Made by a program: the position numbers and the translations under genes
Assembly: GCA_001942415.1 (NCBI GenBank)
Contig: MKJX01000110.1
Coordinates: 1 to 64,000, forward strand
Length of the DNA: 64,000 nucleotides
From: Pseudonocardia sp. CNS-139
GTDB taxonomy: Bacteria > Actinomycetota > Actinomycetes > Mycobacteriales > Pseudonocardiaceae
Direction of reading: 5' to 3'
Shown: piece after piece, positions 1-64,000 of the stretch
How the letters are laid out: every line of letters begins with the position of its first letter
Position numbering within the stretch: the first letter of the stretch is position 1
The notes under the pieces: generated by a model
Seen by the model: the letters and a program-made list of their open reading frames with translations, nothing else
Told to the model about the DNA's origin: nothing
The model's database searches: none

Positions 1-979
1 GCGGGCGGGGTGTTCGCCCTTGATCGAGGAGCCGGAGGTGCGGGTGACCGGGGCGATCCCGGCGTAGGCGGCCAGGTGCGCCGAGGAGGCGAAGCTGGAG
101 GCGTCGCCGATCTCGAGCAGGATGCGGGCGGCGGTCCTGACCCCGATGCCGGGCATGGAGGTCAGGACCCCGGCGAGAGGGTGCGCATCGAGTATCTCCT
201 CGACCTGGGTGGTGACCTGTTTGCGCTGTTGGAGCACGGTTTTCAAGCTGTCGGCCAACCTGGGGAGCACGGTGTCCGCGGCAGCGGTGCCCGGGACGGT
301 GACGGTCTGCTCGTCCAGTGCCGTGAAGATCGCGTCCACGAGCCGCTCGCTCATGCGGGGCGCGTGCGCGGCCGCGATCGCCGCGAGCTTGCGGCGGCCG
401 GCGGCGCGGATTCCGGCTGGTCCGCCGCAGCGGGACAGGATCTCCAGCACGGCCGGGTGGGCGATCTTGGGGCCAATCGCGCGTTCCAGGGCGGGATGGA
501 TGCCGGTGAGCAGGCCGCGGATGCGGTTGGCGAGTCGGGTGGCTCGCCGGCGAGGTCGTCGGCGAAGCCGACCAGCACGTCCAGCTCGGCCAGGGTCTCG
601 TCGTCGACGTCGACCGGGCGCAGCGTGTGCGGCAGCGAGCGGGCAGCGTCAGCGATGATGAATGCGTCTCGTGCGTCGGTCTTCGCCCGACCGGGGTAGA
701 GGTCGGCGATGCGGCGCATGGCCAGTCCAGGCAGGTAAGCGACCTGGTGGCCGCAGGCGCGGGCGGCCGCGACCGGCAGGGCGCCGATCGTGGCCGGCTG
801 ATCGACGACGACCAGCAGCGGTCCGTGCTGAGCGAGCTTGTCGAACAGGCTCGTAGCTTGGGTTCGCTGTTGGGCAGCGGCCCGTCATGCAGCCGCTTCC
901 CCGCGGGGTCCAGACCGACGGCGTGGTGCTCACCCTTGCCGACGTCCAGACCCAGGAACACCTCAAAACCGCTGCTCAT
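1..979 (-). mobile_element. IS110-family transposase, cut by window edge and frameshifted
   Basis: This encodes a DEDD-type IS110 transposase, which moves a circular insertion sequence without terminal inverted repeats. The ATG at 979 opens with LGLDVGKGEHHAVGLD, giving the first catalytic Asp. VVVDQPATIGALPVA follows, then the diagnostic KTDARDAFIIADAAR block with the paired Asp residues. The C-terminal transposase_20 part (MPGIGVRTAARILLEIGD, then AHLAAYAGIAP) runs to the left edge, so the end of the protein is missing. Two one-base losses, near 845 and 544, break the frame; restoring them gives a continuous IS110 protein. The element lies next to a Shedu defence gene in a lower-GC stretch, which fits an accessory region. 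Whether it is active cannot be decided here. Confidence 0.88.
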
Positions 980-1469
980 CCACCATGCCGTTCGTTCGTC
1001 GCGAGTGGTCATCGGTTGAGCATCGAGCGCCGGCACCCACGTTACGACGAGACCTACCCCACGGGCGGCCGTGTCCCTATCAGCGGTCCCTCGATGCCAC
1101 CAGGCTCGGTGACACCACCCCCCGGATCATGCGTGCGACTGGGGGCGTCAGTCATGCCGAACCTGGCGACCACGACTCCTTGATCAGGAGCTACGAAGAA
1201 GGTAACGGGGGGCCGTCGAAAGCTGGCTCTTGCCGCTGGGCACCAGATTGGACGCTCCTGGTTGCCCTTCCCGAATCATATTATGACACGAATCTAGCAA
1301 CTAAGGCCATGCGTCGGCGTATGGCAGAGTGCGACAATCGCCCAGGTATATACTTAACCTCAGCCACCGGGGACCGTTCGATGAAGTGAGACGGGCTAGT
1401 CCAGACGGGTTGTCGCTTCATCCGGATGGCCGAAAGCGCTGTACTGGAAGGACTCCGTGGAGATTGCCC
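980..1469. other. Intergenic stretch, no gene supported
   Basis: About 490 bases lie between the transposase start and the small gene at 1470. Several overlapping open frames exist here but none has family-like sequence or a convincing ribosome binding site. Around 1255-1300 the sequence becomes distinctly AT-richer than the rest of the window. That may hold the promoter of the Shedu pair, but no clear -35/-10 can be assigned. The right boundary of the IS110 element should fall in this stretch; no inverted repeat marks it, as expected for that family. Confidence 0.5.
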
Positions 1470-1625
1470 ATGACGCCCGACGACCTGCTTGACCTGACCA
1501 ATCAGGATACCGACCTCGACAAGGTCCGTATCACGCCGGCCGACTACGACTGTCATATCGTCGACGACACTGGCAGGCACTACAAGGGCTTCGTGCTGGC
1601 GCGCAGCCCTAAGGCAACGCCATGA
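1470..1625 (+). CDS. 51-aa protein coupled to the Shedu gene
   Basis: A short acidic protein of unknown function starts at ATG 1470, preceded by GGAG about seven bases upstream. It reads MTPDDLLDLTNQDTDLDKVR and continues with YDCHIVDDTGRHYKGFVLA, soluble with no membrane segment. Its TGA overlaps the ATG of the nuclease gene (ATGA at 1622-1625), so the two are translationally coupled. A longer frame extends upstream to 1329, but its composition there is poor and has no ribosome binding site. Coupling to a defence nuclease suggests an accessory, regulatory or immunity role. That is inference only: I recognise no family. Confidence 0.6.
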   Translation: MTPDDLLDLTNQDTDLDKVRITPADYDCHIVDDTGRHYKGFVLARSPKATP

Positions 1626-2698
1626 CGGTCTGCGAACTGAGCTTCCACCGGTCAGGCACCGACGGCAAATACGCGCCACGGCCGACGTTCCGCCGGACCA
1701 ACAAGGACCTGGCGGATAAGCCGGTGCCGAGCGGTCAGGAGTTCCAGCGCATCTCGTTCGAAGATGGCCAGGACGGCTACCGCGAGTTCTGGCGGATGAT
1801 CGGTTTTCTGTACAAGTTCAAGGAACTGGTGGACGTCGGAGACTTCAGCGATAGCTATCGGGTGGTCTCGGATGAGAGTGTCATAATCCATCTGAAGGAG
1901 CAAGCGCCGGAGGATCGGACCGGCATCCTGGCGCGGTACGTCGAACAAGCGGAGATTGACGCTTCGGAACTGTCGGAGCTGCTGGTGCTCCGTACCCGGA
2001 AGGCGGCGGTCGAGGAGTTTCGCAAGCTGCTGGTGGACGAGGGCGGCTATCGTGCGGCGTACCGAGTGGCCCACACGGGTGGAATCAAGGGCCAGGGCGA
2101 CGAGGCAGTGTGGCATCACTTCCTGAGCAGTAACCGGTGGATTTTCGGGCTCAGCTTGGACCTCCGATTCATTGAGGATTTCGTCGACGAGGCGTCGGTG
2201 GGCATCGGCGACACCATGAACCGGGGGAATCCGAAGGCGGACATGCTGGCCTGGCGCGACTACACGGTCCTGGTCGAGCTGAAGACCCCTGATGCCGACA
2301 TCTTCACTGCTGTCAAGACGAAGGATGCGCGGGCGAATACCTGGTCGTTCTCGCCGGCCTTCATGGGGGGCTTCAGCCAGTGCCTCGCCCAGCGGTCGGC
2401 GTGGGAGGAAAGCCACAAGGGCAAGGACATCGTGTTTGAAGATGCCCTTGGTGAGGAACAGGAGCTTGACACGGGTGTCATCCGCACGGTTGACCCCGAG
2501 GTTGTTTTCATCTACGGGAACAAGGACCGTGAGATTCCCAAGGGTTCCAAGAGCCGGGACGTCAGGACCAAGCGGGACACGCTGGAACGGCTCATCCGGA
2601 ACAATCGGAACGTGAACATGATTTCGTACGACGAGCTGTATCGGCGCGCCTACCACATCGTCTACGGTGAGCTGCCGCCTGAAGGCAGTACAACTTAG
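1622..2698 (+). CDS. sduA: Shedu-type anti-phage nuclease (DUF4263)
   Basis: A 358-aa protein of the Shedu family, a single-gene phage defence system with a PD-(D/E)xK nuclease domain. The N-terminal half (to about residue 150) is variable, as is usual in the family. The DUF4263 half shows the expected signature: E161 and VWHHFLSSNRWIFG (163-176), then D207, then VELK (218-221) as the nuclease D-(E/Q)-x-K core, then GGFSQCLAQ near 250. The C-terminus continues through FIYGNKD, typical of the domain. Codon use and base composition are less GC-rich than the flanking core genes, which fits transfer. It is intact and coupled to the small gene before it. Family assignment is firm; the N-terminal target-sensing specificity cannot be read from sequence. 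Confidence 0.85.
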   Translation: MTVCELSFHRSGTDGKYAPRPTFRRTNKDLADKPVPSGQEFQRISFEDGQDGYREFWRMIGFLYKFKELVDVGDFSDSYRVVSDESVIIHLKEQAPEDRTGILARYVEQAEIDASELSELLVLRTRKAAVEEFRKLLVDEGGYRAAYRVAHTGGIKGQGDEAVWHHFLSSNRWIFGLSLDLRFIEDFVDEASVGIGDTMNRGNPKADMLAWRDYTVLVELKTPDADIFTAVKTKDARANTWSFSPAFMGGFSQCLAQRSAWEESHKGKDIVFEDALGEEQELDTGVIRTVDPEVVFIYGNKDREIPKGSKSRDVRTKRDTLERLIRNNRNVNMISYDELYRRAYHIVYGELPPEGSTT

Positions 2699-2777
2699 TC
2701 CTTTGGGGTTGTGCTGAGTGACAAAGCATTGCTGATGTCGATCCGGGCGTGTCAGACCGATCTTCACCGCGCCGATC

Positions 2778-3386
2778 TCAGTCGAAGCTTCGCAAATATC
2801 CCCGCGCCCGGACAATGAGCGCATAGCACGTCAGCGCAGCAGGCGCGAAAAGTAGGCCAGCAATGAGGACGTGATCCGGTGAAATCGATGCTCCGCCAAA
2901 CAACTCGTGCGCCTGCCGCAAGCCATTGAGCCAGCGGCCGAGTTCCAAGACAGACCACGCGGCGAGCAAAGCTAGACAGACGATCTGGAGATCGCGCTGA
3001 CGCACGACAAGGAGGGTAAGTCCGAGCGCCAGTGCGCTTAACGTGGTGAATAGCAGCAAATTGCGCATTGCAACCCAGTCAAGCGGACTGTCCTGAACGA
3101 GCAGCGGATCGGCCGGGAGCAACGCAAGTCCCTGACCGGTTCCGTGATCCAACGCAGTATTATCGCGAGCTTCCGGTGCAAGGCAAAGCGGGTCAAGATT
3201 GCAGTATGGATCAATCACTCGCGCTTGTTGCGGGGAGCAGCTGTTAGTCTCAGCTATGCAGCGACCGACGACTGCCGGCCGGGCCAAAATGGCGAGGTTG
3301 ATCCAAAGCAGGCTCGTGAAGGAAAGCGTGACGGCGAACAGCGCTAGTTTCGCCGTCTTGCTCATGATGGGATTACCGTATGTCAT
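2778..3386 (-). CDS. Small multi-pass membrane protein, unknown function
   Basis: A protein of about 200 residues (start at 3386, or at the internal ATG 3365, reading MSKTAK). It has one N-terminal hydrophobic helix (about 12-34), then an extracytoplasmic-looking loop of about 70 residues with four or five Cys, then three hydrophobic segments near 108-127, 131-150 and 170-192. Four transmembrane helices are likely. It has no recognised motif. The Cys-rich loop after the first helix suggests an exported disulfide-bonded domain. It lies tail-to-tail with the Shedu gene and just downstream of a secreted-protein gene on the same strand, in the lower-GC segment. Function unknown. Confidence 0.6.
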   Translation of the reverse strand: MTYGNPIMSKTAKLALFAVTLSFTSLLWINLAILARPAVVGRCIAETNSCSPQQARVIDPYCNLDPLCLAPEARDNTALDHGTGQGLALLPADPLLVQDSPLDWVAMRNLLLFTTLSALALGLTLLVVRQRDLQIVCLALLAAWSVLELGRWLNGLRQAHELFGGASISPDHVLIAGLLFAPAALTCYALIVRARGYLRSFD

Positions 3387-3430
3387 TACAACTAGTATAC
3401 GTCAATTCGCCTCCGGCTAAGAAAGCGAAT

Positions 3431-4186
3431 CTAGGGGTGCCATTGCTGCATCGGAGTTCCGTCGGGTGCTGGCGGGCAGCTGGCCGGTGGTGTTGAGCCG
3501 GCCCAGCGAAAGTTGTCCAGCACCGCGTAGTGCTCCATTCCGTCATAGTCGCAGACCATGGCGCGATCGGCGAATGGCTGATTCCAGATGTTCGGAAAGT
3601 AATATGCCCAGAGTCCCGCAAAGGTTGATCGGCCCAGCCCGAACAGCTCCTTCTCCTCGGTGTCACTACCCGTGAAGATGATCAATCGGTTAGCGGAGTG
3701 GGATGAGAGCCAGTCTGCGAGCAGCCGCTTCACGTCGTATCGGGCATCGCACCCTTCTTCAAAGTTGCGTTTACTACCCGGATCGAATAGGACGATCGTT
3801 CGTAATTGCCGAATTCGCCATTCGGCGGCGCCCGACAAGTAGTAGATGGGCCCGAGTCGCCCTCGACTCCAACCCGAGAGGGTTGTCGTGGTTTCAGGCG
3901 TTGCGGCGACCGCATTGTTCCAGGTGCATTCCGGAGAGCCTTGCCATGTCTCTAATGCCAAGTCGAGGTCGGCGACAAGGTACGAGTTGTACGGATGCGG
4001 ATCGCCCGGTATGGGTGAGAAAAATGTAGAATCGAAGTCTAACGGCTGGGTTGTCGGTTCAATTCGCGAAGTCGCGCGATCGGCATGCGTTGTTACGGCT
4101 GAAGCCATTGAGGAACTGGCAAACAAGGCAGTTGCTGCGAGCGCGACGGCGACCACGAGCGCGATCGGCCGAGACTTCCGGGCCAC
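3431..4186 (-). CDS. Secreted protein, unknown function
   Basis: A 251-aa protein with a clear Sec signal peptide: MARKSR, a hydrophobic core (IALVVAVALAATALFA), and an AXA-type cleavage site near residue 30 (SMASA). The mature part carries scattered Cys residues (ECTW, EEGCDA, MVCDYD, PASCPP) and two strand-like stretches (RTIVLFDPG and RLIIFTGSD) that resemble a Rossmann-like or hydrolase core. No catalytic motif can be named. It is G+C-poor relative to the window and sits between the membrane protein and a recombinase-like gene, so it is probably accessory. No homologue is recognised. Confidence 0.6.
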   Translation of the reverse strand: MARKSRPIALVVAVALAATALFASSSMASAVTTHADRATSRIEPTTQPLDFDSTFFSPIPGDPHPYNSYLVADLDLALETWQGSPECTWNNAVAATPETTTTLSGWSRGRLGPIYYLSGAAEWRIRQLRTIVLFDPGSKRNFEEGCDARYDVKRLLADWLSSHSANRLIIFTGSDTEEKELFGLGRSTFAGLWAYYFPNIWNQPFADRAMVCDYDGMEHYAVLDNFRWAGSTPPASCPPAPDGTPMQQWHP

Positions 4187-4486
4187 ATGTCCTCCCAGTG
4201 GGGAGGCTGTCCGGTCGACTTGCCGGACAGCCCCGATGAGCGGACTCCTTACGCTACCTCCGGCAGGTCAGCGACACGCTGAGTCGGCTCGAAGTTGCGC
4301 TACTCAGAGCAACCAGGCGAGGCGTTTGGCGATGTGCAGCCCGCCGCCGCTTGGGCTGGTAATGGGGCAGGTCGTCTCACTGACGAGAACAGACGTCAAT
4401 GGTGGGCCACCCGTCGGCCGTGGCCAGGAGTCAGCGGGTCGCTGGTAAGACGTTCGCAAGGCCCCGAAGGTCGACCTGCCATCGGC
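4187..4486. other. Intergenic stretch, nothing recognised
   Basis: About 300 bases between the secreted-protein start and the end of the HTH gene. Open frames in it are composition shadows. No repeat, RNA gene or hairpin stands out. It should contain the promoter of the secreted-protein gene. Confidence 0.45.
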
Positions 4487-4807
4487 CTACCCAGCCTGCC
4501 TCCTGTCTGTCCCAACCCGCCACCTGAACACGCCCCGCTTGTGAAGCAGCCGCTGGACGGTGATCTGGCTGCAGTCGTACTGCTCGGCAAGCTGCCGCAG
4601 GGTGACTCCCGAGCGGAAGGCTTCAATGATCCTTTGGACGCCTTCTTCGCCGACTCGCTGCGCCAGTGACGGGATCTGCTTGGACTGGTAGCGGGGCTCG
4701 GTCGGGACGTCGACGGCGCGGAGCGGACGGGCCAACCACTCGTCTGCCATGTCCAGTAGCCGTCTGACCTGCGGAGATGGATGTGACAGGGCCTCGGTTG
4801 GCCCCAC
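4487..4807 (-). CDS. HTH protein resembling the C-terminus of serine recombinases
   Basis: A protein of up to 106 aa (GTG 4807, or ATG 4753) whose core is VRRLLDMADEWLARPLRAV, followed by a resolvase-type helix-turn-helix with GVTLRQLAEQYDCSQITVQ and then RLLHKRG. In actinobacterial large serine recombinases the same order (LLDLADE... then an HTH with LA..Y..S..TV..LL...G) closes the protein. No catalytic N-terminal domain is present next to it. It may be a stand-alone DNA-binding protein or the surviving tail of a recombinase. It sits at the border between the low-GC accessory genes and the GC-rich tandem repeat, where an old integration boundary would be plausible. Confidence 0.5.
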   Translation of the reverse strand: MGPTEALSHPSPQVRRLLDMADEWLARPLRAVDVPTEPRYQSKQIPSLAQRVGEEGVQRIIEAFRSGVTLRQLAEQYDCSQITVQRLLHKRGVFRWRVGTDRRQAG

Positions 4808-5215
4808 CGGATCGGCGAACCATGTTCGCGGTGTGCGCTCACCTGTTCTCGGTGTCGCGTGTCTTCTGGGGGTCCAACCCCCAAGGCCCCGGCCGGGGGC
4901 CGGCCCCCGGACCCCGATCGGTTGTTGTTGTGTCTGGTGGTGGCCTGCGGTTCTGATCGTGCCGCGTTGGGGTTCGGCGGATCGGCGGAGCGTGTTCGTG
5001 GTGTGCGCTCATCTGTTTCCGGTGTCGGGTGTCTTCTGGGGGTGCGACTCCCAGACCCCGGCCGGGGGCCGGCCCCCGGACCCCGATCGGTCGTGGTCGG
5101 GTTGGGTGGTGGCCTGCGGTTCTGATCGTGCCGCGTTGGGTTCGGCGGATCGGCGGAGCGCAGTGTGCGCTCACGTCTTCTCGGTGTCGCGTGTCTTCTG
5201 AGGGGTCCAGCCCCA
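4808..5215. repeat. GC-rich tandem repeat, two full units plus a partial third
   Basis: The phrase GTGTGCGCTCA recurs at 4831, 5001 and 5163 with its surroundings, giving a tandem repeat with a period of about 170 and then 162 bases. Each full unit carries GTGTCTTCTGGGGGT, then a perfect 18-base palindrome CCGGGGGCCGGCCCCCGG, then GGACCCCGATCGGT, then GGTGGCCTGCGGTTCTGATC. The last unit stops after the GTGTCTTCTGAGGGG phrase. It encodes nothing convincing. The palindrome could fold as a strong hairpin on either strand. It lies between the recombinase-like HTH gene and lnt. Confidence 0.8.
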
Positions 5216-5315
5216 GGTCGGTGGGGCGTTCCCGAGCTGAGGGACGGGGGTTCGCCTCATCGTCGGCGCCGTCGGGCGCCCCTAGCGTGGCCTGGCCACC
5301 GACCGAGGACGGGCC

Positions 5316-6871
5316 ATGCTGACCGTGCGCACCGCGTTCGCTGCTCCGGGTCTGCTCTGGCTGGCGGTCGGGACGGCGTTGTTGCTGCCGGCCGTTCACG
5401 GACGGTGGGACGTGCCGGTCGCGGCCTGGCTGTGCGGGATCTTCCTGCTGCGCTTCACCCGGACCACCGGCCCGCTGGCGGGGCTGGTCGGGGTCGGGCT
5501 GGCGACGGCGGCCGGCACGGTGTTCTGGCTGTGGGAGTCCGGGCGGTTGGTGCCGTTCGGGCCGGCGGTGCCGCTGTCGGTCGTGCTGGGCAGCGCGCTG
5601 GCACTGCCCTTCCTGGTCGACCGGCTGGTCGTGCCGCGACTGGCGCACCTGCCGGTCCTGGCGTCGTTGGTGTTCCCCGCTGCGCGGGTGGCCGTGGAGT
5701 ACCTGATCGCCACCTTGAGCCCGGTCGGGGCGATCCTCGGCTCGCTGGCCGCCACCCAGACCGCTGATCTGCCGCTGCTGCAGCTCGCCGCGTTGACCGG
5801 GAGTTGGGGGATCAGCTTCCTGGTCGCGTGGCTGGCCGCGGTGGTCAACCTGTGCTGGGCCTCCGGCTGGGGCGGCGCGCGCGTGCGCGCGGCGGTGGTG
5901 ACGTTCGGGCTGGTCGTGGTACTGGTTCTGGGCGGCGGTGGGCTGCGGCTGGCGTCGGCCCCGGAGGCGCAGGCGACCGTGCGGGTGGCTGCGGTCGCTC
6001 CCCAGCGGTCGCTGCTGGACGCCCGTGACGACCTCGCGGGCAGCTTCCCGTCTGCGGGGGCCAGAGCGCAGGCCGATCCGGCCGGGTTGCGCGCCGTCTT
6101 CGCCGCGGCCAACGCCGACCTGCTGGCCGAGAGCGAGCGGCAGGCCCGGGCCGGGGCGGAGCTGGTCGTCTGGCCGGAGGTGGGGGCCGCGGCACTGGAG
6201 GCGGACCTGCCGGAGCTGCTCGGACGGGTGTCGGAACTCGCCGACCGCAGCGACACCCATCTGCTGGCCGGGCTGGCCGTCGTCACCGAACGTCCGCCAT
6301 ACGCGCGCAACCAGGCGCTGCTGTTCGGTCCCGACGGCGAGCTGCACTGGACCTACGACAAGGCCCGTCCGGTACCGGGCATGGAGCAGCTGCAACCGGG
6401 TGCCGGCGTGGTGCCGAGGGCGGACACGCCGTTCGGCACGCTGGCCGCGGTCATCTGCTTCGACGCCGACTTCCCGGCGCTGATGCGGGTCCCGGCCGAC
6501 ATCATGCTGGTGCCCTCGAACGACTGGCCGGAGTTCGCCGGGCCGCACGCCGAGAAGTCCGTGCTGCGCGCCGTGGAGAACGGCTACGCGCTGGTGCGCC
6601 CGGCCACCCATGGAACACCGCTCGTGGTCGACGGTTACGGCCGGGTGCTGGCCGCCACCAGCTGGCTCGGCGCTGACCGGCAGGTCGTGGTGGCCGACGT
6701 TCCGGTCGCCGGCGCCGGACGGTGTACGGCGCCGTCGGCGATCTGTTCGCCGGGCTCTGTCTGGTCGTGCTGGCCGGTTGCGCGGGCCTCGCGGTGCACG
6801 CCGCCCGGACGCGGGGCGCCCGCCGGCGTCACGGCGGTGACGGTCGCGGCGGATCCTGCGCGGGTCGGTGA
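5316..6871 (+). CDS. lnt: Apolipoprotein N-acyltransferase-like membrane CN-hydrolase
   Basis: About 518 aa. Residues 1-215 contain some six or seven transmembrane helices; residues from about 222 form a carbon-nitrogen hydrolase domain with the catalytic triad Glu288 (VVWPEVG), Lys349 (TYDKARPVPGME) and Cys381 (AVICFDADFP). This is the architecture of Lnt, which adds the third acyl chain to lipoproteins at the outer face of the membrane. One base is missing near 6715. Restoring it gives a final transmembrane helix (DLFAGLCLVVLAGCAGLAV) and a stop at 6869-6871, so the 3' end overlaps convergent pabB by 43 bases. The ATG at 5316 is preceded by a GAGGAC ribosome site. Which lipoprotein it modifies cannot be told. 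Confidence 0.82.
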
Positions 6872-8045
6872 CGATCGCGCGGCGCGAGGACCGCCGTCTT
6901 GGCCAGCAGCTCCCGCCATTCGGCACCGGCGTCCGACGACCAGGTGATGCCGCCTCCGGTGCCGTACTCGGCGTAGCGGCTCGGGCGGTCGTACGTCACG
7001 GTGCGGATGGCGACGGAGAACCGCGCTCGCGGGTGCGGTCCGCCCGGTGCGAGATGGCCGACCGCCCCGCAGTACACGCCGCGCGGGCGGCCCTCGATCC
7101 CGGCGATGCCGAGCATCGCGGCGCGCTTCGGCGCTCCGGTGATCGATCCCGACGGGAAGATCGCCGTCATCAGGCCGACGAGGTCGGTGCCGGGGCGGAG
7201 GCGGGCGGTGACGGTGGAGGTGAGCTGGTGCACCGTCGGGTAGGTCTCGACCTCGAACAGCGCCGGCACGGCCACGGTCCCCGGGACGGCGACCCGGCCG
7301 AGGTCGTTGCGCAGCAGGTCGACGATCATCGTGTTCTCCGCGCGCTCCTTCGGGGAGGTCAGCAGGGCGCGGACGCGCTCGCGGTCGTCGGCGGGGCAGC
7401 GGCCGCGGGCCGCGGTGCCCTTCATCGGGCGGGTGGTCACGTGGTCACCGGTCCGTGCGAAGAACAGCTCCGGCGAGGCGGACAGGACGACGTGGCGGCC
7501 CGTGTCGATCATCGCGTTGTACCGGCCTGCTGTGCTGCTGCCAGCGACGCGTACAGCCGCTCGGGTTCCGCGGCCCGTGCGGCGAGGTGTGCGGTGAGCC
7601 GGGCGGTGAGGTTGAGCTGGTAGTACTCGCCTGCGGCGATCCGGGCGCGCACGCACGCGACCGCGCGCTCGTGCCACGCCCGGTTGCGGTCCAGCTGCCA
7701 GCCGACGGTGGGCCCGGCGTCTCCGGCGCCGGGTGGGACCTCGGTGCGGCGCTCGAACGCGGCGAACCAGACGAGCGGCAACGCCGCGAGCGGGTGGCCG
7801 TCCGGCCAGGTGGCGGCCGGTAGCGCGGAGTCGAACCCGGGCGCCGCCTCGTAGGTGACGAAGCCGGCGACCCAGGCCCCGGCGCGTGCCGCGGCCTCGG
7901 CGTCGCGGACCGCGCCCATGACCTGGTCCGCCCGTTCGGCGACGAAGGTGGCGCGGGGCCGCTCCAGTGCGAACGAGCGGCCGCCGGGTGCCAGGTCGTC
8001 GAAACGCGCGGTGATCGCGGGTGGCCCGGGCACGCCGCACCTCAT
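6829..8045 (-). CDS. pabB: Aminodeoxychorismate synthase component I
   Basis: A chorismate-binding enzyme that makes 4-amino-4-deoxychorismate for the pABA branch of folate. The start is ATG 8045, overlapping the folP stop (ATGA). Family landmarks are the N-terminal FVTYEAAPGFD block, GEYYQLNLT, SASPELFFA, RPMKGTAARGR, ENTMIVDLLRNDLG and GSITGAPKRAAM; these favour PabB over TrpE. One base is lost near 7520, between the AAAQQAG and RYNAMIDTG parts. Restored length is about 405 aa. It is the last gene of the seven-gene minus-strand operon and converges on lnt. No glutamine amidotransferase (pabA) or lyase (pabC) is next to it. Confidence 0.85.
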
Positions 8046-8921
8046 CCGGGCGACGCCGCACCGCTCCACGCCGCGGCCACCCGCACCGCCTGCAGGCTGG
8101 AGCGGACGTCGTGCACCCGCACGCAGTAGACCCCGGCCACCGCGGCGAGCGCCGAGACGGCGGCCGACGCGGCGTCGCGGTCGCGCGGCGCCGGGACCGC
8201 GCCGCCGCCCGCGACCGCGGTGCCGAGGAACGACTTGCGCGAGGCGCCGACGACGAGCGGGCGGCCGAGCGCCTGCAGCGCGTCGAGGCGGGCGAGCAGC
8301 TGCCAGTTGTGCTCGGGGCGTTTCGCGAACCCGAGCCCGGGGTCCAGCAGCACCCGGCCGGGCTCGACACCGGCGGCCACGAGCCGGTCGAGCCGCGCGC
8401 GCAGCTCGGCGACGACGTCGGTGACCACGTCGCGGTAGGCGGTGTGGCGGTGCATCCGGTCGCTCGGGGCGCGCCAGTGCATCGCGACGTACGGCGTCCG
8501 CGCCTCGGCGACCAGCGCCACCATGCGGGGATCGGCGAGCCCGCCGCTGACGCGTTGACGGCCGCGGCGCCGGCCTCCAGCGCGGCCTCGGCCACCGACG
8601 CCCGTACGGTGTCGACGCTGACGGTGAGCCCGGCGGCGGCCAGGGCCCGGACCACCGGCACGACCCGCCGCCGTTCGAGGTCGGCGGGGACCCGGCGGGC
8701 CCCGGGCCGGGTGGACTCGCCGCCGACCCCGATCACGTCGGCGCCCTGTTCGGCGAGCGCGAGCCCGTGCGCCGTGGCGCGGTCGGGATCGAGGTGCTCG
8801 CCGCCGTCGGAGAACGAGTCGGCCGTGGTGTTGACGATGCCCATCACCAGCGTGCGGGGGCGGGCCGCAGACCGGGGACGGCCGCGGCCGGCGCGGGACC
8901 GGCGAGCTGCGGGGAGACCAT
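8042..8921 (-). CDS. folP: Dihydropteroate synthase
   Basis: Condenses pABA with the pterin pyrophosphate to give dihydropteroate. The ATG at 8921 overlaps the folC stop (TGATG). Motifs are MGIVNTTADSFSDGG, GVGGESTRPGA, VSVDTVR, the D-V-S-G-G block, LLDPGLGFAK and VGASRKSFLG, all diagnostic for the TIM-barrel pterin-binding enzyme. Two bases are missing, near 8860 (between PAP and RTLVMG) and 8553 (within the VNDVSGG codons). Restoring both gives about 293 aa, the usual length. It sits between folC and pabB in one coupled operon, so three consecutive steps around dihydrofolate are co-expressed. Confidence 0.88.
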
Positions 8922-10230
8922 CACGGCAGGCCCACCGCCCGGGTGCCGCCGGCCGCGCGGCGCAGCGCCCCGACCAGGTGCAGGGAGCCGGTCCCGACCA
9001 CCGTGCCGTCCGGGCCGGCGGCGTCGACCGCGCGGGCCAGCGCCGCTGCGGGGTCGGACACGGTGATCGACGGCGTGCCGAGCCAGCGGGCCGTGGCCGC
9101 GACCGTGTCGGCGGGCAGCGCCCGCGGGGACCCGGGCTCGGTCGCGACGACGAGGTCGTAGCCGCCGACTCCGAGGTAGGTGAGGAACTCGGCCACGACC
9201 CGCCCGGCCAGCACGCCGCAGACCAGCACCTTCCGGTTGGCCGCCGCCCCGAGCTCGTCGACGGTCCGGCGCAGCGCGGCCGCGCCGGCGGCGTTGTGCG
9301 CGCCGTCGACGAGGACCAGCGGCGCGCGGCCGACGATCTCGGCACGGCCGGGCACCTGCAGCGGTTCCAGCGCGGCGGTGACGCCGCCGGCACGGAGCGG
9401 CGTGCCGAGGAACGCCTCGGCGGCGGTGACCGCCAGCGCCGCGTTGTCGCACTGGTGGCGGCCGGCCATCCCGATCCGGACGTCCCGGTGGCCGCCCCGC
9501 GCGTCCGCAGGTCGACCACCGAACCGGACGGCGCCGGGCGGCGGGCGTCCCACCCGAAGTCGCGGTCGCGCAGCAGAACCCGGCCCGGCCCTTCCGCGGT
9601 GAACAGGGGGAGCAGGTCGGGATCGGTCTCGCCGAGCACGAGCGTCGCACCGGGCCGGACGATGCCCGCCTTCTCGCGGGCGACGTCCGCCCGGGTGGGG
9701 CCGGCGAGGTCGGTGTGGTCGAGCCCGACGTTGGTGACGACGGCGACCGACCCGTCGACCACGTTCGTCGCGTCCCAGCGGCCGAGCATGCCGACCTCCA
9801 CCACCGCGACGTCCACCGCGCGCTGCCCGAGCTCCCAGAACGCGGCGGCCGTGAGCGCCTCGAACCAGCTGGGCGTCACACCGCACAGGTCGGCGGCCGC
9901 GCGCACCTCCCGCAGCGCCTCCGCGACCCGGCCGGGCGGGGTCGGAGCGCCGTCGACGGTGATCCGCTCGCCGACGTCGTCGACGTGCGGGCTGGTGTAG
10001 GTCCCGACCCGCAGCCCGGCCGCCCCGAGCAGCCGGGCGATCATCGCGGTGGTCGACCCCTTGCCGTTCGTCCCGGTCACGTGGACGACGGGGTAGGCGT
10101 GCTGCGGATGGCCGAGGGCGGCGGTGACGGCCGCCGTGCGGGCCGTCGTGGGCTCGGGCGGCAGGCCCGTCCGCTCGTGGTCGTCGAGCCCGGCGAGGTA
10201 GGCGAGCGCGCCTGCGACGTCCGTGCTCAC
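8921..10230 (-). CDS. folC: Folylpolyglutamate synthase / dihydrofolate synthase
   Basis: A Mur-ligase-fold ATP enzyme that adds glutamate to dihydropteroate and/or THF. It starts at GTG 10230 with LAGLDDHERTGLPPEP. Next come the P-loop VTGTNGKGSTT, TSPHVDDVGERI, EVGMLGRWDATN, NVGLDHTDLAG and AREKAGIVRPGA. The C-terminal domain has VDGAHN and VCGVLAG. One base is lost near 9500; restored length is about 436 aa. It follows purU by 28 bases and overlaps folP. Polyglutamylation keeps folate in the cell, which fits an operon that also holds a THF-dependent demethylase pathway. Confidence 0.85.
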
Positions 10231-10258
10231 GAGAACGGGCCGATCATGAGAACGCCGT

Positions 10259-11158
10259 TCACGAGAACACCACCGTGCGGTGGCCGTTGAGCAGCACCCG
10301 GTCCTCGGCGTGCCAGCGCACCGCGCGGGCCAGCGCCAGGCACTCGGTCTCGCGGCCCAGCGCGGTGACCTCCTCGGGGCTCATCGAGTGCGCGATCCGG
10401 GCCACCTGCTGCTCGATGATCGGGCCCTCGTCGAGGTCCGGCGTCACGTAGTGGGCGGTCGCCCCGATGACCTTGACCCCCCGGTCGTGGGCCTGGTGGT
10501 ACGGCCGGGCGCCCTTGAAGCTCGGCAGCATCGAGTGGTGGATGTTGATCGCCCGGCCGGCCAGCGCGGTGCACAGCTGCGGCGAGAGGATCTGCATGTA
10601 GCGGGCCAGCACGACCAGGTCCGTGTCGTAGCGGTCGACGAGCCGGAGGAGCTCGGCCTCCGCCGCCGGCTTGCGTTCGGCCGTGACCGGGACGTGGTGG
10701 AACGGGACGTCGTGGTTGTCCGCCATCCGCCCGAGGTCGGGGTGGTTGGACACCACGGCGGCGACGTCGACGGGCAGCCAGCCGATCGCCGCGCGGTACA
10801 GCAGGTCGTTGAGGCAGTGGCCGTAGCGGCTGACCAGGATCAGCACGCGGGTCCGGTCGGCGACGTCGCGCAGCCGCCAGGTCATGCCGAACGTCGACCC
10901 GACGTCCTCGACGTCGCGGCGCAGCGCGGCGAGGTCGACGCCCGCGTCCCGGGCGGGTGCGAACTGCACCCGCATGAAGAACCGCGCCGAGCGCCGGTCG
11001 CTGAACTGCTGGCTCTCCTCGATCGTGCAGCCGTGGTCGGCGACCAGCCCGGCGACCGCGCGGACGATGCCGGGCTTGTCCGGGCAGGACGTCACGAGCA
11101 CGAAGGTCTCCCCGCGCGGGACGGTGCGGCGGGTCGAGACGGCGGACGCGAGCGTCAT
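10259..11158 (-). CDS. purU: Formyltetrahydrofolate deformylase
   Basis: An intact 299-aa enzyme that hydrolyses 10-formyl-THF to formate and free THF. It has an N-terminal ACT domain (FVLVTSCPDKPGIVRAVAGL, then CTIEESQQFSD), then a formyltransferase fold with VSRYGHCLNDLLYR, VVSNHPDL, VVLARYMQILSP, INIHHSMLPSFKGA and GATAHYVTPDLDEGPII, carrying the catalytic Asn, His and Asp. The ATG at 11158 overlaps the folD stop (ATGA). In this operon it would regenerate THF from formyl groups made by MetF/FolD, discarding the carbon as formate. That role is inferred from the neighbours. Confidence 0.92.
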   Translation of the reverse strand: MTLASAVSTRRTVPRGETFVLVTSCPDKPGIVRAVAGLVADHGCTIEESQQFSDRRSARFFMRVQFAPARDAGVDLAALRRDVEDVGSTFGMTWRLRDVADRTRVLILVSRYGHCLNDLLYRAAIGWLPVDVAAVVSNHPDLGRMADNHDVPFHHVPVTAERKPAAEAELLRLVDRYDTDLVVLARYMQILSPQLCTALAGRAINIHHSMLPSFKGARPYHQAHDRGVKVIGATAHYVTPDLDEGPIIEQQVARIAHSMSPEEVTALGRETECLALARAVRWHAEDRVLLNGHRTVVFS

Positions 11159-12064
11159 CGCGCTCTCCCCTCCGCGCAGCCGCGCGCGGCCAGCACGGCG
11201 TTGCGCAGCAGCCACACGTCGGTGACCGGGCCGATCCCGCCGGGCACCGGGGTCAGCGCGTACGCCCGGGCCGCGACCTGCGCGAAGTCCACGTCGCCCA
11301 CCATCCGGGTCCGTCCCGTCGCCGGATCGCGCACCGGGTTCACCCCCACGTCGAGGACGACGGTGTGCTCGCCGACGTGCTCGGCTCGGACGAGCCCCGG
11401 CACCCCGGCGGCGACGACGAGGACGTCGGCGCGCCGGGTGTGCCAGCCGAGCTGCCCCGACCTGCTCGCCCACTCGTCCACCGACTCGACGGCGGCCTGC
11501 CGCGCGTAGGCCATCGGGATCATGGGCTTGCCCACGTTGGGGGAGCGGCCGACGACGACGACCAGCGCCCGGCGGTAGAAGGCGGCCGGGTCGGTGCCGG
11601 TGCCGGCGAGCCACTCGTCGAGGACGTGGAACGTCGCCGCCGCCGTCGAGGGCAGGTAGCGCGGGGCGCCGAGCGCGAGCAGGCCGGCGTTCTCCGGGTG
11701 CACGGCCTCGACGTCCTTGACCGGGTCGAGGGCGCGGAACACCGCGTTCTCGTCCACGTGTGCGGGGAGCGGCCGGAGCAGCAGGATGCCGGTGACGGAC
11801 GGATCCGCGTTCAGCGCGGCGACCTCGGCGAGCAGCTCGGGCTCGCTCGTCGTCGCCGGCAGCGTGACCGACCGGCAGGTGATGCCGAGCTCGGCGGCGA
11901 GCCGGGCCAGCCGGCTGGTAGACGGTCGAGCTGTAGTCCTCGCCGAGCCGGAGCGTCACCAGCGCGCAGCCGAGGCCGTCGGTCTGCAGGCCCGCCGCCT
12001 CCCGGCGCACGGTGGACGTGAGGTCGTGGGCGATCTTGCGCCCGTCGATGATCTGAGCGGTCAT
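11155..12064 (-). CDS. folD: FolD-like methylene-THF dehydrogenase, divergent active site
   Basis: A FolD homologue, about 303 aa after repair, starting at ATG 12064 with MTAQIIDGRKIA. The NADP-binding loop (VVVVGRSPNVGKPM) and C-terminal PVPGGIGPVTD block are canonical. The catalytic region is not. The Lys of the Y-x3-K motif aligns with Leu (just after YQ, near a two-base loss at about 11925). The Gln of the VQLPLP motif is Leu (ILLLRPLP). KDVDGFHP reads KDVEAVHP. In characterised FolD these Lys and Gln residues are needed for the cyclohydrolase step, so this copy may act only as a dehydrogenase or be specialised. It is placed between metF and purU, as expected for oxidising methyl groups carried on THF. 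Confidence 0.78.
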
Positions 12065-12082
12065 CTCTGGTTCCCGGGACGG

Positions 12083-12922
12083 TTACGCCGCGGCGGCGAT
12101 GCGCTGCTGCCAGTCGACGGTCGCCGCGACCTGGTTGAACGAGAAGAGGTGCACTCCGCCGATGCCCAGGTCCGGGTAGGCGGGGTCGGTCGCGATCCGC
12201 CCCAGCAGCTGCTCGGGCCGGTAGGCACCGCCGAGGACCAGGTTGCGGACCATGCTGTGCTGCTTGGACAGGTAACGCAGCGACGACCCGACCCCGATCC
12301 GCACCGACAGCTCCGCCAGCCGGCGCACGCTGATCGGGGCGGCCACCCCGAGCCGCAGCGGCAGGGCGATCCCGCGGGCCCGGACACCGCCGAGCCAGCG
12401 GACGATCGCGTCGACGTCGAAGCACATCTGGCTGACCATGTACGTCGCGAGCGGCTGCTTGCGGCACAGGTCGTCGAACAGGACGTCGTCCGGGATCGCC
12501 GGGTGCCCCTCCGGGTAGCAGGCGACCCCGATCTCCCGCAGCCCGTGGTCGAGCCCTGCGAGGTCCGCCAGCAGCTCGGCGGCCGAGGCGTACTCGCCGC
12601 GCGGGGTGTCGGCGTCCCCGCCGATCACGTACACGTTGTCGACCCCGGCCTCGGCCAGCCGCCGCAGCAGCTCGGCGAGCTCGGAGCGGCCGCTGACCTG
12701 GCGGGCCGCGATGTGCGGGACCGCGGTGAACCCGGCGAGGCGGGCCGCCTCGGTGTAGGCGAGCGTGCGTTCGAGCCCGAACTTCGACGAGCAGGTCACC
12801 GTGAGCGTCGAACCGGCGGGGACGAGGTCGAAGGCCAGGTCGCTGCCCTTCATCGGGATGATCTCGATGCTGGCCGTGGCGACGAGCTCGCGGACCACGG
12901 CGTCGGCGTTGCTGGGTCTCAT
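12083..12922 (-). CDS. metF: Methylenetetrahydrofolate reductase, MetF-like
   Basis: Intact, 279 aa, starting at ATG 12922. It is a TIM-barrel flavoprotein of the MetF family: IEIIPMKGS matches the FEFFPPKT start with the catalytic Glu, YVIGGDADTPRGEYASAAEL matches the Asp-containing loop, and the C-terminal HLFSFNQ strand is typical. It is only moderately like biosynthetic MetF and resembles the paralogues found beside THF-dependent aromatic O-demethylases. There it would run backwards, oxidising 5-methyl-THF to methylene-THF. It is five bases downstream of the monooxygenase and 18 bases upstream of folD, in one operon. The direction is inferred from context. Confidence 0.85.
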   Translation of the reverse strand: MRPSNADAVVRELVATASIEIIPMKGSDLAFDLVPAGSTLTVTCSSKFGLERTLAYTEAARLAGFTAVPHIAARQVSGRSELAELLRRLAEAGVDNVYVIGGDADTPRGEYASAAELLADLAGLDHGLREIGVACYPEGHPAIPDDVLFDDLCRKQPLATYMVSQMCFDVDAIVRWLGGVRARGIALPLRLGVAAPISVRRLAELSVRIGVGSSLRYLSKQHSMVRNLVLGGAYRPEQLLGRIATDPAYPDLGIGGVHLFSFNQVAATVDWQQRIAAAA

Positions 12923-12927
12923 CGGTG

Positions 12928-14109
12928 TCAGATGGGCATGATCGGGTCGAGGCCGAGCAGCTCGCGGGCGTAGATCTCCTTGGCGATCTCGGGCTCGGCG
13001 AAGGCGTGCCGGCTGGCGGTCTCGCTGTCGCGCCAGATCTGCTGGATCGGGTTGATCTCGGCGAACGCCGAGGCCCCGTTGACGGTGAGCAGCTGGTTGA
13101 TGGCGCTGCGGCAGAGCGTGATGCAGTGCCCGGTGTCCATGCGCACCCGGGCGCGGACCGTGCGGCTCGGGAAGGTGCCGGCGACGGCGGCCTCGTCGAT
13201 GTCGGCGCACGCCCGCCACAGGAGCAGCTCGCCCGCGTCGACCTCGCTGATCGCCTCGGCGATGGCCTGCTGGACGAACGGCGCGTCCACCGAGCGGTCG
13301 TAGGACGTGTACTTGACCCGGCGTCTCGGGAGCGTCGCGAGGGTCAGGTCGATCGCGGCGCGAGCCATCCCGATGTGCGGCGCGGCGAGGATGACCGTGC
13401 CGACGGGGAGGAACGCGGCCCGGAAGATCGGGTCGTCGTGCTGCTCGGCGCGGTAGTTGCCCTCGACGAGGTCGCCGAACCCGTGAGCGCGGTGTTCGGG
13501 GACGAACACGTCCTCGGCGACGATCGTGTTGCTGCCGGTTCCGCGCATGCCCGCGGTGAACCACGTGTCGGAGATCGTCAGCTCGCTCATCGGGACGAGC
13601 GCCAGCGCCTGGCCGGACGCGTCCAGGTCGAGCGGCACGCCGAGCAGCGCCCACTGCGCGTGCAGCGAGCCCGACGCGAACGGCCAGCGGCCGGTGATGC
13701 GCCAGCCGCCGTCGACCGCGCGGGCCGTCCCGCCCAGGTCGAAGACGGTGCACACGGTGGTGGACGGATCGGCGGCGAACAGGTCCTCCTGCGCCTGCGT
13801 GGGCAGCAGCGAGGCCATGAACGCGCTGGTGTTGACCAGCGAGTGCACCCAGCCGGCCGCGCCGTTGCCGTAGGCGACCTGCGCGATCGTGTCGACGAGG
13901 GTGCGCGTGTTGACCGCCGCGCCACCGAACCGCCGCGGAACGCACAGCGCGAACAGGCCCGACTCCCGCAGCGCCTTGACGTCCTCCTCGGTGAGCCGGC
14001 GGTCGGTGTCCGACTGCGCCGCGTTGCTCCGCAACTGCTCGGCGAGCGACCGGGCCCGGGCGACGATCGCGGCGTCGGGTGCCGACGCCGGAGAAGTCCG
14101 ATCGACCAT
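12928..14109 (-). CDS. Two-component flavin-dependent monooxygenase (acyl-CoA dehydrogenase fold)
   Basis: Intact, 393 aa, ATG 14109 with an AAGGAGG ribosome site. The fold is acyl-CoA dehydrogenase-like, of the group D flavin monooxygenases (HsaA, DszC and p-hydroxyphenylacetate hydroxylase types). Landmarks are the N-terminal LRESGLFALCVPRRFGGAAV, YGNGAAGWVHSLVNTSAF, WRITGRWPFASGS, the DTWFTAGMRGTGSN block seen in oxygenase members, and the C-terminal ASAFAEINPIQQIWRD. The acyl-CoA dehydrogenase catalytic Glu context is absent. Such enzymes need reduced flavin from a partner; the flavin reductase at 25125 is the likely one. It heads the minus-strand folate/one-carbon operon, divergent from the demethylase. 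Substrate unknown, probably a phenolic or related ring. Confidence 0.8.
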   Translation of the reverse strand: MVDRTSPASAPDAAIVARARSLAEQLRSNAAQSDTDRRLTEEDVKALRESGLFALCVPRRFGGAAVNTRTLVDTIAQVAYGNGAAGWVHSLVNTSAFMASLLPTQAQEDLFAADPSTTVCTVFDLGGTARAVDGGWRITGRWPFASGSLHAQWALLGVPLDLDASGQALALVPMSELTISDTWFTAGMRGTGSNTIVAEDVFVPEHRAHGFGDLVEGNYRAEQHDDPIFRAAFLPVGTVILAAPHIGMARAAIDLTLATLPRRRVKYTSYDRSVDAPFVQQAIAEAISEVDAGELLLWRACADIDEAAVAGTFPSRTVRARVRMDTGHCITLCRSAINQLLTVNGASAFAEINPIQQIWRDSETASRHAFAEPEIAKEIYARELLGLDPIMPI

Positions 14110-14242
14110 TTCCCATCCTCCTTGTTGGGCGGATCTCCTGGTGGGCGGTGCGAGAGAGCGTGGGGTCCGCGCGGGGCGGACGAAGGCCGTGCCTGCCTCT
14201 CGGGACCCGGGGCGAACGCCCCGAGCGTCCAGGCTGGCAAGG

Positions 14243-14253
14243 TGGCCATGCCA
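14243..14253. promoter_or_regulatory. Putative GntR operator O1
   Basis: TGGCCATGCCA is an 11-base palindrome of the form TGGC-N3-GCCA, with AGG before and CTC after it. FadR/FCD-type GntR regulators bind short TGGT-N3-ACCA-like palindromes. It matches the sites at 19881 and 19946 next to the GntR gene and lies in the divergent demethylase promoter region. Confidence 0.45.
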
Positions 14254-14393
14254 CTCTGGCAGCGGGTGGTGGGAGTGTCAAGAGTCGCGCCGCGGGTCGT
14301 TTCCGGGGTTTTCGCAGTCCGTAGCCGCTTCGTCGGCGCTCCGACGTGGTGTTGCTCCGGGCGGGCGGCGACCGAGGAAAGACTAGCGATCAA

Positions 14394-14404
14394 CTGGCTA
14401 TGCC
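14394..14404. promoter_or_regulatory. Putative GntR operator O2, imperfect
   Basis: TGGCTATGCCG, preceded by CAAC, matches AACTGGCTAGGCCA at 19943-19956 with one mismatch in the right half-site. It is 151 bases from O1. It may be a weaker second site for the same regulator. Confidence 0.35.
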
Positions 14405-14800
14405 GCCTTGCCAGATGTTGACACGCTGTTGGTGTGATGCGAGCCTGTCCCCGCTCGCGACGCCATGCCCTCGGGACAGCGCCCCCGGAACCCCGGAAGT
14501 GCCGCAGCCCGGCGGCCGCGATCCGTCCAACGATGCTCGGAGGTGAGATGCGGCGCCCCTCGTGACGATCCCGATGTGCGTGCGGTGCCCCGCATCGCGC
14601 GAGACGCGAACCCGTCCGGTCGGTGACCGGCAGGGCTCAGGTGTGCCGGTCGCGTCGGCGACCGCCAGAGCCCGTCCCCCGATCGCGGCGCCGTCGCGCC
14701 GCGACCTGCCCTGACCCGTCCGGCCTGCCGCAGCGGCGCCGGACCGGGCCGTCAGGCGAACCCGCATCCCGGCAGTCCGGCGACGAAAGGAACCCCTGTC

Positions 14801-16155
14801 ATGTCCGAGTCCCTGGAGCAGAAGATCCAGCGGGTGGGCAACCCTGCGCTGATGCTCAGGAACGCGCCCGCCCTGCGCTACCCGTTCCCGTACCAGACCG
14901 AGTGGACCGGCTGGCCCAACGAGCAGTGGGCGTGGAAGAACCAGACCGTCCTGTTCGACCAGTCCCACCACATGACCGACGTGTACTTCAAGGGTCCGGA
15001 CGTCAAGAAGCTGCTGAGCGACACCGGCATCAACAGCATGAAGAACCTCGGACGGAACCGGGCGAAGCAGTTCGTCGCCTGCAACCACGACGGGAAGGTG
15101 ATCGCCGACGCGGTGCTGTTCGGCATCGAGGAGGACGAGTACAGCCTCGTCGGCACGCCGATCGCGCCCAACTGGGTGGCGTTCGTGGCCGAGCAGGGCA
15201 ACTACGACGTCGAGGTCGTGCAGGACCAGCGGACCCCGTCCAACCCCTCGGGCCGGCGCACCTACCGCTACCAGCTCAACGGGCCACGCACGAAGGACAT
15301 CATCGAGAAGGCGGCCGACGGCGCGTTCGAGCACATCCGCTTCTTCCGGATGGGCGAGATCCGGATCGCCGGCACCCCGCTGCGCGCGCTCAACCACACG
15401 ATGTCGGGCGTGCCGGGCGAGGAGTACACCGGGCTCGAGCTGATGGGCCCGATCGAGCACGCCCAGGAGGTGCTCGACGCGATCCTGGCGGCCGGCGCCG
15501 AGTTCGGCCTGCGCCGCGGCGGGGCCCGCGCCTACCCGTCGACCGTCTACGAGTCGGGCTGGATCCCGCTGCCGACCCCGGCGATCTACACCGGCGAGTC
15601 GATGAAGCCCTACCGCGAGTTCCTGAGCGGCGCCTCGCTGGAGGCGAACCTGTCCATCGAGGGCAGCTTCGCCTCCGACGACATCGAGGACTACTACCAG
15701 CTGCCCTGGGACCTGGGGTACGGCTCGCTGCTGAGGTTCGACCACGACTTCATCGGCCGCTCCGCCCTGGAGGCGCTGGTCGACGCGCCGCACCGGACCA
15801 AGGTCTGGCTGATGTGGAACGACGACGACGTCCTGCGGATCATGCGCGACAGCCTGTTCGGCGAGGGCGACCGCCCGAAGATCATCGACGTCCCGAACGC
15901 GATCCCGTCCACGATCATGTTCGACACCGTGTTGCGGAGCGACCGCGTGGTCGGCCTGTCCACCTGGGGCGGCTACACCGTGACGTCCGGCGGTTCTCCT
16001 CGCTCGCGATGATCGACGAGGCCGAGGCCCGCGACGGCGCGGAGGTCGAGCTGGTCTGGGGCCAGCCCGACGGCGGTGTCGGCAAGCCGCTCATGGAGCC
16101 GCACCACGTCCAGACCACCATCCGGGCGACGGTCAGCACCCGCCCGCCGGTGTGA
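14801..16155 (+). CDS. Tetrahydrofolate-dependent aromatic O-demethylase, LigM/DesA type
   Basis: About 451 aa, a GcvT-fold methyltransferase that moves the methyl group of an aryl methyl ether onto THF. It follows LigM (vanillate / 3-O-methylgallate demethylase) along its whole length: NPALMLRNAPALRYPFPYQ, EQWAWKNQTVLFDQSHHMTD, LLSDTGINSMKN, GARAYPSTVYESGWIP, PAIYTGESMKPYREFL, DDIEDYYQLPWDLGYG, RFDHDFIGRSALEAL and finally MEPHHVQTTIRA. One base is missing near 15985, before RRFSSLAMIDEAEA; without repair the protein stops about 50 residues early. Ordinary glycine-cleavage T protein is excluded by length and these motifs. It faces the metF-folD-purU operon that would recycle the methyl-THF product. 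Exact substrate unknown. Confidence 0.85.
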
Positions 16156-16264
16156 ACGGAGCTCCCCAGCACGACCGGGGCGGGCACGGGTGGACCCGTG
16201 CCCGCCCCGGTGCCAGCGCCGGGCGGGCACCCCGCGACGGCGGCGGACGGTGAAGGAGGACGCA

Positions 16265-17971
16265 ATGATCCGCAGGACCGCCGAGTTGCTGCTCGTCGGG
16301 GGCAAGGTCTGGACCCGCCTCGGCGCGCCGACGACCGGCGAGGACACGCTCGCCGTCGCGATCGCCGACGGCCGGATCCTCGACGTCGGGCCGCTGCCCG
16401 CCCTCGCCGCGACGGCCGGACCGCAGACCCGGACGGTCGACGTCGGCGGCCGGCGGGTCGTGCCCGGGCTGGTGGACTCGCACATCCACGCGGTCCGCGC
16501 CGGGCTCACCTACCTCGACGAGCTGGACTGGACCGACGTGCGGACGCTCGGCGACGCCCTCGACTCCGTCGCGGCGGCCGCGGCCGACCGGCCCGACGGC
16601 ACCTGGATCACCGTCCAGGGCGGGTGGCACCCGGCACAGCTGGCCGAGAACCGGATGCCGACGCGGGCCGAGCTGGACGCCGCCGCGCCGCGGCACCCGG
16701 TGTTCGTGTATCCGCTCTACGGCCACGAGGACGTCGCGGTGCTCAACGGCGCCGCGCTCGACGCGCTCGGCTGGACCGGTGCCGTACCCGACCCCGAGGG
16801 CGCCGTGCTGTTCCGCGGCCCGGACGGGCGGCCCGACGGCCGGCTGACCGGGCTGGGTGCCTACCAGCACATCGCGCGGGTCGCGGCGGACCCGGACCCG
16901 GAACGGGCGGTCGCGTCGAGCCGGGCGTTCTTCCGCCGGCTCGCCGCACTCGGTCTGACCGGCGTGGTCGACGCGGCCGCCTCGGCATGGAACCGAGCCG
17001 CTACCAGGCCGTTCGCCGCCTGTGGCGCTCGGGCGAGCTCCCGATCCGGGTCCGGATGAACGTCGGCGCCGTCACCCGCGGCGCCGAGGCCGACGAGGTG
17101 CGCGCCTGGCAGACCTACCTCGCCCCGGGACTCGGCGACGACATGCTCTCGGTGCTCGGGCTCGGCGAGGTCGTGCACTACGGCTGCCACGACTGGGAGG
17201 GCATGACGCCGCTGCACATCAGCGACCACGACCACGACCAGCTGGCCGCCACGCTCCTCGACGTGGCCCGCGGCGGCTGGCCGCTGACGCTGCACGCCAT
17301 CCTCGACACCTCGGTCACCCGGATCCTCGACGCGGTCGAGACGGTGGCCGCGCAGGTGCCGCTGGAGCCGCTGCGCTGGTCGCTGTGCCACGTCGAGTGC
17401 ATCGGCGCCGCGAACCTCCGCCGGCTCCGCGACCTGGGCTCGGGCTCACGCTGCAGAGCCGGATGGTGCACAAGGCCGCGATCTGCGCCGACCGCTGGGG
17501 GGCCGACGTCCTGCGGCACGCGCCGCCGCTCGGCGACGTCGTCGCGCTGGGCATCCCGTTCGGCGGCGGCACCGACGCCACCCGCAGCGCCTCCTACAAC
17601 CCGTGGCAGGCGCTGTGGTGGTTCGTGACCGGTCACTGCGTCGACGGCGGGCCGCGGCGCGACGAGGAGCACCGGCTCGACCGGGCGACCGCGCTCGACG
17701 CCTACACGCGGGGCAGCACGTGGTTCTCGTTCGAGGACGAGACCCGCGGCGTCCTCGTCCCGGGCGCGCCGCCGACCTCGCGGTGCTGTCGGAGGACTAC
17801 TTCACGGTCGCGGAGGACCGGATCCCCGCGATCACCTCCGATCTCACGGTCGTGGGCGGGCGGGTCGTGCACGCCGCAGGCGCGTTCGCCGCGCTGCCGC
17901 TGGAGCGGCACGGCACCCGGCACGCGCCGGCGGCCACGGCCGGTGCCGCCGTCCGGGCGGGTGCGCGATGA
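16265..17971 (+). CDS. YtcJ-type amidohydrolase
   Basis: A metal-dependent hydrolase of the amidohydrolase_3 (YtcJ/DUF1446-like exoenzyme-regulatory) group, about 569 aa. The ATG at 16265 follows GAAGGAGGA. It has an N-terminal beta-sandwich (LLLVGGKVWT), the metal-binding DSHIHAV, GGWHPAQL, YGHEDVAVLNG, DWEGMTPLHISDHDHD, LHAILDTS, LCHVECIG, then LQSRMVHKAA, FGGGTDA and YTRGSTWFSFED. Three one-base losses, near 16985, 17445 and 17770, break the frame; with repair the whole domain is present. The stop overlaps the ATG of the dehydrogenase (ATGA). Members hydrolyse amides or esters, often with aromatic groups. Its place after the demethylase suggests it releases or opens a pathway intermediate. 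Confidence 0.8.
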
Positions 17972-18992
17972 GGGCGATGGCGATCGTCGGGTACGGCGCC
18001 CCGCTGCAGCCGGTCGACCTCGCGGAGCCGCCGTTCGGGCCCGGCGACGTGCGGATCGCGGTGGAGTACTGCGGGGTGTGCGGCACCGACGTCAAGATCG
18101 CCGAAGGGGTCATGCCCTTCTCGCCCACCCTGGCGCTGCCGCACGTCCCGGGCCACGAGATCGTGGGTGTCGTCGCGGAGGCCGGTCCGGACGTCCCGCT
18201 CGCGCCCGGCACCAGGGTCGTGCTCTACGACTACGGCACGTGCGGCTCGTGCCGGTCGTGCGTCGGCGGCCGGGAGACGACGTGCAGCCGGCTGCGGCGG
18301 CGGATCGGCTTCACCGACCCGGGCGGGTTCCAGGAGTCGGTCACGGTGCCGTGGACGCTGGCGGTGCCGCTGCCCGACACCGTCGCGCCCGTGGCCGCGG
18401 CGGCGCTGTCCTGCGCGATCGGCACGGCCTACCGCGCCACCGTGACGCTCGGGCAGGTCCGGGCGGGCTCGACGGTGGCGGTCGTCGGCGCGGGCGGCGT
18501 CGGGCTGCACGCGGCCCAGATCGCCCGCGCCGCCGGGGCCGCCACGGTTGTCGTCGAGCCGTCGCCGCAGCGCCGGTCGGCCGCGGTCGCAGCCGGTGCC
18601 CGTGCCGTCGCCGGGGTCGAGGACCTGCGCGCGCTCGACGACGAGATCGACGTCGTCGTCGAGACCTCGGGGCACCCGGCGGTCGTGCCGGGAGCGGTCG
18701 CCGCCGTGGCGCCCGGCGGGCGTGTCGTGCTCGTCGGCTACACGCCCGGCGCGCCGATGACGCTCGACGCCCAGGACGCCGTGCTGAAGGAGGTCACCGT
18801 CGTCGCAGCCGCTACGCCACGCGCGAGGACCTGCGGGCCGCGGTCGCGCTCGTCGCGCGCGGCGCGGTGACCCCGGTCGTCAGCGAGACGTTCCCGCTGG
18901 CCGACGCCGGCCGCGCGCTTGCCGCCGTCCGGGACGGGACGGTGCTGGGCCGGGTCGCCGTGGCGGTGAGCGCCGCCGGGGGAGCGCCGTGA
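17968..18992 (+). CDS. Zinc-dependent medium-chain alcohol dehydrogenase
   Basis: About 341 aa. It is a classic MDR fold: CGVCGTDVKIAEG (catalytic Zn Cys), the GHEIVGVV block with catalytic His-Glu, a structural-zinc lobe with spaced Cys (YGTCGSCRSCVGGRETTC), and a Rossmann GxGGVG (VAVVGAGGVGLHAAQIA). One base is lost near 18810, ahead of RYATREDLRAAV. It overlaps the amidohydrolase stop, so the two are coupled. It should interconvert an alcohol and an aldehyde or ketone made in the same pathway; substrate unknown. It ends 49 bases before the convergent GntR gene. Confidence 0.85.
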
Positions 18993-19040
18993 CGGCGAGG
19001 ACGATCGGCGGCGCCCGGCCGTGAGGCGGGCGCGCGGGGG

Positions 19041-19849
19041 TCAGGTGCCGTCGGACGTGTGCGCGACGGCCGCCTCCAGGTGCTCCACCATCACGCGGTG
19101 GTGCGCCAGCACCGCCTTCCGCCCGGCCTCGGGGTCGCCGTCGAGCACGGCCGCCAGGATGGGCTGGTGCAGCGCGAGCTGCGCCTCCGAGATCGGACCC
19201 TGCAGCCACTCCGGCACGGTCTCCCGCTGCACCCACTGCTTCAGCTCGAACGAGAGCACGGCCGTGTGCACGCTCTCGTAGACCGCAGTGAGGTAGGGGT
19301 TGCCTGCGGCGCCGACGACGGTGGCGTGGAAGACGGTGTCGGCCGCGATGCGCTCGGACGGGCTCCCGCTCGCCTCCTCCAGCCGGTGCAGCGCGCTCGT
19401 CAGCTCGCCGATCGCGGCGTCGGACAGGCCGGGTGCGTGCCCGGCGGCCTCCTCGACGCCGACCGTCTCCAGCCAGAACCGCAGCTGCATCAGGTCGTCG
19501 ACCGACCGCTCGTCCAGGTCGAGCATGAGGTTCACCGACGCCGTCACCATCGACGCGGGCCGGCGCAGGACGTAGCGCCCGAACCGCGGCGGATCTCGAC
19601 CAGACCCATCAGCGACAGCGTGCGCAGCGCCTGGCTGACGGTCGGGCGGCTGGCCCGGAAGCGCTCGGCGAGATCCCGCTCGGAGGGCAGCCGCGATCCC
19701 TCGGCGATGTCCTCGCTGATGATCAGGCTGCGGATCTTCTCCGCCACGTCGTCGGACAGCCGCGTGGTGGTGAGCGGTTCGATCCCGGGCAGCGCGACCG
19801 GAGCCGGCCGACGGCGTGCCGTGCGCGGGCCGCGGGTCTGATCGGGCAC
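19041..19849 (-). CDS. GntR/FadR-family regulator (FCD domain)
   Basis: About 269 aa. The GTG start at 19849 is fixed by an AAGGAGG site seven bases away. The N-terminal winged helix reads IRSLIISEDIAEGSRLPSER, then DLAERFRASRPTVSQALRTL, then GLVEIRRGSG. The C-terminal FCD effector domain includes LMQLRFWLETVGVEEAA, DTVFHATVVGAAGNPYL and HRVMVEHLEAAV, with the usual metal-binding His and Asp positions. One base is missing near 19575, at the join between the two domains. It is divergent from the transketolase operon; two TGGY-N3-RCCA palindromes lie between the starts. It probably controls that operon and itself, and through matching sites the demethylase island. Effector unknown. Confidence 0.85.
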
Positions 19850-19880
19850 CTCGTCGCCTCCTTGAGCAGCGGGCCGAAGT

Positions 19881-19891
19881 TGGTTAGACCA
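19881..19891. promoter_or_regulatory. Putative GntR operator O3
   Basis: TGGTTAGACCA, a perfect TGGT-TAG-ACCA palindrome, is flanked as AGT...CTT. It is 32 bases upstream of the GntR start and is the classic half-site spacing of FadR-like regulators. The adjoining CCACTTTACCACTT gives a further direct repeat of the right half-site. Confidence 0.6.
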
Positions 19892-19945
19892 CTTTACCAC
19901 TTTCCCTGCCGTCGAGATTGACAACCACAACCTCGGTCTTCAAAC

Positions 19946-19956
19946 TGGCTAGGCCA
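19946..19956. promoter_or_regulatory. Putative GntR operator O4
   Basis: TGGCTAGGCCA, a perfect TGGC-TAG-GCCA palindrome, is flanked AAC...CTT and lies 20 bases upstream of the transketolase ATG. It matches O3 in centre (TAG) and right flank (CTT), so the two probably bind the same dimer and repress both divergent genes. Confidence 0.6.
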
Positions 19957-19975
19957 CTTGTCCACTGGAGTGTCT

Positions 19976-20818
19976 ATGACTGCAGAGTTGCCGTTCCTCT
20001 CCCGGCCCGGGAGCACTGGACGGTGCCGGACCCCCGAGAGCTCGCGCTGCGCATCCGCCTTCGTGCGGTCCGGATGGTCGCCCCCCAGGGATTCGGCTAC
20101 CTCGGTCAGGCGCTGTCGGCGGCCGAGCAGGTCGCGTCGTGCTCGCCACGGCGCGCCCCGGGCTCGACCGGCTCGTCTGCTCACCCGGCCACTACGTCAT
20201 CGCGCCGTTCGCCGCGGCCGCCGAGCTCGGCCTGCTGAGCGAGGACGCGGCGGCCACGTACGGGCGCAACGGGTCACCGCTGGAGGCCATCGGCACGGAG
20301 CGGTCCCCGATCCTCGACTACACCTGCGGGTCGCTCGGCCAAGGGCTCTCGGCCGCCACCGGGTTCGCGCTCTCCGACCGATTCCGCGGCTCGGACGCCC
20401 GGACCTACGCCATCGTCAGCGACGGCGAGCTGGAGGAGGGCCAGGTCTGGGAGGCGGCGATGTTCGCCGCGCACCACCGGCTCGACCGGCTGACCGTGCT
20501 GCTCGACGCGAACAACTCGCAGGTCGACGGCCCGGTCGACACCATCACCACGATCGAGCCCATCGCCGAGAAATGGTCGGCGTTCGGCTGGCACGTGCAG
20601 GACGTCGACGGGCACGACGTCGACGCGCTGCGGTCCGCGCTGGCCGCCGCCCACGCCGAGACCGACCGGCCCAGCGTGGTGGTCGGCCGCACCTCGACCG
20701 TGCACGGCCTGGACTGCCTGCCCCCGGACGCGACGGGCACTTCATCAAGCTGCCCCCGCACCTGGCGGCGGCCGCGACCGGCGAGCTCACCGCGAAACTG
20801 GAGGCGGTCCATGCGTGA
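19976..20818 (+). CDS. Transketolase-like enzyme, N-terminal (TPP-pyrophosphate) subunit
   Basis: About 281 aa; the ATG at 19976 has GGAG five bases upstream. After repair it reads VPDPRELALRIRLRAVRMV, GYLGQALSAAEQV, the LVCSPGHYVIAPFAAAAELG block, YTCGSLGQGLSAATG, and the TPP motif VSDGELEEGQVWEAAMFA with DANNSQVDGP. The family Asn-Asn and Gly-Asp-Gly-type positions appear as SDGELEEG and DANNSQ. Three one-base losses, near 20011, 20136 and 20728, break it. Split transketolases separate this half from the pyrimidine-binding half, which overlaps it here by eight bases. It would transfer a two-carbon or ketol unit in the pathway; donor and acceptor unknown. Confidence 0.8.
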   Translation: MTAELPFLSRPGSTGRCRTPESSRCASAFVRSGWSPPRDSATSVRRCRRPSRSRRARHGAPRARPARLLTRPLRHRAVRRGRRARPAERGRGGHVRAQRVTAGGHRHGAVPDPRLHLRVARPRALGRHRVRALRPIPRLGRPDLRHRQRRRAGGGPGLGGGDVRRAPPARPADRAARREQLAGRRPGRHHHHDRAHRREMVGVRLARAGRRRARRRRAAVRAGRRPRRDRPAQRGGRPHLDRARPGLPAPGRDGHFIKLPPHLAAAATGELTAKLEAVHA

Positions 20819-21815
20819 GCCCCCGTACCCGACCATGCTCAAGCCCTACGGCCGGGCGCTGCTCGACCTGGCGCGCCGTCGCGAGGAGGTGCTCTGCCTC
20901 AGCGGCGACCTCACCCGCCAGTGCGAGATCGACCTGTTCCAGGCGGAGCTCCCGGAGCGCTTCGTGCACGCCGGCATGGCGGAGGCACACATGATGGGCC
21001 TGGCCGGGGCGCTGGCGCGCTGCGGGCACATCCCGTTCGTGCACACGTTCGGCGTGTTCGCCACCCGTCGGCCCTACGACCAGATCGCCAACGCCATCGC
21101 CTACCCCAACCTGCCGGTGCGGATCATCGGCTTCATGCCCGGGGTCTCGACCCCCGGCGGGCCCAGCCACCAGGCGATCGACGACGTCGCGCTGATGCGG
21201 GCACTGCCGAACATGACCGTTCTCGACGTGGCCGACGCCGTCGAGGTCTCCCAGGTCGCCGAGGCCGTCGTCGACGTGCCGGGCCCGGTCTACGTGCGGC
21301 TCAAGCGCGGCGAGATCCCCGTCATCTTCGACGACGACCACCGGCTCGGGCTCGACCGCGCGTCGGTGCTCACCACCGGGACCGACGTGGCCCTCTTCGC
21401 CAGCGGCATGATGCTGGCCGCGGCGCTGGCCGCCGAACGGGTGCTCGCGCAGCACGGGGTGTCGGCCTCGGTCGTCAACGTGCCCGTGATCAAGCCCCTC
21501 GACGTCGCGACGGTGCAGAGCGTGGCCGCCGAGTCGAGGGTCGTCGTGACCGCCGAGAACCACTCCGTCATCGGCGGGCTCGGATCGGCGGTCGCCGAGA
21601 CGATGGCGGAGGCCGGCATCGGGCGCCCGCTGCGCCGGGTCGGCCTGCGCGACACCTTCGCCGAGGGCTCGCTCGACGGCCCGTACCTGTTCGAGAAGTA
21701 CGGCCTGTCCACCCAGAACCTCGTCGACACGGCATGGCGGGCGCTCGGCCGGACCGACGCCCCGCCGGTGGCGCCCGTCGCCGCGGCGGTGGCCGGCGAG
21801 TACTCGCCGGTCTGA
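20811..21815 (+). CDS. Transketolase-like enzyme, C-terminal (pyrimidine-binding) subunit
   Basis: Intact, 334 aa, starting at ATG 20811 inside the end of the first subunit gene. It has the pyrimidine-binding domain with the catalytic Glu in ERFVHAGMAEAHMMGLAGAL, FVHTFGVFATRRPYDQI, and the GGPSHQAIDDVALMRALPN block. A transketolase C-terminal domain follows (TGTDVALFASGMMLAAAL, and VTAENHSVIGGLGSAVAE). The same split form is used in several sugar and aromatic catabolic operons. It is followed, 42 bases later, by a beta-hydroxyacid dehydrogenase. Function depends on the N-terminal partner. Confidence 0.88.
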   Translation: MREPPYPTMLKPYGRALLDLARRREEVLCLSGDLTRQCEIDLFQAELPERFVHAGMAEAHMMGLAGALARCGHIPFVHTFGVFATRRPYDQIANAIAYPNLPVRIIGFMPGVSTPGGPSHQAIDDVALMRALPNMTVLDVADAVEVSQVAEAVVDVPGPVYVRLKRGEIPVIFDDDHRLGLDRASVLTTGTDVALFASGMMLAAALAAERVLAQHGVSASVVNVPVIKPLDVATVQSVAAESRVVVTAENHSVIGGLGSAVAETMAEAGIGRPLRRVGLRDTFAEGSLDGPYLFEKYGLSTQNLVDTAWRALGRTDAPPVAPVAAAVAGEYSPV

Positions 21816-21857
21816 TCCGGCCGGTCCGGGTCCCGCCCCTCACGTCAGGAGCAATGC

Positions 21858-22772
21858 ATGAGTTCGCAGTCCGCGAGTTCGCAGTCCCCGCACCTCGGCT
21901 GGCTCGGCACCGGCCGGATGGGTGCCGCGATGGCCGGCCGGCTGGTCGACGCCGGCGAGCGGGTCTCGGTGTGGAACCGCACCGCGGCCAAGACCGGGCC
22001 GCTGGTTGCCCGGGGCGCCACCGCCGTCGCGCGCATCACCGACCTCAGTGCGTGCGACGTGGTCTTCGTGATGGTCTCGACGCCGCGCGACCTGGAGGAG
22101 GTGGTGAGCGGGCCGCAGGGCCTGCTCGCGGGCGACCGCGTGCCGGGCACCGTCGTGGACTGCTCGACGGTGTCCGCCGAGACCTCGGCCACCGTGCGGG
22201 CCGCGGCGGACGCGGCGGGCGTGCGTTTCCTCGCCGCGCCCGTCAGCGGGAACCCGCACGTCGTGGCCGAGGGCGGCGCCTGCATCGTCGCCTCCGGGCC
22301 CGTCGAGACGTTCCTGCAGGTCAAGCCGCACCTGGAGCAGATCGCCAAGGTGGCCGTGCACGCCGGGGAGCAGGAGCAGAGCCGGCTGGTGAAGCTCTGC
22401 CACAACCTCTACCTCGGGATGATGGTGCAGGCCCTCGTCGAGGTGACCAGCCTCGCCGAGAAGGGCGGCACCGACCGCGCGGCCTTCCTGGAGTTCATGA
22501 ACGGCACGGTGCTGGCGTCGGACTGGGTGCGCAAGCGCACCCCGGACCTGGTGAAGCGGGACTGGACGCCGACGTTCACCACGGAGCTGCTGCGCAAGGA
22601 CTTCGACCTGGGCCTGGGCGCCGCCCGCGCGCTGGAGGTGCCGATGCCCGTGGGCTCCGCGGTCCACCAGCTGATCCAGTCGGCGATCGGGACCGGCCTG
22701 CGCGACCAGGACTTCCTGGCGCTCTACGAGCAGCAGGCCCGCGGCGCCGGTCTCGCGGACGGCTCGGCGTGA
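21858..22772 (+). CDS. 3-hydroxyisobutyrate dehydrogenase-family oxidoreductase
   Basis: Intact, 304 aa. It has an N-terminal Rossmann motif (LGWLGTGRMGAAMAGRLVDA), VVDCSTVSAETSA, the substrate loop FLAAPVSGNPHVVAEG, and the catalytic-Lys helix (RLVKLCHNLYLGMMVQAL, with the K-x2-x-N arrangement). The C-terminal helical domain carries LLRKDFDLGLGAARALEVPM. These define the beta-hydroxyacid dehydrogenase family (HIBADH, tartronate semialdehyde reductase, and related imine reductases). The stop overlaps the GTG of the aldehyde dehydrogenase (GTGA). It probably oxidises a hydroxyacid or reduces a semialdehyde; the true substrate is unknown. Confidence 0.85.
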   Translation: MSSQSASSQSPHLGWLGTGRMGAAMAGRLVDAGERVSVWNRTAAKTGPLVARGATAVARITDLSACDVVFVMVSTPRDLEEVVSGPQGLLAGDRVPGTVVDCSTVSAETSATVRAAADAAGVRFLAAPVSGNPHVVAEGGACIVASGPVETFLQVKPHLEQIAKVAVHAGEQEQSRLVKLCHNLYLGMMVQALVEVTSLAEKGGTDRAAFLEFMNGTVLASDWVRKRTPDLVKRDWTPTFTTELLRKDFDLGLGAARALEVPMPVGSAVHQLIQSAIGTGLRDQDFLALYEQQARGAGLADGSA

Positions 22773-24228
22773 CGGCGACGGCGTCCGGCCCGGTCACGGG
22801 CCTGCACACCGACCTCTTCGTCGGCGGGAGATGGTCCCCGGCGGCCGACGGCGCCCGGTTCGACGTCCTCGACCCGGCGACGGGCGACGTGATCACCTCG
22901 GTCTCCGGCGCCACCCCCGGCGACGCCCGGCGGGCGGTCGCCGCCGCGGCGGACGCCCTGCCCGGCTGGGCGGCCACAGCACCCCGCCGGCGGGCCGACG
23001 TGCTGCGGCGGGCCCACGACCTGCTCGTCGAGCGCGCCGAGTCCTTCGCGCGGCTGATCAGCCTGGAGAACGGGAAGGCGCTGGCCGACGCGCGTGCGAG
23101 GTCGCCTACGCCGCGGAGTTCTTCCGCTGGTACTCGGAGGAAGCCGTCCGCGTGCTGGGCACGGTGCAGACCGCGCCGGGCGGGACGAACCGCATCGTGG
23201 TGCTGCACCAGCCGATCGGCGTCGCGGTGCTGGTGACGCCGTGGAACTTCCCGGCGGCGATGGCCACCCGCAAGATCGGGCCGGCGCTGGCGGCCGGCTG
23301 CAGCGTCGTGCTCAAGCCGGCGAGCGACACCCCGCTCACCGCGCTGGCGATCGCGGCCCTGCTGGCCGAGGCCGGCGTGCCCGACGGCGTGGTCAACGTC
23401 CTGCCCTCACGCCGGTCGGGCCCGGTGGTGGCGGCGATGCTGGCCGAACCGGCCGTGCGCAAGCTCTCGTTCACCGGCTCCACCGAGGTCGGCCGCACGC
23501 TGCTGCACGCCGCGGCGGACACCGTGCTCAGCTGCTCGATGGAGCTGGGCGGCAACGCCCCGTTCCTGGTGCTGCCGGACGCCGACCTCGACGCGGCCGT
23601 GGCCGGCGCGATGGTCGCCAAGATGCGCAACGGCGGCGAGGCGTGCACCGCCGCCAACCGGTTCTACGTCCACTCCTCGGTGGCGGACGAGTTCGGCGAC
23701 CGGCTCGCGGCGGCCATGGGCGGGCTGCGGGTCGGTCCCGGCACCGACGAGCGGACGCAGCTCGGGCCGCTCATCACCCCCGCCGCGGTCGGCGACGTCG
23801 ACCGGCTGGTGCAGGACGCCGTCCGGCGCGGGGCCAGTGTGCGCACCGGCGGCCGCGCCCTGGACCGGCCGGGCTTCTTCTACGCCCCCACCGTGGTCGA
23901 CGAGGTGCCCGAGTCCGCGGCCATCCTCCGGGAGGAGATCTTCGGGCCGGTGGCGCCCATCGTCCGCTACGAGGACGTCGACGAGGCGGTCCGGCAGGCC
24001 AACAACACCGAGTACGGCCTCGTGTCCTACGTCTACACGGCCGACCTGGCGGCGGGGCTGCGGGTCGCCGAGGCGCTGGAGTCCGGGATGGTCGGGCTGA
24101 ACCGCGGCGTCGTGTCCGACCCCGCCGCGCCCTTCGGCGGCGTCAAGCAGAGCGGGCTCGGCCGCGAGGGCGGGCACGAAGGGCTGCTCGAGTACACCGA
24201 GGCGAAGTACATCGCCACCTCGTGGTGA
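22769..24228 (+). CDS. NAD(P)-dependent aldehyde dehydrogenase, succinate-semialdehyde type
   Basis: About 486 aa from GTG 22769. It belongs to the ALDH superfamily near GabD: TDLFVGGRWSPAADGARFDV, ISLENGKAL, VTPWNFPAAMATRKIGPALA, the catalytic Glu in MELGGNAPF, the catalytic Cys in GGEACTAANRFYV, REEIFGPVAPIVRY, and FGGVKQSGLGREGGHEGL. One base is missing near 23098, between KALADARA and EVAYAAEFF. It follows the hydroxyacid dehydrogenase by overlap, so an alcohol-aldehyde-acid sequence of oxidations is plausible. The precise aldehyde cannot be told. Confidence 0.85.
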
Positions 24229-24271
24229 CGGGTTCTCCACCGACAGCTCCACAGAACGGAAGGAACGACAG

Positions 24272-25132
24272 ATGTCCCTGCAGGAGTTCGTCCCCACTCC
24301 GGACTTCGAGGAGTACAGCAAGAGGTTCGCCGACTTCTTCCACATGGAACGGCGCGACGACGGGGTCATCCTCGTCGCCGCGCACACGATCGGCGACTCG
24401 ATCCAGCTCAGCGTGCAGAACCACCGCGCGCTCGGCCAGATGCTCAAGGTGGTCGGGGCCGACCCGTGCAACGAGATCCTCATCCTCACCGGCTGCGGGG
24501 ACGACTTCATGATGAAGTCCGACCCCGAGGGCTTCGCGCTCGAAGAGGCCGACATGGAGTACTGGGCGTACGAGTACGCCTACAAGGACGGCCGGATCAA
24601 CGTCAGCTCGCTGGTCAACGACCTGGAGATCCCCACGATCGGGCTGCTCAACGGCCCCGGCTTCCACTCCGAGATCGTGCTGATGTGCGACATCACCCTC
24701 GCCGCCGCAGGCTCCACGATCTTCGACCTGCACTACGACATCGGGTCCGTGCCGGCGGACGGGATCCACAGCGCCTTCCAGGAGCTGCTGGGCGTGAAGC
24801 GTGCCGCCTACGCGCTGCTCACCGGCGAGGCGATCAGCGCCCAGCAGGCGCTGGAGTGGGGGATGGTCAACGAGGTCGTGCCGCGCGACGAGCTGGTCGC
24901 GCGCGCCTACACGATCGCCGACCACATCATGACCCAGCCGCGCACGACGCGGCGCCTCACCACCCAGATCGTGCGCCGGCCCTGGAAGCAGCGCATCGTC
25001 AACGACCTCGACGGCGGGTTCGGCATCCAGATGTTCGGCCACATCGCGAAGCGCAGCGCGGTGCACGGCGAGGGGCACATCAGGTCCACGGTCGACTACG
25101 TCCGGGCCGGACGGAAGAACAACTTTGACTGA
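24272..25132 (+). CDS. Crotonase-fold C-C hydrolase, 6-oxocamphor-hydrolase-like
   Basis: Intact, 286 aa. A crotonase-superfamily protein, but its N-terminus (FEEYSKRFADFF, MERRDDGVILVAAHTIGDS) and mid-section (VPADGIHSAFQELLG, LLTGEAISAQQALEWGMVNE) follow 6-oxocamphor hydrolase more than any hydratase. That enzyme cleaves a non-thioester beta-diketone by a retro-Claisen reaction and uses His and Asp residues instead of the usual paired Glu. Here the PADG Asp and the VAAHT His are kept. A glycine-rich oxyanion-hole segment is present (LNGPGFHSEIVL). The ATG at 24272 follows a GGAAGGA site. It would hydrolyse a C-C bond in a dearomatised or diketone intermediate; that is inference. Confidence 0.75.
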   Translation: MSLQEFVPTPDFEEYSKRFADFFHMERRDDGVILVAAHTIGDSIQLSVQNHRALGQMLKVVGADPCNEILILTGCGDDFMMKSDPEGFALEEADMEYWAYEYAYKDGRINVSSLVNDLEIPTIGLLNGPGFHSEIVLMCDITLAAAGSTIFDLHYDIGSVPADGIHSAFQELLGVKRAAYALLTGEAISAQQALEWGMVNEVVPRDELVARAYTIADHIMTQPRTTRRLTTQIVRRPWKQRIVNDLDGGFGIQMFGHIAKRSAVHGEGHIRSTVDYVRAGRKNNFD

Positions 25133-25630
25133 CGGCACGCTCGCGCCCGAAGCCTCCGGGACCGGTTCCGGGAGGTCATGTCGGCGGTGTGCAGCCCGGT
25201 CTCCGTCGTCACGACCTGCGTGCGGGGGCAGCCGTTCGGGACGACCGTCAGCGCGTTCGCGTCCCTGTCGATGGACCCGCCCATGGTCCTCGTCGCCCTC
25301 GACAACCGCTCGGACCTGCTCGCCGCCGTCGGCGAGACCCGGACCTTCGGACTCAACGTCCTCAGCCACGACCAGGCCCACCTGGCGGTCGCGTTCGCCC
25401 GCAAGGGCGGGCCGGCGAAGTTCGACGGCGTCGCGTGGAGCCCGGACGGCGACGTTCCCCGGCTGCTCGGCACGACCGGCTTCCTGTCGTGCCGCGTCGC
25501 CGACGTCGTGCCGGGCGGCGACCACGTCGTCGTGCTCGGAACCGTCCGCACGGCGGACACCCGGCCCGGACCACCGCTCACCTATCACGCGCGTGCGTTC
25601 GGCACGCACCTCGCGCACCCGGTCGGTTAG
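25125..25630 (+). CDS. Flavin reductase-like protein
   Basis: About 168 aa, starting at TTG 25125 or thereabouts and overlapping the crotonase stop. It belongs to the flavin_reduct (HpaC/HsaB-type) domain family: FREVMSAVCSPVSVVTTC, PFGTTVSAFASLSMDPPMVL, VALDNRSDLL, FGLNVLSHDQAHLAVAFA, and the C-terminal HVVVLGTVRTADTRPG with Y-HARAFG. One base is missing near 25162, just before RDRFREVM. It should deliver reduced FMN or FAD to a separate oxygenase, most likely the acyl-CoA-dehydrogenase-fold monooxygenase at 12928, about 11 kb away but under the same putative operators. Confidence 0.82.
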
Positions 25631-25791
25631 CCGGCTCGGTGCCGGTTCGGTTCCAGGTGCAGCGCGGCGAGCCCGCTGTCGAACGAGCAGGCCCCGCACC
25701 TGCCGATGGTGACCGGCCGATCCGGCGGCGGGTGATCCGCAAGGGCCCGTGACCTCGGCGCTCGCCGCGAGGCTGCCGCAGACTGCGGTGC

Positions 25792-26289
25792 GTGGATGCC
25801 TACGACGCCGGGGCGTGGTCGGACTTCGCGGTGGCGACCGCCGGGGCGGCCGCGGCACTCGCCGGGCTGCTGTTCGTGGCGGTGTCGATCAACCTGCGGG
25901 CGATCCTGGCGAGCCCGCGGGTGCCGGGGCGTGCGGGCCAGGCGCTGGTGATGCTGACGGCGCCGATCCTGCTGGCGCTGGTGGTGCTGGTCCCCGGCCA
26001 GCCGGCGACCGCGTTGGGCGTCGAGCTGGTGGCCGCGGCGGCGGTTGTCGGCCCGGTGCTGGGCCGGCTCGGGTGGCCGGGCCGGCGGCCGCCGGAGCAG
26101 CCGGTGGTGGCATGGCTGCTGGTGACCGCGCTCCCCTCCGCCGGGTTGACGGTGGGTGCGCTCCTGGCGGGCGCCGGGATGCTGGCGGGTGCGTTCGGCG
26201 GCCTGTACTGGCTGGCCGGAGCGGTGGTGCTGGGTCTGGTGGGCGGGTTGGGGAACGCCTGGGTGCTCCTGATCGAGATCCTCCGCTGA
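25792..26289 (+). CDS. Small hydrophobic membrane protein
   Basis: 165 aa from GTG 25792. About four or five transmembrane helices (near 15-37, 51-68, 73-90, 104-126, 131-160) with an acidic N-terminal tail (MDAYDAGAWSDF) and very few charged residues. The opening (WSDF...AGAAAALAGLLFVAVSINL) is seen in many actinobacterial proteins of unknown function. It is not linked to the catabolic operon by overlap; a 160-base gap with no gene precedes it. Function unknown. Confidence 0.6.
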   Translation: MDAYDAGAWSDFAVATAGAAAALAGLLFVAVSINLRAILASPRVPGRAGQALVMLTAPILLALVVLVPGQPATALGVELVAAAAVVGPVLGRLGWPGRRPPEQPVVAWLLVTALPSAGLTVGALLAGAGMLAGAFGGLYWLAGAVVLGLVGGLGNAWVLLIEILR

Positions 26290-26293
26290 CGCG

Positions 26294-26560
26294 GTGCTCG
26301 GCATGGTCGACGGGCTGCTCGCGGAGGTTCGCCGGGATCCGGCCGCGGTGCAGGTCGCCGAGCAGACCCGGCTGACCTACCTCGAGGTGCAGCGCCGGCC
26401 GTTGCTGCTCGCGCTGTTCGTCCGCGACCAGGAGACGCTGGGCACGCTCCTGCGCGACGCGTCGGCCGACCCCCGGCACGGCTGGAACACCGGCCTGGCC
26501 GACGACCTGTTCGTGCTGCTGCGTCAGCACGGGCTGATGCGCACCGACATGGACGTCGAG
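26294..26560 (+). pseudogene. TetR regulator remnant (ligand-domain fragment)
   Basis: The frame reads DGLLAEVRRDPAAVQVAEQ, LTYLEVQRRPLLLALFVRD, then a GWNTGLADDLFVLLRQHGL segment and MRTDMDVE. This is the middle and late part of a TetR-family C-terminal domain. No helix-turn-helix precedes it; the preceding gene ends at 26289. The similarity stops abruptly after DMDVE, where an unrelated glycosyltransferase-like segment begins. I read it as a gene remnant, not a working regulator. Confidence 0.5.
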
Positions 26561-26766
26561 ACCGCATCGACGAGCGGTGCCACGACATCGGCGCCACGAT
26601 CGACCCGGACACCCGCACCGGGACGCTCGACGCCGAGCTGGCCGCCCACCTCGACGGGCCCGAGCCGCTGGTCCTGGTGTCGCTGGGCACCCTCCACGCG
26701 GGCAGCGACGCGTTCTTCCGCTCCTGCTTCGAGGTGCTCGGCGACACCCTGGGCGAGGGTGGCGGG
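26561..26766 (+). pseudogene. MGT-family glycosyltransferase remnant
   Basis: In the next frame the sequence reads DERCHDIGATIDPDTRTG, then ELAAHLDGPEPLVLVSLGTL, then GSDAFFRSCFEVLGDTLGEG. The phrase P-LVLVSLGT, followed by FFR-C-E-L-D, is the central signature of macrolide-type (GT-B) glycosyltransferases. Only about 65 residues survive, with no N-terminal domain and no C-terminal nucleotide-sugar motif. It is joined directly to the TetR fragment before it and runs into the mycothiol-enzyme gene after it. Confidence 0.5.
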
Positions 26767-26818
26767 CGTCACACGCGGCAGGCGATGACCGGGCGGCCCC
26801 GAGGACGTCTGGTACCGC

Positions 26819-27451
26819 GTGACGTCGACGAGCCGTGAGCTCTGGCCCCTGATCCACGCCGAACGCGCCGCGCTGGCCGCCGATCTCGCCGACCTCGACG
26901 AGGACGCGTGGGCGACGCCGTCGCTGTGCGCGGGGCTGACCGTGCGGGAGGTGCTCGCCCACCTGACGGCCGGTGGGAGCCTCAGCGGCCCGCGGTGGCT
27001 GGCCGGCGTGATCCGGTGCCGGTTCGACTTCGACCGGCAGGTGCGGATGCGGCTGGACGAGCAGCTGGGCGCGTCCGGGGCCGACACGCTCGCACGGTTC
27101 CGCCGGACCGTCACCAGCACGACGTCACCGCCGCTGCCGAGGCTCGCGATGCTCGGCGAGACCGTGGTGCACGGGGAGGACGTCCGGCGCCCGCTGGGCC
27201 TGCGCCGCGCGCATCCGATCGGGATGCTGACCCGGGTGGCCGAGTACTACCGCGGCAGCGACCAGGTGGTGCTCGCGAAGGGCCGGGTGCACGACCTGCG
27301 CCTCACCGCGACCGACGGCCCGTTCGCCGCGGGCTCCGGGGCCGCGGTGTCGGGTCCGACGATCGCGCTGGTCATGGCGATGACCGGGCGCGGGGCGTTC
27401 TGCGCCGACCTCACCGGGGAGGGCGTCGCGACGCTGCGTGCCCGCTGCTGA
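26819..27451 (+). CDS. Maleylpyruvate isomerase-family, mycothiol-dependent (DinB-like) protein
   Basis: Intact, 210 aa, GTG 26819. It opens with ELWPLIHAERAALAADLADL, then WATPSLCAGLTVREVLAHLT, the hallmark of the TIGR03083 / DinB_2-like family that includes mycothiol-dependent maleylpyruvate isomerase. The metal-binding His residues are present (HLTAGG, VVHGEDVRRPLG). Mycothiol is specific to Actinomycetota, so the family supports the taxonomic placement. Substrate unknown; no gentisate pathway genes are nearby. Confidence 0.75.
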   Translation: MTSTSRELWPLIHAERAALAADLADLDEDAWATPSLCAGLTVREVLAHLTAGGSLSGPRWLAGVIRCRFDFDRQVRMRLDEQLGASGADTLARFRRTVTSTTSPPLPRLAMLGETVVHGEDVRRPLGLRRAHPIGMLTRVAEYYRGSDQVVLAKGRVHDLRLTATDGPFAAGSGAAVSGPTIALVMAMTGRGAFCADLTGEGVATLRARC

Positions 27452-27481
27452 CCGCCGCCACGATCCACCGGCAAGCGGGCA

Positions 27482-28231
27482 CTAGTCGAGCCCGCGGCGC
27501 CCGGGCGCCCAGAACGGCTTGACCACCACCGACCGGCGCGGCAGGCCGCGTTCCTGCACGAGGTGGCGCACCACGGCCTGGCAGGAGCGGGCCTCGCCCG
27601 CGACGTACGCGGCCCCGGGCCCGGCGGGCAGCGGCAGCGCGCGCACGGCCGCGACCAGCCCGTCCGCGTCCGGCCCTGCGGCGCCGCGCTCCACCCAGGT
27701 CAGCTCGTCGGAGCGCGGGAACGTGAACCGGTCGGCCGCGTCGCGCACCTGGACGACGCCGTGCACCGGGGCGTCCGGCGGGAGCGCGGCGAGCATCGCG
27801 GCGAACGCGACCGCCGCCGTCTCGTCGCCGACGAGCACGTGGTGTGCGGCGTCCGGACGCGGCACGAACCGCCCCTCCGGCCTGCGGAACGCCACCGGCG
27901 CACCGGGGGCGATCCCGCGGGCCCACAGCGCGCCCGGCCCGGCGCCGGGGTGGTCGAGCACGCCGAGGTCGAGCGTGCCGGCCGGGTCGAACGCCCAGAC
28001 CGTGTAGGTGCGCAGCAGGTCGCGGCCCAGGTCACGCAGCCGCTCGACGTCGCGCACCACGACCCGGACGTGCTGGCCGGGCGTCCAGCGCAGATCGTGC
28101 AGGGCCGGGCCGGCGAGCTGGATCCGGCGCAGGCGGGGCGTGACGAGCGCGACGTCGCGGACGTCGGCGGTGACGGTGAGCCGGTCGAGCACGGCGCCCA
28201 GCGCACGGCTGCGGGTGGCGGGTTGGTCCAT
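27482..28231 (-). CDS. Siderophore-interacting protein (ferric-siderophore reductase)
   Basis: About 249 aa from ATG 28231 (a GTG at 28237 is also possible). It has an FAD-binding ferredoxin-reductase-type barrel with GQHVRVVVRD, the RTYTVWAFD flavin motif, LDLGVLDHPGAGPGALWA and GAPVAFRRPEGRF, and a C-terminal SIP domain (HVLVGDETAAVAFAAML, YVAGEARSCQAVVRHL, VVVKPFWAPGRRG). SIP proteins reduce cytoplasmic ferric siderophores to release iron. No siderophore synthesis or uptake genes adjoin it, so it is a solitary copy here. Intact. Confidence 0.85.
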   Translation of the reverse strand: MDQPATRSRALGAVLDRLTVTADVRDVALVTPRLRRIQLAGPALHDLRWTPGQHVRVVVRDVERLRDLGRDLLRTYTVWAFDPAGTLDLGVLDHPGAGPGALWARGIAPGAPVAFRRPEGRFVPRPDAAHHVLVGDETAAVAFAAMLAALPPDAPVHGVVQVRDAADRFTFPRSDELTWVERGAAGPDADGLVAAVRALPLPAGPGAAYVAGEARSCQAVVRHLVQERGLPRRSVVVKPFWAPGRRGLD

Positions 28232-28396
28232 GGGCACAGCTTCCGGTCCCGCGTACCCGGCACGTCAAGGTGCCGCGGGCGGCGACGCTGAGAGAGCGCT
28301 GGGAAACGCCGGGAGCGGCCCGACCGGCGCAGCATGCCGCACAGCATCGAGTGCACGCGCCGCGTGAGGATGAGCTGTTCCGGCACGGACGCGCGG

Positions 28397-29140
28397 TCAC
28401 GGCGGGCCCGCCCCCGGCCCGGTGCGAGGGCCCGCAGCGTCGCGCCGCCGGAGGCGCGTTTGACTGGTACTCGCGCGCGGGTAGGAGAGCGGCTGCGGCC
28501 GGTGTCCGGGCACAGGTCGGCGGGGGAGCGCGGGCGGCCCGGTCCGGGACGGCGCTCGGCGAGGAACACCGGACCCCGCCGCCGGTTCCCGACCAGCTCC
28601 GCGAGCAGCGCGGACGTCGCCGGCGACCAGCGCACCCGGCCGCGGCGGGCGCGGGCGGCGGCGAGGTCCAGGTCGTCGACGTCGAGCGCGAGCACCTCGC
28701 GGGCCGGCGCCCCGCTCTCGTGCAGCACGCGCCAGAGCACCCGCTCGCGCAGCCCGACGTCGGCGCGGCCGGCGAGCGCGGCGACCCGCTCCGCGGGCAG
28801 CGGCCGGGGGCGGCCGCGCGGGGCCGGGCGTTACGAGCGCGCCGTCGAGCGGGCCGGTGCCGGCCCACGCCGCGAACGCGCGCAGGGCCGCGCGGTGCCG
28901 GTTCCACGTGGCGGGCGCGGCCCGCGCCCAGGCCGCGGCGAACACGGCGGCGACGCGGGCCGGGGAGAGCGCCGCGAGTGGCAGGTCGTCGCCCAGCTCG
29001 CGGCGCAGCCGGTCGAGGGTCTGGCGGTAGCGCCGCGAGCGGCAGGTCGTCGCCCAGCTCGCGGCGCAGCCGGTCGAGGGTCTGGCGGTAGGACCGGACG
29101 GTCTCGGCACTGCGGCCGGGACCGGCGAGGAACCCCGCCG
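28397..29140 (-). pseudogene. Tyrosine recombinase / integrase-like remnant
   Basis: Reading the minus strand through frame changes gives an integrase N-terminal SAM-like domain (SAETVRSYRQTLDRLRREL, then TWNRHRAALRAFAAWAG). It continues as part of a catalytic domain in another frame (VLWRVLHESGAPAREVLALD, then DDLDLAAARARRGRVRW and RRRGPVFLAERRP). The characteristic DLCPDTGR phrase follows, then the frame is lost and no convincing Arg-His-x-x-Arg box is seen. A 61-base tandem duplication at 28970 shifts the frame inside the N-terminal domain. Upstream it is in frame with the sigma-factor tail. It looks degraded and is probably not functional. Confidence 0.45.
28970..29091. repeat. 61-base tandem duplication
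   Basis: The unit beginning CGCCGCGAG and ending CTGGCGGTA occurs twice in a row, at 28970-29030 and 29031-29091, with one difference visible near the start (GAGTGG versus GAGCGG). Because 61 is not a multiple of three, it throws the integrase-like reading frame off. It could be a recent slipped duplication or an assembly artefact. Confidence 0.85.
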
Positions 29141-29179
29141 CCGCGGCGCCCAGGGCGGGCGAGCCCTCGTCGGTGCGCA

Positions 29180-30419
29180 GCGCCGCCGCGCGGCGCAGCC
29201 ACACCGCGCGTTCGGGCGCGCTGGCCGTCAGCTCCGCGGCGCGGGCGAACTCGGTACGCGCCTCCGCGGCCCGGCCCAGCCGCGCGAGCAGGTCGCCGCG
29301 CGTGCCGGCAGGAGCGGGTACCGGGCGAGCGCGGGCTCGGTCAGCAGCGGCTCGGTGAGCCGCAGGCCCTCCTCGGGCCCGCGCGCATCGCGACGGCGAC
29401 GGCCCGGTTGAGCGCGACGACCGGCGAGGGCGCGACCCGCGCCAGCAGCTCGTAGAGGGTCGCGATCTGCCCCCAGTCGGTGTCGGCGGCCGACCGGGCC
29501 CGGGCGTGGCAGGCCGCGATCGTCGCCTGCAGGACGTACGGACCGGGCGGGGCCCCGGTCTCCCCGGCGCGCAGCAGCGCGGTGAACCCGGCGCGGATGC
29601 GGTCCCGGTCCCACCGGCCGCGGTCCTGGTCCTGCAGCAGGACCGGGACGCCGTCGGTGTCGACGCGGGCGGCCCGGCGGCTGTGCTGCAGCTCCATGAG
29701 GGCGAGCAGGCCGTGCGCCTCGGCCGAGTCGGGGGCGAGCGCGGCGAGCATCCGGGCCAGCCGGATCGCCTCGTCGCAGAGCGCCGGGCGGATCCAGTCG
29801 GCGCCCCCGGTGGCCGCGTAGCCCTCGTTGAAGACGAGGTAGAGCACGTCCATCACGGACGCCAGCCGGGCGGCCCGCTCCGGCCCGGCCGGCACCTCGA
29901 ACGGCACCTGGCTCGCGGCGAGCGCGCGTTTGGCGCGCACGATCCGCTGCCCGACGGCCGACTCGCCGACCAGGAACGCGCGGGCGATCTCGTCGGTGCG
30001 CAGCCCGCCGACCACCCGCAGCGTCAGCGCCACCCGGGCCTCCGCGGAGAGCACCGGGTGGCAGGAGACGACCATCAGCCGCAGGACGTCGTCGTCGAGG
30101 TTGTCCTCGGCGGGCTCGGGGACGCCGTCCTGGTCGTCGAGGCCGCGTGCGATCTCGGCGTAGCCGCGGTCGCCGCGTTCCCGGCGGCGCAGGGCGTCCA
30201 CCGCGCGGCGGCGGGCCACCGTGGTGAGCCAGCGCCCGGGTTCTCCGGGATCCCGGCGGCCGGCCACTGCTCCAGCGCCGCGACCAGCGCGTCCTGCGCC
30301 AGCTCCTCGGCGAGGCCGACGTCGCCCGCGAGCATCCGCGCGAGCCCGGCGACGATCCGCGCCGACTCCCGCCGCCAGATCCCGTCGACGGCGGCGCCGA
30401 CGCCGCGCGGCCCGGTCAC
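29180..30419 (-). CDS. ECF42-type sigma factor with C-terminal TPR extension
   Basis: RNA polymerase sigma factor of the COG4941/DUF6596 type. The GTG at 30419 overlaps the stop of the DGPF gene. Region 2 reads RIVAGLARMLAGDVGLAEEL, then AQDALVAALEQWP; the linker has WLTTVARRRAVDALRRRERG. Region 4 has TLRVVGGLRTDEIARAFLVG, then ESAVGQRIVRAKRAL. The long extension (VLYLVFNEGYAAT, SAEAHGLLALMELQHSR, LLARVAPSPVVALNRAVAV) is diagnostic of ECF42. Bases are lost near 30240, 29385 and 29300. The C-terminal end is uncertain because no stop separates it from the integrase-like remnant. ECF42 factors are co-encoded with DGPF proteins, as here. Confidence 0.8.
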
Positions 30420-30745
30420 CCGGTGGCGGGTCCGAAGACCTGGTGCAGGACGGACGTGCCGCCGCCGAAGAGCGCGTGGAAGCGCCGGGTGATCTCGATC
30501 GCGTCCTCCCGGGAGGCCACCTCGACCAGGGCGAAGCTCACGATCGCCTCCTTGGTCTCGGCGAACGGCCCGTCGGTGAGGGTGACGTGGCCGTCGGCCG
30601 TGGTGACGCGGGTGCCGGCGTCCAGCCCGCCCGTCGCGACCAGCACACCCTCGCGGGTCAGCTCCTCGATGAACGCGCCCATCTTCGTGTACATCGCCGC
30701 GTCGAGCTCGCCGCCGTCGTCCGTCGTGGTCAGCAGGAACTGCAC
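30416..30745 (-). CDS. YCII-related DGPF-domain protein
   Basis: Intact, 109 aa. The GTG at 30745 has a GAGGAGG site. It opens VQFLLTTTDDGGEL and contains the LTDGPFAETKEAIVSFALVE motif that gives the family its name, then SREDAIEITRRFHALFGG. DGPF proteins are the constant genomic partners of ECF42 sigma factors, usually also their targets. Here the sigma gene follows with a four-base overlap. Function unknown; members are thought to be small enzymes or ligand-binding proteins related to YCII. Confidence 0.85.
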   Translation of the reverse strand: MQFLLTTTDDGGELDAAMYTKMGAFIEELTREGVLVATGGLDAGTRVTTADGHVTLTDGPFAETKEAIVSFALVEVASREDAIEITRRFHALFGGGTSVLHQVFGPATG

Positions 30746-30775
30746 AGGACCTCCTCGGTCGGGGCGGCCCATCGT

Positions 30776-30810
30776 ATGTGACAGGGAACGCCCGATGTGA
30801 CAGGGAACGC
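30776..30810. repeat. 16-base direct repeat between the DGPF and DUF998 genes
   Basis: ATGTGACAGGGAACGC occurs twice, at 30776-30791 and 30795-30810, a 19-base period of about two helical turns. It lies between the divergent DGPF start (30745) and DUF998 start (30916). The GGGAAC phrase resembles an ECF-type -35 box reading rightward; the complementary TGTCAC reads toward the DGPF gene. It could hold promoter or operator elements for this stress operon. Confidence 0.5.
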
Positions 30811-30915
30811 GTGGATCCGCAGGTCCGTGGCCCCTTCGTGGGCCTCGTCGGTTTCCGGCCCCACGGATCGACGCAGGGGCGAGCAAGGAAACCAGATCCC
30901 CGGGAGGAACCCGAC

Positions 30916-31566
30916 ATGTCCGTCACCACCGGCCGCCCCGTCCGTGCCCACGACGCCCGCACCCGCACGCTGCTCTCCGGCCTCGTCGCCGGGTTCGGCG
31001 TCTTCGGCGTCGTCTCGCTCACCCAGGCCGCCACCCGCGAGGGCTTCGACCTCACCCGCTTCCCGCTCAGCTCGCTGTCCAACGGCGACCTGGGCTGGCT
31101 TCAGATCACGAACTTCATCGTCTCGGGGCTGCTGACGGTCGCCGGGGCCGTCGGCCTGCGCCGCGCGATGCATGGCACGCCCGGCGGCACCTGGGCGCCG
31201 CGGCTGGCCGGGACCTGGGGGGTCGGGCTCGTCCTGTCCGGCCCGTTCGTCCTGCAGGGCGGCGGCGGGTTCCCGGTCGGCGACCCCGGCGTGCCCGGCC
31301 TCACCGCCGGGACGATCGGCCACCTGCTCGTCGGCACGATCGCGTTCGCGGCGCTCATCGCCGCCTGCTACGTGCTGGGCCGGCACTACGCGCGGGCCGG
31401 TGAGCGCGGCATGGCCGTGGGCTCGCGGATCGCCGGCACCGTCTTCCTGGTCGGTGACGTGTGCTCGTCGGCGGGGGCGCCCGCCGGCTCGCTGGTGCTG
31501 GCGGTGACGGCGCTCACCGCGATGGGGTGGCTGGCGGCGGTCGCCGTGGTCGAGCGGCGCCGCTGA
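30916..31566 (+). CDS. DUF998-family membrane protein
   Basis: Intact, 216 aa from ATG 30916 with GGAGGAA upstream. About six transmembrane helices. Typical DUF998 features are SLTQAATREGFDLTRFPLSS, LSNGDLGWLQITNFIVSGLL, VLSGPFVLQGGGGFPVGDPG and a conserved His in GTIGHLLVGTIAF. The family has unknown function. It is divergent from the ECF42/DGPF pair and shares its promoter region, so it may be a target of that sigma factor (inference). A strong hairpin follows the stop. Confidence 0.8.
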   Translation: MSVTTGRPVRAHDARTRTLLSGLVAGFGVFGVVSLTQAATREGFDLTRFPLSSLSNGDLGWLQITNFIVSGLLTVAGAVGLRRAMHGTPGGTWAPRLAGTWGVGLVLSGPFVLQGGGGFPVGDPGVPGLTAGTIGHLLVGTIAFAALIAACYVLGRHYARAGERGMAVGSRIAGTVFLVGDVCSSAGAPAGSLVLAVTALTAMGWLAAVAVVERRR

Positions 31567-31584
31567 GCACGCGCCCGACCGGCC

Positions 31585-31616
31585 CGGCGCCGCGGGGGTC
31601 CGCCCCCGCGGCGCCG
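31585..31616. terminator. GC-rich hairpin terminator after DUF998
   Basis: CGGCGCCGCGGGGG, a four-base loop (TCCG), then CCCCCGCGGCGCCG: a perfect 14-base stem 18 bases after the DUF998 stop. There is no U tract, as is common for actinobacterial terminators. Confidence 0.7.
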
Positions 31617-31624
31617 AGCGCGGC

Positions 31625-31756
31625 CGTGGCCGAGCCGACACCCGGGCCCGCGTCGTCCGGGTACCGGCGGCGGCGCGGGCCAGCGAGGATGTCGACGTCG
31701 CGCTGCGCGTGCGCGACGGCTTGACCTACGTCGACAAGGAGCCGGACCAGCAGTGA
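31625..31756 (+). pseudogene. Orphan C-terminal coding tail before ligJ
   Basis: A reading frame ends in DVDVALRVRDGLTYVDKEPDQQ-type codons split here as DVDVALRVRD and GLTYVDKEPDQQ, with its TGA (31754-31756) overlapping the GTG of ligJ in the usual coupled manner. The frame begins only just after the terminator hairpin, leaving fewer than 45 codons and no plausible start. It looks like the last part of a gene once upstream in a ligJ operon. An aldolase of the RraA/LigK type ends in a similar GLxYVD phrase, but that identification is weak. Confidence 0.3.
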
Positions 31757-32770
31757 TCATCGACTGTCACGGGCACTTCACCACCGTCCCCGCACCGCAC
31801 CAGGAGTTCCGGGCGGCGCAGCTGGCCGCGCTGGCCGACCCGACGCTGCCGGCGCCGGTGGTGCCGGCCATCAGCGACGACGCGATCCGCGAGAGCATCG
31901 AGGGCAACCAGCTCAAGGTGCTGCGCGAGCGCGGCGGGGACCTGATGATCTTCTCGCCGCGGGCGCGAGCATGGAGCACCACGTGCCGGACGTCGCGACG
32001 GCGCGGGCCTGGGCGACGGCGTGCAACGCCTGATCACGCGGGTGGTGGGGCTCTTCCCGGAGCACTTCGTGGGGGTGTGCCAGCTGCCGCAGGTCCCGGA
32101 CGGCCCGCTGGACGTCGTCGTCGCGGAGCTGCGCCGGTGCGTGGAGACGATGGGCTTCGTGGGCTGCAACCTCAGCCCGGACCCGTCGGGCGGGTTCTGG
32201 ACGTCGAAGCCGCTGACCGACGAGTACTGGTACCCGCTCTACGAGGCGATGGTGGAGCTGGACGTGCCCGGCATGGTGCACGTCTCCAGCTCGTGCAACC
32301 CGAACTTCCACGCACTGGGCGCGCACTACCTCAACGCCGACACGTCGGTGTTCATGCAGCTGCTGGAAGGCGACCTGTTCGAGCGGTTCCCGACGCTGCG
32401 GCTGGTGATCCCGCACGGCGGCGGCGCGGTGCCGTACCACTGGGGCCGCTACCGGGGGCTGGCGGTGCGGCTGGGCCGGCCGGACCCGTCCGAGCTGCTG
32501 CGCAACGTCTTCTTCGACACCTGCGTCTACCACCAGCCGGGGATCGACCTGCTGACGCGCGTCGTGGCCGTCGAGAACATCCTGTTCGCCTCGGAGATGA
32601 TCGGCGCGGTACGCGGTGCGGACCCGGCGACGGGCGTCGCGTGGGACGACACGAAGCACTACGTCGACCGCGCCGGGATGGACGACAAGGCCCTCCAGGC
32701 GATCTTCGAGGGCAACGCCCGGCGGGTCTACCCGCGGCTCGACGCGCAGCTGACGGCGGCCGGCAAGTAG
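31753..32770 (+). CDS. ligJ: 4-Oxalomesaconate hydratase
   Basis: About 339 aa, an amidohydrolase-superfamily hydratase of the protocatechuate 4,5-cleavage and gallate pathways. It converts 4-oxalomesaconate to 4-carboxy-4-hydroxy-2-oxoadipate. It matches LigJ throughout: IIDCHGHFTT (metal-binding HxH), SIEGNQLKVLRERGGDLMIF, SPRASMEHH, GFVGCNLSPDPSGGFW, VHVSSSCNPNFHALGAHYLN, IPHGGGAVPYHWGR, FFDTCVYHQPGIDLL, LFASEMIGAVRG and GNARRVYPRLD. Two one-base losses, near 31965 and 32028, break the frame. No ring-cleavage dioxygenase, LigI or LigK is in this window, so the rest of the pathway is elsewhere or lost. Confidence 0.88.
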
Positions 32771-32849
32771 GCCGGCGGACGGCGGCCACGGAGCGACGCC
32801 GGGCGTATACGCTCCCGGCGCCCGCCGTCCGCAGAAAGTGAGTCGCGAC

Positions 32850-33671
32850 ATGACCGACGACGCCTCGATCGCCGGGACCGGGATCGACGACAGCGTCCCC
32901 CACTCGGCCCGCATCTGGAACTACTGGCTCGGCGGCAAGGACAACTACGCCGTCGACCGCGAGGCCGGCGACGCCTGGGTGGCCGTGCACCCGGAGATCA
33001 CGGTGATCGCGCGCGAGACCCGGGCGTTCCTCCGGCGCACGGTCACCTACCTCGCCGGCGAGGTCGCATCCGCCAGTTCCTCGACGTGGGCACCGGCCTG
33101 CCGACGGCCGACAACACCCACGAGGTCGCGCAGCGCGTCGCGCCCGAGTCGCGGATCGTGTACGTCGACAACGACCCGCTCGTGCTGGCGCACGCCCGCG
33201 CCTGCTGACCAGCACCCCCGAGGGCTCCACCCGGTACCTGCACGCCGACATGCACGACTCGGAGGAGCTGGTCGAGGGCGCCGCCGAGATCCTCGACTTC
33301 ACGCAGCCGGTCGCCGTGTTCTTCATGGGCGTGCTCGGCCACATCCACGACCTGGACGAGGCCCGTTCGCTGGTCGGGCGCTGATGGCCCGGGTGCCGGC
33401 GGGCAGCTACCTGACCATCTGCGACGGCACCCACGCGGCCGGGGACGCGGCGGTCCAGCAGGCGCAGGAGGAGTACGCCGACACCGGCGCGGTCGCCTAC
33501 CTGAACAAGCACCAGCACGAGATCGCGAGCCTCTTCGAGGGGCTGGAGTGGGTGGAGCCCGGGTTCGTGTCGGTGCCGCTCTGGCGGCCGGACGTGCCCG
33601 AGGGCGTGACGGCGCTCCCGTCCCAGCCGCAGCCCATCGACCTCTACGGCGGGATGGCCCGCAAGGCGTAG
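32850..33671 (+). CDS. DUF574 SAM-dependent methyltransferase-family protein
   Basis: About 274 aa. It belongs to the Methyltransf_19/DUF574 family, abundant in actinomycetes. The opening DSVPHSARIWNYWLGGKDNY is diagnostic, followed by the SAM-binding FLDVGTGLPTADNTHEVAQ, IVYVDNDPLVLAHAR, YLHADMHD, and AVFFMGVLGHIHDLDEA. Three one-base losses, near 33068, 33205 and 33382, break it. The start is ATG 32850 (a GTG at 32838 is in frame). Substrate unknown. The family is often present in dozens of copies per genome and does not mark a pathway. Confidence 0.8.
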   Translation: MTDDASIAGTGIDDSVPHSARIWNYWLGGKDNYAVDREAGDAWVAVHPEITVIARETRAFLRRTVTYLAGEVASASSSTWAPACRRPTTPTRSRSASRPSRGSCTSTTTRSCWRTPAPADQHPRGLHPVPARRHARLGGAGRGRRRDPRLHAAGRRVLHGRARPHPRPGRGPFAGRALMARVPAGSYLTICDGTHAAGDAAVQQAQEEYADTGAVAYLNKHQHEIASLFEGLEWVEPGFVSVPLWRPDVPEGVTALPSQPQPIDLYGGMARKA

Positions 33672-33692
33672 CCCCGCGATCGGTCGGCGCCG

Positions 33693-34591
33693 TCACGCCG
33701 CCGGTGCGTAGGCCCCGGCGGCGATGTCCTCGTAGAGCGTCGGGCCGGTCGGCGTCCACCCGAGCAGCTCGCGGGTGCGGGCGTTCGACGCGGCCACGTC
33801 CATGGCGAAGAAGTGCCCGATCCAGCCGAAGTGCGCTTCGACGTCCGCGGCCGCGACCGACACCGCCGGCAGCCCGAGGGAGGCGCCGATGGCGGCGGCG
33901 AGGTCCCGGGAGGGCAGGCCGGGCTCGGCCACCGCGTGCACCCGCGCGCCCGCGGGCGCTTCTCCAGCGCGAGCCGGACCAGCCGCGCGGCGTCCGAGCG
34001 GTGCACGGCCGCCCACCTGGTCGAGCCGTCGCCGACGTACCCGGCCGCGCCTCGCTCCCGCGCGATCCGCGTGAGCGTCGCGGTGAAGCCGTGGTCGCGC
34101 ATCCCGTGCACGGTCGGGGCGAACCGCAGCGCCACCGGACGCACCCCGCGGTCGGCGTAGGACAGGGCGAGGTTCTCGCTGCCGCCGCGCATCGAGCCGG
34201 GCCCGTGGAACGGCGAGGGGTCGTCCTCGGTGAGGGGCCGGCCGAGGCCGCCCGACGCCAGCCCGGAGGCGATCAGGAACGGCCGGCCACTGCCGGCGAG
34301 GGCGTCGAGCATCCGCCGGACGGCCGCGTGCTCGCTGCGGCCGGCGGCGGCGTAGTCGGTGAAGTCGTGCTTGAAGGCGAGGTGGACGACACCGTCGGCG
34401 GCCGCGGCGGCCGCGGCCAGGCCGTCGGGGTCGTCGAGGCTGCCGCGGAGCACGCGGGCGCCCTTGGCGGCCAGCGCGGCGGCCGCATCGTCCGAGCGGG
34501 CGAGGCCGACGACCTCGTGGCCGTCGGCGAGCAGCTCGGTGGTGACGGCCGAGCCGATCCAGCCGGAGGCGCCGGTGACGAAGACGCGCAT
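33693..34591 (-). CDS. NAD(P)-dependent epimerase/dehydratase (extended SDR)
   Basis: About 299 aa. The N-terminal Rossmann motif VFVTGASGWIGSAVTTELLA is followed by VVGLARSDDAAAAL, GVVHLAFKHDF, PFLIASGLASG and PTVHGMRDHGFTATL. The catalytic Tyr-x-x-x-Lys of classic SDRs is not obvious, as in many atypical members. One base is missing near 33957, in the ALEKRPAGARVHAVAE part. It is divergent from a TetR gene with a strong palindrome between them and is very likely its target. Substrate unknown. Confidence 0.82.
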
Positions 34592-34619
34592 GGACGTTCC
34601 TTCCGTGGATGACAGTGAC

Positions 34620-34645
34620 TGACATCGGTTCTACACCCGATGTCA
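34620..34645. promoter_or_regulatory. Operator palindrome between SDR and TetR genes
   Basis: TGACATCGG, an eight-base spacer, then CCGATGTCA: a perfect nine-base inverted repeat. Outside it a second pair, ATGACAG at 34609 and CTGTCAT at 34650, is arranged symmetrically. Both lie within the 82-base gap between divergent starts, the standard layout of a TetR repressor controlling itself and its neighbour. Confidence 0.75.
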
Positions 34646-34673
34646 GCGGCTGTCATCACGTACGATCGCCCGT

Positions 34674-35254
34674 GTGGGTCGCTGGCAGCCCGACGCGCGC
34701 GGGCGGATGGCACGCGCCGCGATGGAGCTGTTCGCGGAGCGCGGCTTCGAGCAGACCACCGCGGGCGACATCGCCGAGCGTGCGGGCGTCACCGAGCGCA
34801 CGTTCTTCCGGCACTTCACCGACAAGCGCGAGGTCCTGTTCGACAGCGCGCACACCCTGGAGCGCACGCGCGCGACGCCATCCTGGCCGCGCCGGCCGGC
34901 CTCGCCCCGCTCGACGCGGCGCTGACCGGGATGGTCGCCGGCGGCGGGCTGATCGCGGACGACCACGGCCACTCCGTCCGCCGCTCCCGGATCATCGCGG
35001 CCAACCCGGGCCTGCAGGAACGCGAGCTGCTGAAGCTGGCGGGGATGGCCGAGGCGACGGCCGCGGCGCTGCGCGAGCGCGGGGTGGGCGAGCCGACCGC
35101 GAGCCTGGCCGCGCACAGCGCGGTCTCGGTCTTCCAGGTCGCGTTCGCGCGCTGGGTCGCGGACGCGTCGCCGCCCGGCCTCGCCGAGTGCATCAACGAG
35201 GCCGCGGCGGCGCTGCGCGCCCTGGCCGGCCGGGACGGCCGGGGTCCCGGGTAG
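34674..35254 (+). CDS. TetR-family regulator
   Basis: About 193 aa from GTG 34674. The helix-turn-helix reads ARAAMELFAERGFEQTTAGD, then IAERAGVTERTFFRHFTDKR, then EVLFD, an archetypal TetR N-terminus. The C-terminal domain (AALTGMVAGGGL, SRIIAANPGLQERELLKLAG, FQVAFARWV) is typical of actinobacterial members. One base is lost near 34865. It is divergent from the SDR gene and faces the operator at 34620; it probably represses that enzyme in response to its substrate. Confidence 0.85.
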
Positions 35255-35257
35255 CGG

Positions 35258-36295
35258 TCAGGTGCCGTCCAGCCCCGAGACGTCCGCGCGGAACTGCATC
35301 GCCCGGTACGGCCAGTTCGTCGCGGTGTTCCACTGGCTCACCACGAGGTGCAGGTCGGCCAGCGTCGAGCCGGGCAGCACGTAGCCGCCGTAGAGCTGCG
35401 CGACGTGCCCGCCGGGGTGGTCCTCGCCGCCCCAGTCGCAGCCGCGCAGCACCGTGACCGGCGGCGCGGCGTACATGTCGGACGTCGGCCCGTCCAGCAC
35501 GCGGACGTCGATCCGGTAGCGGCCCGCGTCGAACGCCGTGAGCAGCCAGCGCTCGCGGTCGCCGTCGGGCACGCGGCGCAGCGACAGCTCGCCGAACCGG
35601 CCGTCGAGCACCACGGTCGGCGGGTTGCCCAGCCCCAGCGGCCGTCGACGAGGCCCCAGGACTCCCACGCCGCCGGGTCCGGCACCGCGGTCTCGGGCAC
35701 GCGGTGCAGCAGCAGGCCGTGCTCCCGCTGGAACCCGGTGGTGAGCGCGTACACCCAGCCGTCGGTGCCGCGTTCCCAGGTGAGCATCTGGAACAGGCCG
35801 CCGTGCAGGCCGGCGGGCCAGCGGGTGCCGGTCGGGCGCAGGTGCGGCCGCCGTCGCGCGAGCGGTGCAGCTCGGTCCAGCGCACGTTGCCCAGTTCGAG
35901 GCACACCATGACGTGCAGGTACATGTCGTCGCCGACGGTCAGGACGTCCGTGGGCAGCACGGTCGTCACCCGCCGCAGGCCCCAGCCCCAGCGCCGCCAG
36001 CCGCGGTGCACGTACCGCACCACCTGGCGGGCGTAGCCGCGCCGGCCGGCCGCGCCGGTCCAGCGCAGCCCGTCCGGGACGCTCGCCGGGTCGCCGAAGA
36101 GCACCACCGCGCGCGCCAGCCCCGTCCGCCGACGCCCGCCCTGCGGAACGTGTCGCCGAACACCGCGACCAGGTGGCCCTGCGGGGCGGTGGTCACCGTG
36201 CCGAGATCGGTGCCGCCGACGCCGAAGCGGTCGGTGTGGCCGGGGCCGGTGAGATCGGTGACCTTGGTGGCGAGCCGCTCCGTCACGGCGGACAT
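35258..36295 (-). CDS. DUF4185-domain protein
   Basis: About 346 aa, a predicted five-bladed beta-propeller-like protein of unknown function, often secreted or glycan-related. After repair it reads ATKVTDLTGPGHTDRFGVGG, then DLGTVTTAPQGHLVAVFGDT, RRVTTVLPTDVLTVGDDMYL, GGLFQMLTWERGTDGWVYAL, HVAQLYGGYVLPGSTLADLH and LVVSQWNTATNWPYRAMQF, all DUF4185 hallmarks. At least three base losses, near 36120, 35842 and 35645, break the frame. No signal peptide is evident at the ATG 36295. It is tail-to-tail with the TetR gene (three-base gap). Confidence 0.7.
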
Positions 36296-36433
36296 ACTGC
36301 CCGTCCGTGGCGGGCGGCCCCGAGGCTCCCCTACCCGCGGCGGCGCGAGACCCGGCGAGCGGTGCGGCGGGCCGTGCGACGTGCGACGCGGCGTGATCCG
36401 AACATCGTCTCCTCCTCCTTCTCCTCAGGTGTG

Positions 36434-36976
36434 TCAGGCGCCGGAGCCGGCGCTCTCCATCCGGGCCAGCTCCTGGGCCTCCTGCGCCGTCACCAGCCCG
36501 ATCTCGACGAGGTCCAGCGGGCTGATGAAGGCGTCGCCGATGCGGTAGCCGCCGGCCTTCGCCACGGCGTCGCGCAGCGGCACCGCCCAGTGGTGCTCGA
36601 TCAGCAGCAGCGCCGCCGCCGAGTCGTTCGGGATGTCCTCGAGCACGTCCCACGCGTCCTCGTCGGAGAACACGCTGACGCCCTCCGCGGTCGCCTCCGC
36701 ACCGGCCTCGGCGCCGGCCACGATGCCCTCGTCGCCCTCGATGCCCAGGCCGATCAGCGCGCCGACCGCGCTGCCGAACTCGCGCGCCTCCTCGTCGGTG
36801 AGGTTGCTGAGGTGCGCCACCTCGATCTCGCCGGCCGCGTCCTTGTGCACCGCGAGCGCGTCGACCACCCGCACGGTGTCGGTCGCGCGCAGCCGTTCCA
36901 GCTCGGCGACGATCTCGCCGTGGAACTCCGGGTTCTCGAATCCCAGCACGATCAGCTGGACAGGTCCGATCGCCAT
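36434..36976 (-). CDS. DUF1269/DUF6325-type general stress-like protein
   Basis: Intact, 180 aa from ATG 36976 with a GGAG-rich leader. It opens MAIGPVQLIVLGFENPEFHG, then EIVAELERLRATDTVRVVDA, a Gly-rich hydrophobic hairpin (GSAVGALIGLGIEGDEGIVA) and a C-terminal IEHHWAVPLRDAVAKAGGYR. This resembles actinobacterial DUF1269-type proteins that bear a glycine-zipper-like segment. Function unknown; members are often in stress or membrane contexts. It is divergent from the ClC channel gene. Confidence 0.65.
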   Translation of the reverse strand: MAIGPVQLIVLGFENPEFHGEIVAELERLRATDTVRVVDALAVHKDAAGEIEVAHLSNLTDEEAREFGSAVGALIGLGIEGDEGIVAGAEAGAEATAEGVSVFSDEDAWDVLEDIPNDSAAALLLIEHHWAVPLRDAVAKAGGYRIGDAFISPLDLVEIGLVTAQEAQELARMESAGSGA

Positions 36977-37153
36977 GTCTCGCTCTCCTCCGTCTCGGCC
37001 GTCGAGCCACCGACCGTCCTCATCCGGCGGGATGTGCGCCTCACCCGGACGGGGTGACGGGCTCACCCGCGCCGGGCGATGCCCCGGGCCGCCCGGGCCG
37101 GGCACCGTGCTGCGACCGGAGGGACCGGCACCAGGGACGGCGAGGGGCGCGCG

Positions 37154-38461
37154 ATGGCCGACGACGCCGCGGCACCGCCGGCGGACCCGGCCGAGCAGCT
37201 CAGGTCCCCGGCGTACGTGCGGCTGCTGCTGCTCGCGGCCGTGATCGGGGTGCCGGTCTCGGCGGCGGCGTACTTCTTCCTGCAGCTGGTCGCGGCGCTG
37301 CAGGAGTGGGTCTACACCGACCTGCCGCGCGCGTTCGGCCTCGCCCCGACGCCGCTGTGGTGGCCGCTCCCGGTGCTCGGGATCGCCGGTGTGCTGGTCG
37401 GGCTGACGATCCGGCACCTCCCCGGTGGCGGGGGGCACTCGCCGGTCGACGGGCTCGCCCACGACCCGCCGGCGCTCGCCGCGCTGCCGGGCATCGTGCT
37501 CGCCGCGCTCGCGACGCTCGGGCTGGGCGCGGTGCTCGGCCCGGAGGCGCCGCTGATCGCCCTCGGCGGCGGGCTCGGCGTGCTGGCGGTGCGCCTCACC
37601 CGCCGCGATGTCCCGGCGCGGGTCACCGCCGTGGTCGCGTCCGCGGGCAGCTTCTCGGCCATCAGCGCGCTGCTCGGGTCGCCGCTGCTCGGCGCGTTCC
37701 TGCTGATGGAGACCGTCGGGCTGGGCGGTGCGGCGCTCGGGCTGGTGCTGCTGCCCGGGCTGCTGGCGGCCGGCATCGGCTCGCTGATCTTCGTGGGGCT
37801 GGACGCGCTGACCGGGCTCGGGCCGGTGACGCTGGCGCTGCCCGGGCTGCCGCCCTACCCGCACCCCGACGTCGTCCAGTTCGGCTGGGCGCTGGTCATC
37901 GGCGGGCTGGCGGCCGTCGCCGGGTGGGGCGTGCGGTGGCTCGCGACCCGGGTCCGGGCCCAGGTCGAGCGCCGGGTCGTCCCGCTGACGGCGCTGGTCG
38001 GGCTCGCCGTCGCCGGCCTCGTCGTCGCCTACACGGCCGCGACCGGCCACAGCGCCTGGGACGTGCTCGGCTCCGGCCAGGCGATGGGCCGGGTGCTGCA
38101 GGACAGCGCGGGCTACTCGGTCGGGGCGCTGCTGATGCTGCTCGTGTGCAAGGCGGCCGCGTACGGCCTGACGATGAGCAGCTTCCGCGGCGGGCCGATC
38201 TTCCCGGCGATGTTCGTCGGCGCCGTCGGCGGGATCGCGCTGTCGCACCTGCCCGGGCTGCCGCTGGTCGCGGGTGTGGGGATGGGGATCGGCGCGATGT
38301 GCGTGGCCATGCTGCGGCTGCCGCTGACGTCGGTGCTGCTCGCGACGCTGCTGCTGTTCGCCGACGGCCTCGCGGTGATGCCGCTCGTCATCGTCGCGGT
38401 GGTGGTGGCGCACGTGCTGACCGCCCGGCTCACGGTCCCGCGGCCGGAGCGGACCGGATGA
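37154..38461 (+). CDS. ClC-family chloride channel/antiporter
   Basis: Intact, 435 aa, with about ten hydrophobic segments from residue 22 on. ClC signature stretches: GPEAPLIALGGGLGVLAVRL (anion-pathway GxExP with the gating Glu), ASAGSFSAISALLGSPLLGA, and FRGGPIFPAMFVGAVGGIAL (GGxFxP). No C-terminal CBS domains. The selectivity Ser of the first motif is not clearly conserved, so channel versus H+/Cl- antiport cannot be decided. The ATG at 37154 follows GACGGCGAGGGG. It is followed two bases later by a monooxygenase fragment. Confidence 0.85.
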   Translation: MADDAAAPPADPAEQLRSPAYVRLLLLAAVIGVPVSAAAYFFLQLVAALQEWVYTDLPRAFGLAPTPLWWPLPVLGIAGVLVGLTIRHLPGGGGHSPVDGLAHDPPALAALPGIVLAALATLGLGAVLGPEAPLIALGGGLGVLAVRLTRRDVPARVTAVVASAGSFSAISALLGSPLLGAFLLMETVGLGGAALGLVLLPGLLAAGIGSLIFVGLDALTGLGPVTLALPGLPPYPHPDVVQFGWALVIGGLAAVAGWGVRWLATRVRAQVERRVVPLTALVGLAVAGLVVAYTAATGHSAWDVLGSGQAMGRVLQDSAGYSVGALLMLLVCKAAAYGLTMSSFRGGPIFPAMFVGAVGGIALSHLPGLPLVAGVGMGIGAMCVAMLRLPLTSVLLATLLLFADGLAVMPLVIVAVVVAHVLTARLTVPRPERTG

Positions 38462-38462
38462 G

Positions 38463-38672
38463 ATGGAGGACTGGTTCCGTTCCGGGGCCTGCGACGGTTT
38501 CATGATGGGCGTGCCAACGCTCCCCCTCGGTCTCGAACGTGTCGTCGACCTGCTCGTCCCCGGGCCGCAACGGCGCGGGCTCTTCCACCACGACTACACG
38601 GGCGCGACGCTGCGCGAGGAGCTGGGCGTCGCGGTGCCGGGCAGCTCCCACCTCGCCCCGCAGCCGGCGTGA
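38463..38672 (+). pseudogene. Luciferase-like monooxygenase C-terminal fragment
   Basis: 69 codons reading EDWFRSGACDGFMMGVPTLP, then GLERVVDLLVPGPQRRGLFH, then TGATLREELGV. This is the C-terminal end of FMN-dependent luciferase-like monooxygenases of the NtaA/SnaA/DszA group, whose members end in DGF...P...LE.FVD.VVPELQRRG and a TLR..LGL phrase. The remaining 350 or so residues are absent; the ClC gene occupies the upstream sequence. It is therefore a stranded gene fragment. Confidence 0.65.
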
Positions 38673-39912
38673 CGGCCGGTCCGGCGGCCGGTGCCGAGGC
38701 ACCGGCCGGGCTCGCCCGCGGCACCGTCCCGCTCGTCGCGCTGTGCGCGGGCGTGACGGTCGCCAACATCTACCTGGCGCACCCGATCCTCACGCTGCTC
38801 GCCGAGGCGTTCGGGGTGCCGGAGTCCGCGACCGGGTTCATCGTCACCGTCGCCCAGGTCGGCTACGCGTTCGGGCTGTTCTTCCTCGTGCCGCTCGGCG
38901 ACGTGCTGCGGCGCCGTCGGCTGGTCGCCGTGCTCGTCAGCGGCACGGGCGCGGCGCTGCTGCTGGCGTCGGCGGCGCAGGTGCTCCCGATGCTCGTCGC
39001 GCGACCGTGGTGCTCAGTCTCCTGACGGTCGTGCCGCACGTGCTCATCCCGTTACCGTCGCGTCCGTCCGCCCGGCCCGGCGCGGGCGCGCGCTCGCGGT
39101 GATCAACGGCGGGGATGACGGCGGGCATCGTCGGCTCGCGGGTGGTCGGCGGGGCCATCGGCGACGTGCTCGGCTGGCGTGCCGTCTACCTGGTGGCGGG
39201 CCTCGCGACGGTGGCCGTCGGCCTGCTCACCGCGTTCGTGCTGCCGACGGAACCGGTGCGCGCGCGGCCGCGCTACGACCGGCTCCTCGGCTCGACCCTG
39301 CGCTTCCTGCGCGACGAGCCCGCGGTGCGGTGGGCCGTCGCGATCCAGATCCCGGTGTTCGCCACGTTCAACTTCGTGTGGGTCATGCTCGTGCTGCTGC
39401 TCACCGGGCCCGCCTACCAGCTCTCCGTGGCCACGGCGGGCCTGTTCGGCCTGTTCTCGCTGGTGACGCTGCTGAGCGCGCCACTCGTCGGTCGGGTGCT
39501 CGACGCCCGCGGCACCGGGGTGGTGCTCGCCGGCGGGCTCTCGGTGCTGCTCGTCGGGGCCGCGGCGATGCTCGCGTCGGAGCTGAGCCTCGTGGTGGTC
39601 TGCGTGGCGATCGTGCTGATGACGATCGGCCAGCAGAGCACTCAGATCGCCAACCAGACCCGCATCCTCGAACTGCGCGCCGACGCCCGCAGCCGCATCA
39701 ACACCCTCTACATGACCAGCATCTTCGTCGGCGGCGCCATCGCGTCGGCGACCGCCGCGCTCGTGCACGAGGCGTTCGGCTGGACCGGGGTGAGCGTCGG
39801 CGCCTTCCTGTGGGCGGTGGTCGCCGTGCTGGTCGGGCTGGCGCAGAACCGGTTCGCCGGGCCGCCCGTCGGACCTGCAGCAAAGCCACCCCCACGCTGC
39901 GAGGCTGCATGA
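38669..39912 (+). CDS. Major facilitator superfamily transporter
   Basis: About 415 aa. The GTG at 38669 overlaps the stop of the preceding fragment. It has twelve expected helices: PLVALCAGVTVANIYLAHPI, VAQVGYAFGLFFLVPLGDVL followed by RRR (the loop 2-3 motif), VVGGAIGDVLGWRAVYLVAG, LVTLLSAPLVGRVLDARGTG and IFVGGAIASATAALVHEAFG. It is a DHA1-like drug/sugar efflux type. Several base losses in 39000-39115 break the N-terminal half. Its stop codon lies inside the repeated hairpin at 39877. It converges on the P450 gene; export of a P450/trp-cluster product is possible but unproven. Confidence 0.8.
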
Positions 39913-39927
39913 GGGTGGCTTTGCTGC
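39877..39927. terminator. Repeated hairpin, copy 1 (bidirectional terminator)
   Basis: GCAGCAAAGCCACCC, a 21-base centre, then GGGTGGCTTTGCTGC: a perfect 15-base stem. It contains the MFS stop and separates that gene from convergent P450. The same 51-base element recurs at 41246. It could terminate transcription in both directions. Confidence 0.75.
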
Positions 39928-39947
39928 GACGGGGGTGCCCGGCCCCG

Positions 39948-41154
39948 TCAGGCCCCGCGCTCGAACACCAGCGGGAGCGTGTCGTACCCCCACACGTTCC
40001 CGAGCGTCCGCATCCGTGGCGCCGCCCCCGGCGCCAGGCGGAACGGCGGAGCGAGCGCGGTGACCAGCTCCAGTGCGATCTCCAGCTGGTGGCGGGCCAG
40101 GTGGATGCCCAGGCAGCGGTGCGCGCCGAGGCCGAACGCGGTGTTCAGCGACGGGCCGCGGTCGAACCGCACGTCGGCGCCGTCGGCCAGGTCGCGGCTC
40201 GCGCCCGACGTCCCGACCAGCACGGTGTCGCCCGCCCGCATCGTGACGCCGCCCAGCTCGCGTCCCGGGTGAGCGTGCGGGCCGGCGGCACGATCGGGAA
40301 CGCGCGCAGCAGCTCGTCGAGCGCGGCCGGGACGAGGCCTGCGTCCGCGCGCAGGGCGGCCTGGTGTTCGGGGTGCGTGGCGAGGTGGTGGAAGAGCACC
40401 CCGAGCTGGCTCGTGACGGTGTCCATGCCGGCGATGAACAGCAGGAAGCAGGTGTCGAGCAGCTCGTCGTCGGAGAGCGGGGTGCCCTCGACGTCCGCCC
40501 GGACCAGCGCGGAGATCAGGTCGTCGCCGGGCTCGGCGCGGCGGCGGGCGATCAGGTCCACGAGGAACCCGACGATCGCGCCGCCGACCTCCGCGCTGCG
40601 GGCCGGGTCGCCGGAGTGCAGCAGGTCCCAGCTCCACGCCGCGAACTCCGGCCCGCGCTCCGCCGGCAGCCCGAACATCTCGACGAACACGGTGGTGGGC
40701 AGCGGCTTCGCGAGCGCGTCCACCAGCTCGACGCCGTCGGCGTCCGCGAACCCCCGCACCAGCCGCTGCGCGTGCCGCCGGACGCTCGCCACCACCGGCG
40801 TGATCGCGGCGGGCGCGAAGAACGGGATGAGCAGACGGCGGAAGCGGCGGTGCTCGTCGCCGTCCAGCTCCTGGGGGATGAGCTTGCGCGGCCAGAAGCC
40901 GGCCATCGGCGGCACGCCGGTGGGGTAGTTGCCGAACTCGTCGGCGCGCAGGAACGCCTCCCGCACCTCGTCCGCGCCGAGGACCAGCCAGAACCCGCCC
41001 AGCGCCGTCGAGTACAGCACGGGCGCTCGGCGCGCAGCCGGTCGAACGCGCCGTACGGGTCGGCGGTCACGGCCGGGTCGGCGATCACGTCGAGGTGCCG
41101 GACGAGGTGCGGGGGGACGTGTGCGGGGGCGGCGGGCGTCAGCTCCGTCGTCAT
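39948..41154 (-). CDS. Cytochrome P450
   Basis: About 402 aa, a soluble bacterial P450 from ATG 41154. Landmarks are the N-terminal PHLVRHLDVIADPAVTADPY, ADEFGNYPTGVPPM, C-helix ELDGDEHRRFRRLLIPFFAP, I-helix LLFIAGMDTVTSQL (acid-alcohol pair shifted to D-T), the K-helix E-x-x-R in DELLRAF, and the heme loop FGLGAHRCLGIHLAR with the ligand Cys. Two one-base losses, near 41033 and 40265, break it. Electron partners are not adjacent. It is flanked by two copies of a 51-base hairpin and has the same 17-base palindrome upstream as trpE, suggesting joint control with the trp operon. Confidence 0.88.
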
Positions 41155-41218
41155 CAACGCTCCAGGTCGGTCGGGGGTGCTCGGCAGGCACGCTAGGAGC
41201 CGGCGAGGACCCGGAGAG

Positions 41219-41235
41219 TGAGTAACGGATACTCA
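41219..41235. promoter_or_regulatory. 17-bp palindrome upstream of the P450
   Basis: TGAGTAACGGATACTCA: perfect six-base arms (TGAGTA/TACTCA) around ACGGA, 64 bases upstream of the P450 start. An identical 17-mer lies at 48412 in front of trpE. It is probably an operator or promoter core for a shared regulator. Confidence 0.65.
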
Positions 41236-41245
41236 ACTTCGTCTT

Positions 41246-41296
41246 GCAGCAAAGCCACCCTCACGCCACCACGCTGCATGAGGGTGGCTTTGCTGC
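41246..41296. terminator. Repeated hairpin, copy 2
   Basis: GCAGCAAAGCCACCC, centre, GGGTGGCTTTGCTGC: the same 15-base stem and near-identical 51-base element as at 39877. It lies 13 bases beyond the DAHP synthase stop, so it should end the trp operon before the P450 promoter. Confidence 0.75.
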
Positions 41297-41309
41297 AACC
41301 AGCGGCTTC

Positions 41310-42532
41310 TCAGGCCGCCAGGCCCCGCAGCAGCCACGCGGTGTGCACCGCGACGTCGACGGCCTGGCTCGCGTTCAGCCGCGGGTCGCACGCCGTCTCG
41401 TAGCGTTCGCCGAGGCGGTCCTCCGTGATCCCGGCGGAGCCGCCGAGGCACTCGGTGACGTCCTCGCCGGTCAGCTCCAGGTGCAGCCCGCCGGGTCGGG
41501 TGCCGGCCGCCCGGTGCGCCGCGAAGAACCCGCTGATCTCGGCCAGCACGTCGCCGACCCGGCGGGTCTTGTGCCCGCTCGCGGCCCGGACGGTGTTGCC
41601 GTGCATGGGGTCGCACGCCCACACCGCCGGGTGCCCGGCCGCCCGCACGGCCGCGAGCAGCGGCGGCAGCTCCGCGCGGATGCGGCCCGCGCCCATGCGC
41701 GAGATCAGCAGCAGCCGGCCGGGCTCCCGTTCGGGGTCGAGGCGTGCGCAGAGCGCGCGCAGGTCGGCGGGGGTGGTGCCGGGTCCGACCTTGACGCCGA
41801 CCGGGTTCGCGACGCCCGCGAGCAGCTCGACGTGCGCGCCGTCGAGCCGGCGCGTGCGGTTGCCGATCCAGAGCAGGTGCGCGCTCGCCGCGTACCAGCG
41901 CCCGGACGCCGGGTCGCGCCGGACCAGCGCCTCCTCGAACTGCGGGACGAGCGCCTCGTGCGAGGTGTGGACGGGGTCGCCGGCGGCCCGCAGCATGTTC
42001 AGGGTGGCGGCCGCGAGGTGGTAGGCCGAGAGCAGCCGGTCCGCGTCGGGACGGCGGGCGGCGGCGGTCGGCTCCGGCGCGTTGACGATGTCGCCGCGGT
42101 AGACCGGCAGCTCCACCCCGTCGACGTCTCGGTGGGGCTGCTGCGCGGCTTGCCGTACTGGCCGGCGATCCGGCCCACGCGTACCACGGGCGTGCCCGCG
42201 CCGGTCGCGAGCAGCGTCCCGGCCTGCCGGAACACGTCGATCTTGGCCCGGATCGCGGTCTCGGTGCACGCGTCGAAGCGCTCGGCGCAGTCCCCGGCCT
42301 GCAGCAGGAACGCGCGGCCCGCGGCGACCTCGGCCAGCGCCGCGCGCAGGTCGTCGACCTCGGCGGGCAGCACGAGCGGCGGCAGCTGCGACAGGCGCGC
42401 GGTCACCGCGTCGAGGTGGGCGGGGTCGGGCCAGTCCGGCTGCTGCTCGGCGGGCCGGTACCGCCACGAGCCCGGGTGCCACCCGGGCGGGGCCGGGCGT
42501 TCCAGCGTCGCCACGGTCGTGACGTCGTTCAT
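41310..42532 (-). CDS. Class II DAHP synthase, short secondary-metabolism form
   Basis: 3-Deoxy-D-arabino-heptulosonate 7-phosphate synthase, about 407 aa, first step of the shikimate pathway. The ATG at 42532 overlaps the trpA stop. Class II landmarks are LLQAGDCAERFD (metal Cys), RVGRIAGQYGKPRS, SHEALVPQFE, GNRTRRLDGAHVELL, NPVGVKVGPGTTP, LISRMGAGRIR, ACDPMHGNTV, GGLHLELTGEDVTECLGG and RYETACDPRLNASQAVD. It lacks most of the N-terminal extension and the roughly 45-residue helical insertion between the RAY..A...N and SHEAL segments that bind aromatic amino acids in the mycobacterial enzyme. It thus resembles PhzC-type, feedback-insensitive forms. One base is lost near 42130. Last gene of the trp operon. 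Confidence 0.88.
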
Positions 42533-43298
42533 CTGCATGCCTCCAGCAGCTCTTTCACCAGGTCGACGGGGTCGTGGCCGCGGTCGATCTCGGCGACGAG
42601 CGCGCTGCCGACGACGGCCAGGTCGGCGTGCCCGCGCAGGCCCGCCACGTGCTCGGGTCGGGAGATCCCGAATCCGGCCGCCAGCGGCAGGCCGGTGTGG
42701 CGCCGGACCCGCGCGAGCTGCCCGGCGACGTCGGCGGGCAGCGCGGCGCGGGTGCCGGTGACCCCGGCGACGTCGCGCAGTAGAGGAACCCGGTCGACGC
42801 GCCGGCGGCGAGGGCGATCCGCTCGTCGGGACTCCCCGGCCCGACGAGGAACACCGTCTCGACGCCCGCGGCCCGCAGCGGGGTCGCGACCGGGCCCGAC
42901 TCCTCCACCGGGAGGTCCGGCACGATCACCGCCGCCACCCCGGCCTCCGCGGCGTGGTCGGCGAACCGCTGCGGCCCGTACGCGAGGACCGGGTTCACGT
43001 AGGTCATCAGGACGACCGGCGCGGCGCCCTCGCCGGCGACGTCGGCGGCCAGCTCCAGGGCGCGGGCCACGGTGGTGCCGGCCCGCAGGGCCTGCTCGCC
43101 CGCGCGGCGGATCACCGGGCCGTCCGCGAGCGGGTCGCCGTGCGGGATCCCGATCTCGACGGCCGCCGCGCCCGAGGCGGCCAGCCGGCGGCCGACCTCG
43201 CGGGTCGTGCGGCCGTCCGGGTGCCCGGCCATGAGGTACGGGACGAGCCCGATGTGCGTTCCGACGTGCTTGAACCGGTCGGCCAGCCCGGCGGTCAC
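42529..43298 (-). CDS. trpA: Tryptophan synthase alpha subunit
   Basis: About 256 aa, cleaving indole-3-glycerol phosphate to indole and glyceraldehyde 3-phosphate. The GTG at 43298 overlaps the trpB stop. Catalytic residues are present: Glu48 and Asp59 in VEIGIPHGDPLADGP (Glu49/Asp60 of the standard enzyme), and the Tyr of GFLY before RDVAGVTG. The phosphate loop (GFGISRPEH) and VVGSALV are normal. One base is missing near 42778. With an apparently crippled beta subunit beside it, this subunit could release free indole; that is a hypothesis. Confidence 0.9.
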
Positions 43299-44469
43299 CG
43301 GCTCTCCCCTCTCGCGAGGACGTCGCCGTAGAGGTCGTGGTCGCCGCTGCCGGACAGGCAGACGAGCAGGTGCGCCCCGGCCCCGAGCTGTGCGGCCAGC
43401 CGCCCGGCGTGCGCCAGCGCGTGCGCCGACTCCAGCGCCGGGACGATGCCCTCCAGCCGGGCGCATCGGGTGGCGGCGGCGAGGGCGTCGTCGTCCTCGA
43501 CCGACACGTACGTGGCTCGCCCGCGGGTCGCGAGCAGCGCGTGCTCGGGCCCGACGGCCGGGTAGTCGAGCCCGGCGGCGACCGAGTGCGTCGGCAGCGG
43601 CTGCCCGTCGCCGTCCTGCAGGACGAGGCTGAAGCTGCCGTGCAGCACCCCGGGCGTGCCGTGCCCGGCGGCGGCCGCGTGCCGCTGCCGGCCGGTGCCG
43701 CCGGCCTCGACGCCCACCAGCCGCACGAGTGCGTCGTCGAGGAACGCGGTGAACGCGCCGATCGCGTTCGACCCGCCCCCGACGCACGCCACCACGCGTC
43801 CGGGAGCGTGCCGGTGGCCTCGAGCACCTGCGCCCTGGCCTCGTCGCCGATCACCCGCTGCAGGTCGCGCACCAGCTCCGGGTACGGCGCGGGCCCGATC
43901 GCCGAGCCGACGGCGTAGTGCGTCTCGCCGGGCCGGGCGGCCCAGTCCCGGATGGCCTCCGAGATCGCTTCCTTCACGGTGGCCGAGCCGGACGCGACCG
44001 TCCGGACGTCGGCGCCGAGCGTCCGCATCCGGTGCACCTCGACCGGGCGGCGCACGGCGTCGGCCGCGCCCATGTAGACCACACACGCCAGACCGGCCCG
44101 CGCGCACGCCGCGGCCGTCGCGACGCCGTGGCGCCCGCCTCCGGTGTCGGCGACCACCCGCGTGCGGCCCATCCGGCCCGCGAGCGCGACCTGGCCGGCC
44201 GCGCTGTTGAGCGTGTGCGCCCCGGTGTGGCAGAGGTCCTCGCGCTTGAGGTGGATCGTGGCCCCGCCGTGGTGCTCGGTGAGCCGCCCGGCGGTGTGCA
44301 GCGGCGTGGGCCGTCCGACGAACGTCGCGTGCAGCTCCTGCAGCTCGGCCCGGAACCCCGGGTCGGTGCGCAGGGCCGTCCACGTCTCGCGCAGCTCGTC
44401 GAGGGCCGTCGTCAGGGTCTCCGGGACGTAGCGGCCGCCGAACCGCCCGAACCGGCCGGGGTCGTTCAC
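43295..44469 (-). CDS. trpB: Tryptophan synthase beta-like subunit lacking the PLP lysine
   Basis: About 391 aa; the ATG at 44469 overlaps the trpC stop. The fold and length are those of TrpB: GRFGGRYVPETLTTALDELR, HLKREDLCHTGAH, GVATAAACARAGLACVVYMG, THYAVGSAIGPAPYPELVRD, CVGGGSNAIGAF, AGLDYPAVGPEHALL and VPALESAHALAHA. But the Schiff-base Lys of GAHK is Thr86 (GAHTLNSA), the catalytic Glu of ETGAGQHG is Asp108 (DTGGGRHG), and the GRGDKD loop reads GSGDHD. Lys-to-Thr at this position inactivates the Salmonella enzyme. One base is lost near 43800, away from these sites. It may be a non-catalytic partner of TrpA or have another activity. Confidence 0.85.
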
Positions 44470-45247
44470 CGGGTCAGCTCCCCGAGCACGGCGGCCGGGT
44501 CGTCGGCGCGCATCAGCGTCTCCCCGACGAGAACGGCGTCGGCGCCCGCGGCGTGCAGGTCCTGCGCGTCCGCCCGGGAGCTGATCCCGCTCTCGCCGAC
44601 GACCACCGGGCCGCCGCCGATCCGGGCCCGCAGCCGGGCCGTCAGCGACATGTCGATCGAGAAGTCGCGCAGGTCCCGGTGGTTCACGCCGACGACGTCC
44701 GCGTCCGCGGCGAGCGCCCGGTCCACCTCGGCGGCGTCGTGCACCTCGACGAGCGGGGTCATGCCCAGCTCGCGGACCAGCCCGAGCAGGTCGGTGAGCC
44801 GCGCCTGCGGCAGCGCGGCGACGATCAGCAGCACCGCGTCGGCGCCCAGCGCCCGCGCCTCGAACACCTGGAACGGCTCGACGACGAAGTCCTTGCGCAG
44901 CAGCGGCAGATCGGTGGCGGCCCGGACCTGCGCGAGGTGGTCGGGGCTGCCGCCGAACCCGGCCTCGTGGGTGAGCACCGAGACGGCCGCCGCGCCGCCC
45001 TTCTCGTAGGCCGCGACCTGCGCGACCGGGTCGTAGTGCGCCACCAGCGGCCCGCGGGAGGGGCTGCGGGACTTGAGCTCCGCGATCACCCGCAGGCCGT
45101 CGCCCCGCAGCGCGGCGGCGAAGTCCCGGGGCGGGTCGGCGGCCTGCACCATCCAGTGCAGGTCGCGTCGGAGAGCGTCCGGCGCCGCCGCGCGGTCTGC
45201 GCGCGGGCCTCGGCGACGAGCCGGTCGAGCGTCGCGAGCCCGGTCAA
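44466..45247 (-). CDS. trpC: Indole-3-glycerol-phosphate synthase
   Basis: About 260 aa, a TIM barrel that closes and decarboxylates CdRP to indole-3-glycerol phosphate. The TTG start at 45247 overlaps the trpD stop (TTGA). Catalytic residues seen: Lys in VIAELKSRSPSRG, Lys in PLLRKDFVVEPFQ, Glu in TPLVEVHD, Asn in VGVNHRDL, Glu and Ser in VVGESGISS. One base is missing near 45165, within the N-terminal helix segment. No trpF lies in the operon; in actinobacteria PriA usually supplies that step. Confidence 0.9.
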
Positions 45248-46274
45248 GATGCCCGCCGTTCCGGCTCGGCGGCCTGCACCGAAGCTTGCACCCAGCGGTC
45301 GAGCCGGGCCGCCGCCGCCCCGCTGTCGACGGCGTCGGCGGCCCGCCGCAGCCCGTCGGCCCAGTCCGCGGCCCGGCCCGTCACGAGCAGCCCGGCCGCC
45401 GCGTTGAGCAGCACGACGTCGCGGCGCGGGCCGCGCTCCCCGGCCAGCACCGCGCGCACGATCGCGGCGTTGCGGGCCCGGTCGCCGCCCGCGAGGTCGG
45501 CGATCCGGGAGCGCGCGATGCCCAGGCCGGCCGGGTCGAGCCGGTAGCGGCGCACGGCGTCGCCGTGGATCTCCACCACGTCCGACGGCGCGGCGACGCT
45601 CAGCTCGTCCATGCCGTCGAGCGAGTGCACGACCAGCGCCCGGGTGACGCCGAGCCGGCGCAGCACCTCGGCCAGCGGCTCGGCCAGCGCCGGGTCCGGC
45701 ACCCCGAGCACCTGGAACCGGGCCCGCGCCGGGTTGCAGAGCGGCCCGAGCAGGTTGAACACCGTGCGCACGCCCAGCTCGCGCCGGGCCGGCGCGGCGT
45801 GCCGGAACCCGCCGTGGAACACCGGCGCGAAGAGGAAGGTGACACCGGCGAGCCCGAGGCAGCGGGCCACCGCGGCCGGGCCGAGGTCGATCCGCACGCC
45901 CAGCTCCTCCAGCACGTCGGCGCTGCCGCACGCGGAGGAGACGCTGCGGTTGCCGTGCTTCGCGACGCGCACGCCGCACGCCGCGACGACCACCGCGGCC
46001 GCCGTCGAGACGTTGAACGTGTCGTGCCCGTCGCCGCCGGTGCCGCAGGTGTCGAGCACGTCGTCGCCGCTGAACGGGACGTGCGCGGCTGCCTCCCGGG
46101 CGGCCCTGGCCATCCCGACCAGCTCGTCCACCGACTCGCCGCGCACGGCCATCGCCATCGCCAGGCCCGCGACCTGTGCGTCCGTCGCCTCGCCGCGCAT
46201 GATCGCGCCCATCGCGCGGTGCGCGGCGGCCTCGTCGAGCGCCCCGCCGCCGCGGACGGTGCGCAACAGGTCGA

Positions 46275-46278
<4 letters not shown>
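45244..46278 (-). CDS. trpD: Anthranilate phosphoribosyltransferase
   Basis: Intact, 344 aa. Joins anthranilate to PRPP. The ATG at 46278 overlaps the trpG stop. Motifs are MGAIMRGEATDAQVAGLAMA, the PRPP loop DVLDTCGTGGDGHDTFNVST, AKHGNRSVSSACGSADVLEE, FLFAPVFHGGFRHAAPARRE, VFNLLGPLCNPAR and VHSLDGMDELS. All catalytic features are normal. It is coupled on both sides. Confidence 0.93.
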
Positions 46279-46839
<561 letters not shown>

Positions 46840-46843
<4 letters not shown>

Positions 46844-48258
46844 GCCTGCTCCTCCGCGGCGCGGACCGCGGCGAAGACCGCCCCGGCCTTGTGCACCGTC
46901 TCCCGGTACTCCGCGTCCGGGTCGGAGTCGGCGACCACGCCGGCCCCGGCCCGCACGTGCACCGTCCCGTCGCTGACGACCAGCGTGCGCAGCGCGATCG
47001 CGAGGTCCGCCACGCCGCCGTGGCCGACGAACCCGAGCGCCCCGCCGTACACGCCCCGCCCGGCGCCCTCCAGCTCGGCGATCAGCTCCATCGCGCGGAT
47101 CTTCGGGGCGCCGCTCAGCGTGCCCGCGGGGAACGCGCAGCGGATCGCGTCGAGGCAGGTGTGGGGCGCGGCCAGCTCGCCGACCACCGTGGACGACAGG
47201 TGCATGACGTGCGAGAACCGCTCGACGTCCAGCATGCGTTCGACCTCGACCGTGCCCGGCCGGCAGACCCGGCTCAGGTCGTTGCGCGCGAGGTCGACGA
47301 GCATGACGTGCTCGGCGCGCTCCTTCTCGTCGGCGAGCAGCTCCCGTTCCAGCGCCGTGTCGGCGGGGGCGTCGGCGCCGCGCGGCCGGGTGCCGGCCAG
47401 CGGGCGGATGCGCACCTGGCGCCCGTCGGTCCGGACGAGCAGCTCGGGCGAGGCGCCGACGACGTACCGGCCCTCGCCGAGCGACAGGTGGTACATGTAC
47501 GGCGACGGGTTGACCGCCCGCAGGTGCCGGTAGACGGTCAGCGGGTGGGCCCGCAGCGGCTTGCCGAACCGCTGCGACACGACGATCTGGAACGCCTCAC
47601 CTGCGGCGATGTGCTCCTTGGCCTGCCGCACGCGGGCGGTGAACGTCGCGCGGTCGACCTCGGGTTCCCACTCGGCGGGCGGGCCGGCCGGTTCGGGGGC
47701 CGGCTCGGGCGCGGGCGCCGCGATCCGGGCCTGCATCGCGTCGAGCCGGGCCAGCGCGTCGGCGCGGCTCTCCTCGCGCGGGCGGTGCAGCGTGACGAGC
47801 AGCAGCCGGCGCGTCGCGTGGTCGAGCACGGCCAGGTCGTCGACGGCGAGGAACGCGGCGTCGGGCAGGCCCTCGGCCGGGGGCGGCGGCGCGGGCAGCC
47901 GCTCGAAGTGCCGCGCGACGTCGTAGCCGAGGTAGCCGACCGCGCCCCCGGCGAAGGGCGGCAGGCCGGGCACCGGGGCCACCCTCGACGTCACGAGCGG
48001 GTGCAGCGCGGCCAGCGGGTCGCCGGGCGGCAGCGGCAGCACCCGCGGCCGGTGGCTGATGTAGGAGTACCGGCCGACCGAGCCGTCCGGGCTGACGCCC
48101 TCCAGCAGGAAACCGGGCCGGTCGGGGTCGTTCAGCCGGGTGAACAGGGTCACCGGCGTCGTGGTGTCGGCCAGCAGCTCGCGGACGACGGGGACGACGT
48201 CGTACGCCGTCTCGTCGGTGGCAGTGGCCGGTCGGGTGAGCTCGCCCAGGGCGATCAC
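46840..48258 (-). CDS. trpE: Anthranilate synthase component I, altered feedback motif
   Basis: Intact, 472 aa from GTG 48258, with GGAGG eight bases upstream. Converts chorismate to anthranilate. Normal chorismate-site motifs: FQIVVSQRFGKPLRAHPLTV, AVNPSPYMYHL, SPELLVRTDG, PLAGTRPRGADAPAD, KERAEHVMLVDLARNDLSRV and FPAGTLSGAPKIRAMELI. The N-terminal LLES-x10-S tryptophan-binding motif is changed: residues 51-54 read LLEG, with the second Ser (65) kept in RYSYIS. Loss of this Ser is associated with feedback resistance. It heads a seven-gene coupled operon. A 17-bp palindrome lies about 155 bases upstream. No Trp-codon leader peptide is visible. Confidence 0.92.
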
Positions 48259-48411
48259 GTGGTCAACCTCCTCGTGGGCAGCACGGATCGGCGACCCGTC
48301 GGACGTTCGTCGACGAGCCGCTGCTCGGTGCCGGGATCTCCGCGTGGAGGGGCCCTCGTCGGCGCGCTCCTGCGGCGCCTTCCAGTGAAGCCGTGCCGGC
48401 TTCGTTTCGGC

Positions 48412-48428
48412 TGAGTAACGGATACTCA
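48412..48428. promoter_or_regulatory. 17-bp palindrome upstream of trpE
   Basis: TGAGTAACGGATACTCA, identical to the site at 41219 before the P450. It sits 13 bases past the stop of the LuxR gene and about 155 bases before trpE. A small hairpin, GAAGCCG-TGC-CGGCTTC at 48388-48404, lies just inside it. Confidence 0.65.
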
Positions 48429-48441
48429 TCCTCGGCCGGCG

Positions 48442-51128
48442 TCACGCCCGGCCGGTGGACTCCAGGAGCCGGGCCAGCTCGGCGCGGCTGGACACGCCGA
48501 GCTTCGTGTAGACGTTCTGCAGGTGGTTCGTCACCGTGCGGGTGGACAGGCCCAGCCGCCCGGCGATCTCGCGGCTGGCGTGCCCGCCGCCGCGAGCACC
48601 GCGACCTCGCGCTCGCGCCGGCCCAGCCGCCCGGGGATCTCCGGGCCGAGCGCCGCGGGCGACCGGCCGCTCTCGCAGCGCTGCAGCATCGCGGCCGCCC
48701 GGGCGGTGGCGGCCGCCGCCGGCCGGGAGCGCCCGGCGGCGCGCAGCAGCCGGGCCGCGTCCCGGAACGCCTCGGCGGCCAGCAGGTGCGCGCCGAAGCC
48801 GGCGAACGCCTCCCCGGCCGCGGACAGCTGCGCGGCGTCGCCCGCGGCCAAGCCACCGGCGTACGCGGCGCGGGCGTGCAGCAGCGGGCTGTCGGAGCCT
48901 GCGGCCAGCTCGGCCAGCCGGTCGGCCACCAGCTCGGGGAAGCCGAGCCGGGCCACCTGGTGGCGCGTCACGGCCTCCGCGGTCACCCGCCCGGCCGCGG
49001 CGTCGGCGGTCGCGGCGTCCTGCAGCACCTTCGCCGCGTCCGCGGTCGCGCCCTCCGCGGCCAGCACGGACGCCTCCGCGAGCACCACGAGGTCGGTGGC
49101 CCGGTCCGGCCACCGGTCGGTCAGCTCGTCGAGCCGGCGGCGGGCGTCGGCGACCTCGCCCAGCCGGGCCTGCACCACGACGCGCCCGCGAGCCCGTCGC
49201 GCAGCAGCTCGGGCCGGGCGCTCGCCCGGGCGACGCCGGCCAGCTCGCGGAAGTGCCGCAGCGCGGTGCGGTCCCGGCCGCCGAGCAGGTGCAGCCGGCC
49301 CAGCAGCAGCGCGCCCCGGGCGTGCACGCCGGGCACGTCGGCCAGCACGACGTCGGCCATCCCGCCCTCCGCCTCGGCCTGTGCGTCGGCGAGCCGGCCC
49401 GCCGCCATCATCACCGTGGCGACGGAGAACCGCAGGTAGGAGCGGTGCGAGAGGATCGACGTGCCTTCGGCGCCGATCCGGCCGATCCCGTCGAGCCCGC
49501 CCGCGGCCAGCTCGGTGAGCGCCTGCACCGGACGCCCCGTGGCGCCCAGGACGTCCAGCCGCGCCGTCCCGGCCACGGGGGAGGTGCGGGCGAGCGCCAC
49601 GGGCACGTCGGCGAGCAGCGCCACGGCCCGCCCGGTCCGGCCGCGGTCGTTGAGCAGCGCGGCGGCGGCCGCCGTCAGCTCGGCGTGGTCGAGGCCCGGG
49701 GTGGCGGCGATCGCCCGTTCGATCACGGCGAGCGCCTCCTCCGGCCGGCGCACGGTGTAGCCGAGGGTCAGCGCGTGCTCCACCGCGATCCGGCACAGCA
49801 GCTGCGCCTGCGCCGGCAGCACCACCGCGGCCGCGGCGGCCTCGTGCGCGGCGCAGCCCTCCTCCGGCCGGTGCAGCTCGGAGCGCGCGTGCCCGAGCAG
49901 GAACAGCGCCATCGCGGCGTGGTCGGCACCGCCGGGCGCGGCCAGCGCGGCCGCCGCGAGCCGTTCGGTGGTGGGGTAGTCGTGCACGGCGCACGCGAGC
50001 CGGGCCGCCCGCAGCAGCAGCTCGGGGTCGCCCGCCGTGCCGAGCGCCAGCTCCCAGCCGGCGAGCCGCAGCGCGTCCTCCTGGCGGCGGGCGCCGAGCC
50101 CGCGCACGCGGGCGATGTGGGTGCGCAGGATGCGTTCGGTGCGCAGGCTGGGCGTGCGGTGGCGCACCGCCTGCACGTAGAGCGGGTGCGCGAGGCTCGC
50201 CGTCCGCCGCCGGCCCCGGACGTCCACCCGCAGCACGCCGAGCCGCTCCAGCTCCGCGACGGTCTCGGGTGCGGCCAGCGCGTCCAGGGCGGCGGCCTCC
50301 AGCGGTTGGCAGACGGCCACGTGCTCCAGCAGCTCCCGGCTCGCGACGGCAGCGCGGCGAGCCGGGCCTCGATGAGCTGGTCCAGCCGCGGCGTGGTGCC
50401 GGGCTCGTCCACCAGCTGCCACACGCCGTCGCCCGGCACGAGCGTGCCGGCCGCGAGCGAGCCGAGCACCAGCTCGCGCAGGAACAGCACGTTGCCCTGG
50501 CCGGCCCGGGTCAGCGCGGCGAGCGTCGTCGAGGTGACCGGGCCGCCCAGTGCCCGGCCCAGCAGCTCGTCGACGCCGGCCGCGTCCAGCGCGCCGAGGT
50601 CGGTCCGGTCCATCCCGTCCGGCACCTCGCCGTTGACGAGCGTGCCGCTGCGCAGGGTGGCGAGCAGGAACACCCCGCCCTCCGTGGCCAGCCGGGTCAG
50701 CAGGTCCAGCGACACCGGGTCGAGCAGGTCGAGGTCGTCGACGAACACGACCTGGCGGCGCCCGCCGGACTGCGTGCGCCAGCTCGTGCGGGTGCGGTCG
50801 AGCAGCCGGGCCGCGTCGGTCGCGGCGCCCTCCTCGATCGACCCGGACGGCACGGGCAGCGCGTCGAGCAGCGGCACGAGGTGCGCGATGGCGCCGAGCG
50901 GGATGCCGGCGCGGTCCGGCTCGTGACGGCGCGGGCGACCGGCACCCCGGCCGCCGAGGCGAGCGCGAGGCACTCCTCCGCCAACCGGGTCTTCCCGACG
51001 CCCGCTGCTCCCACCAGCAGCAACCCGGTGCGGCGCGAGTCGGCGAGGTCCGTCCGGAAGCGGTCCAGCTCGCCGTCGCGCCCGACGAACGGCCACGGCT
51101 CCGTGGGGGCGGCGACGTTTCCCGGCAT
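48442..51128 (-). CDS. LAL-type LuxR regulator with ATPase domain (copy 1)
   Basis: About 895 aa from ATG 51128. N-terminal AAA-type NTPase: PFVGRDGELDRFRTDLADSR, Walker A VGAAGVGKTRLAEECL and Walker B VVFVDDLDLLD. A long TPR-like alpha-helical centre follows. The C-terminal LuxR HTH reads LGRREREVAVLAAAGG, then HASREIAGRLGLSTRTVTN, then HLQNVYTKLGVSSRAEL. At least four base losses (near 50935, 50350, 49195 and 48590) break the frame. The LAL class usually activates antibiotic or sugar-pathway operons on binding a small ligand and ATP. It ends 14 bases before the trpE-side palindrome, on the same strand as the operon, and is a natural candidate for its activator. Confidence 0.8.
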
Positions 51129-51184
51129 CTCCGCAGTACTCGCCCGGACCGGCTCCGGTGCAACGGTGCTCCCTGTCACACGCG

Positions 51185-53859
51185 TCACGCGCGGTCGAGG
51201 GCCGCGGCGAGCTCGGCCCGCGTCGAGACGCCGAGCTTGCGGTAGACCTTCTGCAGGTGGTTGTTCACCGTCCGCACCGACAGCACCAGCGCCGCCGCGA
51301 TGTCCCGGCTGGGCACGCCGTCCGCGGCCATGCGGGCGATCTCCCGTTCCCGCGCCGAGAGCGCCACGGCGCCGCCGGCCAGCCCGGCCGTCGCCGGCGA
51401 CCGGGCGCCCTCGCAGGCCGCCAGCCACTCCTGGGCGCGGGCGGTCATCCGCGCCGCCCGGCGGGGCTCGCCGCGTTCCGCGTAGCCGGCCGCCGCGGCC
51501 ACGGCCGCCTCCGCCGCGGAGAGCAGCAGGCCCATGCCCTCGAACGCGTCCGCGACGGCGGCGAGCGCGTCGGCGTCGCGGTCGGCGGCCGCGGCGGCGT
51601 GCCGGGCGCGCAGGTGCACGACCGGGCTGTCGGCGCCGCGGGCCAGGTCCGCGAGCAGGCCCGCCACCTGCGGCGCCGCCCCGAGCCGGACGACGTCGTG
51701 CAGCGCCGTCGTGGCCGCGGCAACGTCGCCGTGCGCCGCGTCGACCTCGGCGGCCGCGCGCAGGACCGCGACCGCCCCGTCCGGGTCGCCCGCCCCGATC
51801 CGGACCCACGCCGCGGCGCGCGCGAAGAGCCCGCGGTCCGGCACGGCGCCCTCCCCGAGGGCCTGGTCGAAGCTGCGCGCCGCGGCCTCCGCGTCGCCGA
51901 GCAGGACGTGCGCCATCGCCGCGTTCGCGATCGCCTGCTGGACCTGCAGGAGCAGGTTGTTGGACCGGGCCCGGGCGGCCGTCACGCCGAGGTGGCGCAG
52001 CGCGGACGCGGACGGCCGGCGGCGAGGTGGTAGCGCCCGAGGTGGTAGTTGCCGATGATCTCGGCGGGCGCGTTCGCCTCGGCGGCGTCGAGGCCGCGCC
52101 GCGCGTCCTCGATCGCGGCCGGGAGCTGCCCGGCCTCGTACCGCACGCTCGACAGCGCGAGCCACCGCAGCGCCACGTGCGGCCACGGCATGCCCTCGGG
52201 GTCCGGGGCGAGGTCCGCGGTGCCGCCCAGCGCGACGTCCGCGGCGGCGTACGGGAGCGCCTCCACCGCGCGGCCCGCCGCCGCCAGCGCGGTGGCCCGG
52301 GCCTGCGCGCCCAGCGGCCCCGGGATCCGGGCCAGCCCGCCGGGGGCGCCCTCGATCGTGGCGAGCGCGGCGCCGGGGTCGCCGCCGATGGTGAGGATGA
52401 GCGCGGCGGTGCCGGCCAGCTCGTCCTGGTGCTCGCGGGGCAGCACGGCCCGGGCGTCCGCGATCGCCTGCAGCGCCGACGGCGGGTCGCCCAGCGAGAA
52501 CGCGAGGAAGACCGCGCGCATCATCGCCGTGCGGCGCAGCTGCGGGCCGGGGCGCGCGGCGAACACGCGGGACGCCGCGGCCAGGTGCTCCTCCGCCTCG
52601 GCGGGCCGGTCGAGGTGGCCCAGCGCCTCGCCCAGGACGCGCCGCGCCTCGGCGGCCAGCTCGCCCGTGGGACCAGCGGCGAGGGCGGCGCCCGCGAGCC
52701 GTTCGACCTCGGCGAAGTCCAGCTCGGACAGGCTCAGCCGGGCCGCCCGCACCAGCAGCTCCGGGTCGGCCGTGCCGGACGCGGCGAGCTGCCACGTCGC
52801 GAGCCGCAGCACGTCGCCGCGGCGGCGCGCGCCCAGCCGGCGCAGCCGCGCGATCTGGGTCCGCAGGATCGCCTGCGCCCGCGCGGGCGGGATGCCGTCG
52901 CGCAGCACCTGCGCGTGCAGCGGGTGCGCGAGCGCGGCCCAGCGGCGCTGCCCGTCGCGCTCGACGGTGACGAGGTCGGCGGCCTCCAGCTCCTCCAGCG
53001 CGGTGTGCGGGACCAGCTCCAGCAGCGCCGCGACCTCCAGCGGCGCGCACAGCGCGAGGTGCTCCATCGCCACGCGCTGCTCCGGCCCGGCGGCGGCCAG
53101 CCGGGCGGCCACCAGCTCGTGCAGCCGCGGGCCCGTGACCAGCGGCGACGCCAGGTGCCACACCCCGTCCGACCGCGTCAGCCCGCCCTCGCGCACGGCG
53201 GTGCGCACCAGCTCCCGCAGGTGCTGCACGTTGCCCCGGGAGAGCGTCGCGAAGGTCGCGCCGGTGTCCACCGTGACGGGCCCGCCGAGCACGTCCTCCA
53301 GCAGCCGGCGGACGGTCGGCGGGTCCAGCTCGCCGATGTCGACGCGGACCGCCCGGCCCGCCGTCCACAGCCGTTCGGCCAGGTCGGGCAGCGGCCGGTC
53401 GGCGCGCAGCGCGGCCACCAGGAACACCGCCCCGACCTCGACGAGCTGCGCCACGAGGTTGGCCGAGACCGAGTCGAGCAGCTCGAAGTCGTCCACGAAC
53501 CCGACGAGCCGCCGCCCGCCGGTGCGCTCCGCCAGCACGGCGCGGGCCTGCGTGAACAGCTCGACCGCGGTGACGTCGAGCGGGTCGGCTGGCTCGGGCG
53601 CGAAGTGCCGGGCGAACGCGCCGAGCGGCACCAGCCGGGCCGTGTCCGACGCGGCGACCGTGTCGACGGGCAGGCCGCGCGCCGCCGCCCGGACGAGGCA
53701 CTCCTCGCCCAGCCGGGTGCGGCCCACCCCCGGCGTGCCGACGACGAGGAACCCGCCGTACGCCGGGTCGTCCACCACGGCCTCGAACGCCGTGAGCTCG
53801 CTGTCCCGCCCGACGAGCGGCCAGCCGCCCGCGACCGCTCGGCTGCCCTGCCTGACCAC
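51185..53859 (-). CDS. LAL-type LuxR regulator with altered Walker A (copy 2)
   Basis: About 891 aa from GTG 53859. Same architecture as the adjacent copy: PLVGRDSELTAFEAVVDDPA, Walker A VGTPGVGRTRLGEECL, Walker B VGFVDDFELLD, helical repeats (LLVRAARLSLSELDFAEVER and others), and a C-terminal HTH (LSAREREIARMAADGVPSRD, then IAAALVLSVRTVNNHLQKVY, then RKLGVSTRAEL). The invariant Walker A Lys is Arg (GVGRT), which in P-loop ATPases normally weakens or abolishes hydrolysis. One base is lost near 52018. It is 56 bases upstream of copy 1 in the same direction; the two probably arose by duplication and may act together. Confidence 0.82.
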
Positions 53860-53954
53860 GAACGGAGGCTAGGAAGCGGATGATAACGATCCGACGACTC
53901 CACGTATCAGACGGGTGAGAACTGTGGGTGCGGATCAACTCGGCGGAACGGCGG

Positions 53955-55284
53955 CTACTCCGACCGGCGGTCGACGAGCCGTTGCAGCTTGCCCACGGAG
54001 CGTTCCAGGGTGTCCGGGTCGACCACCTCGCACGCGACGGTGACGCCGACGGTGTCCTTGACCGTGCCCACCAGCTCGGCCGCGGCCGGGCCGCGCCGGC
54101 CGGCGGGGGTGTCCGGGCGGGCCTCCACGCGCACGGCCAGCGCGTCCAGCCGGCCGTGGCGGGTGAGCACGAGCTGGAAGTGCGGCGAGAGCCCCGGCGT
54201 GCGCAGCACGACCTCCTCGATCTGGGTCGGGAAGACGTTCACGCCGCGCAGGATGATCATGTCGTCGCTGCGGCCGGTGACCTTCTGCATGCGCCGCATC
54301 GCGGGCCGCGCGGTGCCCGGCAGCAGCCGGGTGAGGTCGCGGGTGCGGTAGCGGATGATCGGCAGTGCCTCCTTGGTGAGCGAGGTGAACAGCAGCTCGC
54401 CCTCCTCGCCGGCGCGCAGCGGCGTCGGAGTGGGAGCGGGGTCGAGCGGGTCCACGACCTCGGGGAGGAAGTGGTCCTCCCAGACGTGCAGCCCGTCCTT
54501 GGTCTCGACGCACTCCTGCGCGACGCCGGGGCCGATCACCTCGGAGAGCCCGTAGATGTCCACGGCGTGCATGCCGGTGCGGTCCTCGATCTCGGCGCGC
54601 ATCTCCTCGGTCCAGGGTTCGGCGCCGAAGATCCCGACCCGCAGCGAGGTCGCGCGCGGGTCGAGGCCCTGGCGTTCGAGCTCGTCGATGATCGTGAGCA
54701 TGTAGCTGGGGGTGAGCATGATGACGTCGGGGCGGAAGTCCTGGATGAGCTGTACCTGCCGCGGTGTCATGCCGCCGGAGACGGGGATGGCGGTCGCGCC
54801 CAGCTTCTCGATGCCGTAGTGCGCGCCGAGGCCGCCGGTGAACAGGCCGTACCCGTAGGCGTTGTGCACCTTGTCGCCGGGGCGCCCGCCCGCGGCGCGG
54901 ATCGAGCGGGCCATCACGGTGGCCCAGGTGTCGATGTCGCGTGCGGTGTAGCGACCACCGTGGGGCGGCCGGTGGTGCCGCTGGAGGCGTGCACGCGCCG
55001 CACCTGCTCGCGGGCACGGCGAACATGCCGAACGGGTAGCTGTCGCGCAGGTCGGCCTTGGTCGTCATGGGGAACTTCGCGAGGTCGCCCAGCTCCCGGC
55101 AGTCGTCGGGGTGGACGCCCGCCGCGTCGAAGCTGCGCCGGTAGAACGGCACGTTGGCGTAGGCGTGGCGCAGGGTCGCGCGCAGCCGGTCGAGCTGCAG
55201 GGCCCGCAGCTCGTCCGCGGACATGCGCTCGGCGGGGTCGAGCGTCGCCGGGTCGGGGGCGTCGCCGAGCCGCTGCGCGGTCAC
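53955..55284 (-). CDS. paaK: Phenylacetate-CoA ligase
   Basis: About 443 aa, an AMP-forming ligase that activates phenylacetate. The GTG at 55284 overlaps the paaZ stop. It reads [40 protein letters not shown], the SSGTTG-type loop (obscured by base losses near 54950 and 55015), [48 protein letters not shown] and the C-terminal [15 protein letters not shown], with [20 protein letters not shown]. These are PaaK-specific. It is the last gene of the paaZK unit, 95 bases from the LuxR start. Confidence 0.9.
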
Positions 55285-57311
55285 CGCTTGGCCACCAGCG
55301 TCAGCACGTCGTAGCGGGCGACCGACTCGCCGTCCTGGCGCGTGATGTCGGCGTCCCAGCGCACCTCGCCGTAGTCGGCGGTGTCGCGCGGTGTCACCTG
55401 CTTGCAGGTGAGCGTCACGGTCAGCGCGTCGCCGAACTTGACGGGCGCGAGGAACCGCAGGTGGTCGACGCCGAAGTTGGCCAGCACCGGGCCCGGGTCG
55501 GGGTCGACGAACAGGCCCGCGGCCAGCGAGACCACCAGGTAGCCGTGCGCGACGCGCTCGCCGAAGAGCGGGTTGGCGGCGGCCGCGGCGGCGTCCATGT
55601 GGGCGTAGAACGTGTCGCCGGTGAGCTCGGCGAAGTGCTCCACGTCCTCCTGGGTGACGGTGCGCGGCCCGGCCACGACCGTGTCGCCGATCCGCAGGTC
55701 CTCCAGGTGCTTGCGGAACGGGTGGACGTCGCCGACGTGGCGCTGCGCGCCGGCGACCCAGCGTCCGGTGACCGCGGCGAGCGTGTCCGGGTCGGCTTGC
55801 ACGGCGGTGCGCTGCATGTGGTGCAGCACCCCGCGCACGCCGCCCATCTCCTCGCCGCCGCCCGCGCGGCCGGGGCCGCCGTGCACGAGCGGGGGCAGCG
55901 GCGAGCCGTGGCCGGTGGACTCCTTGGCGTCGCGGGAGTTGAGCACGAGCAGCCGCCCGTGCCACGGCGCGACGCCCAGCACGACGTCCCGGGCGAACGC
56001 GGGGTCGGCGGTGACGACCGACCCGGCCAGGCTCCCGCGGCCGCGGGCGGCGAGGTCGACGAGCTGCGCCGTGCCCTCGTACGGGAGCACCGTCGCGACC
56101 GGCCCGAACGCCTCCACCTCGTGCGGCTCGGCCCGCTCCGGGTCGCCGACCAGCAGGATCGGGGAGAGGAACGCGCCGCGGTCCGGGTCGGCGCCGCGGA
56201 CGGCGACGCGCTCCGGGTCGCCGAACACGACCCGCCCGGCGTCGGCGAGCGCCTTGACGCTGCGGCGCACCTCTTCGCGCTGGTCGAGGCTCGCCAGCGC
56301 GCCCATGCGCACGTCCGGGTCGGCGGGGCTGCCGACGGTGACCTCGGCGAGCCGCGCGGCGGCGGCCTCGACCACCGCGTCCACCTGCGCGGCCGGGACG
56401 AACGCGCGGCGGATCGCGGTGCACTTCTGGCCGGCCTTCACCGTCATCTCGGTGACCAGGCCGCCGACGAACAGGTCGAACTCCGGCGTGCCGGGGACGG
56501 CGTCGGGGCCGAGCGCCGAGAGGTTCAGCGAGTCGGCCTCCGCGGTGAACCGCACCGCGTTGCGCACGACCGCCGGGTGCGCGCGCAGGGTCTGCGCGGT
56601 GGCCGCGGAGCCGGTGAAGGACACCAGGTCCTGGCCGGTGAGGTGGTCGAACGTGTCACCGAGGCTCCCGGCGACGAACTGCAGCGCTCCCTCGGGCAGC
56701 AGCCCCGACCCGACCACGATCTCCACCAGCTCCGCGGTGAGGAATGCGGTCGGGCTCGCCGGCTTGACCAGCGTCGGGACGCCCGCGAGGAACGCCGGCG
56801 CGAGCTTCTCCAGCGGGCCCCACACGGGGAAGTTGAACGCGTTGACCTGCACCGCCACCCCGTGCAGCGGCACGCACACGTGCTGGCCGAGGAACGTGCC
56901 GCCGCGTCCGAGCGGCTCGACGGCGCCCTCGACGTAGACGGTGTCGTCGGGCAGCTCGCGACGGCCCTTGCTCGCGTAGGACAGCAGCACGCCGATACCG
57001 CCGTCCACGTCGAACCGCGAGTCGGCGAGTGTGGCACCGGTGCGCGCCGACACGGCGTAGAGCCGGTCGCGGTGCTCGCGCAGGTGCTGGCCCAGCGCCT
57101 TCAGCAGCGCGGCCCGCTGGTGGAACGTCAGCTCCCGCAGCGCCGGCCCGCCGACCCGGCGGCCGAAGTCGAGTGCGGCGGCGAAGTCGACGCCGGCCGA
57201 GGAGATCCGCGCGACCTCCGCGCCGGTGACGGCGTCGAAGAGGGGCCGTCCGTCGTCCGCAGGCGGCTGCCAGCGCCCCTCGACGTAGCTGCGCAGCAGC
57301 GGACTGGTCAA
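55281..57311 (-). CDS. paaZ: Oxepin-CoA hydrolase / 3-oxo-5,6-dehydrosuberyl-CoA semialdehyde dehydrogenase
   Basis: Intact, 676 aa, bifunctional PaaZ. The N-terminal ALDH domain has [50 protein letters not shown], the Glu of FTAEADSLN and the nucleophile [12 protein letters not shown]. The C-terminal MaoC-like hydratase domain (from about residue 530) has [20 protein letters not shown] with the catalytic Asp and His, and [15 protein letters not shown]. It opens the oxepin ring and oxidises the aldehyde. The start TTG 57311 is supported by GAGGAG upstream. It is divergent from paaG with a palindrome between. Confidence 0.93.
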
Positions 57312-57342
57312 CGCGCTCTCCTCGCGTCGGCGGCGGAGCGGT

Positions 57343-57356
57343 CGAACGATCGTTCG
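57343..57356. promoter_or_regulatory. Palindromic operator between paaZ and paaG
   Basis: CGAACGATCGTTCG, a perfect 14-base palindrome in the 63-base gap between the divergent starts. It resembles sites of TetR-type phenylacetate repressors (PaaR); the TetR gene at 58222 is the obvious candidate. A related site precedes paaA. Confidence 0.7.
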
Positions 57357-57374
57357 GTTGTCGTGCACGTTAGC

Positions 57375-58225
57375 ATGACCGGCGTGGAGACCAACAGTGG
57401 CGACGTCGCCAGTGCTGTCCCGCCCGCCGTTTCGCCCGCCGTCCTCGTGACGCGCGACGAGCAGGATCCGGCGGTCGCCCTGGTGGTGCTCAATCGGCCG
57501 GAGAAGCGCAACGCGCTCACCGTGGAGCTGAAGGAGGCGCTGGTCACGGCGCTGGCGGGGGTGGCGGCCGACCCCGGGGTGCGGGCCGTCGTGCTCGCCG
57601 GGTCGGGCCGCTCGTTCTGCGTGGGGCAGGACCTCGCGGAGCACGCCGAGGCGCTGCGCACCGACCCCGCCGCCGCGCTCACCACCGTCGAGCGGCACTA
57701 CAACCCGATCGTTCGGACGCTCGCCACGATGCCCAAGCCGGTGGTGGCCGCGATCAACGGCACCGCCGTCGGGGCCGGGCTCGGGTTCGCGCTCGCGTGC
57801 GACCTGCGGGTGGCCGCGTCCGGGGCGACGTTCGGCACGGCGTTCGCCGCCATCGGGCTCACGGCCGACTCGGGCCTGTCCGCCACCCTCGTGCACGCGC
57901 TAGGGCACGCCAGGGCCACCGAGCTGATGCTGCTCGGCGACATGTTCGACGCCGCGGCCGCGCAGCGTCCGGGCTGGTCACGGAGGTCGTCCCGGCCGAG
58001 GACGTGCTCGCGACCGCGCTCGGGCTCGCCCGCCGGCTGGCCGCGGGCCCCACGCTGGCCTACGCCGAGATCAAGAAGGCGCTCGCGTTCGGCGCCGTGT
58101 CGGGGCTGGACGCCGTGCTCGCCGCCGAGGCCGCCGCGCAGATCCGGCTCGGCGGCACGGCCGACCACCGGCACGCCGTCGAGGCGTTCCTCGCCAAGCG
58201 GCGTCCCGTCTTCGAGGGCCTGTGA
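57375..58225 (+). CDS. paaG: Enoyl-CoA hydratase/isomerase, PaaG-like
   Basis: About 283 aa, crotonase family. In the phenylacetate pathway the PaaG isomerase turns ring-1,2-epoxyphenylacetyl-CoA into oxepin-CoA. It reads [60 protein letters not shown] and [20 protein letters not shown]; the SFCVGQDL and ADSG blocks fit PaaG. One base is lost near 57972, before [14 protein letters not shown]. Start ATG 57375. Its stop overlaps the TetR GTG (GTGA). PaaF is a weaker alternative. Confidence 0.82.
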
Positions 58226-58866
58226 GCGCGGCCCCCGCGCAGCCGCCCGGGCCGCCGGGCCGCACGCGGCGGGCCCGCGGCGGCGCGGGTGCCCGCCGCC
58301 CGGTCTACGACGCGCAGTCGCTGCTGGCCGTCGCGGTCGCCGAGTTCAACGCCCGCGGCTACGACGCCACCAGCATGGAGGACCTCTCCCGCGCCGCCGG
58401 CATCACCAAGTCGTCCTTCTACCACCACGTCAGCGGCAAGGAGGAGCTGCTGCGGGCCGCGCTGGAACGCGCGCTCGACGGCCTGTTCGGCATCCTCGCC
58501 GAGCCCGCCGCGCAGAACGGTCCCGCGCTGGCCCGGCTGCGCCACATCATCGGCCGGCAGGTCGAGGTGCTCACCGCCGAGCTGCCGTACGTCACGCTGC
58601 TGCTGCGGGTGCGCGGCAACACCGAGACCGAGCGCTGGGCGCTGGCCCGCCGCCGCGCGTTCGACGCCACGATCGCCTCGCTCGTCGCGGAGGCGGTCGA
58701 GGACGGCGAGGTCAGGGCGGGTGTCGAGCCGTGGCTCGCGGCCCGCCTGCTCTCCGGCACGGTGAACTCGCTCGTCGAGTGGTACCGGCCCGGCCGGCCC
58801 GGCTCGGAGCTGCTGCCCGCGCGGGTCGTCGAGATGGTGTCCGCCGGGATCGTCCCGCCCGCCTGA
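58222..58866 (+). CDS. TetR-family regulator of phenylacetate genes, PaaR-like
   Basis: Intact, 214 aa from GTG 58222. Basic N-terminal tail, then the [23 protein letters not shown], then [20 protein letters not shown], then [14 protein letters not shown]. The C-terminal domain has [20 protein letters not shown] and [16 protein letters not shown]. It is embedded between paaG and paaA. TetR regulators in this place (PaaR) repress paa genes and are released by phenylacetyl-CoA. The CGAACG palindromes at 57343 and 58903 are its likely sites. Confidence 0.85.
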
Positions 58867-58902
58867 GCCTTGCACGGCCGCGTCCACTGCGGCATCATCA
58901 GA

Positions 58903-58916
58903 CGAACGAACATTCG
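58903..58916. promoter_or_regulatory. Operator-like palindrome before paaA
   Basis: CGAACGAACATTCG, an imperfect copy of the perfect palindrome at 57343 (one mismatch in the arms), 19 bases upstream of the paaA start and overlapping the expected promoter. Probably bound by the same TetR regulator. Confidence 0.55.
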
Positions 58917-58934
58917 GTTTATGGAGGTTCGCCC

Positions 58935-59876
58935 ATGACCGCGTCCGTCGACTCCGGGCCGGAGGCCGGGTTCGCGGCCACGATCGCGGCCGACCAGCGC
59001 ATCGAGCCGCGCGACTGGATGCCCGACGCCTACCGCGGCACGCTGGTCCGCCAGATCGCCCAGCACGCCCACTCGGAGATCATCGGGATGCAGCCGGAGG
59101 GCAACTGGCTGCTGCGGGCGCCGAGCCTGCGCCGCAAGGCCATCCTGCTGGCGAAGGTGCAGGACGAGGCCGGGCACGGCATGTATCTCTACGCGGCGGC
59201 CGAGACGCTGGGCGTCGACCGGGCCGAGCTGACCGAGAAGCTGATCGCGGCGAAGCAGCGGTACTCCTCGATCTTCAACTACCCCACGCTCTCGTTCGCC
59301 GACGTCGGGGTGATCGGCTGGCTGGTCGACGGGGCCGCGATCTGCAACCAGGTGCCGCTCTGCCGCTGCTCGTACGGGCCGTACGCGCGGGCGATGATCC
59401 GGATCTGCAAGGAGGAGTCGTTCCACCAGCGGCAGGGCTACGAGCTGCTGCTCACGATGGTGCGCGGCACAGATGCGCAGCGGGAGATGGTGCAGGAGTC
59501 CACGAACCGCTGGTGGTGGCCCTCGCTGATGATGTTCGGCCCGCCGGACGCCGACTCGCCCAACACGCGGCAGTCGATGGCGTGGGGCATCAAGCGGCAC
59601 ACCAACGACGAGCTGCGCCAGCGCTTCGTCGACATGACGGTCCCGCAGGCCGACGCGCTGGGCGTCACGCTGCCGGACCCGGACCTGCGCTGGAACGCCG
59701 AGCGCGGCGCGTACGACTACACCGAGCCGGACTGGGCGGAGTTCAGGGCCGTGCTGGCCGGCGCCGGCCCGTGCAACGCACAGCGGCTCGCGCACCGGCG
59801 CCGCGCCCACGAGAACGGGGCCTGGGTGCGCGAGGCGGCCACGGCGTACGCGGAGAAGCACGGGAGCCGGCCATGA
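58935..59876 (+). CDS. paaA: Phenylacetyl-CoA 1,2-epoxidase catalytic subunit
   Basis: Intact, 313 aa. The diiron subunit of the PaaABC(D)E epoxidase, which oxygenates the aromatic ring of phenylacetyl-CoA. Carboxylate-bridged iron motifs: [20 protein letters not shown] (E/D-E-x2-H) and [16 protein letters not shown] (E-x2-H). Also [40 protein letters not shown] and [16 protein letters not shown], nearly invariant in PaaA. The ATG at 58935 follows GGAGG. Its stop overlaps paaB by four bases. Confidence 0.96.
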
Positions 59877-60163
59877 CCGAGCGCAGCGGCTGGCCGCTCT
59901 ACGAGGTGTTCGTGCGCAGCAAGCGCGGGCTCAACCACGTGCACGTCGGGTCGCTGCACGCGCCCGACGCCGAGATGGCGCTGCACAACGCCCGCGACCT
60001 CTACACCCGCCGCGGCGAGGGCGTCTCGATCTGGGTGGTGAAGGCCGCGGACGTCACCGCGAGCAGCCCCGACGAGAAGGACCCGTTCTTCGCGCCGGCC
60101 GCCGACAAGGTCTACCGGCACCCGACGTTCTACGTGATCCCGGAGGAGGTGCCGCACCTGTGA
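59873..60163 (+). CDS. paaB: Phenylacetyl-CoA epoxidase subunit PaaB
   Basis: Intact, 96 aa. Small subunit bridging the PaaAC heterodimers. It reads [40 protein letters not shown], then [20 protein letters not shown] and [16 protein letters not shown], the whole family pattern. Overlaps paaA and paaC by four bases. Confidence 0.95.
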
Positions 60164-61059
60164 CCGACTCCGCCAACGCCTATCTCTCGCTCGCCGAGAC
60201 CACCGGGCACGACGACCCCCGGTGGGCGTTCGGCTCCGGGTTCGAGCAGCAGGACGCGGCCGAGGTCGCATCGCCGGTGCCGGACGGGGTCGCCGCCGCG
60301 GACCTCGCCGCCTACTGCCTGATGCTCGGCGACGACGCGCTGCTCGCCGGCCACCGGCTCACCGAGTGGGTCAGCAACGCGCCGGAGCTGGAGGAGGAGG
60401 TCGCGCTCGCGAACATCGCGCTGGACCTGCTCGGCCAGGCCCGGGTGCTGCTCGCCCGCGCCGGGCACGTCGAGGGCGCCGGCCGCGACGAGGACACGCT
60501 GGCCTACCTCCGCACCGAGGCGGAGTTCCGCCACGTCGCACTGGCCGAGCAGCCCGACGACCTGGACTTCGGCCGGTGCGTCGCCCGGCTGCTGGTGTTC
60601 TCCACCTGGCGGCTCGCGCTGCTGCACCGGCTGCTCGGCTCGGCCGACCCGGTGCTCGCCGCCGTCGCGGGCAAGGGCGTCAAGGAGGTCGCCTACCACC
60701 GCGACCACGCCGCCCGCTGGACGCTGCGCCTGGGCGACGGCACGCCGGAGTCGCACCGGCGGATGCAGGCCGCGCTGGAGTGGGTCTGGCCGTTCGTGGA
60801 CGAGCTCTTCCGCCCGTCGGACGAGGAGCGCCGGCTCGCCGCCGCCGGGGTGGCCGTCGACCCGGCGCAGGTCCGGGCCGAGTTCGACGCCGTGCTGCAC
60901 GAGGTGCTGGTCCGGGCCACGCTCACCCGGCCGGACCGCCCGGGCATCGGCCCGGTCGCGGGCCGCGGCGGCCGGCAGGGCCTGCACACCGAGAAGCTCG
61001 GGCCGCTGCTCGCGGAGATGCAGAGCGTGGCCCGGCAGCACCCCGGGGCGACGTGGTGA
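60160..61059 (+). CDS. paaC: Phenylacetyl-CoA epoxidase subunit PaaC
   Basis: Intact, 299 aa from GTG 60160. Structural partner of PaaA with the same four-helix fold but without a full diiron site. Motifs are YCLMLGDDALLAGHRLTEWV, APELEEEVALANIALDLLGQ, ARVLLARAG, LDFGRCVARLLVFSTWRLAL and KEVAYHRDHAARWTLRLGDG. Overlaps paaB and paaD. Confidence 0.93.
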   Translation: MTDSANAYLSLAETTGHDDPRWAFGSGFEQQDAAEVASPVPDGVAAADLAAYCLMLGDDALLAGHRLTEWVSNAPELEEEVALANIALDLLGQARVLLARAGHVEGAGRDEDTLAYLRTEAEFRHVALAEQPDDLDFGRCVARLLVFSTWRLALLHRLLGSADPVLAAVAGKGVKEVAYHRDHAARWTLRLGDGTPESHRRMQAALEWVWPFVDELFRPSDEERRLAAAGVAVDPAQVRAEFDAVLHEVLVRATLTRPDRPGIGPVAGRGGRQGLHTEKLGPLLAEMQSVARQHPGATW

Positions 61060-61553
61060 GCGCGGCGGCCGCGCGGGCGGCGGCCGCGGCCGTCGTCGAC
61101 CCGGAGATGCCGATGCTGACCATCGCCGACCTCGGCATCCTGCGCGAGGTGACCGAGCGCGGCGGCGCGGTGTCGGTGACGATCACCCCGACCTACTCCG
61201 GCTGCCCGGCCGTCGACGCCATCCGCGCCGACGTGCGCGCGGCGCTCGCCGCGGCCGGGTTCGCCGCCGTGGAGGTGCGCACGGTGCTGGCGCCGCCGTG
61301 GAGCACCGACTGGATCACCGAGGACGGCCGGCGCAAGCTCGCCGCGGCCGGCGTCGCCCCGCCCGGCCCGGCCGCGCCGCGCCCCGCCGGGCCGGTCCCG
61401 CTGACGCTCGTCCCGCCGGCGTCGGCCGTGCGCTGCCCGCGCTGCGGCGCCGCCGACACCGTGGAGCTGTCCCGGTTCGGGCCCACCGCGTGCACGGCGC
61501 TGCGCCGCTGCCGCGCCTGCGCCGAGCCGTTCGAGCACGTGAAGGAGCTCTGA
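61056..61553 (+). CDS. paaD: Phenylacetyl-CoA epoxidase assembly protein PaaD
   Basis: Intact, 165 aa from GTG 61056. DUF59 (MIP18/SufT-like) domain with VDPEMPMLTIADLGILREVT and ITPTYSGCPAVDAIRADVRA, then WSTDWITEDGRRKLAAAGVA, and a C-terminal zinc-ribbon of four Cys (VRCPRCGAADTVELSRFG, then RRCRACAEPFEH). It is thought to mature the iron-sulfur cluster of PaaE. Three bases separate it from paaE. Confidence 0.92.
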   Translation: MSAAAARAAAAAVVDPEMPMLTIADLGILREVTERGGAVSVTITPTYSGCPAVDAIRADVRAALAAAGFAAVEVRTVLAPPWSTDWITEDGRRKLAAAGVAPPGPAAPRPAGPVPLTLVPPASAVRCPRCGAADTVELSRFGPTACTALRRCRACAEPFEHVKEL

Positions 61554-61556
61554 CCG

Positions 61557-62635
61557 GTGACGCTCGCCGAGGCGCCGGCCCGCACGGGCTTCCACACGCT
61601 CCGCGTGGCGGGCGTGGAACAGCTCTGCGCGGACGCCGCCGCCGTCACGTTCGACGTGCCCGCGCACCTGCGGGAGGTCTACGCGTTCCGGCCCGGCCAG
61701 TACGTCACCCTGCGCCGGGTCGTGGACGGCGTGGACGAGCGCCGCTCGTACTCGATCTGCGCGCGGCCGGGGCGCGCTGCGGGTCGGCGTCCGGCGGGTG
61801 GAGGGCGGCCTGTTCTCCGGGTGGCTGGTCGACGGCGTGCGCCCGGACGACCCGGTCGAGGTCGCCCCGCCGGCCGGCGCGTTCACCCCGGACCTGGCGC
61901 CGGGCACCCACCACGTGCTGGTCGCGGCCGGGTCCGGGATCACCCCGGTGCTCTCGATCGCGGCGTCGCTGCTGGCGGCGCACGACAGCACACGCGTCAC
62001 CCTGCTCTACGGCAACCGGCGCACCGACACCGTGATGTTCACCGAGGAGATCGCCGACCTCAAGAACGCCCACGGCCCCCGGCTGCACCTCGTGCACGTG
62101 CTGTCGCGGGAGCCCGGGGAGGCCGAGATCGGCAACGGGCGCCTGGACGCCACCCGCCTGCGCCGGCTGCTCGGCGCGCTCGTCGACGTGCCGGGCGTCG
62201 ACGGATGGTGGCTGTGCGGGCCGCTCGGGATGACCGAGGACGCCGTCGCCGTGCTGGGGGAGCTGGGCGTGGACCGCAGGCGGGTCCACCGGGAGCTGTT
62301 CTACGTCGGCGAGCCGCCGCCCGAGCCGCACCGCCCCGACGACGCCGGTCCCACCGAGGGCAGCGACGTCACGGTGGTGCTCAACGGGCGCGCCACCCGG
62401 GTGACCGTGCCGCGGGACGTGCCGGTGCTCGACGGCGCGCAGCGGGTCCGCGGCGACCTGCCGTTCGCGTGCAGGGGCGGGGTCTGCGGCACGTGCCGGG
62501 CCAGGGTGACGGCGGGCGAGGTGGCGGATGCGCCGCAACTTCGCGCTGGAGCCCGAGGAGGTGGCCGCCGGGTTCGTCCTGACGTGCCAGAGCCGGCCCG
62601 CGTCCGACGAGGTCACGGTCGACTACGACGCCTGA
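61557..62635 (+). CDS. paaE: Phenylacetyl-CoA epoxidase reductase PaaE
   Basis: About 360 aa, passing electrons from NADPH through FAD and a [2Fe-2S] cluster to PaaABC. The GTG is at 61557. FAD domain with AFRPGQYVTLR and ERRSYSICA; NAD domain with VLVAAGSGITPVLSIAASLL, TLLYGNRR and WWLCGPLGMTEDAVAVLGEL; C-terminal plant-type ferredoxin with FACRGGVCGTCRARV and FVLTCQSRP (four Cys ligands). Two small frame breaks, near 61772 and 62527, are each best explained by a loss of two bases. Last gene of the paaG-TetR-paaABCDE run; it converges on the malic-enzyme-like gene with a 12-base gap. Confidence 0.9.
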
Positions 62636-62647
62636 CCGCCGGCGGCC

Positions 62648-63471
62648 TCAGCGGCGCCGGCCCGTGCTGCGGCGCAGGGCGTCGGCGACGGCGTGCGAGA
62701 TGTGCGGGTCGCGCGGCGGCCGCCACGGCCGGTTGCGGGTGGCGACGGCGACGGCCACGGCCTGTGCGCAGTCGCAGTACTGCTCGATCCCCACGCCCAT
62801 CGTGCCCGGCGGCTGCTCGGCCAGCGCCCGGAGCATGCCCGGCGCCGCGACCGACGGCCCGTGCGCGAGGCCGACGCCGAGGATCGACCCGTCGGGCCGG
62901 TCCGGGGCGAGCCGGCCCAGCTCGTCGCTGCGCAGCAGGTCGAGCACCACATCCGCGTCCCGGACGGCCCGGTGCAGCGGGAACCACTGCTGGTCGGTCT
63001 GGTTCCACATGCTGACCTCGTGCATCCCGCACCCCATCAGCACCGGCGTCAGCACGGGCATCCGCGCCGCGCCGACCACCAGCACCCGGGCCGACGCCGG
63101 GCGCAGCCCGATCCGGCGCAGGTAGGCGAGCGCGGCGGCGGTCAGCGCGACGGCGGTGGTGTCCTCCTCGGTGAGCACCGGCCGCCCGCCCTCCAGGTCG
63201 AGCGTGCGCTGCGCGGCCCGGGCGCGGGCGGCGTCGGTGCGCGTGATCAGCGCGGCCGCGACGTCGTCGGCGAGGCCGCGCAGCTGGGCCGTCAGCGCGT
63301 CGCCGCCGGCCGGGACCGTGACGGCGAACGCGCGTACCTCGCCGAGCCGCTCGACGGCGTCGCGTCGGCGGCGAGCGCCATGGCGAGCGGGCGGGCCGCG
63401 GCGGTGTGCGGGTGCGCGCTGCCGTCGCCGACCACCGCGACGCGGTACGGCGGCAGGTCCACGGCACTCAC
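62648..63471 (-). CDS. Malic-enzyme-like NAD-binding protein, unknown role
   Basis: About 274 aa from GTG 63471. After an N-terminal part (PYRVAVVGDGSAHPHTAAAR) comes a helical segment and then LTEEDTTAVALTAAALAYLR, SARVLVVGAARMPVLTPVLM, HEVSMWNQTDQQWFPLHRAV and RDADVVLDLL. The order (E-x-D-T..A..A..A-L, Rossmann V-G-A..MP-V, W-N-T-D) recalls the NAD domain of malic enzymes, but the catalytic N-terminal half is missing. IEQYCDCAQAVAVAVATRN follows. One base is missing near 63362. A TTGC-N8-GCAA palindrome shared with the ArsR gene lies 34 bases upstream. Function uncertain. Confidence 0.5.
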
Positions 63472-63504
63472 GGCCGGGCGCGAAAGGCTTATAGGTGCTG
63501 TTAC

Positions 63505-63520
63505 TTGCGAAAGTCTGCAA
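63505..63520. promoter_or_regulatory. ArsR-type operator before the malic-enzyme-like gene
   Basis: TTGC, eight bases, GCAA, within ACTTGCGAAAGTCTGCAACT. The same half-sites and spacing occur at 63918 before the ArsR gene. ArsR dimers bind imperfect inverted repeats of this kind. Confidence 0.55.
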
Positions 63521-63565
63521 CTCATCCTCGCAGTTCAGCGTGGGTTGGTACGTGTTGTGGGACGA

Positions 63566-63892
63566 CTAGGGTGTGCGCAGCTCCTCGAGCAGCTCGACCT
63601 GCCCGGACAGCACACCGGTGAGGATCGCGCGGGCCACGGCCAGCAGCTCGGACACCCGAGGGCTGGTCAGCGAGTAGAACACCGCCGACCCCTCGCGCCG
63701 GGTCGTCACCAGGCCGGCCCGGCGCAGCACGGCGAGCTGCTGGGACAGGTTGGCCGACTCGACCTCGATCTCGGCCAGCAACTCGGAGACGGCGTGCTCG
63801 CGGATGCTCAGCAGCTCGAGGACCCGGATGCGGACGGGGTGCCCGAGCGTCTTGAAGAACTCCGCCTTCGCCTGGTAGAGCGGCCTGCTCAT
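63566..63892 (-). CDS. ArsR-family winged-helix regulator
   Basis: Intact, 108 aa. The ATG at 63892 is preceded by GGAGGGAGG, favouring it over the frame start further upstream. It reads QAKAEFFKTLGHPVRIRVLE, then LLSIREHAVSELLAEIEVES, then ANLSQQLAVLRRAGLVTTRR, then EGSAVFYSLTSPRV: a standard winged helix. No Cys metal-binding box (ELCVCDL type) is present, so it is not a classic arsenic sensor. The TTGC-N8-GCAA palindromes before it and before the malic-enzyme-like gene suggest it controls both. Confidence 0.88.
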   Translation of the reverse strand: MSRPLYQAKAEFFKTLGHPVRIRVLELLSIREHAVSELLAEIEVESANLSQQLAVLRRAGLVTTRREGSAVFYSLTSPRVSELLAVARAILTGVLSGQVELLEELRTP

Positions 63893-63917
63893 CGCCCCTC
63901 CCTCCGGTCCGGACGGC

Positions 63918-63933
63918 TTGCACAACTTAGCAA
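63918..63933. promoter_or_regulatory. ArsR-type operator before the ArsR gene
   Basis: TTGC, eight bases (ACAACTTA), GCAA, followed by CTG. It is 26 bases upstream of the ArsR ATG, the position expected for autorepression, and pairs with the site at 63505. Confidence 0.55.
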
Positions 63934-64000
63934 CTGGAGAGAACGGACGGCGTTTCCGTCGGTGCCCGGGCCTACCCTCCGCCCGTGGCGTACGACGTGG

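Follow-up and report, generated by a model that had tools for sequence, protein, structure and literature searches.

A second tryptophan operon, with the gene order trpE-G-D-C-B-A-aroG, was distinguished on the minus strand of the analyzed window (the whole 64,000-nucleotide stretch of DNA), and its TrpB homolog (TrpB') lacks the lysine that binds pyridoxal phosphate (PLP) in canonical tryptophan synthases, next to a TrpA partner that looks intact. The sequence gives strong support to the conclusion that TrpB' is unable to make tryptophan by the known route, and the TrpB'-TrpA pair may free indole rather than tryptophan, as was found recently in plants. We propose that TrpB' has lost its catalytic activity as a beta subunit and persists because it allosterically activates the TrpA of its operon; in our judgment, this is about as likely to be right as wrong. 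A second, canonical copy of trpBA is present in the same genome on contig C22; this copy, the operon itself and a shortened AroG (AroG') had all escaped the earlier note on this DNA. The genes of the region are as follows:

38669..39912, plus strand: MFS transporter, frameshifted (Pfam MFS_1 on 39115-39909; 38669-39025 by reading alone)
39948..41260, minus strand: cytochrome P450 (Pfam p450, E=3.3e-12 on 40148-41260; PDB matches)
41310..42538, minus strand: aroG', class II DAHP synthase (Pfam DAHP_synth_2; frameshift near 42140)
42529..43298, minus strand: trpA (starts at a GTG that overlaps the stop codon of trpB'; frameshifted once, near 42765)
43298..44469, minus strand: trpB', pseudo-TrpB (starts at a GTG that overlaps the stop codon of trpC; frameshifted once, near 43795)
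44466..45152, minus strand: trpC, indole-3-glycerol phosphate synthase (Pfam IGPS, E=4.3e-72; N-terminal end uncertain)
45244..46278, minus strand: trpD, anthranilate phosphoribosyltransferase (Pfam Glycos_transf_3, E=3.5e-92)
46275..46754, minus strand: trpG, glutamine amidotransferase (Pfam GATase, E=3.4e-46, match beginning at profile position 29; the N-terminus probably lies in a different frame)
46840..48429, minus strand: trpE, anthranilate synthase component I (Pfam Chorismate_bind, E=3.5e-88; start uncertain)
48442..51163, minus strand: probable large LuxR-type regulator, frameshifted (Pfam GerE on 48445-49113; no Pfam match for the frame 49771-51096)
51982..53868, minus strand: AAA_16 ATPase (Pfam AAA_16, E=2.4e-8), possibly a second LuxR-type regulator

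The P450 gene is the next one after aroG', in the same direction, and is broken by at least one frameshift. Its Cys motif (FGLGAHRCLG) was read in frame 39948-40637, Pfam had no match for the frame 39951-40637, and the closest match in the family is 42% identical. In the alignment of TrpE, the motif LLEG is found here, vs. LLES in most of the displayed relatives.

The 646-aa open reading frame 42529..44469 had been taken as a TrpB-TrpA pair, with both frameshifts overlooked. It is a chimera of frames rather than a single protein, since codons 1-225 correspond to the same-numbered residues of TrpB and the final ~79 codons to the C-terminus of TrpA, the C-terminal half of TrpB and the N-terminal half of TrpA being located in other frames. 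Each of the two breaks fits one missing base, and because rpoB and the canonical trpA and trpB genes are also broken in the same draft assembly (78.5% complete, 250 contigs), assembly indels are their likeliest, if not proven, cause. With the frames joined, TrpB' shows whole-chain homology to known enzymes (best solved-structure match LBCA TrpB, E=1.1e-139, residues 5-380), a mean identity of 65% to the TrpBs of seven operon relatives, and a coding signature that is still visible (GC at the three codon positions 0.79/0.56/0.97).

The substitutions Thr86, Asp108 and GSGDHD, reported in the earlier note, are all present in the DNA. Thr86 occupies the site of the Salmonella PLP Lys87 and Asp108 that of the catalytic Glu109, sites at which Lys and Glu are found in 43 out of 43 canonical sequences; no replacement base for the lysine is evident at position 86. 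In addition, Arg113 replaces Gln (Salmonella Gln114), Glu144 replaces Asn (Salmonella 145), and residues of the indole and carboxylate sites are altered. The motif GSGDHD (Ser375, His378) replaces GRGDKD, which had been misnamed as the phosphate-loop region; that loop is GGGSN, which TrpB' keeps along with the LSG Ser, the His preceding the Lys position and the PALES Glu, all having PLP roles. Also kept are Arg140 (R141), Asp302 (D305), Arg147 (R148), Lys166 (K167) and Arg174 (R175), whose roles in TrpA contact and closure are described in the available excerpts of PMC6608616, PMC8187860 and PMC9512447, while the D168 and S178 sites are occupied by other residues (Asp167Glu at the former).

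Divergence was compared across seven collinear operons of the family (L078-L084), whose TrpBs all carry the Lys, Glu, Gln, Asn and GRGDKD in question. Of the 165 alignment columns that show no variation among 35 canonical TrpBs, TrpB' alters 16 and matches 149, vs. none altered of the 163 covered in the genome's own canonical TrpB; moreover, each of the changes Gln113Arg, Asn144Glu and Lys378His takes two nucleotide substitutions, starting from the codons of the relatives. Base-calling error therefore fails as an explanation of the substitutions, and the earlier preference for natural divergence is strongly supported. At columns invariant among the relatives, TrpB' has 38 changes in 248, vs. 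6 in 216 for the most divergent relative (L083), and trpE, trpG, trpD, trpC and trpA together have 75 in 696, vs. 79 in 700 for L083 (Fisher, 38:6 vs. 75:79, p=4.8e-6). The TrpB' changes cluster in the COMM region (residues 101-188, 23/72), compared with 6/62 in residues 1-100 and 9/114 in the rest of the chain, and five of them, Glu144 included, form a patch at 139-146. The window-to-L083 branch ratio equals 3.2 for TrpB and 0.9 for TrpA; AroG' is accelerated as well (39/221; ratio 2.8), and trpE mildly (1.6).

The lysine loss was found in no other genome examined. Within the genus, 60 of 62 genomes searched gave matches, and Lys is present in all 37 loci read, of which 29 are top matches and 8 are second copies. 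In the family (390 genomes), eight, including this one, gave matches at E <= 1e-84, a threshold leaving out more distant family TrpBs, and the other seven are canonical; in the order (397 genomes), five gave matches at E <= 1e-83, of which the two new ones are canonical with Lys. A clade sharing Thr at position 87, which the earlier note had proposed to look for, was thus not found (Lys in 37/37 genus, 7/7 family and 2/2 order sequences). The pattern HTGAHT-x-N, which misses HTGSHT and other forms, was found 23 times across a set of 84,980 species, never in TrpB, and a wider pattern gave three matches in 394 genomes of the class: TrpB' itself and two proteins other than TrpB. The 128 plasmid records, compared by overall identity, are all below 60%. 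No bacterial TrpB pseudoenzyme was found among the listed titles and abstract openings of open-licence PMC papers.

In TrpA, the catalytic residues Glu48 (Glu49) and Asp59 (Asp60) and the Tyr of GFLY are all encoded in the DNA, as had been claimed, and loop 6 (GVTG) is kept, AGVTG following directly after the joined frameshift. Of 43 deep-invariant columns, 42 are unchanged; the sole change is Gln64Arg (alphaQ65). Simulations of a TrpA variant, as given in the excerpted PMC8187860, link alphaQ65/N66 to betaD168, the site at which TrpB' carries Asp167Glu.

AroG' has 6 residues where seven relatives have 57-62, lacking an insert of 51-56 residues, and the loss lies inside an open frame. It shows the short-form trait, the absence of an alpha2a/alpha2b insert from the stretch joining alpha2 to beta3, which it shares with PaeDAH7PS-PA1901, an aromatic-insensitive enzyme of a phenazine cluster serving secondary metabolism (PMC6435475). 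The best stretch against 6bmc covers residues 1-253, and five long-form alignments split at the insert site. Since AroG' gets a better score with long-form enzymes (5uxm, 290.8 bits) than with the short-form 6bmc (233.4 bits), its loss looks independent of that in PaeDAH7PS-PA1901. By analogy with the latter, AroG' may be insensitive to aromatic amino acids, which is part of our proposal.

None of the 11 proteins encoded beside the relatives' operons matches the window at E <= 1e-8. A tryptophan-consuming partner elsewhere in this incomplete genome was also considered; no candidate looks orthologous, because the decarboxylases matched on contigs C181 and C190 share only 25-33% identity with the fusion gene of the relatives, and nothing on C77 matched at E <= 1e-8.

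In the proposed mechanism, TrpE, TrpG, TrpD and TrpC would supply indole-3-glycerol phosphate, which would be cleaved by TrpA docked on TrpB'. Since TrpB' has no Schiff-base lysine and its indole and serine sites are altered, it would run no PLP serine chemistry and indole would exit the complex. The indole would probably be used by the P450 encoded next door or by some other enzyme, and tryptophan for proteins would come from the canonical trpBA. In Salmonella, the Gln114 side chain touches Asn145 and Arg148 when the enzyme is closed, a contact absent from the open state (PMC9512447, available excerpts); an Arg113-Glu144 salt bridge would replace this Gln-Asn contact and favor the TrpA-activating closed state. 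An indole lyase with TrpB as activator, suggested in the earlier note, is the best-supported mechanism given the unaccelerated TrpA, the retention of the named contact and closure residues and the proven plant analogue, and it stays inferred. The full version, in which a first bacterial TrpB pseudoenzyme is kept closed by the Arg114-Glu145 bridge (Salmonella numbering) and makes its own TrpA release indole to a P450, all within a dedicated operon that also encodes a feedback-free DAHP synthase, is less likely than not.

Several observations count against an activator. In the excerpted PMC9512447, an approximately 30-fold activation of the alpha site in the Salmonella complex accompanies aminoacrylate formation, which TrpB' should not reach without Lys87, and Gln114 to Ala destabilizes the closed state, as Gln113Arg could do here; given the five-change patch, the Arg113-Glu144 pairing may be a coincidence. 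On the same side stand the plant TSB substitution result given below and the 42% identity of the P450 to its best family match. The acceleration of AroG' and, mildly, trpE would equally result from relaxed selection, and with at least four genes frameshifted in the draft, real breaks are possible. Simple decay, i.e., loss of the tryptophan-consuming cluster genes leaving a purposeless duplicate operon in which TrpB and AroG erode first, is somewhat unlikely but stays a serious rival because none of the other genomes examined has the change. Clear acceleration is confined to TrpB and the shortened AroG, the 11 neighbor proteins from the relatives have no match in the window at the above threshold, and trpB', trpA, aroG and the P450 gene are frameshifted. 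Decay fits poorly, however, with the normal rate of TrpE, G, D, C and A as a group, with the near-invariance of TrpA, with the deep-invariant columns and third-position GC retained by TrpB', and with the concentration of its changes in the COMM region; the AroG loss, moreover, lies within an open frame and matches the loop missing from a working short-form enzyme.

A new catalytic or ligand-binding role of TrpB', such as PLP or amino-acid binding that dispenses with Lys87, or the handing of indole to another acceptor, is improbable. A PLP-like ligand could still bind, since GGGSN, the LSG Ser, the His and the PALES Glu are kept, but position 86 offers no evident replacement base, the indole- and carboxylate-site residues are changed, and no cognate reaction can be named. 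Least credible by far is that codon 86 is really AAG and the reading frames are unbroken: the quality of the draft and its broken rpoB and canonical trpBA speak for error, which is a likely cause of the indels alone, but the unblemished deep-invariant columns of the canonical TrpB in the same assembly and the two-nucleotide changes speak against it.

If the activator reading is true, bacteria have reached the plant free-indole route independently, by different substitutions, and the rules by which a non-catalytic TrpB activates TrpA become testable by comparison. TrpB' would also provide a natural K87T-type subunit for work on alpha-beta allostery, and a lysine-less TrpB adjoining an intact TrpA would be a genome-mining mark for indole-derived natural products.

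Among the closest known systems are the TSB-like proteins of core eudicots, which are TrpB-derived, have an altered catalytic Glu and keep TrpA binding, TSA then freeing indole; a permanently active conformation was proposed for them, and their characteristic changes are E190 to Ala (Ser/Pro in Solanaceae) and D386 to Glu, two substitutions which, put into TSB, abolished tryptophan synthesis without conferring indole production (PMC12727527, available excerpts). TrpB' shares with them the TrpB origin and the loss of essential catalytic residues, but its Glu site is occupied by Asp, and its Asp305 site, to which the plant D386 appears to correspond, is unchanged. The excerpts name no loss of the PLP lysine, which TrpB' lacks; TSB-like proteins use the TSA of the cell, whereas the operon of TrpB', with its overlapping genes, supplies a TrpA of its own, and their function was shown experimentally, whereas that of TrpB' is inferred. 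With canonical bacterial TrpB, TrpB' has in common the collinear trpBA and the named TrpA-contact and closure residues, but it lacks the Schiff-base Lys and catalytic Glu and is altered at the Gln114 site and the GRGDKD loop. Salmonella beta-K87T, whose aldimine complexes adopt the closed alphaR-betaR state (PMC9512447, available excerpts), carries the same Lys-to-Thr change, but is a laboratory mutant, whereas TrpB' is natural and has many further changes. Finally, plant BX1-type indole-3-glycerol phosphate lyase yields free indole for special metabolism, the product expected here too, but stands alone (PMC12727527, available excerpts), whereas here TrpB' is kept beside TrpA.

In the draft genome of Pseudonocardia sp. 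CNS-139 (7.1 Mb, 250 contigs, completeness 78.5%), the pseudo-TrpB (TrpB') is encoded by the fifth gene of a minus-strand operon with the order trpE, trpG, trpD, trpC, trpB', trpA and aroG'. The window contains the following features:

upstream of the operon, same direction: LuxR-type gene and AAA_16 gene, probably large regulators
46840-48429, minus strand: trpE
43298-44469, minus strand: trpB'
42529-43298, minus strand: trpA
41310-42538, minus strand: aroG', class II DAHP synthase (AroG')
directly after aroG', same direction: cytochrome P450 gene
beyond the P450 gene, opposite strand: MFS gene
53955-61059: phenylacetate-degradation-type genes (AMP-binding enzyme with C-terminal domain, aldehyde dehydrogenase and MaoC fusion, PaaA/PaaC)
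1613-2698: Shedu defence protein SduA C-terminal domain

The stop codon of trpC overlaps the GTG of trpB', whose own stop overlaps the GTG of trpA; such overlaps are expected if the subunits are made in step. Canonical trpE, trpC, trpB and trpA homologues are grouped together on another contig, C22.

The earlier note had placed the lysine-less TrpB homologue in a single open reading frame (42529-44469). This frame does start with TrpB residues 1-225, but it is not one protein, since it ends in the last ~79 residues of TrpA and is out of frame between. One frameshift interrupts trpB' and another trpA, and the absence of just one base would account for either; the frames of aroG' and the P450 gene are likewise broken. 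Because the same assembly breaks rpoB into two frames (contig C217, 41186-44490) and splits both canonical trpB and canonical trpA, the frameshifts of all four genes were treated as probable assembly errors, and the frames were joined for analysis. The rpoB break is a warning for every frame-based reading of this draft.

TrpB' carries Thr86, Asp108, Gly111 and Arg113 at the sites of Salmonella Lys87, Glu109, Ala112 and Gln114, and Glu144, Val165, Ser375 and His378 at those of Asn145, Leu166, Arg379 and Lys382; this position mapping agrees with the residues named in PMC9512447. The Thr86 and Asp108 substitutions pointed out in the earlier note are present. Against 35 canonical TrpBs (7 operon relatives and 28 genus sequences; 165 invariant columns), TrpB' deviates at 16/165 columns, whereas the genome's canonical TrpB deviates at 0/163 covered columns; when the comparison is broadened to 43 canonical TrpBs, TrpB' deviates at 10/115 invariant columns. 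This difference within one assembly, and the two nucleotide changes required for each of Gln113Arg, Asn144Glu and Lys378His, make error in the substitutions very unlikely. Judged from these comparisons, they are real divergence, as had been proposed, and TrpB' is very probably dead as a tryptophan synthase. The window TrpA, whose catalytic residues the earlier note correctly described as intact, still has its two catalytic acids and GVTG loop, with 1/43 deep-invariant columns changed (the genome's canonical TrpA, 0/41). In the window TrpC 4/65 such columns are changed, and in the genome's canonical TrpC 4/64, all four within residues 206-213, at the end of its match.

A close TrpB was found in 8/390 family genomes, the window's genome included; the remaining seven (L078-L084) share the seven-gene order, and TrpB is canonical in 7/7. 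The clade sharing Thr that the earlier note suggested looking for did not appear, Lys being present in 37/37 genus loci read, 7/7 family loci and 2/2 order loci. None of the 23 matches of a motif pattern search across 84,980 species was a TrpB (the pattern misses some substitutions, and the collection may omit records near the window's genome), nor were the two matches other than TrpB' obtained among 394 class genomes with a wider pattern, itself not covering every substitution. Second TrpBs of four genus genomes (L042, L043, L044 and L045 of G011, G022, G024 and G018, respectively) keep Lys87, Glu109 and Gln114. In 4/4 of them, however, the R141 site is Lys and the D305 site Val, and in 3/4 the K167 site is Thr. 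These loci gave no trpA match, and the proteins look like stand-alone TrpBs with the closure salt bridge lost.

No other operon protein is as conserved across the seven relatives as TrpB (mean identity 79.5%), yet TrpB' shares 65.4% identity with their TrpBs. TrpB and AroG stand out in deviation counts against the other five proteins pooled (Fisher p=4.8e-6 and 8.4e-6, respectively).

Deviations at columns invariant in all other sequences, window vs L083 (the most divergent relative), and window:L083 branch ratio on a fixed tree
trpE: 27/242 vs 22/237; 1.6
trpG: 8/82 vs 11/85; 0.4
trpD: 15/153 vs 20/158; 0.9
trpC: 10/98 vs 15/103; 1.0
trpB: 38/248 vs 6/216; 3.2
trpA: 15/121 vs 11/117; 0.9
aroG: 39/221 vs 7/189; 2.8

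The TrpB' deviations comprise 6/62 before residue 101, 23/72 in the COMM region (residues 101-188) and 9/114 after it.

LLES is a tryptophan feedback motif; TrpE of the window has LLEG, where the four relatives displayed have LLES (3/4) or LLED (1/4), and is possibly feedback-insensitive. A stretch of 57-62 residues in the AroG of the seven relatives is cut to 6 in AroG', and the gap position fits the alpha2a/alpha2b insert. Among its seven PDB matches, the best stretch crosses the gap region (residue 1 to 253) only for the short form 6bmc, and the five printed alignments, all with long forms, are split there. AroG' apparently lost its insert in an event separate from that of the known short form. 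PA1901, an enzyme of a phenazine cluster, also lacks this insert, and there the absence goes with aromatic-amino-acid insensitivity (PMC6435475). The altered AroG' and TrpE features would suit an indole line, as a pathway not ending in tryptophan would have little need of such feedback.

Pfam annotation of flanks covered 18 proteins of L078, L080, L081, L082 and L083 (L079 and L084 were left out). An FAD-monooxygenase/decarboxylase fusion flanks the operon in L078, L081 and L083, and a P450 lies near it in L078, L081, L082 (Pfam) and L083 (tblastn); glutathione-transferase genes (L078, L081), acyl-CoA-dehydrogenase-type genes (L078, L081, L082) and an NRPS gene (L080) also occur. None of 11 neighbour proteins of the relatives had a match in the window at E <= 1e-8. 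We therefore infer that the operon probably first provided tryptophan for making a special metabolite, a setting that has been lost in the window. In L078, L081 and L083 the fusion (FAD_binding_3 plus pyridoxal-dependent decarboxylase, about 950-1000 residues) stands beside the P450 and the trpEGDCBA-aroG operon; together they are probably a gene cluster for a metabolite derived from tryptophan.

On sequence grounds, TrpB' may well be an activator of TrpA for indole release. It keeps residues linked with activation, namely Arg140 and Asp302 (R141-D305 closure salt bridge), Arg147 (R148), Lys166 (K167) and Arg174 (R175), whose roles are described in PMC9512447, PMC6608616 (M. tuberculosis numbering) and PMC8187860. 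The sole deep-invariant change in TrpA, Gln64Arg (alphaQ65), and Asp167Glu of TrpB' (betaD168 site) both fall at the alphaQ65/N66-betaD168 link of TrpA-variant simulations (PMC8187860). Aldimine complexes of Salmonella K87T adopt the closed state (alphaR-betaR); in the closed state, but not in the open one, the side chain of Gln114 touches Asn145 and Arg148 (PMC9512447), and a salt bridge between Arg113 and Glu144 could replace this contact. That suggestion is weakened by five changes at relative-invariant columns in residues 139-146, by the destabilised closed state of Gln114Ala (PMC9512447), and because strong alpha-site activation (about 30-fold) accompanies aminoacrylate formation (PMC9512447), which needs Lys87.

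Decay of the operon is a less probable explanation; the acceleration of AroG' and the lost cluster neighbours fit it as well, and none of the other genomes examined showed lysine loss. TrpB' is not a long-dead gene, since its GC by codon position (0.79/0.56/0.97) persists. GC2 of TrpB' and AroG' is slightly above that of the three relatives compared, as would be expected of either mild relaxation or a shift in function. A third reading, another function of TrpB', is unlikely. These gradings already allow for the aminoacrylate-linked activation and the Gln114Ala effect.

Literature searches (open-licence PMC; titles and abstract starts) found no bacterial TrpB pseudoenzyme. The plant TSB-like pseudoenzyme has E190 changed to Ala and D386 to Glu (PMC12727527). 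These two substitutions, put into active TSB, abolished tryptophan synthesis and gave no indole production (PMC12727527), which calls for caution over TrpB' as an activator. Because TrpB' keeps Asp at the D386 site and has Glu changed to Asp, not Ala, at the E190 site, by its residues it is not a member of the TSB-like family as that source describes it. By analogy it may nonetheless work like TSB-like, on the same principle with other substitutions.
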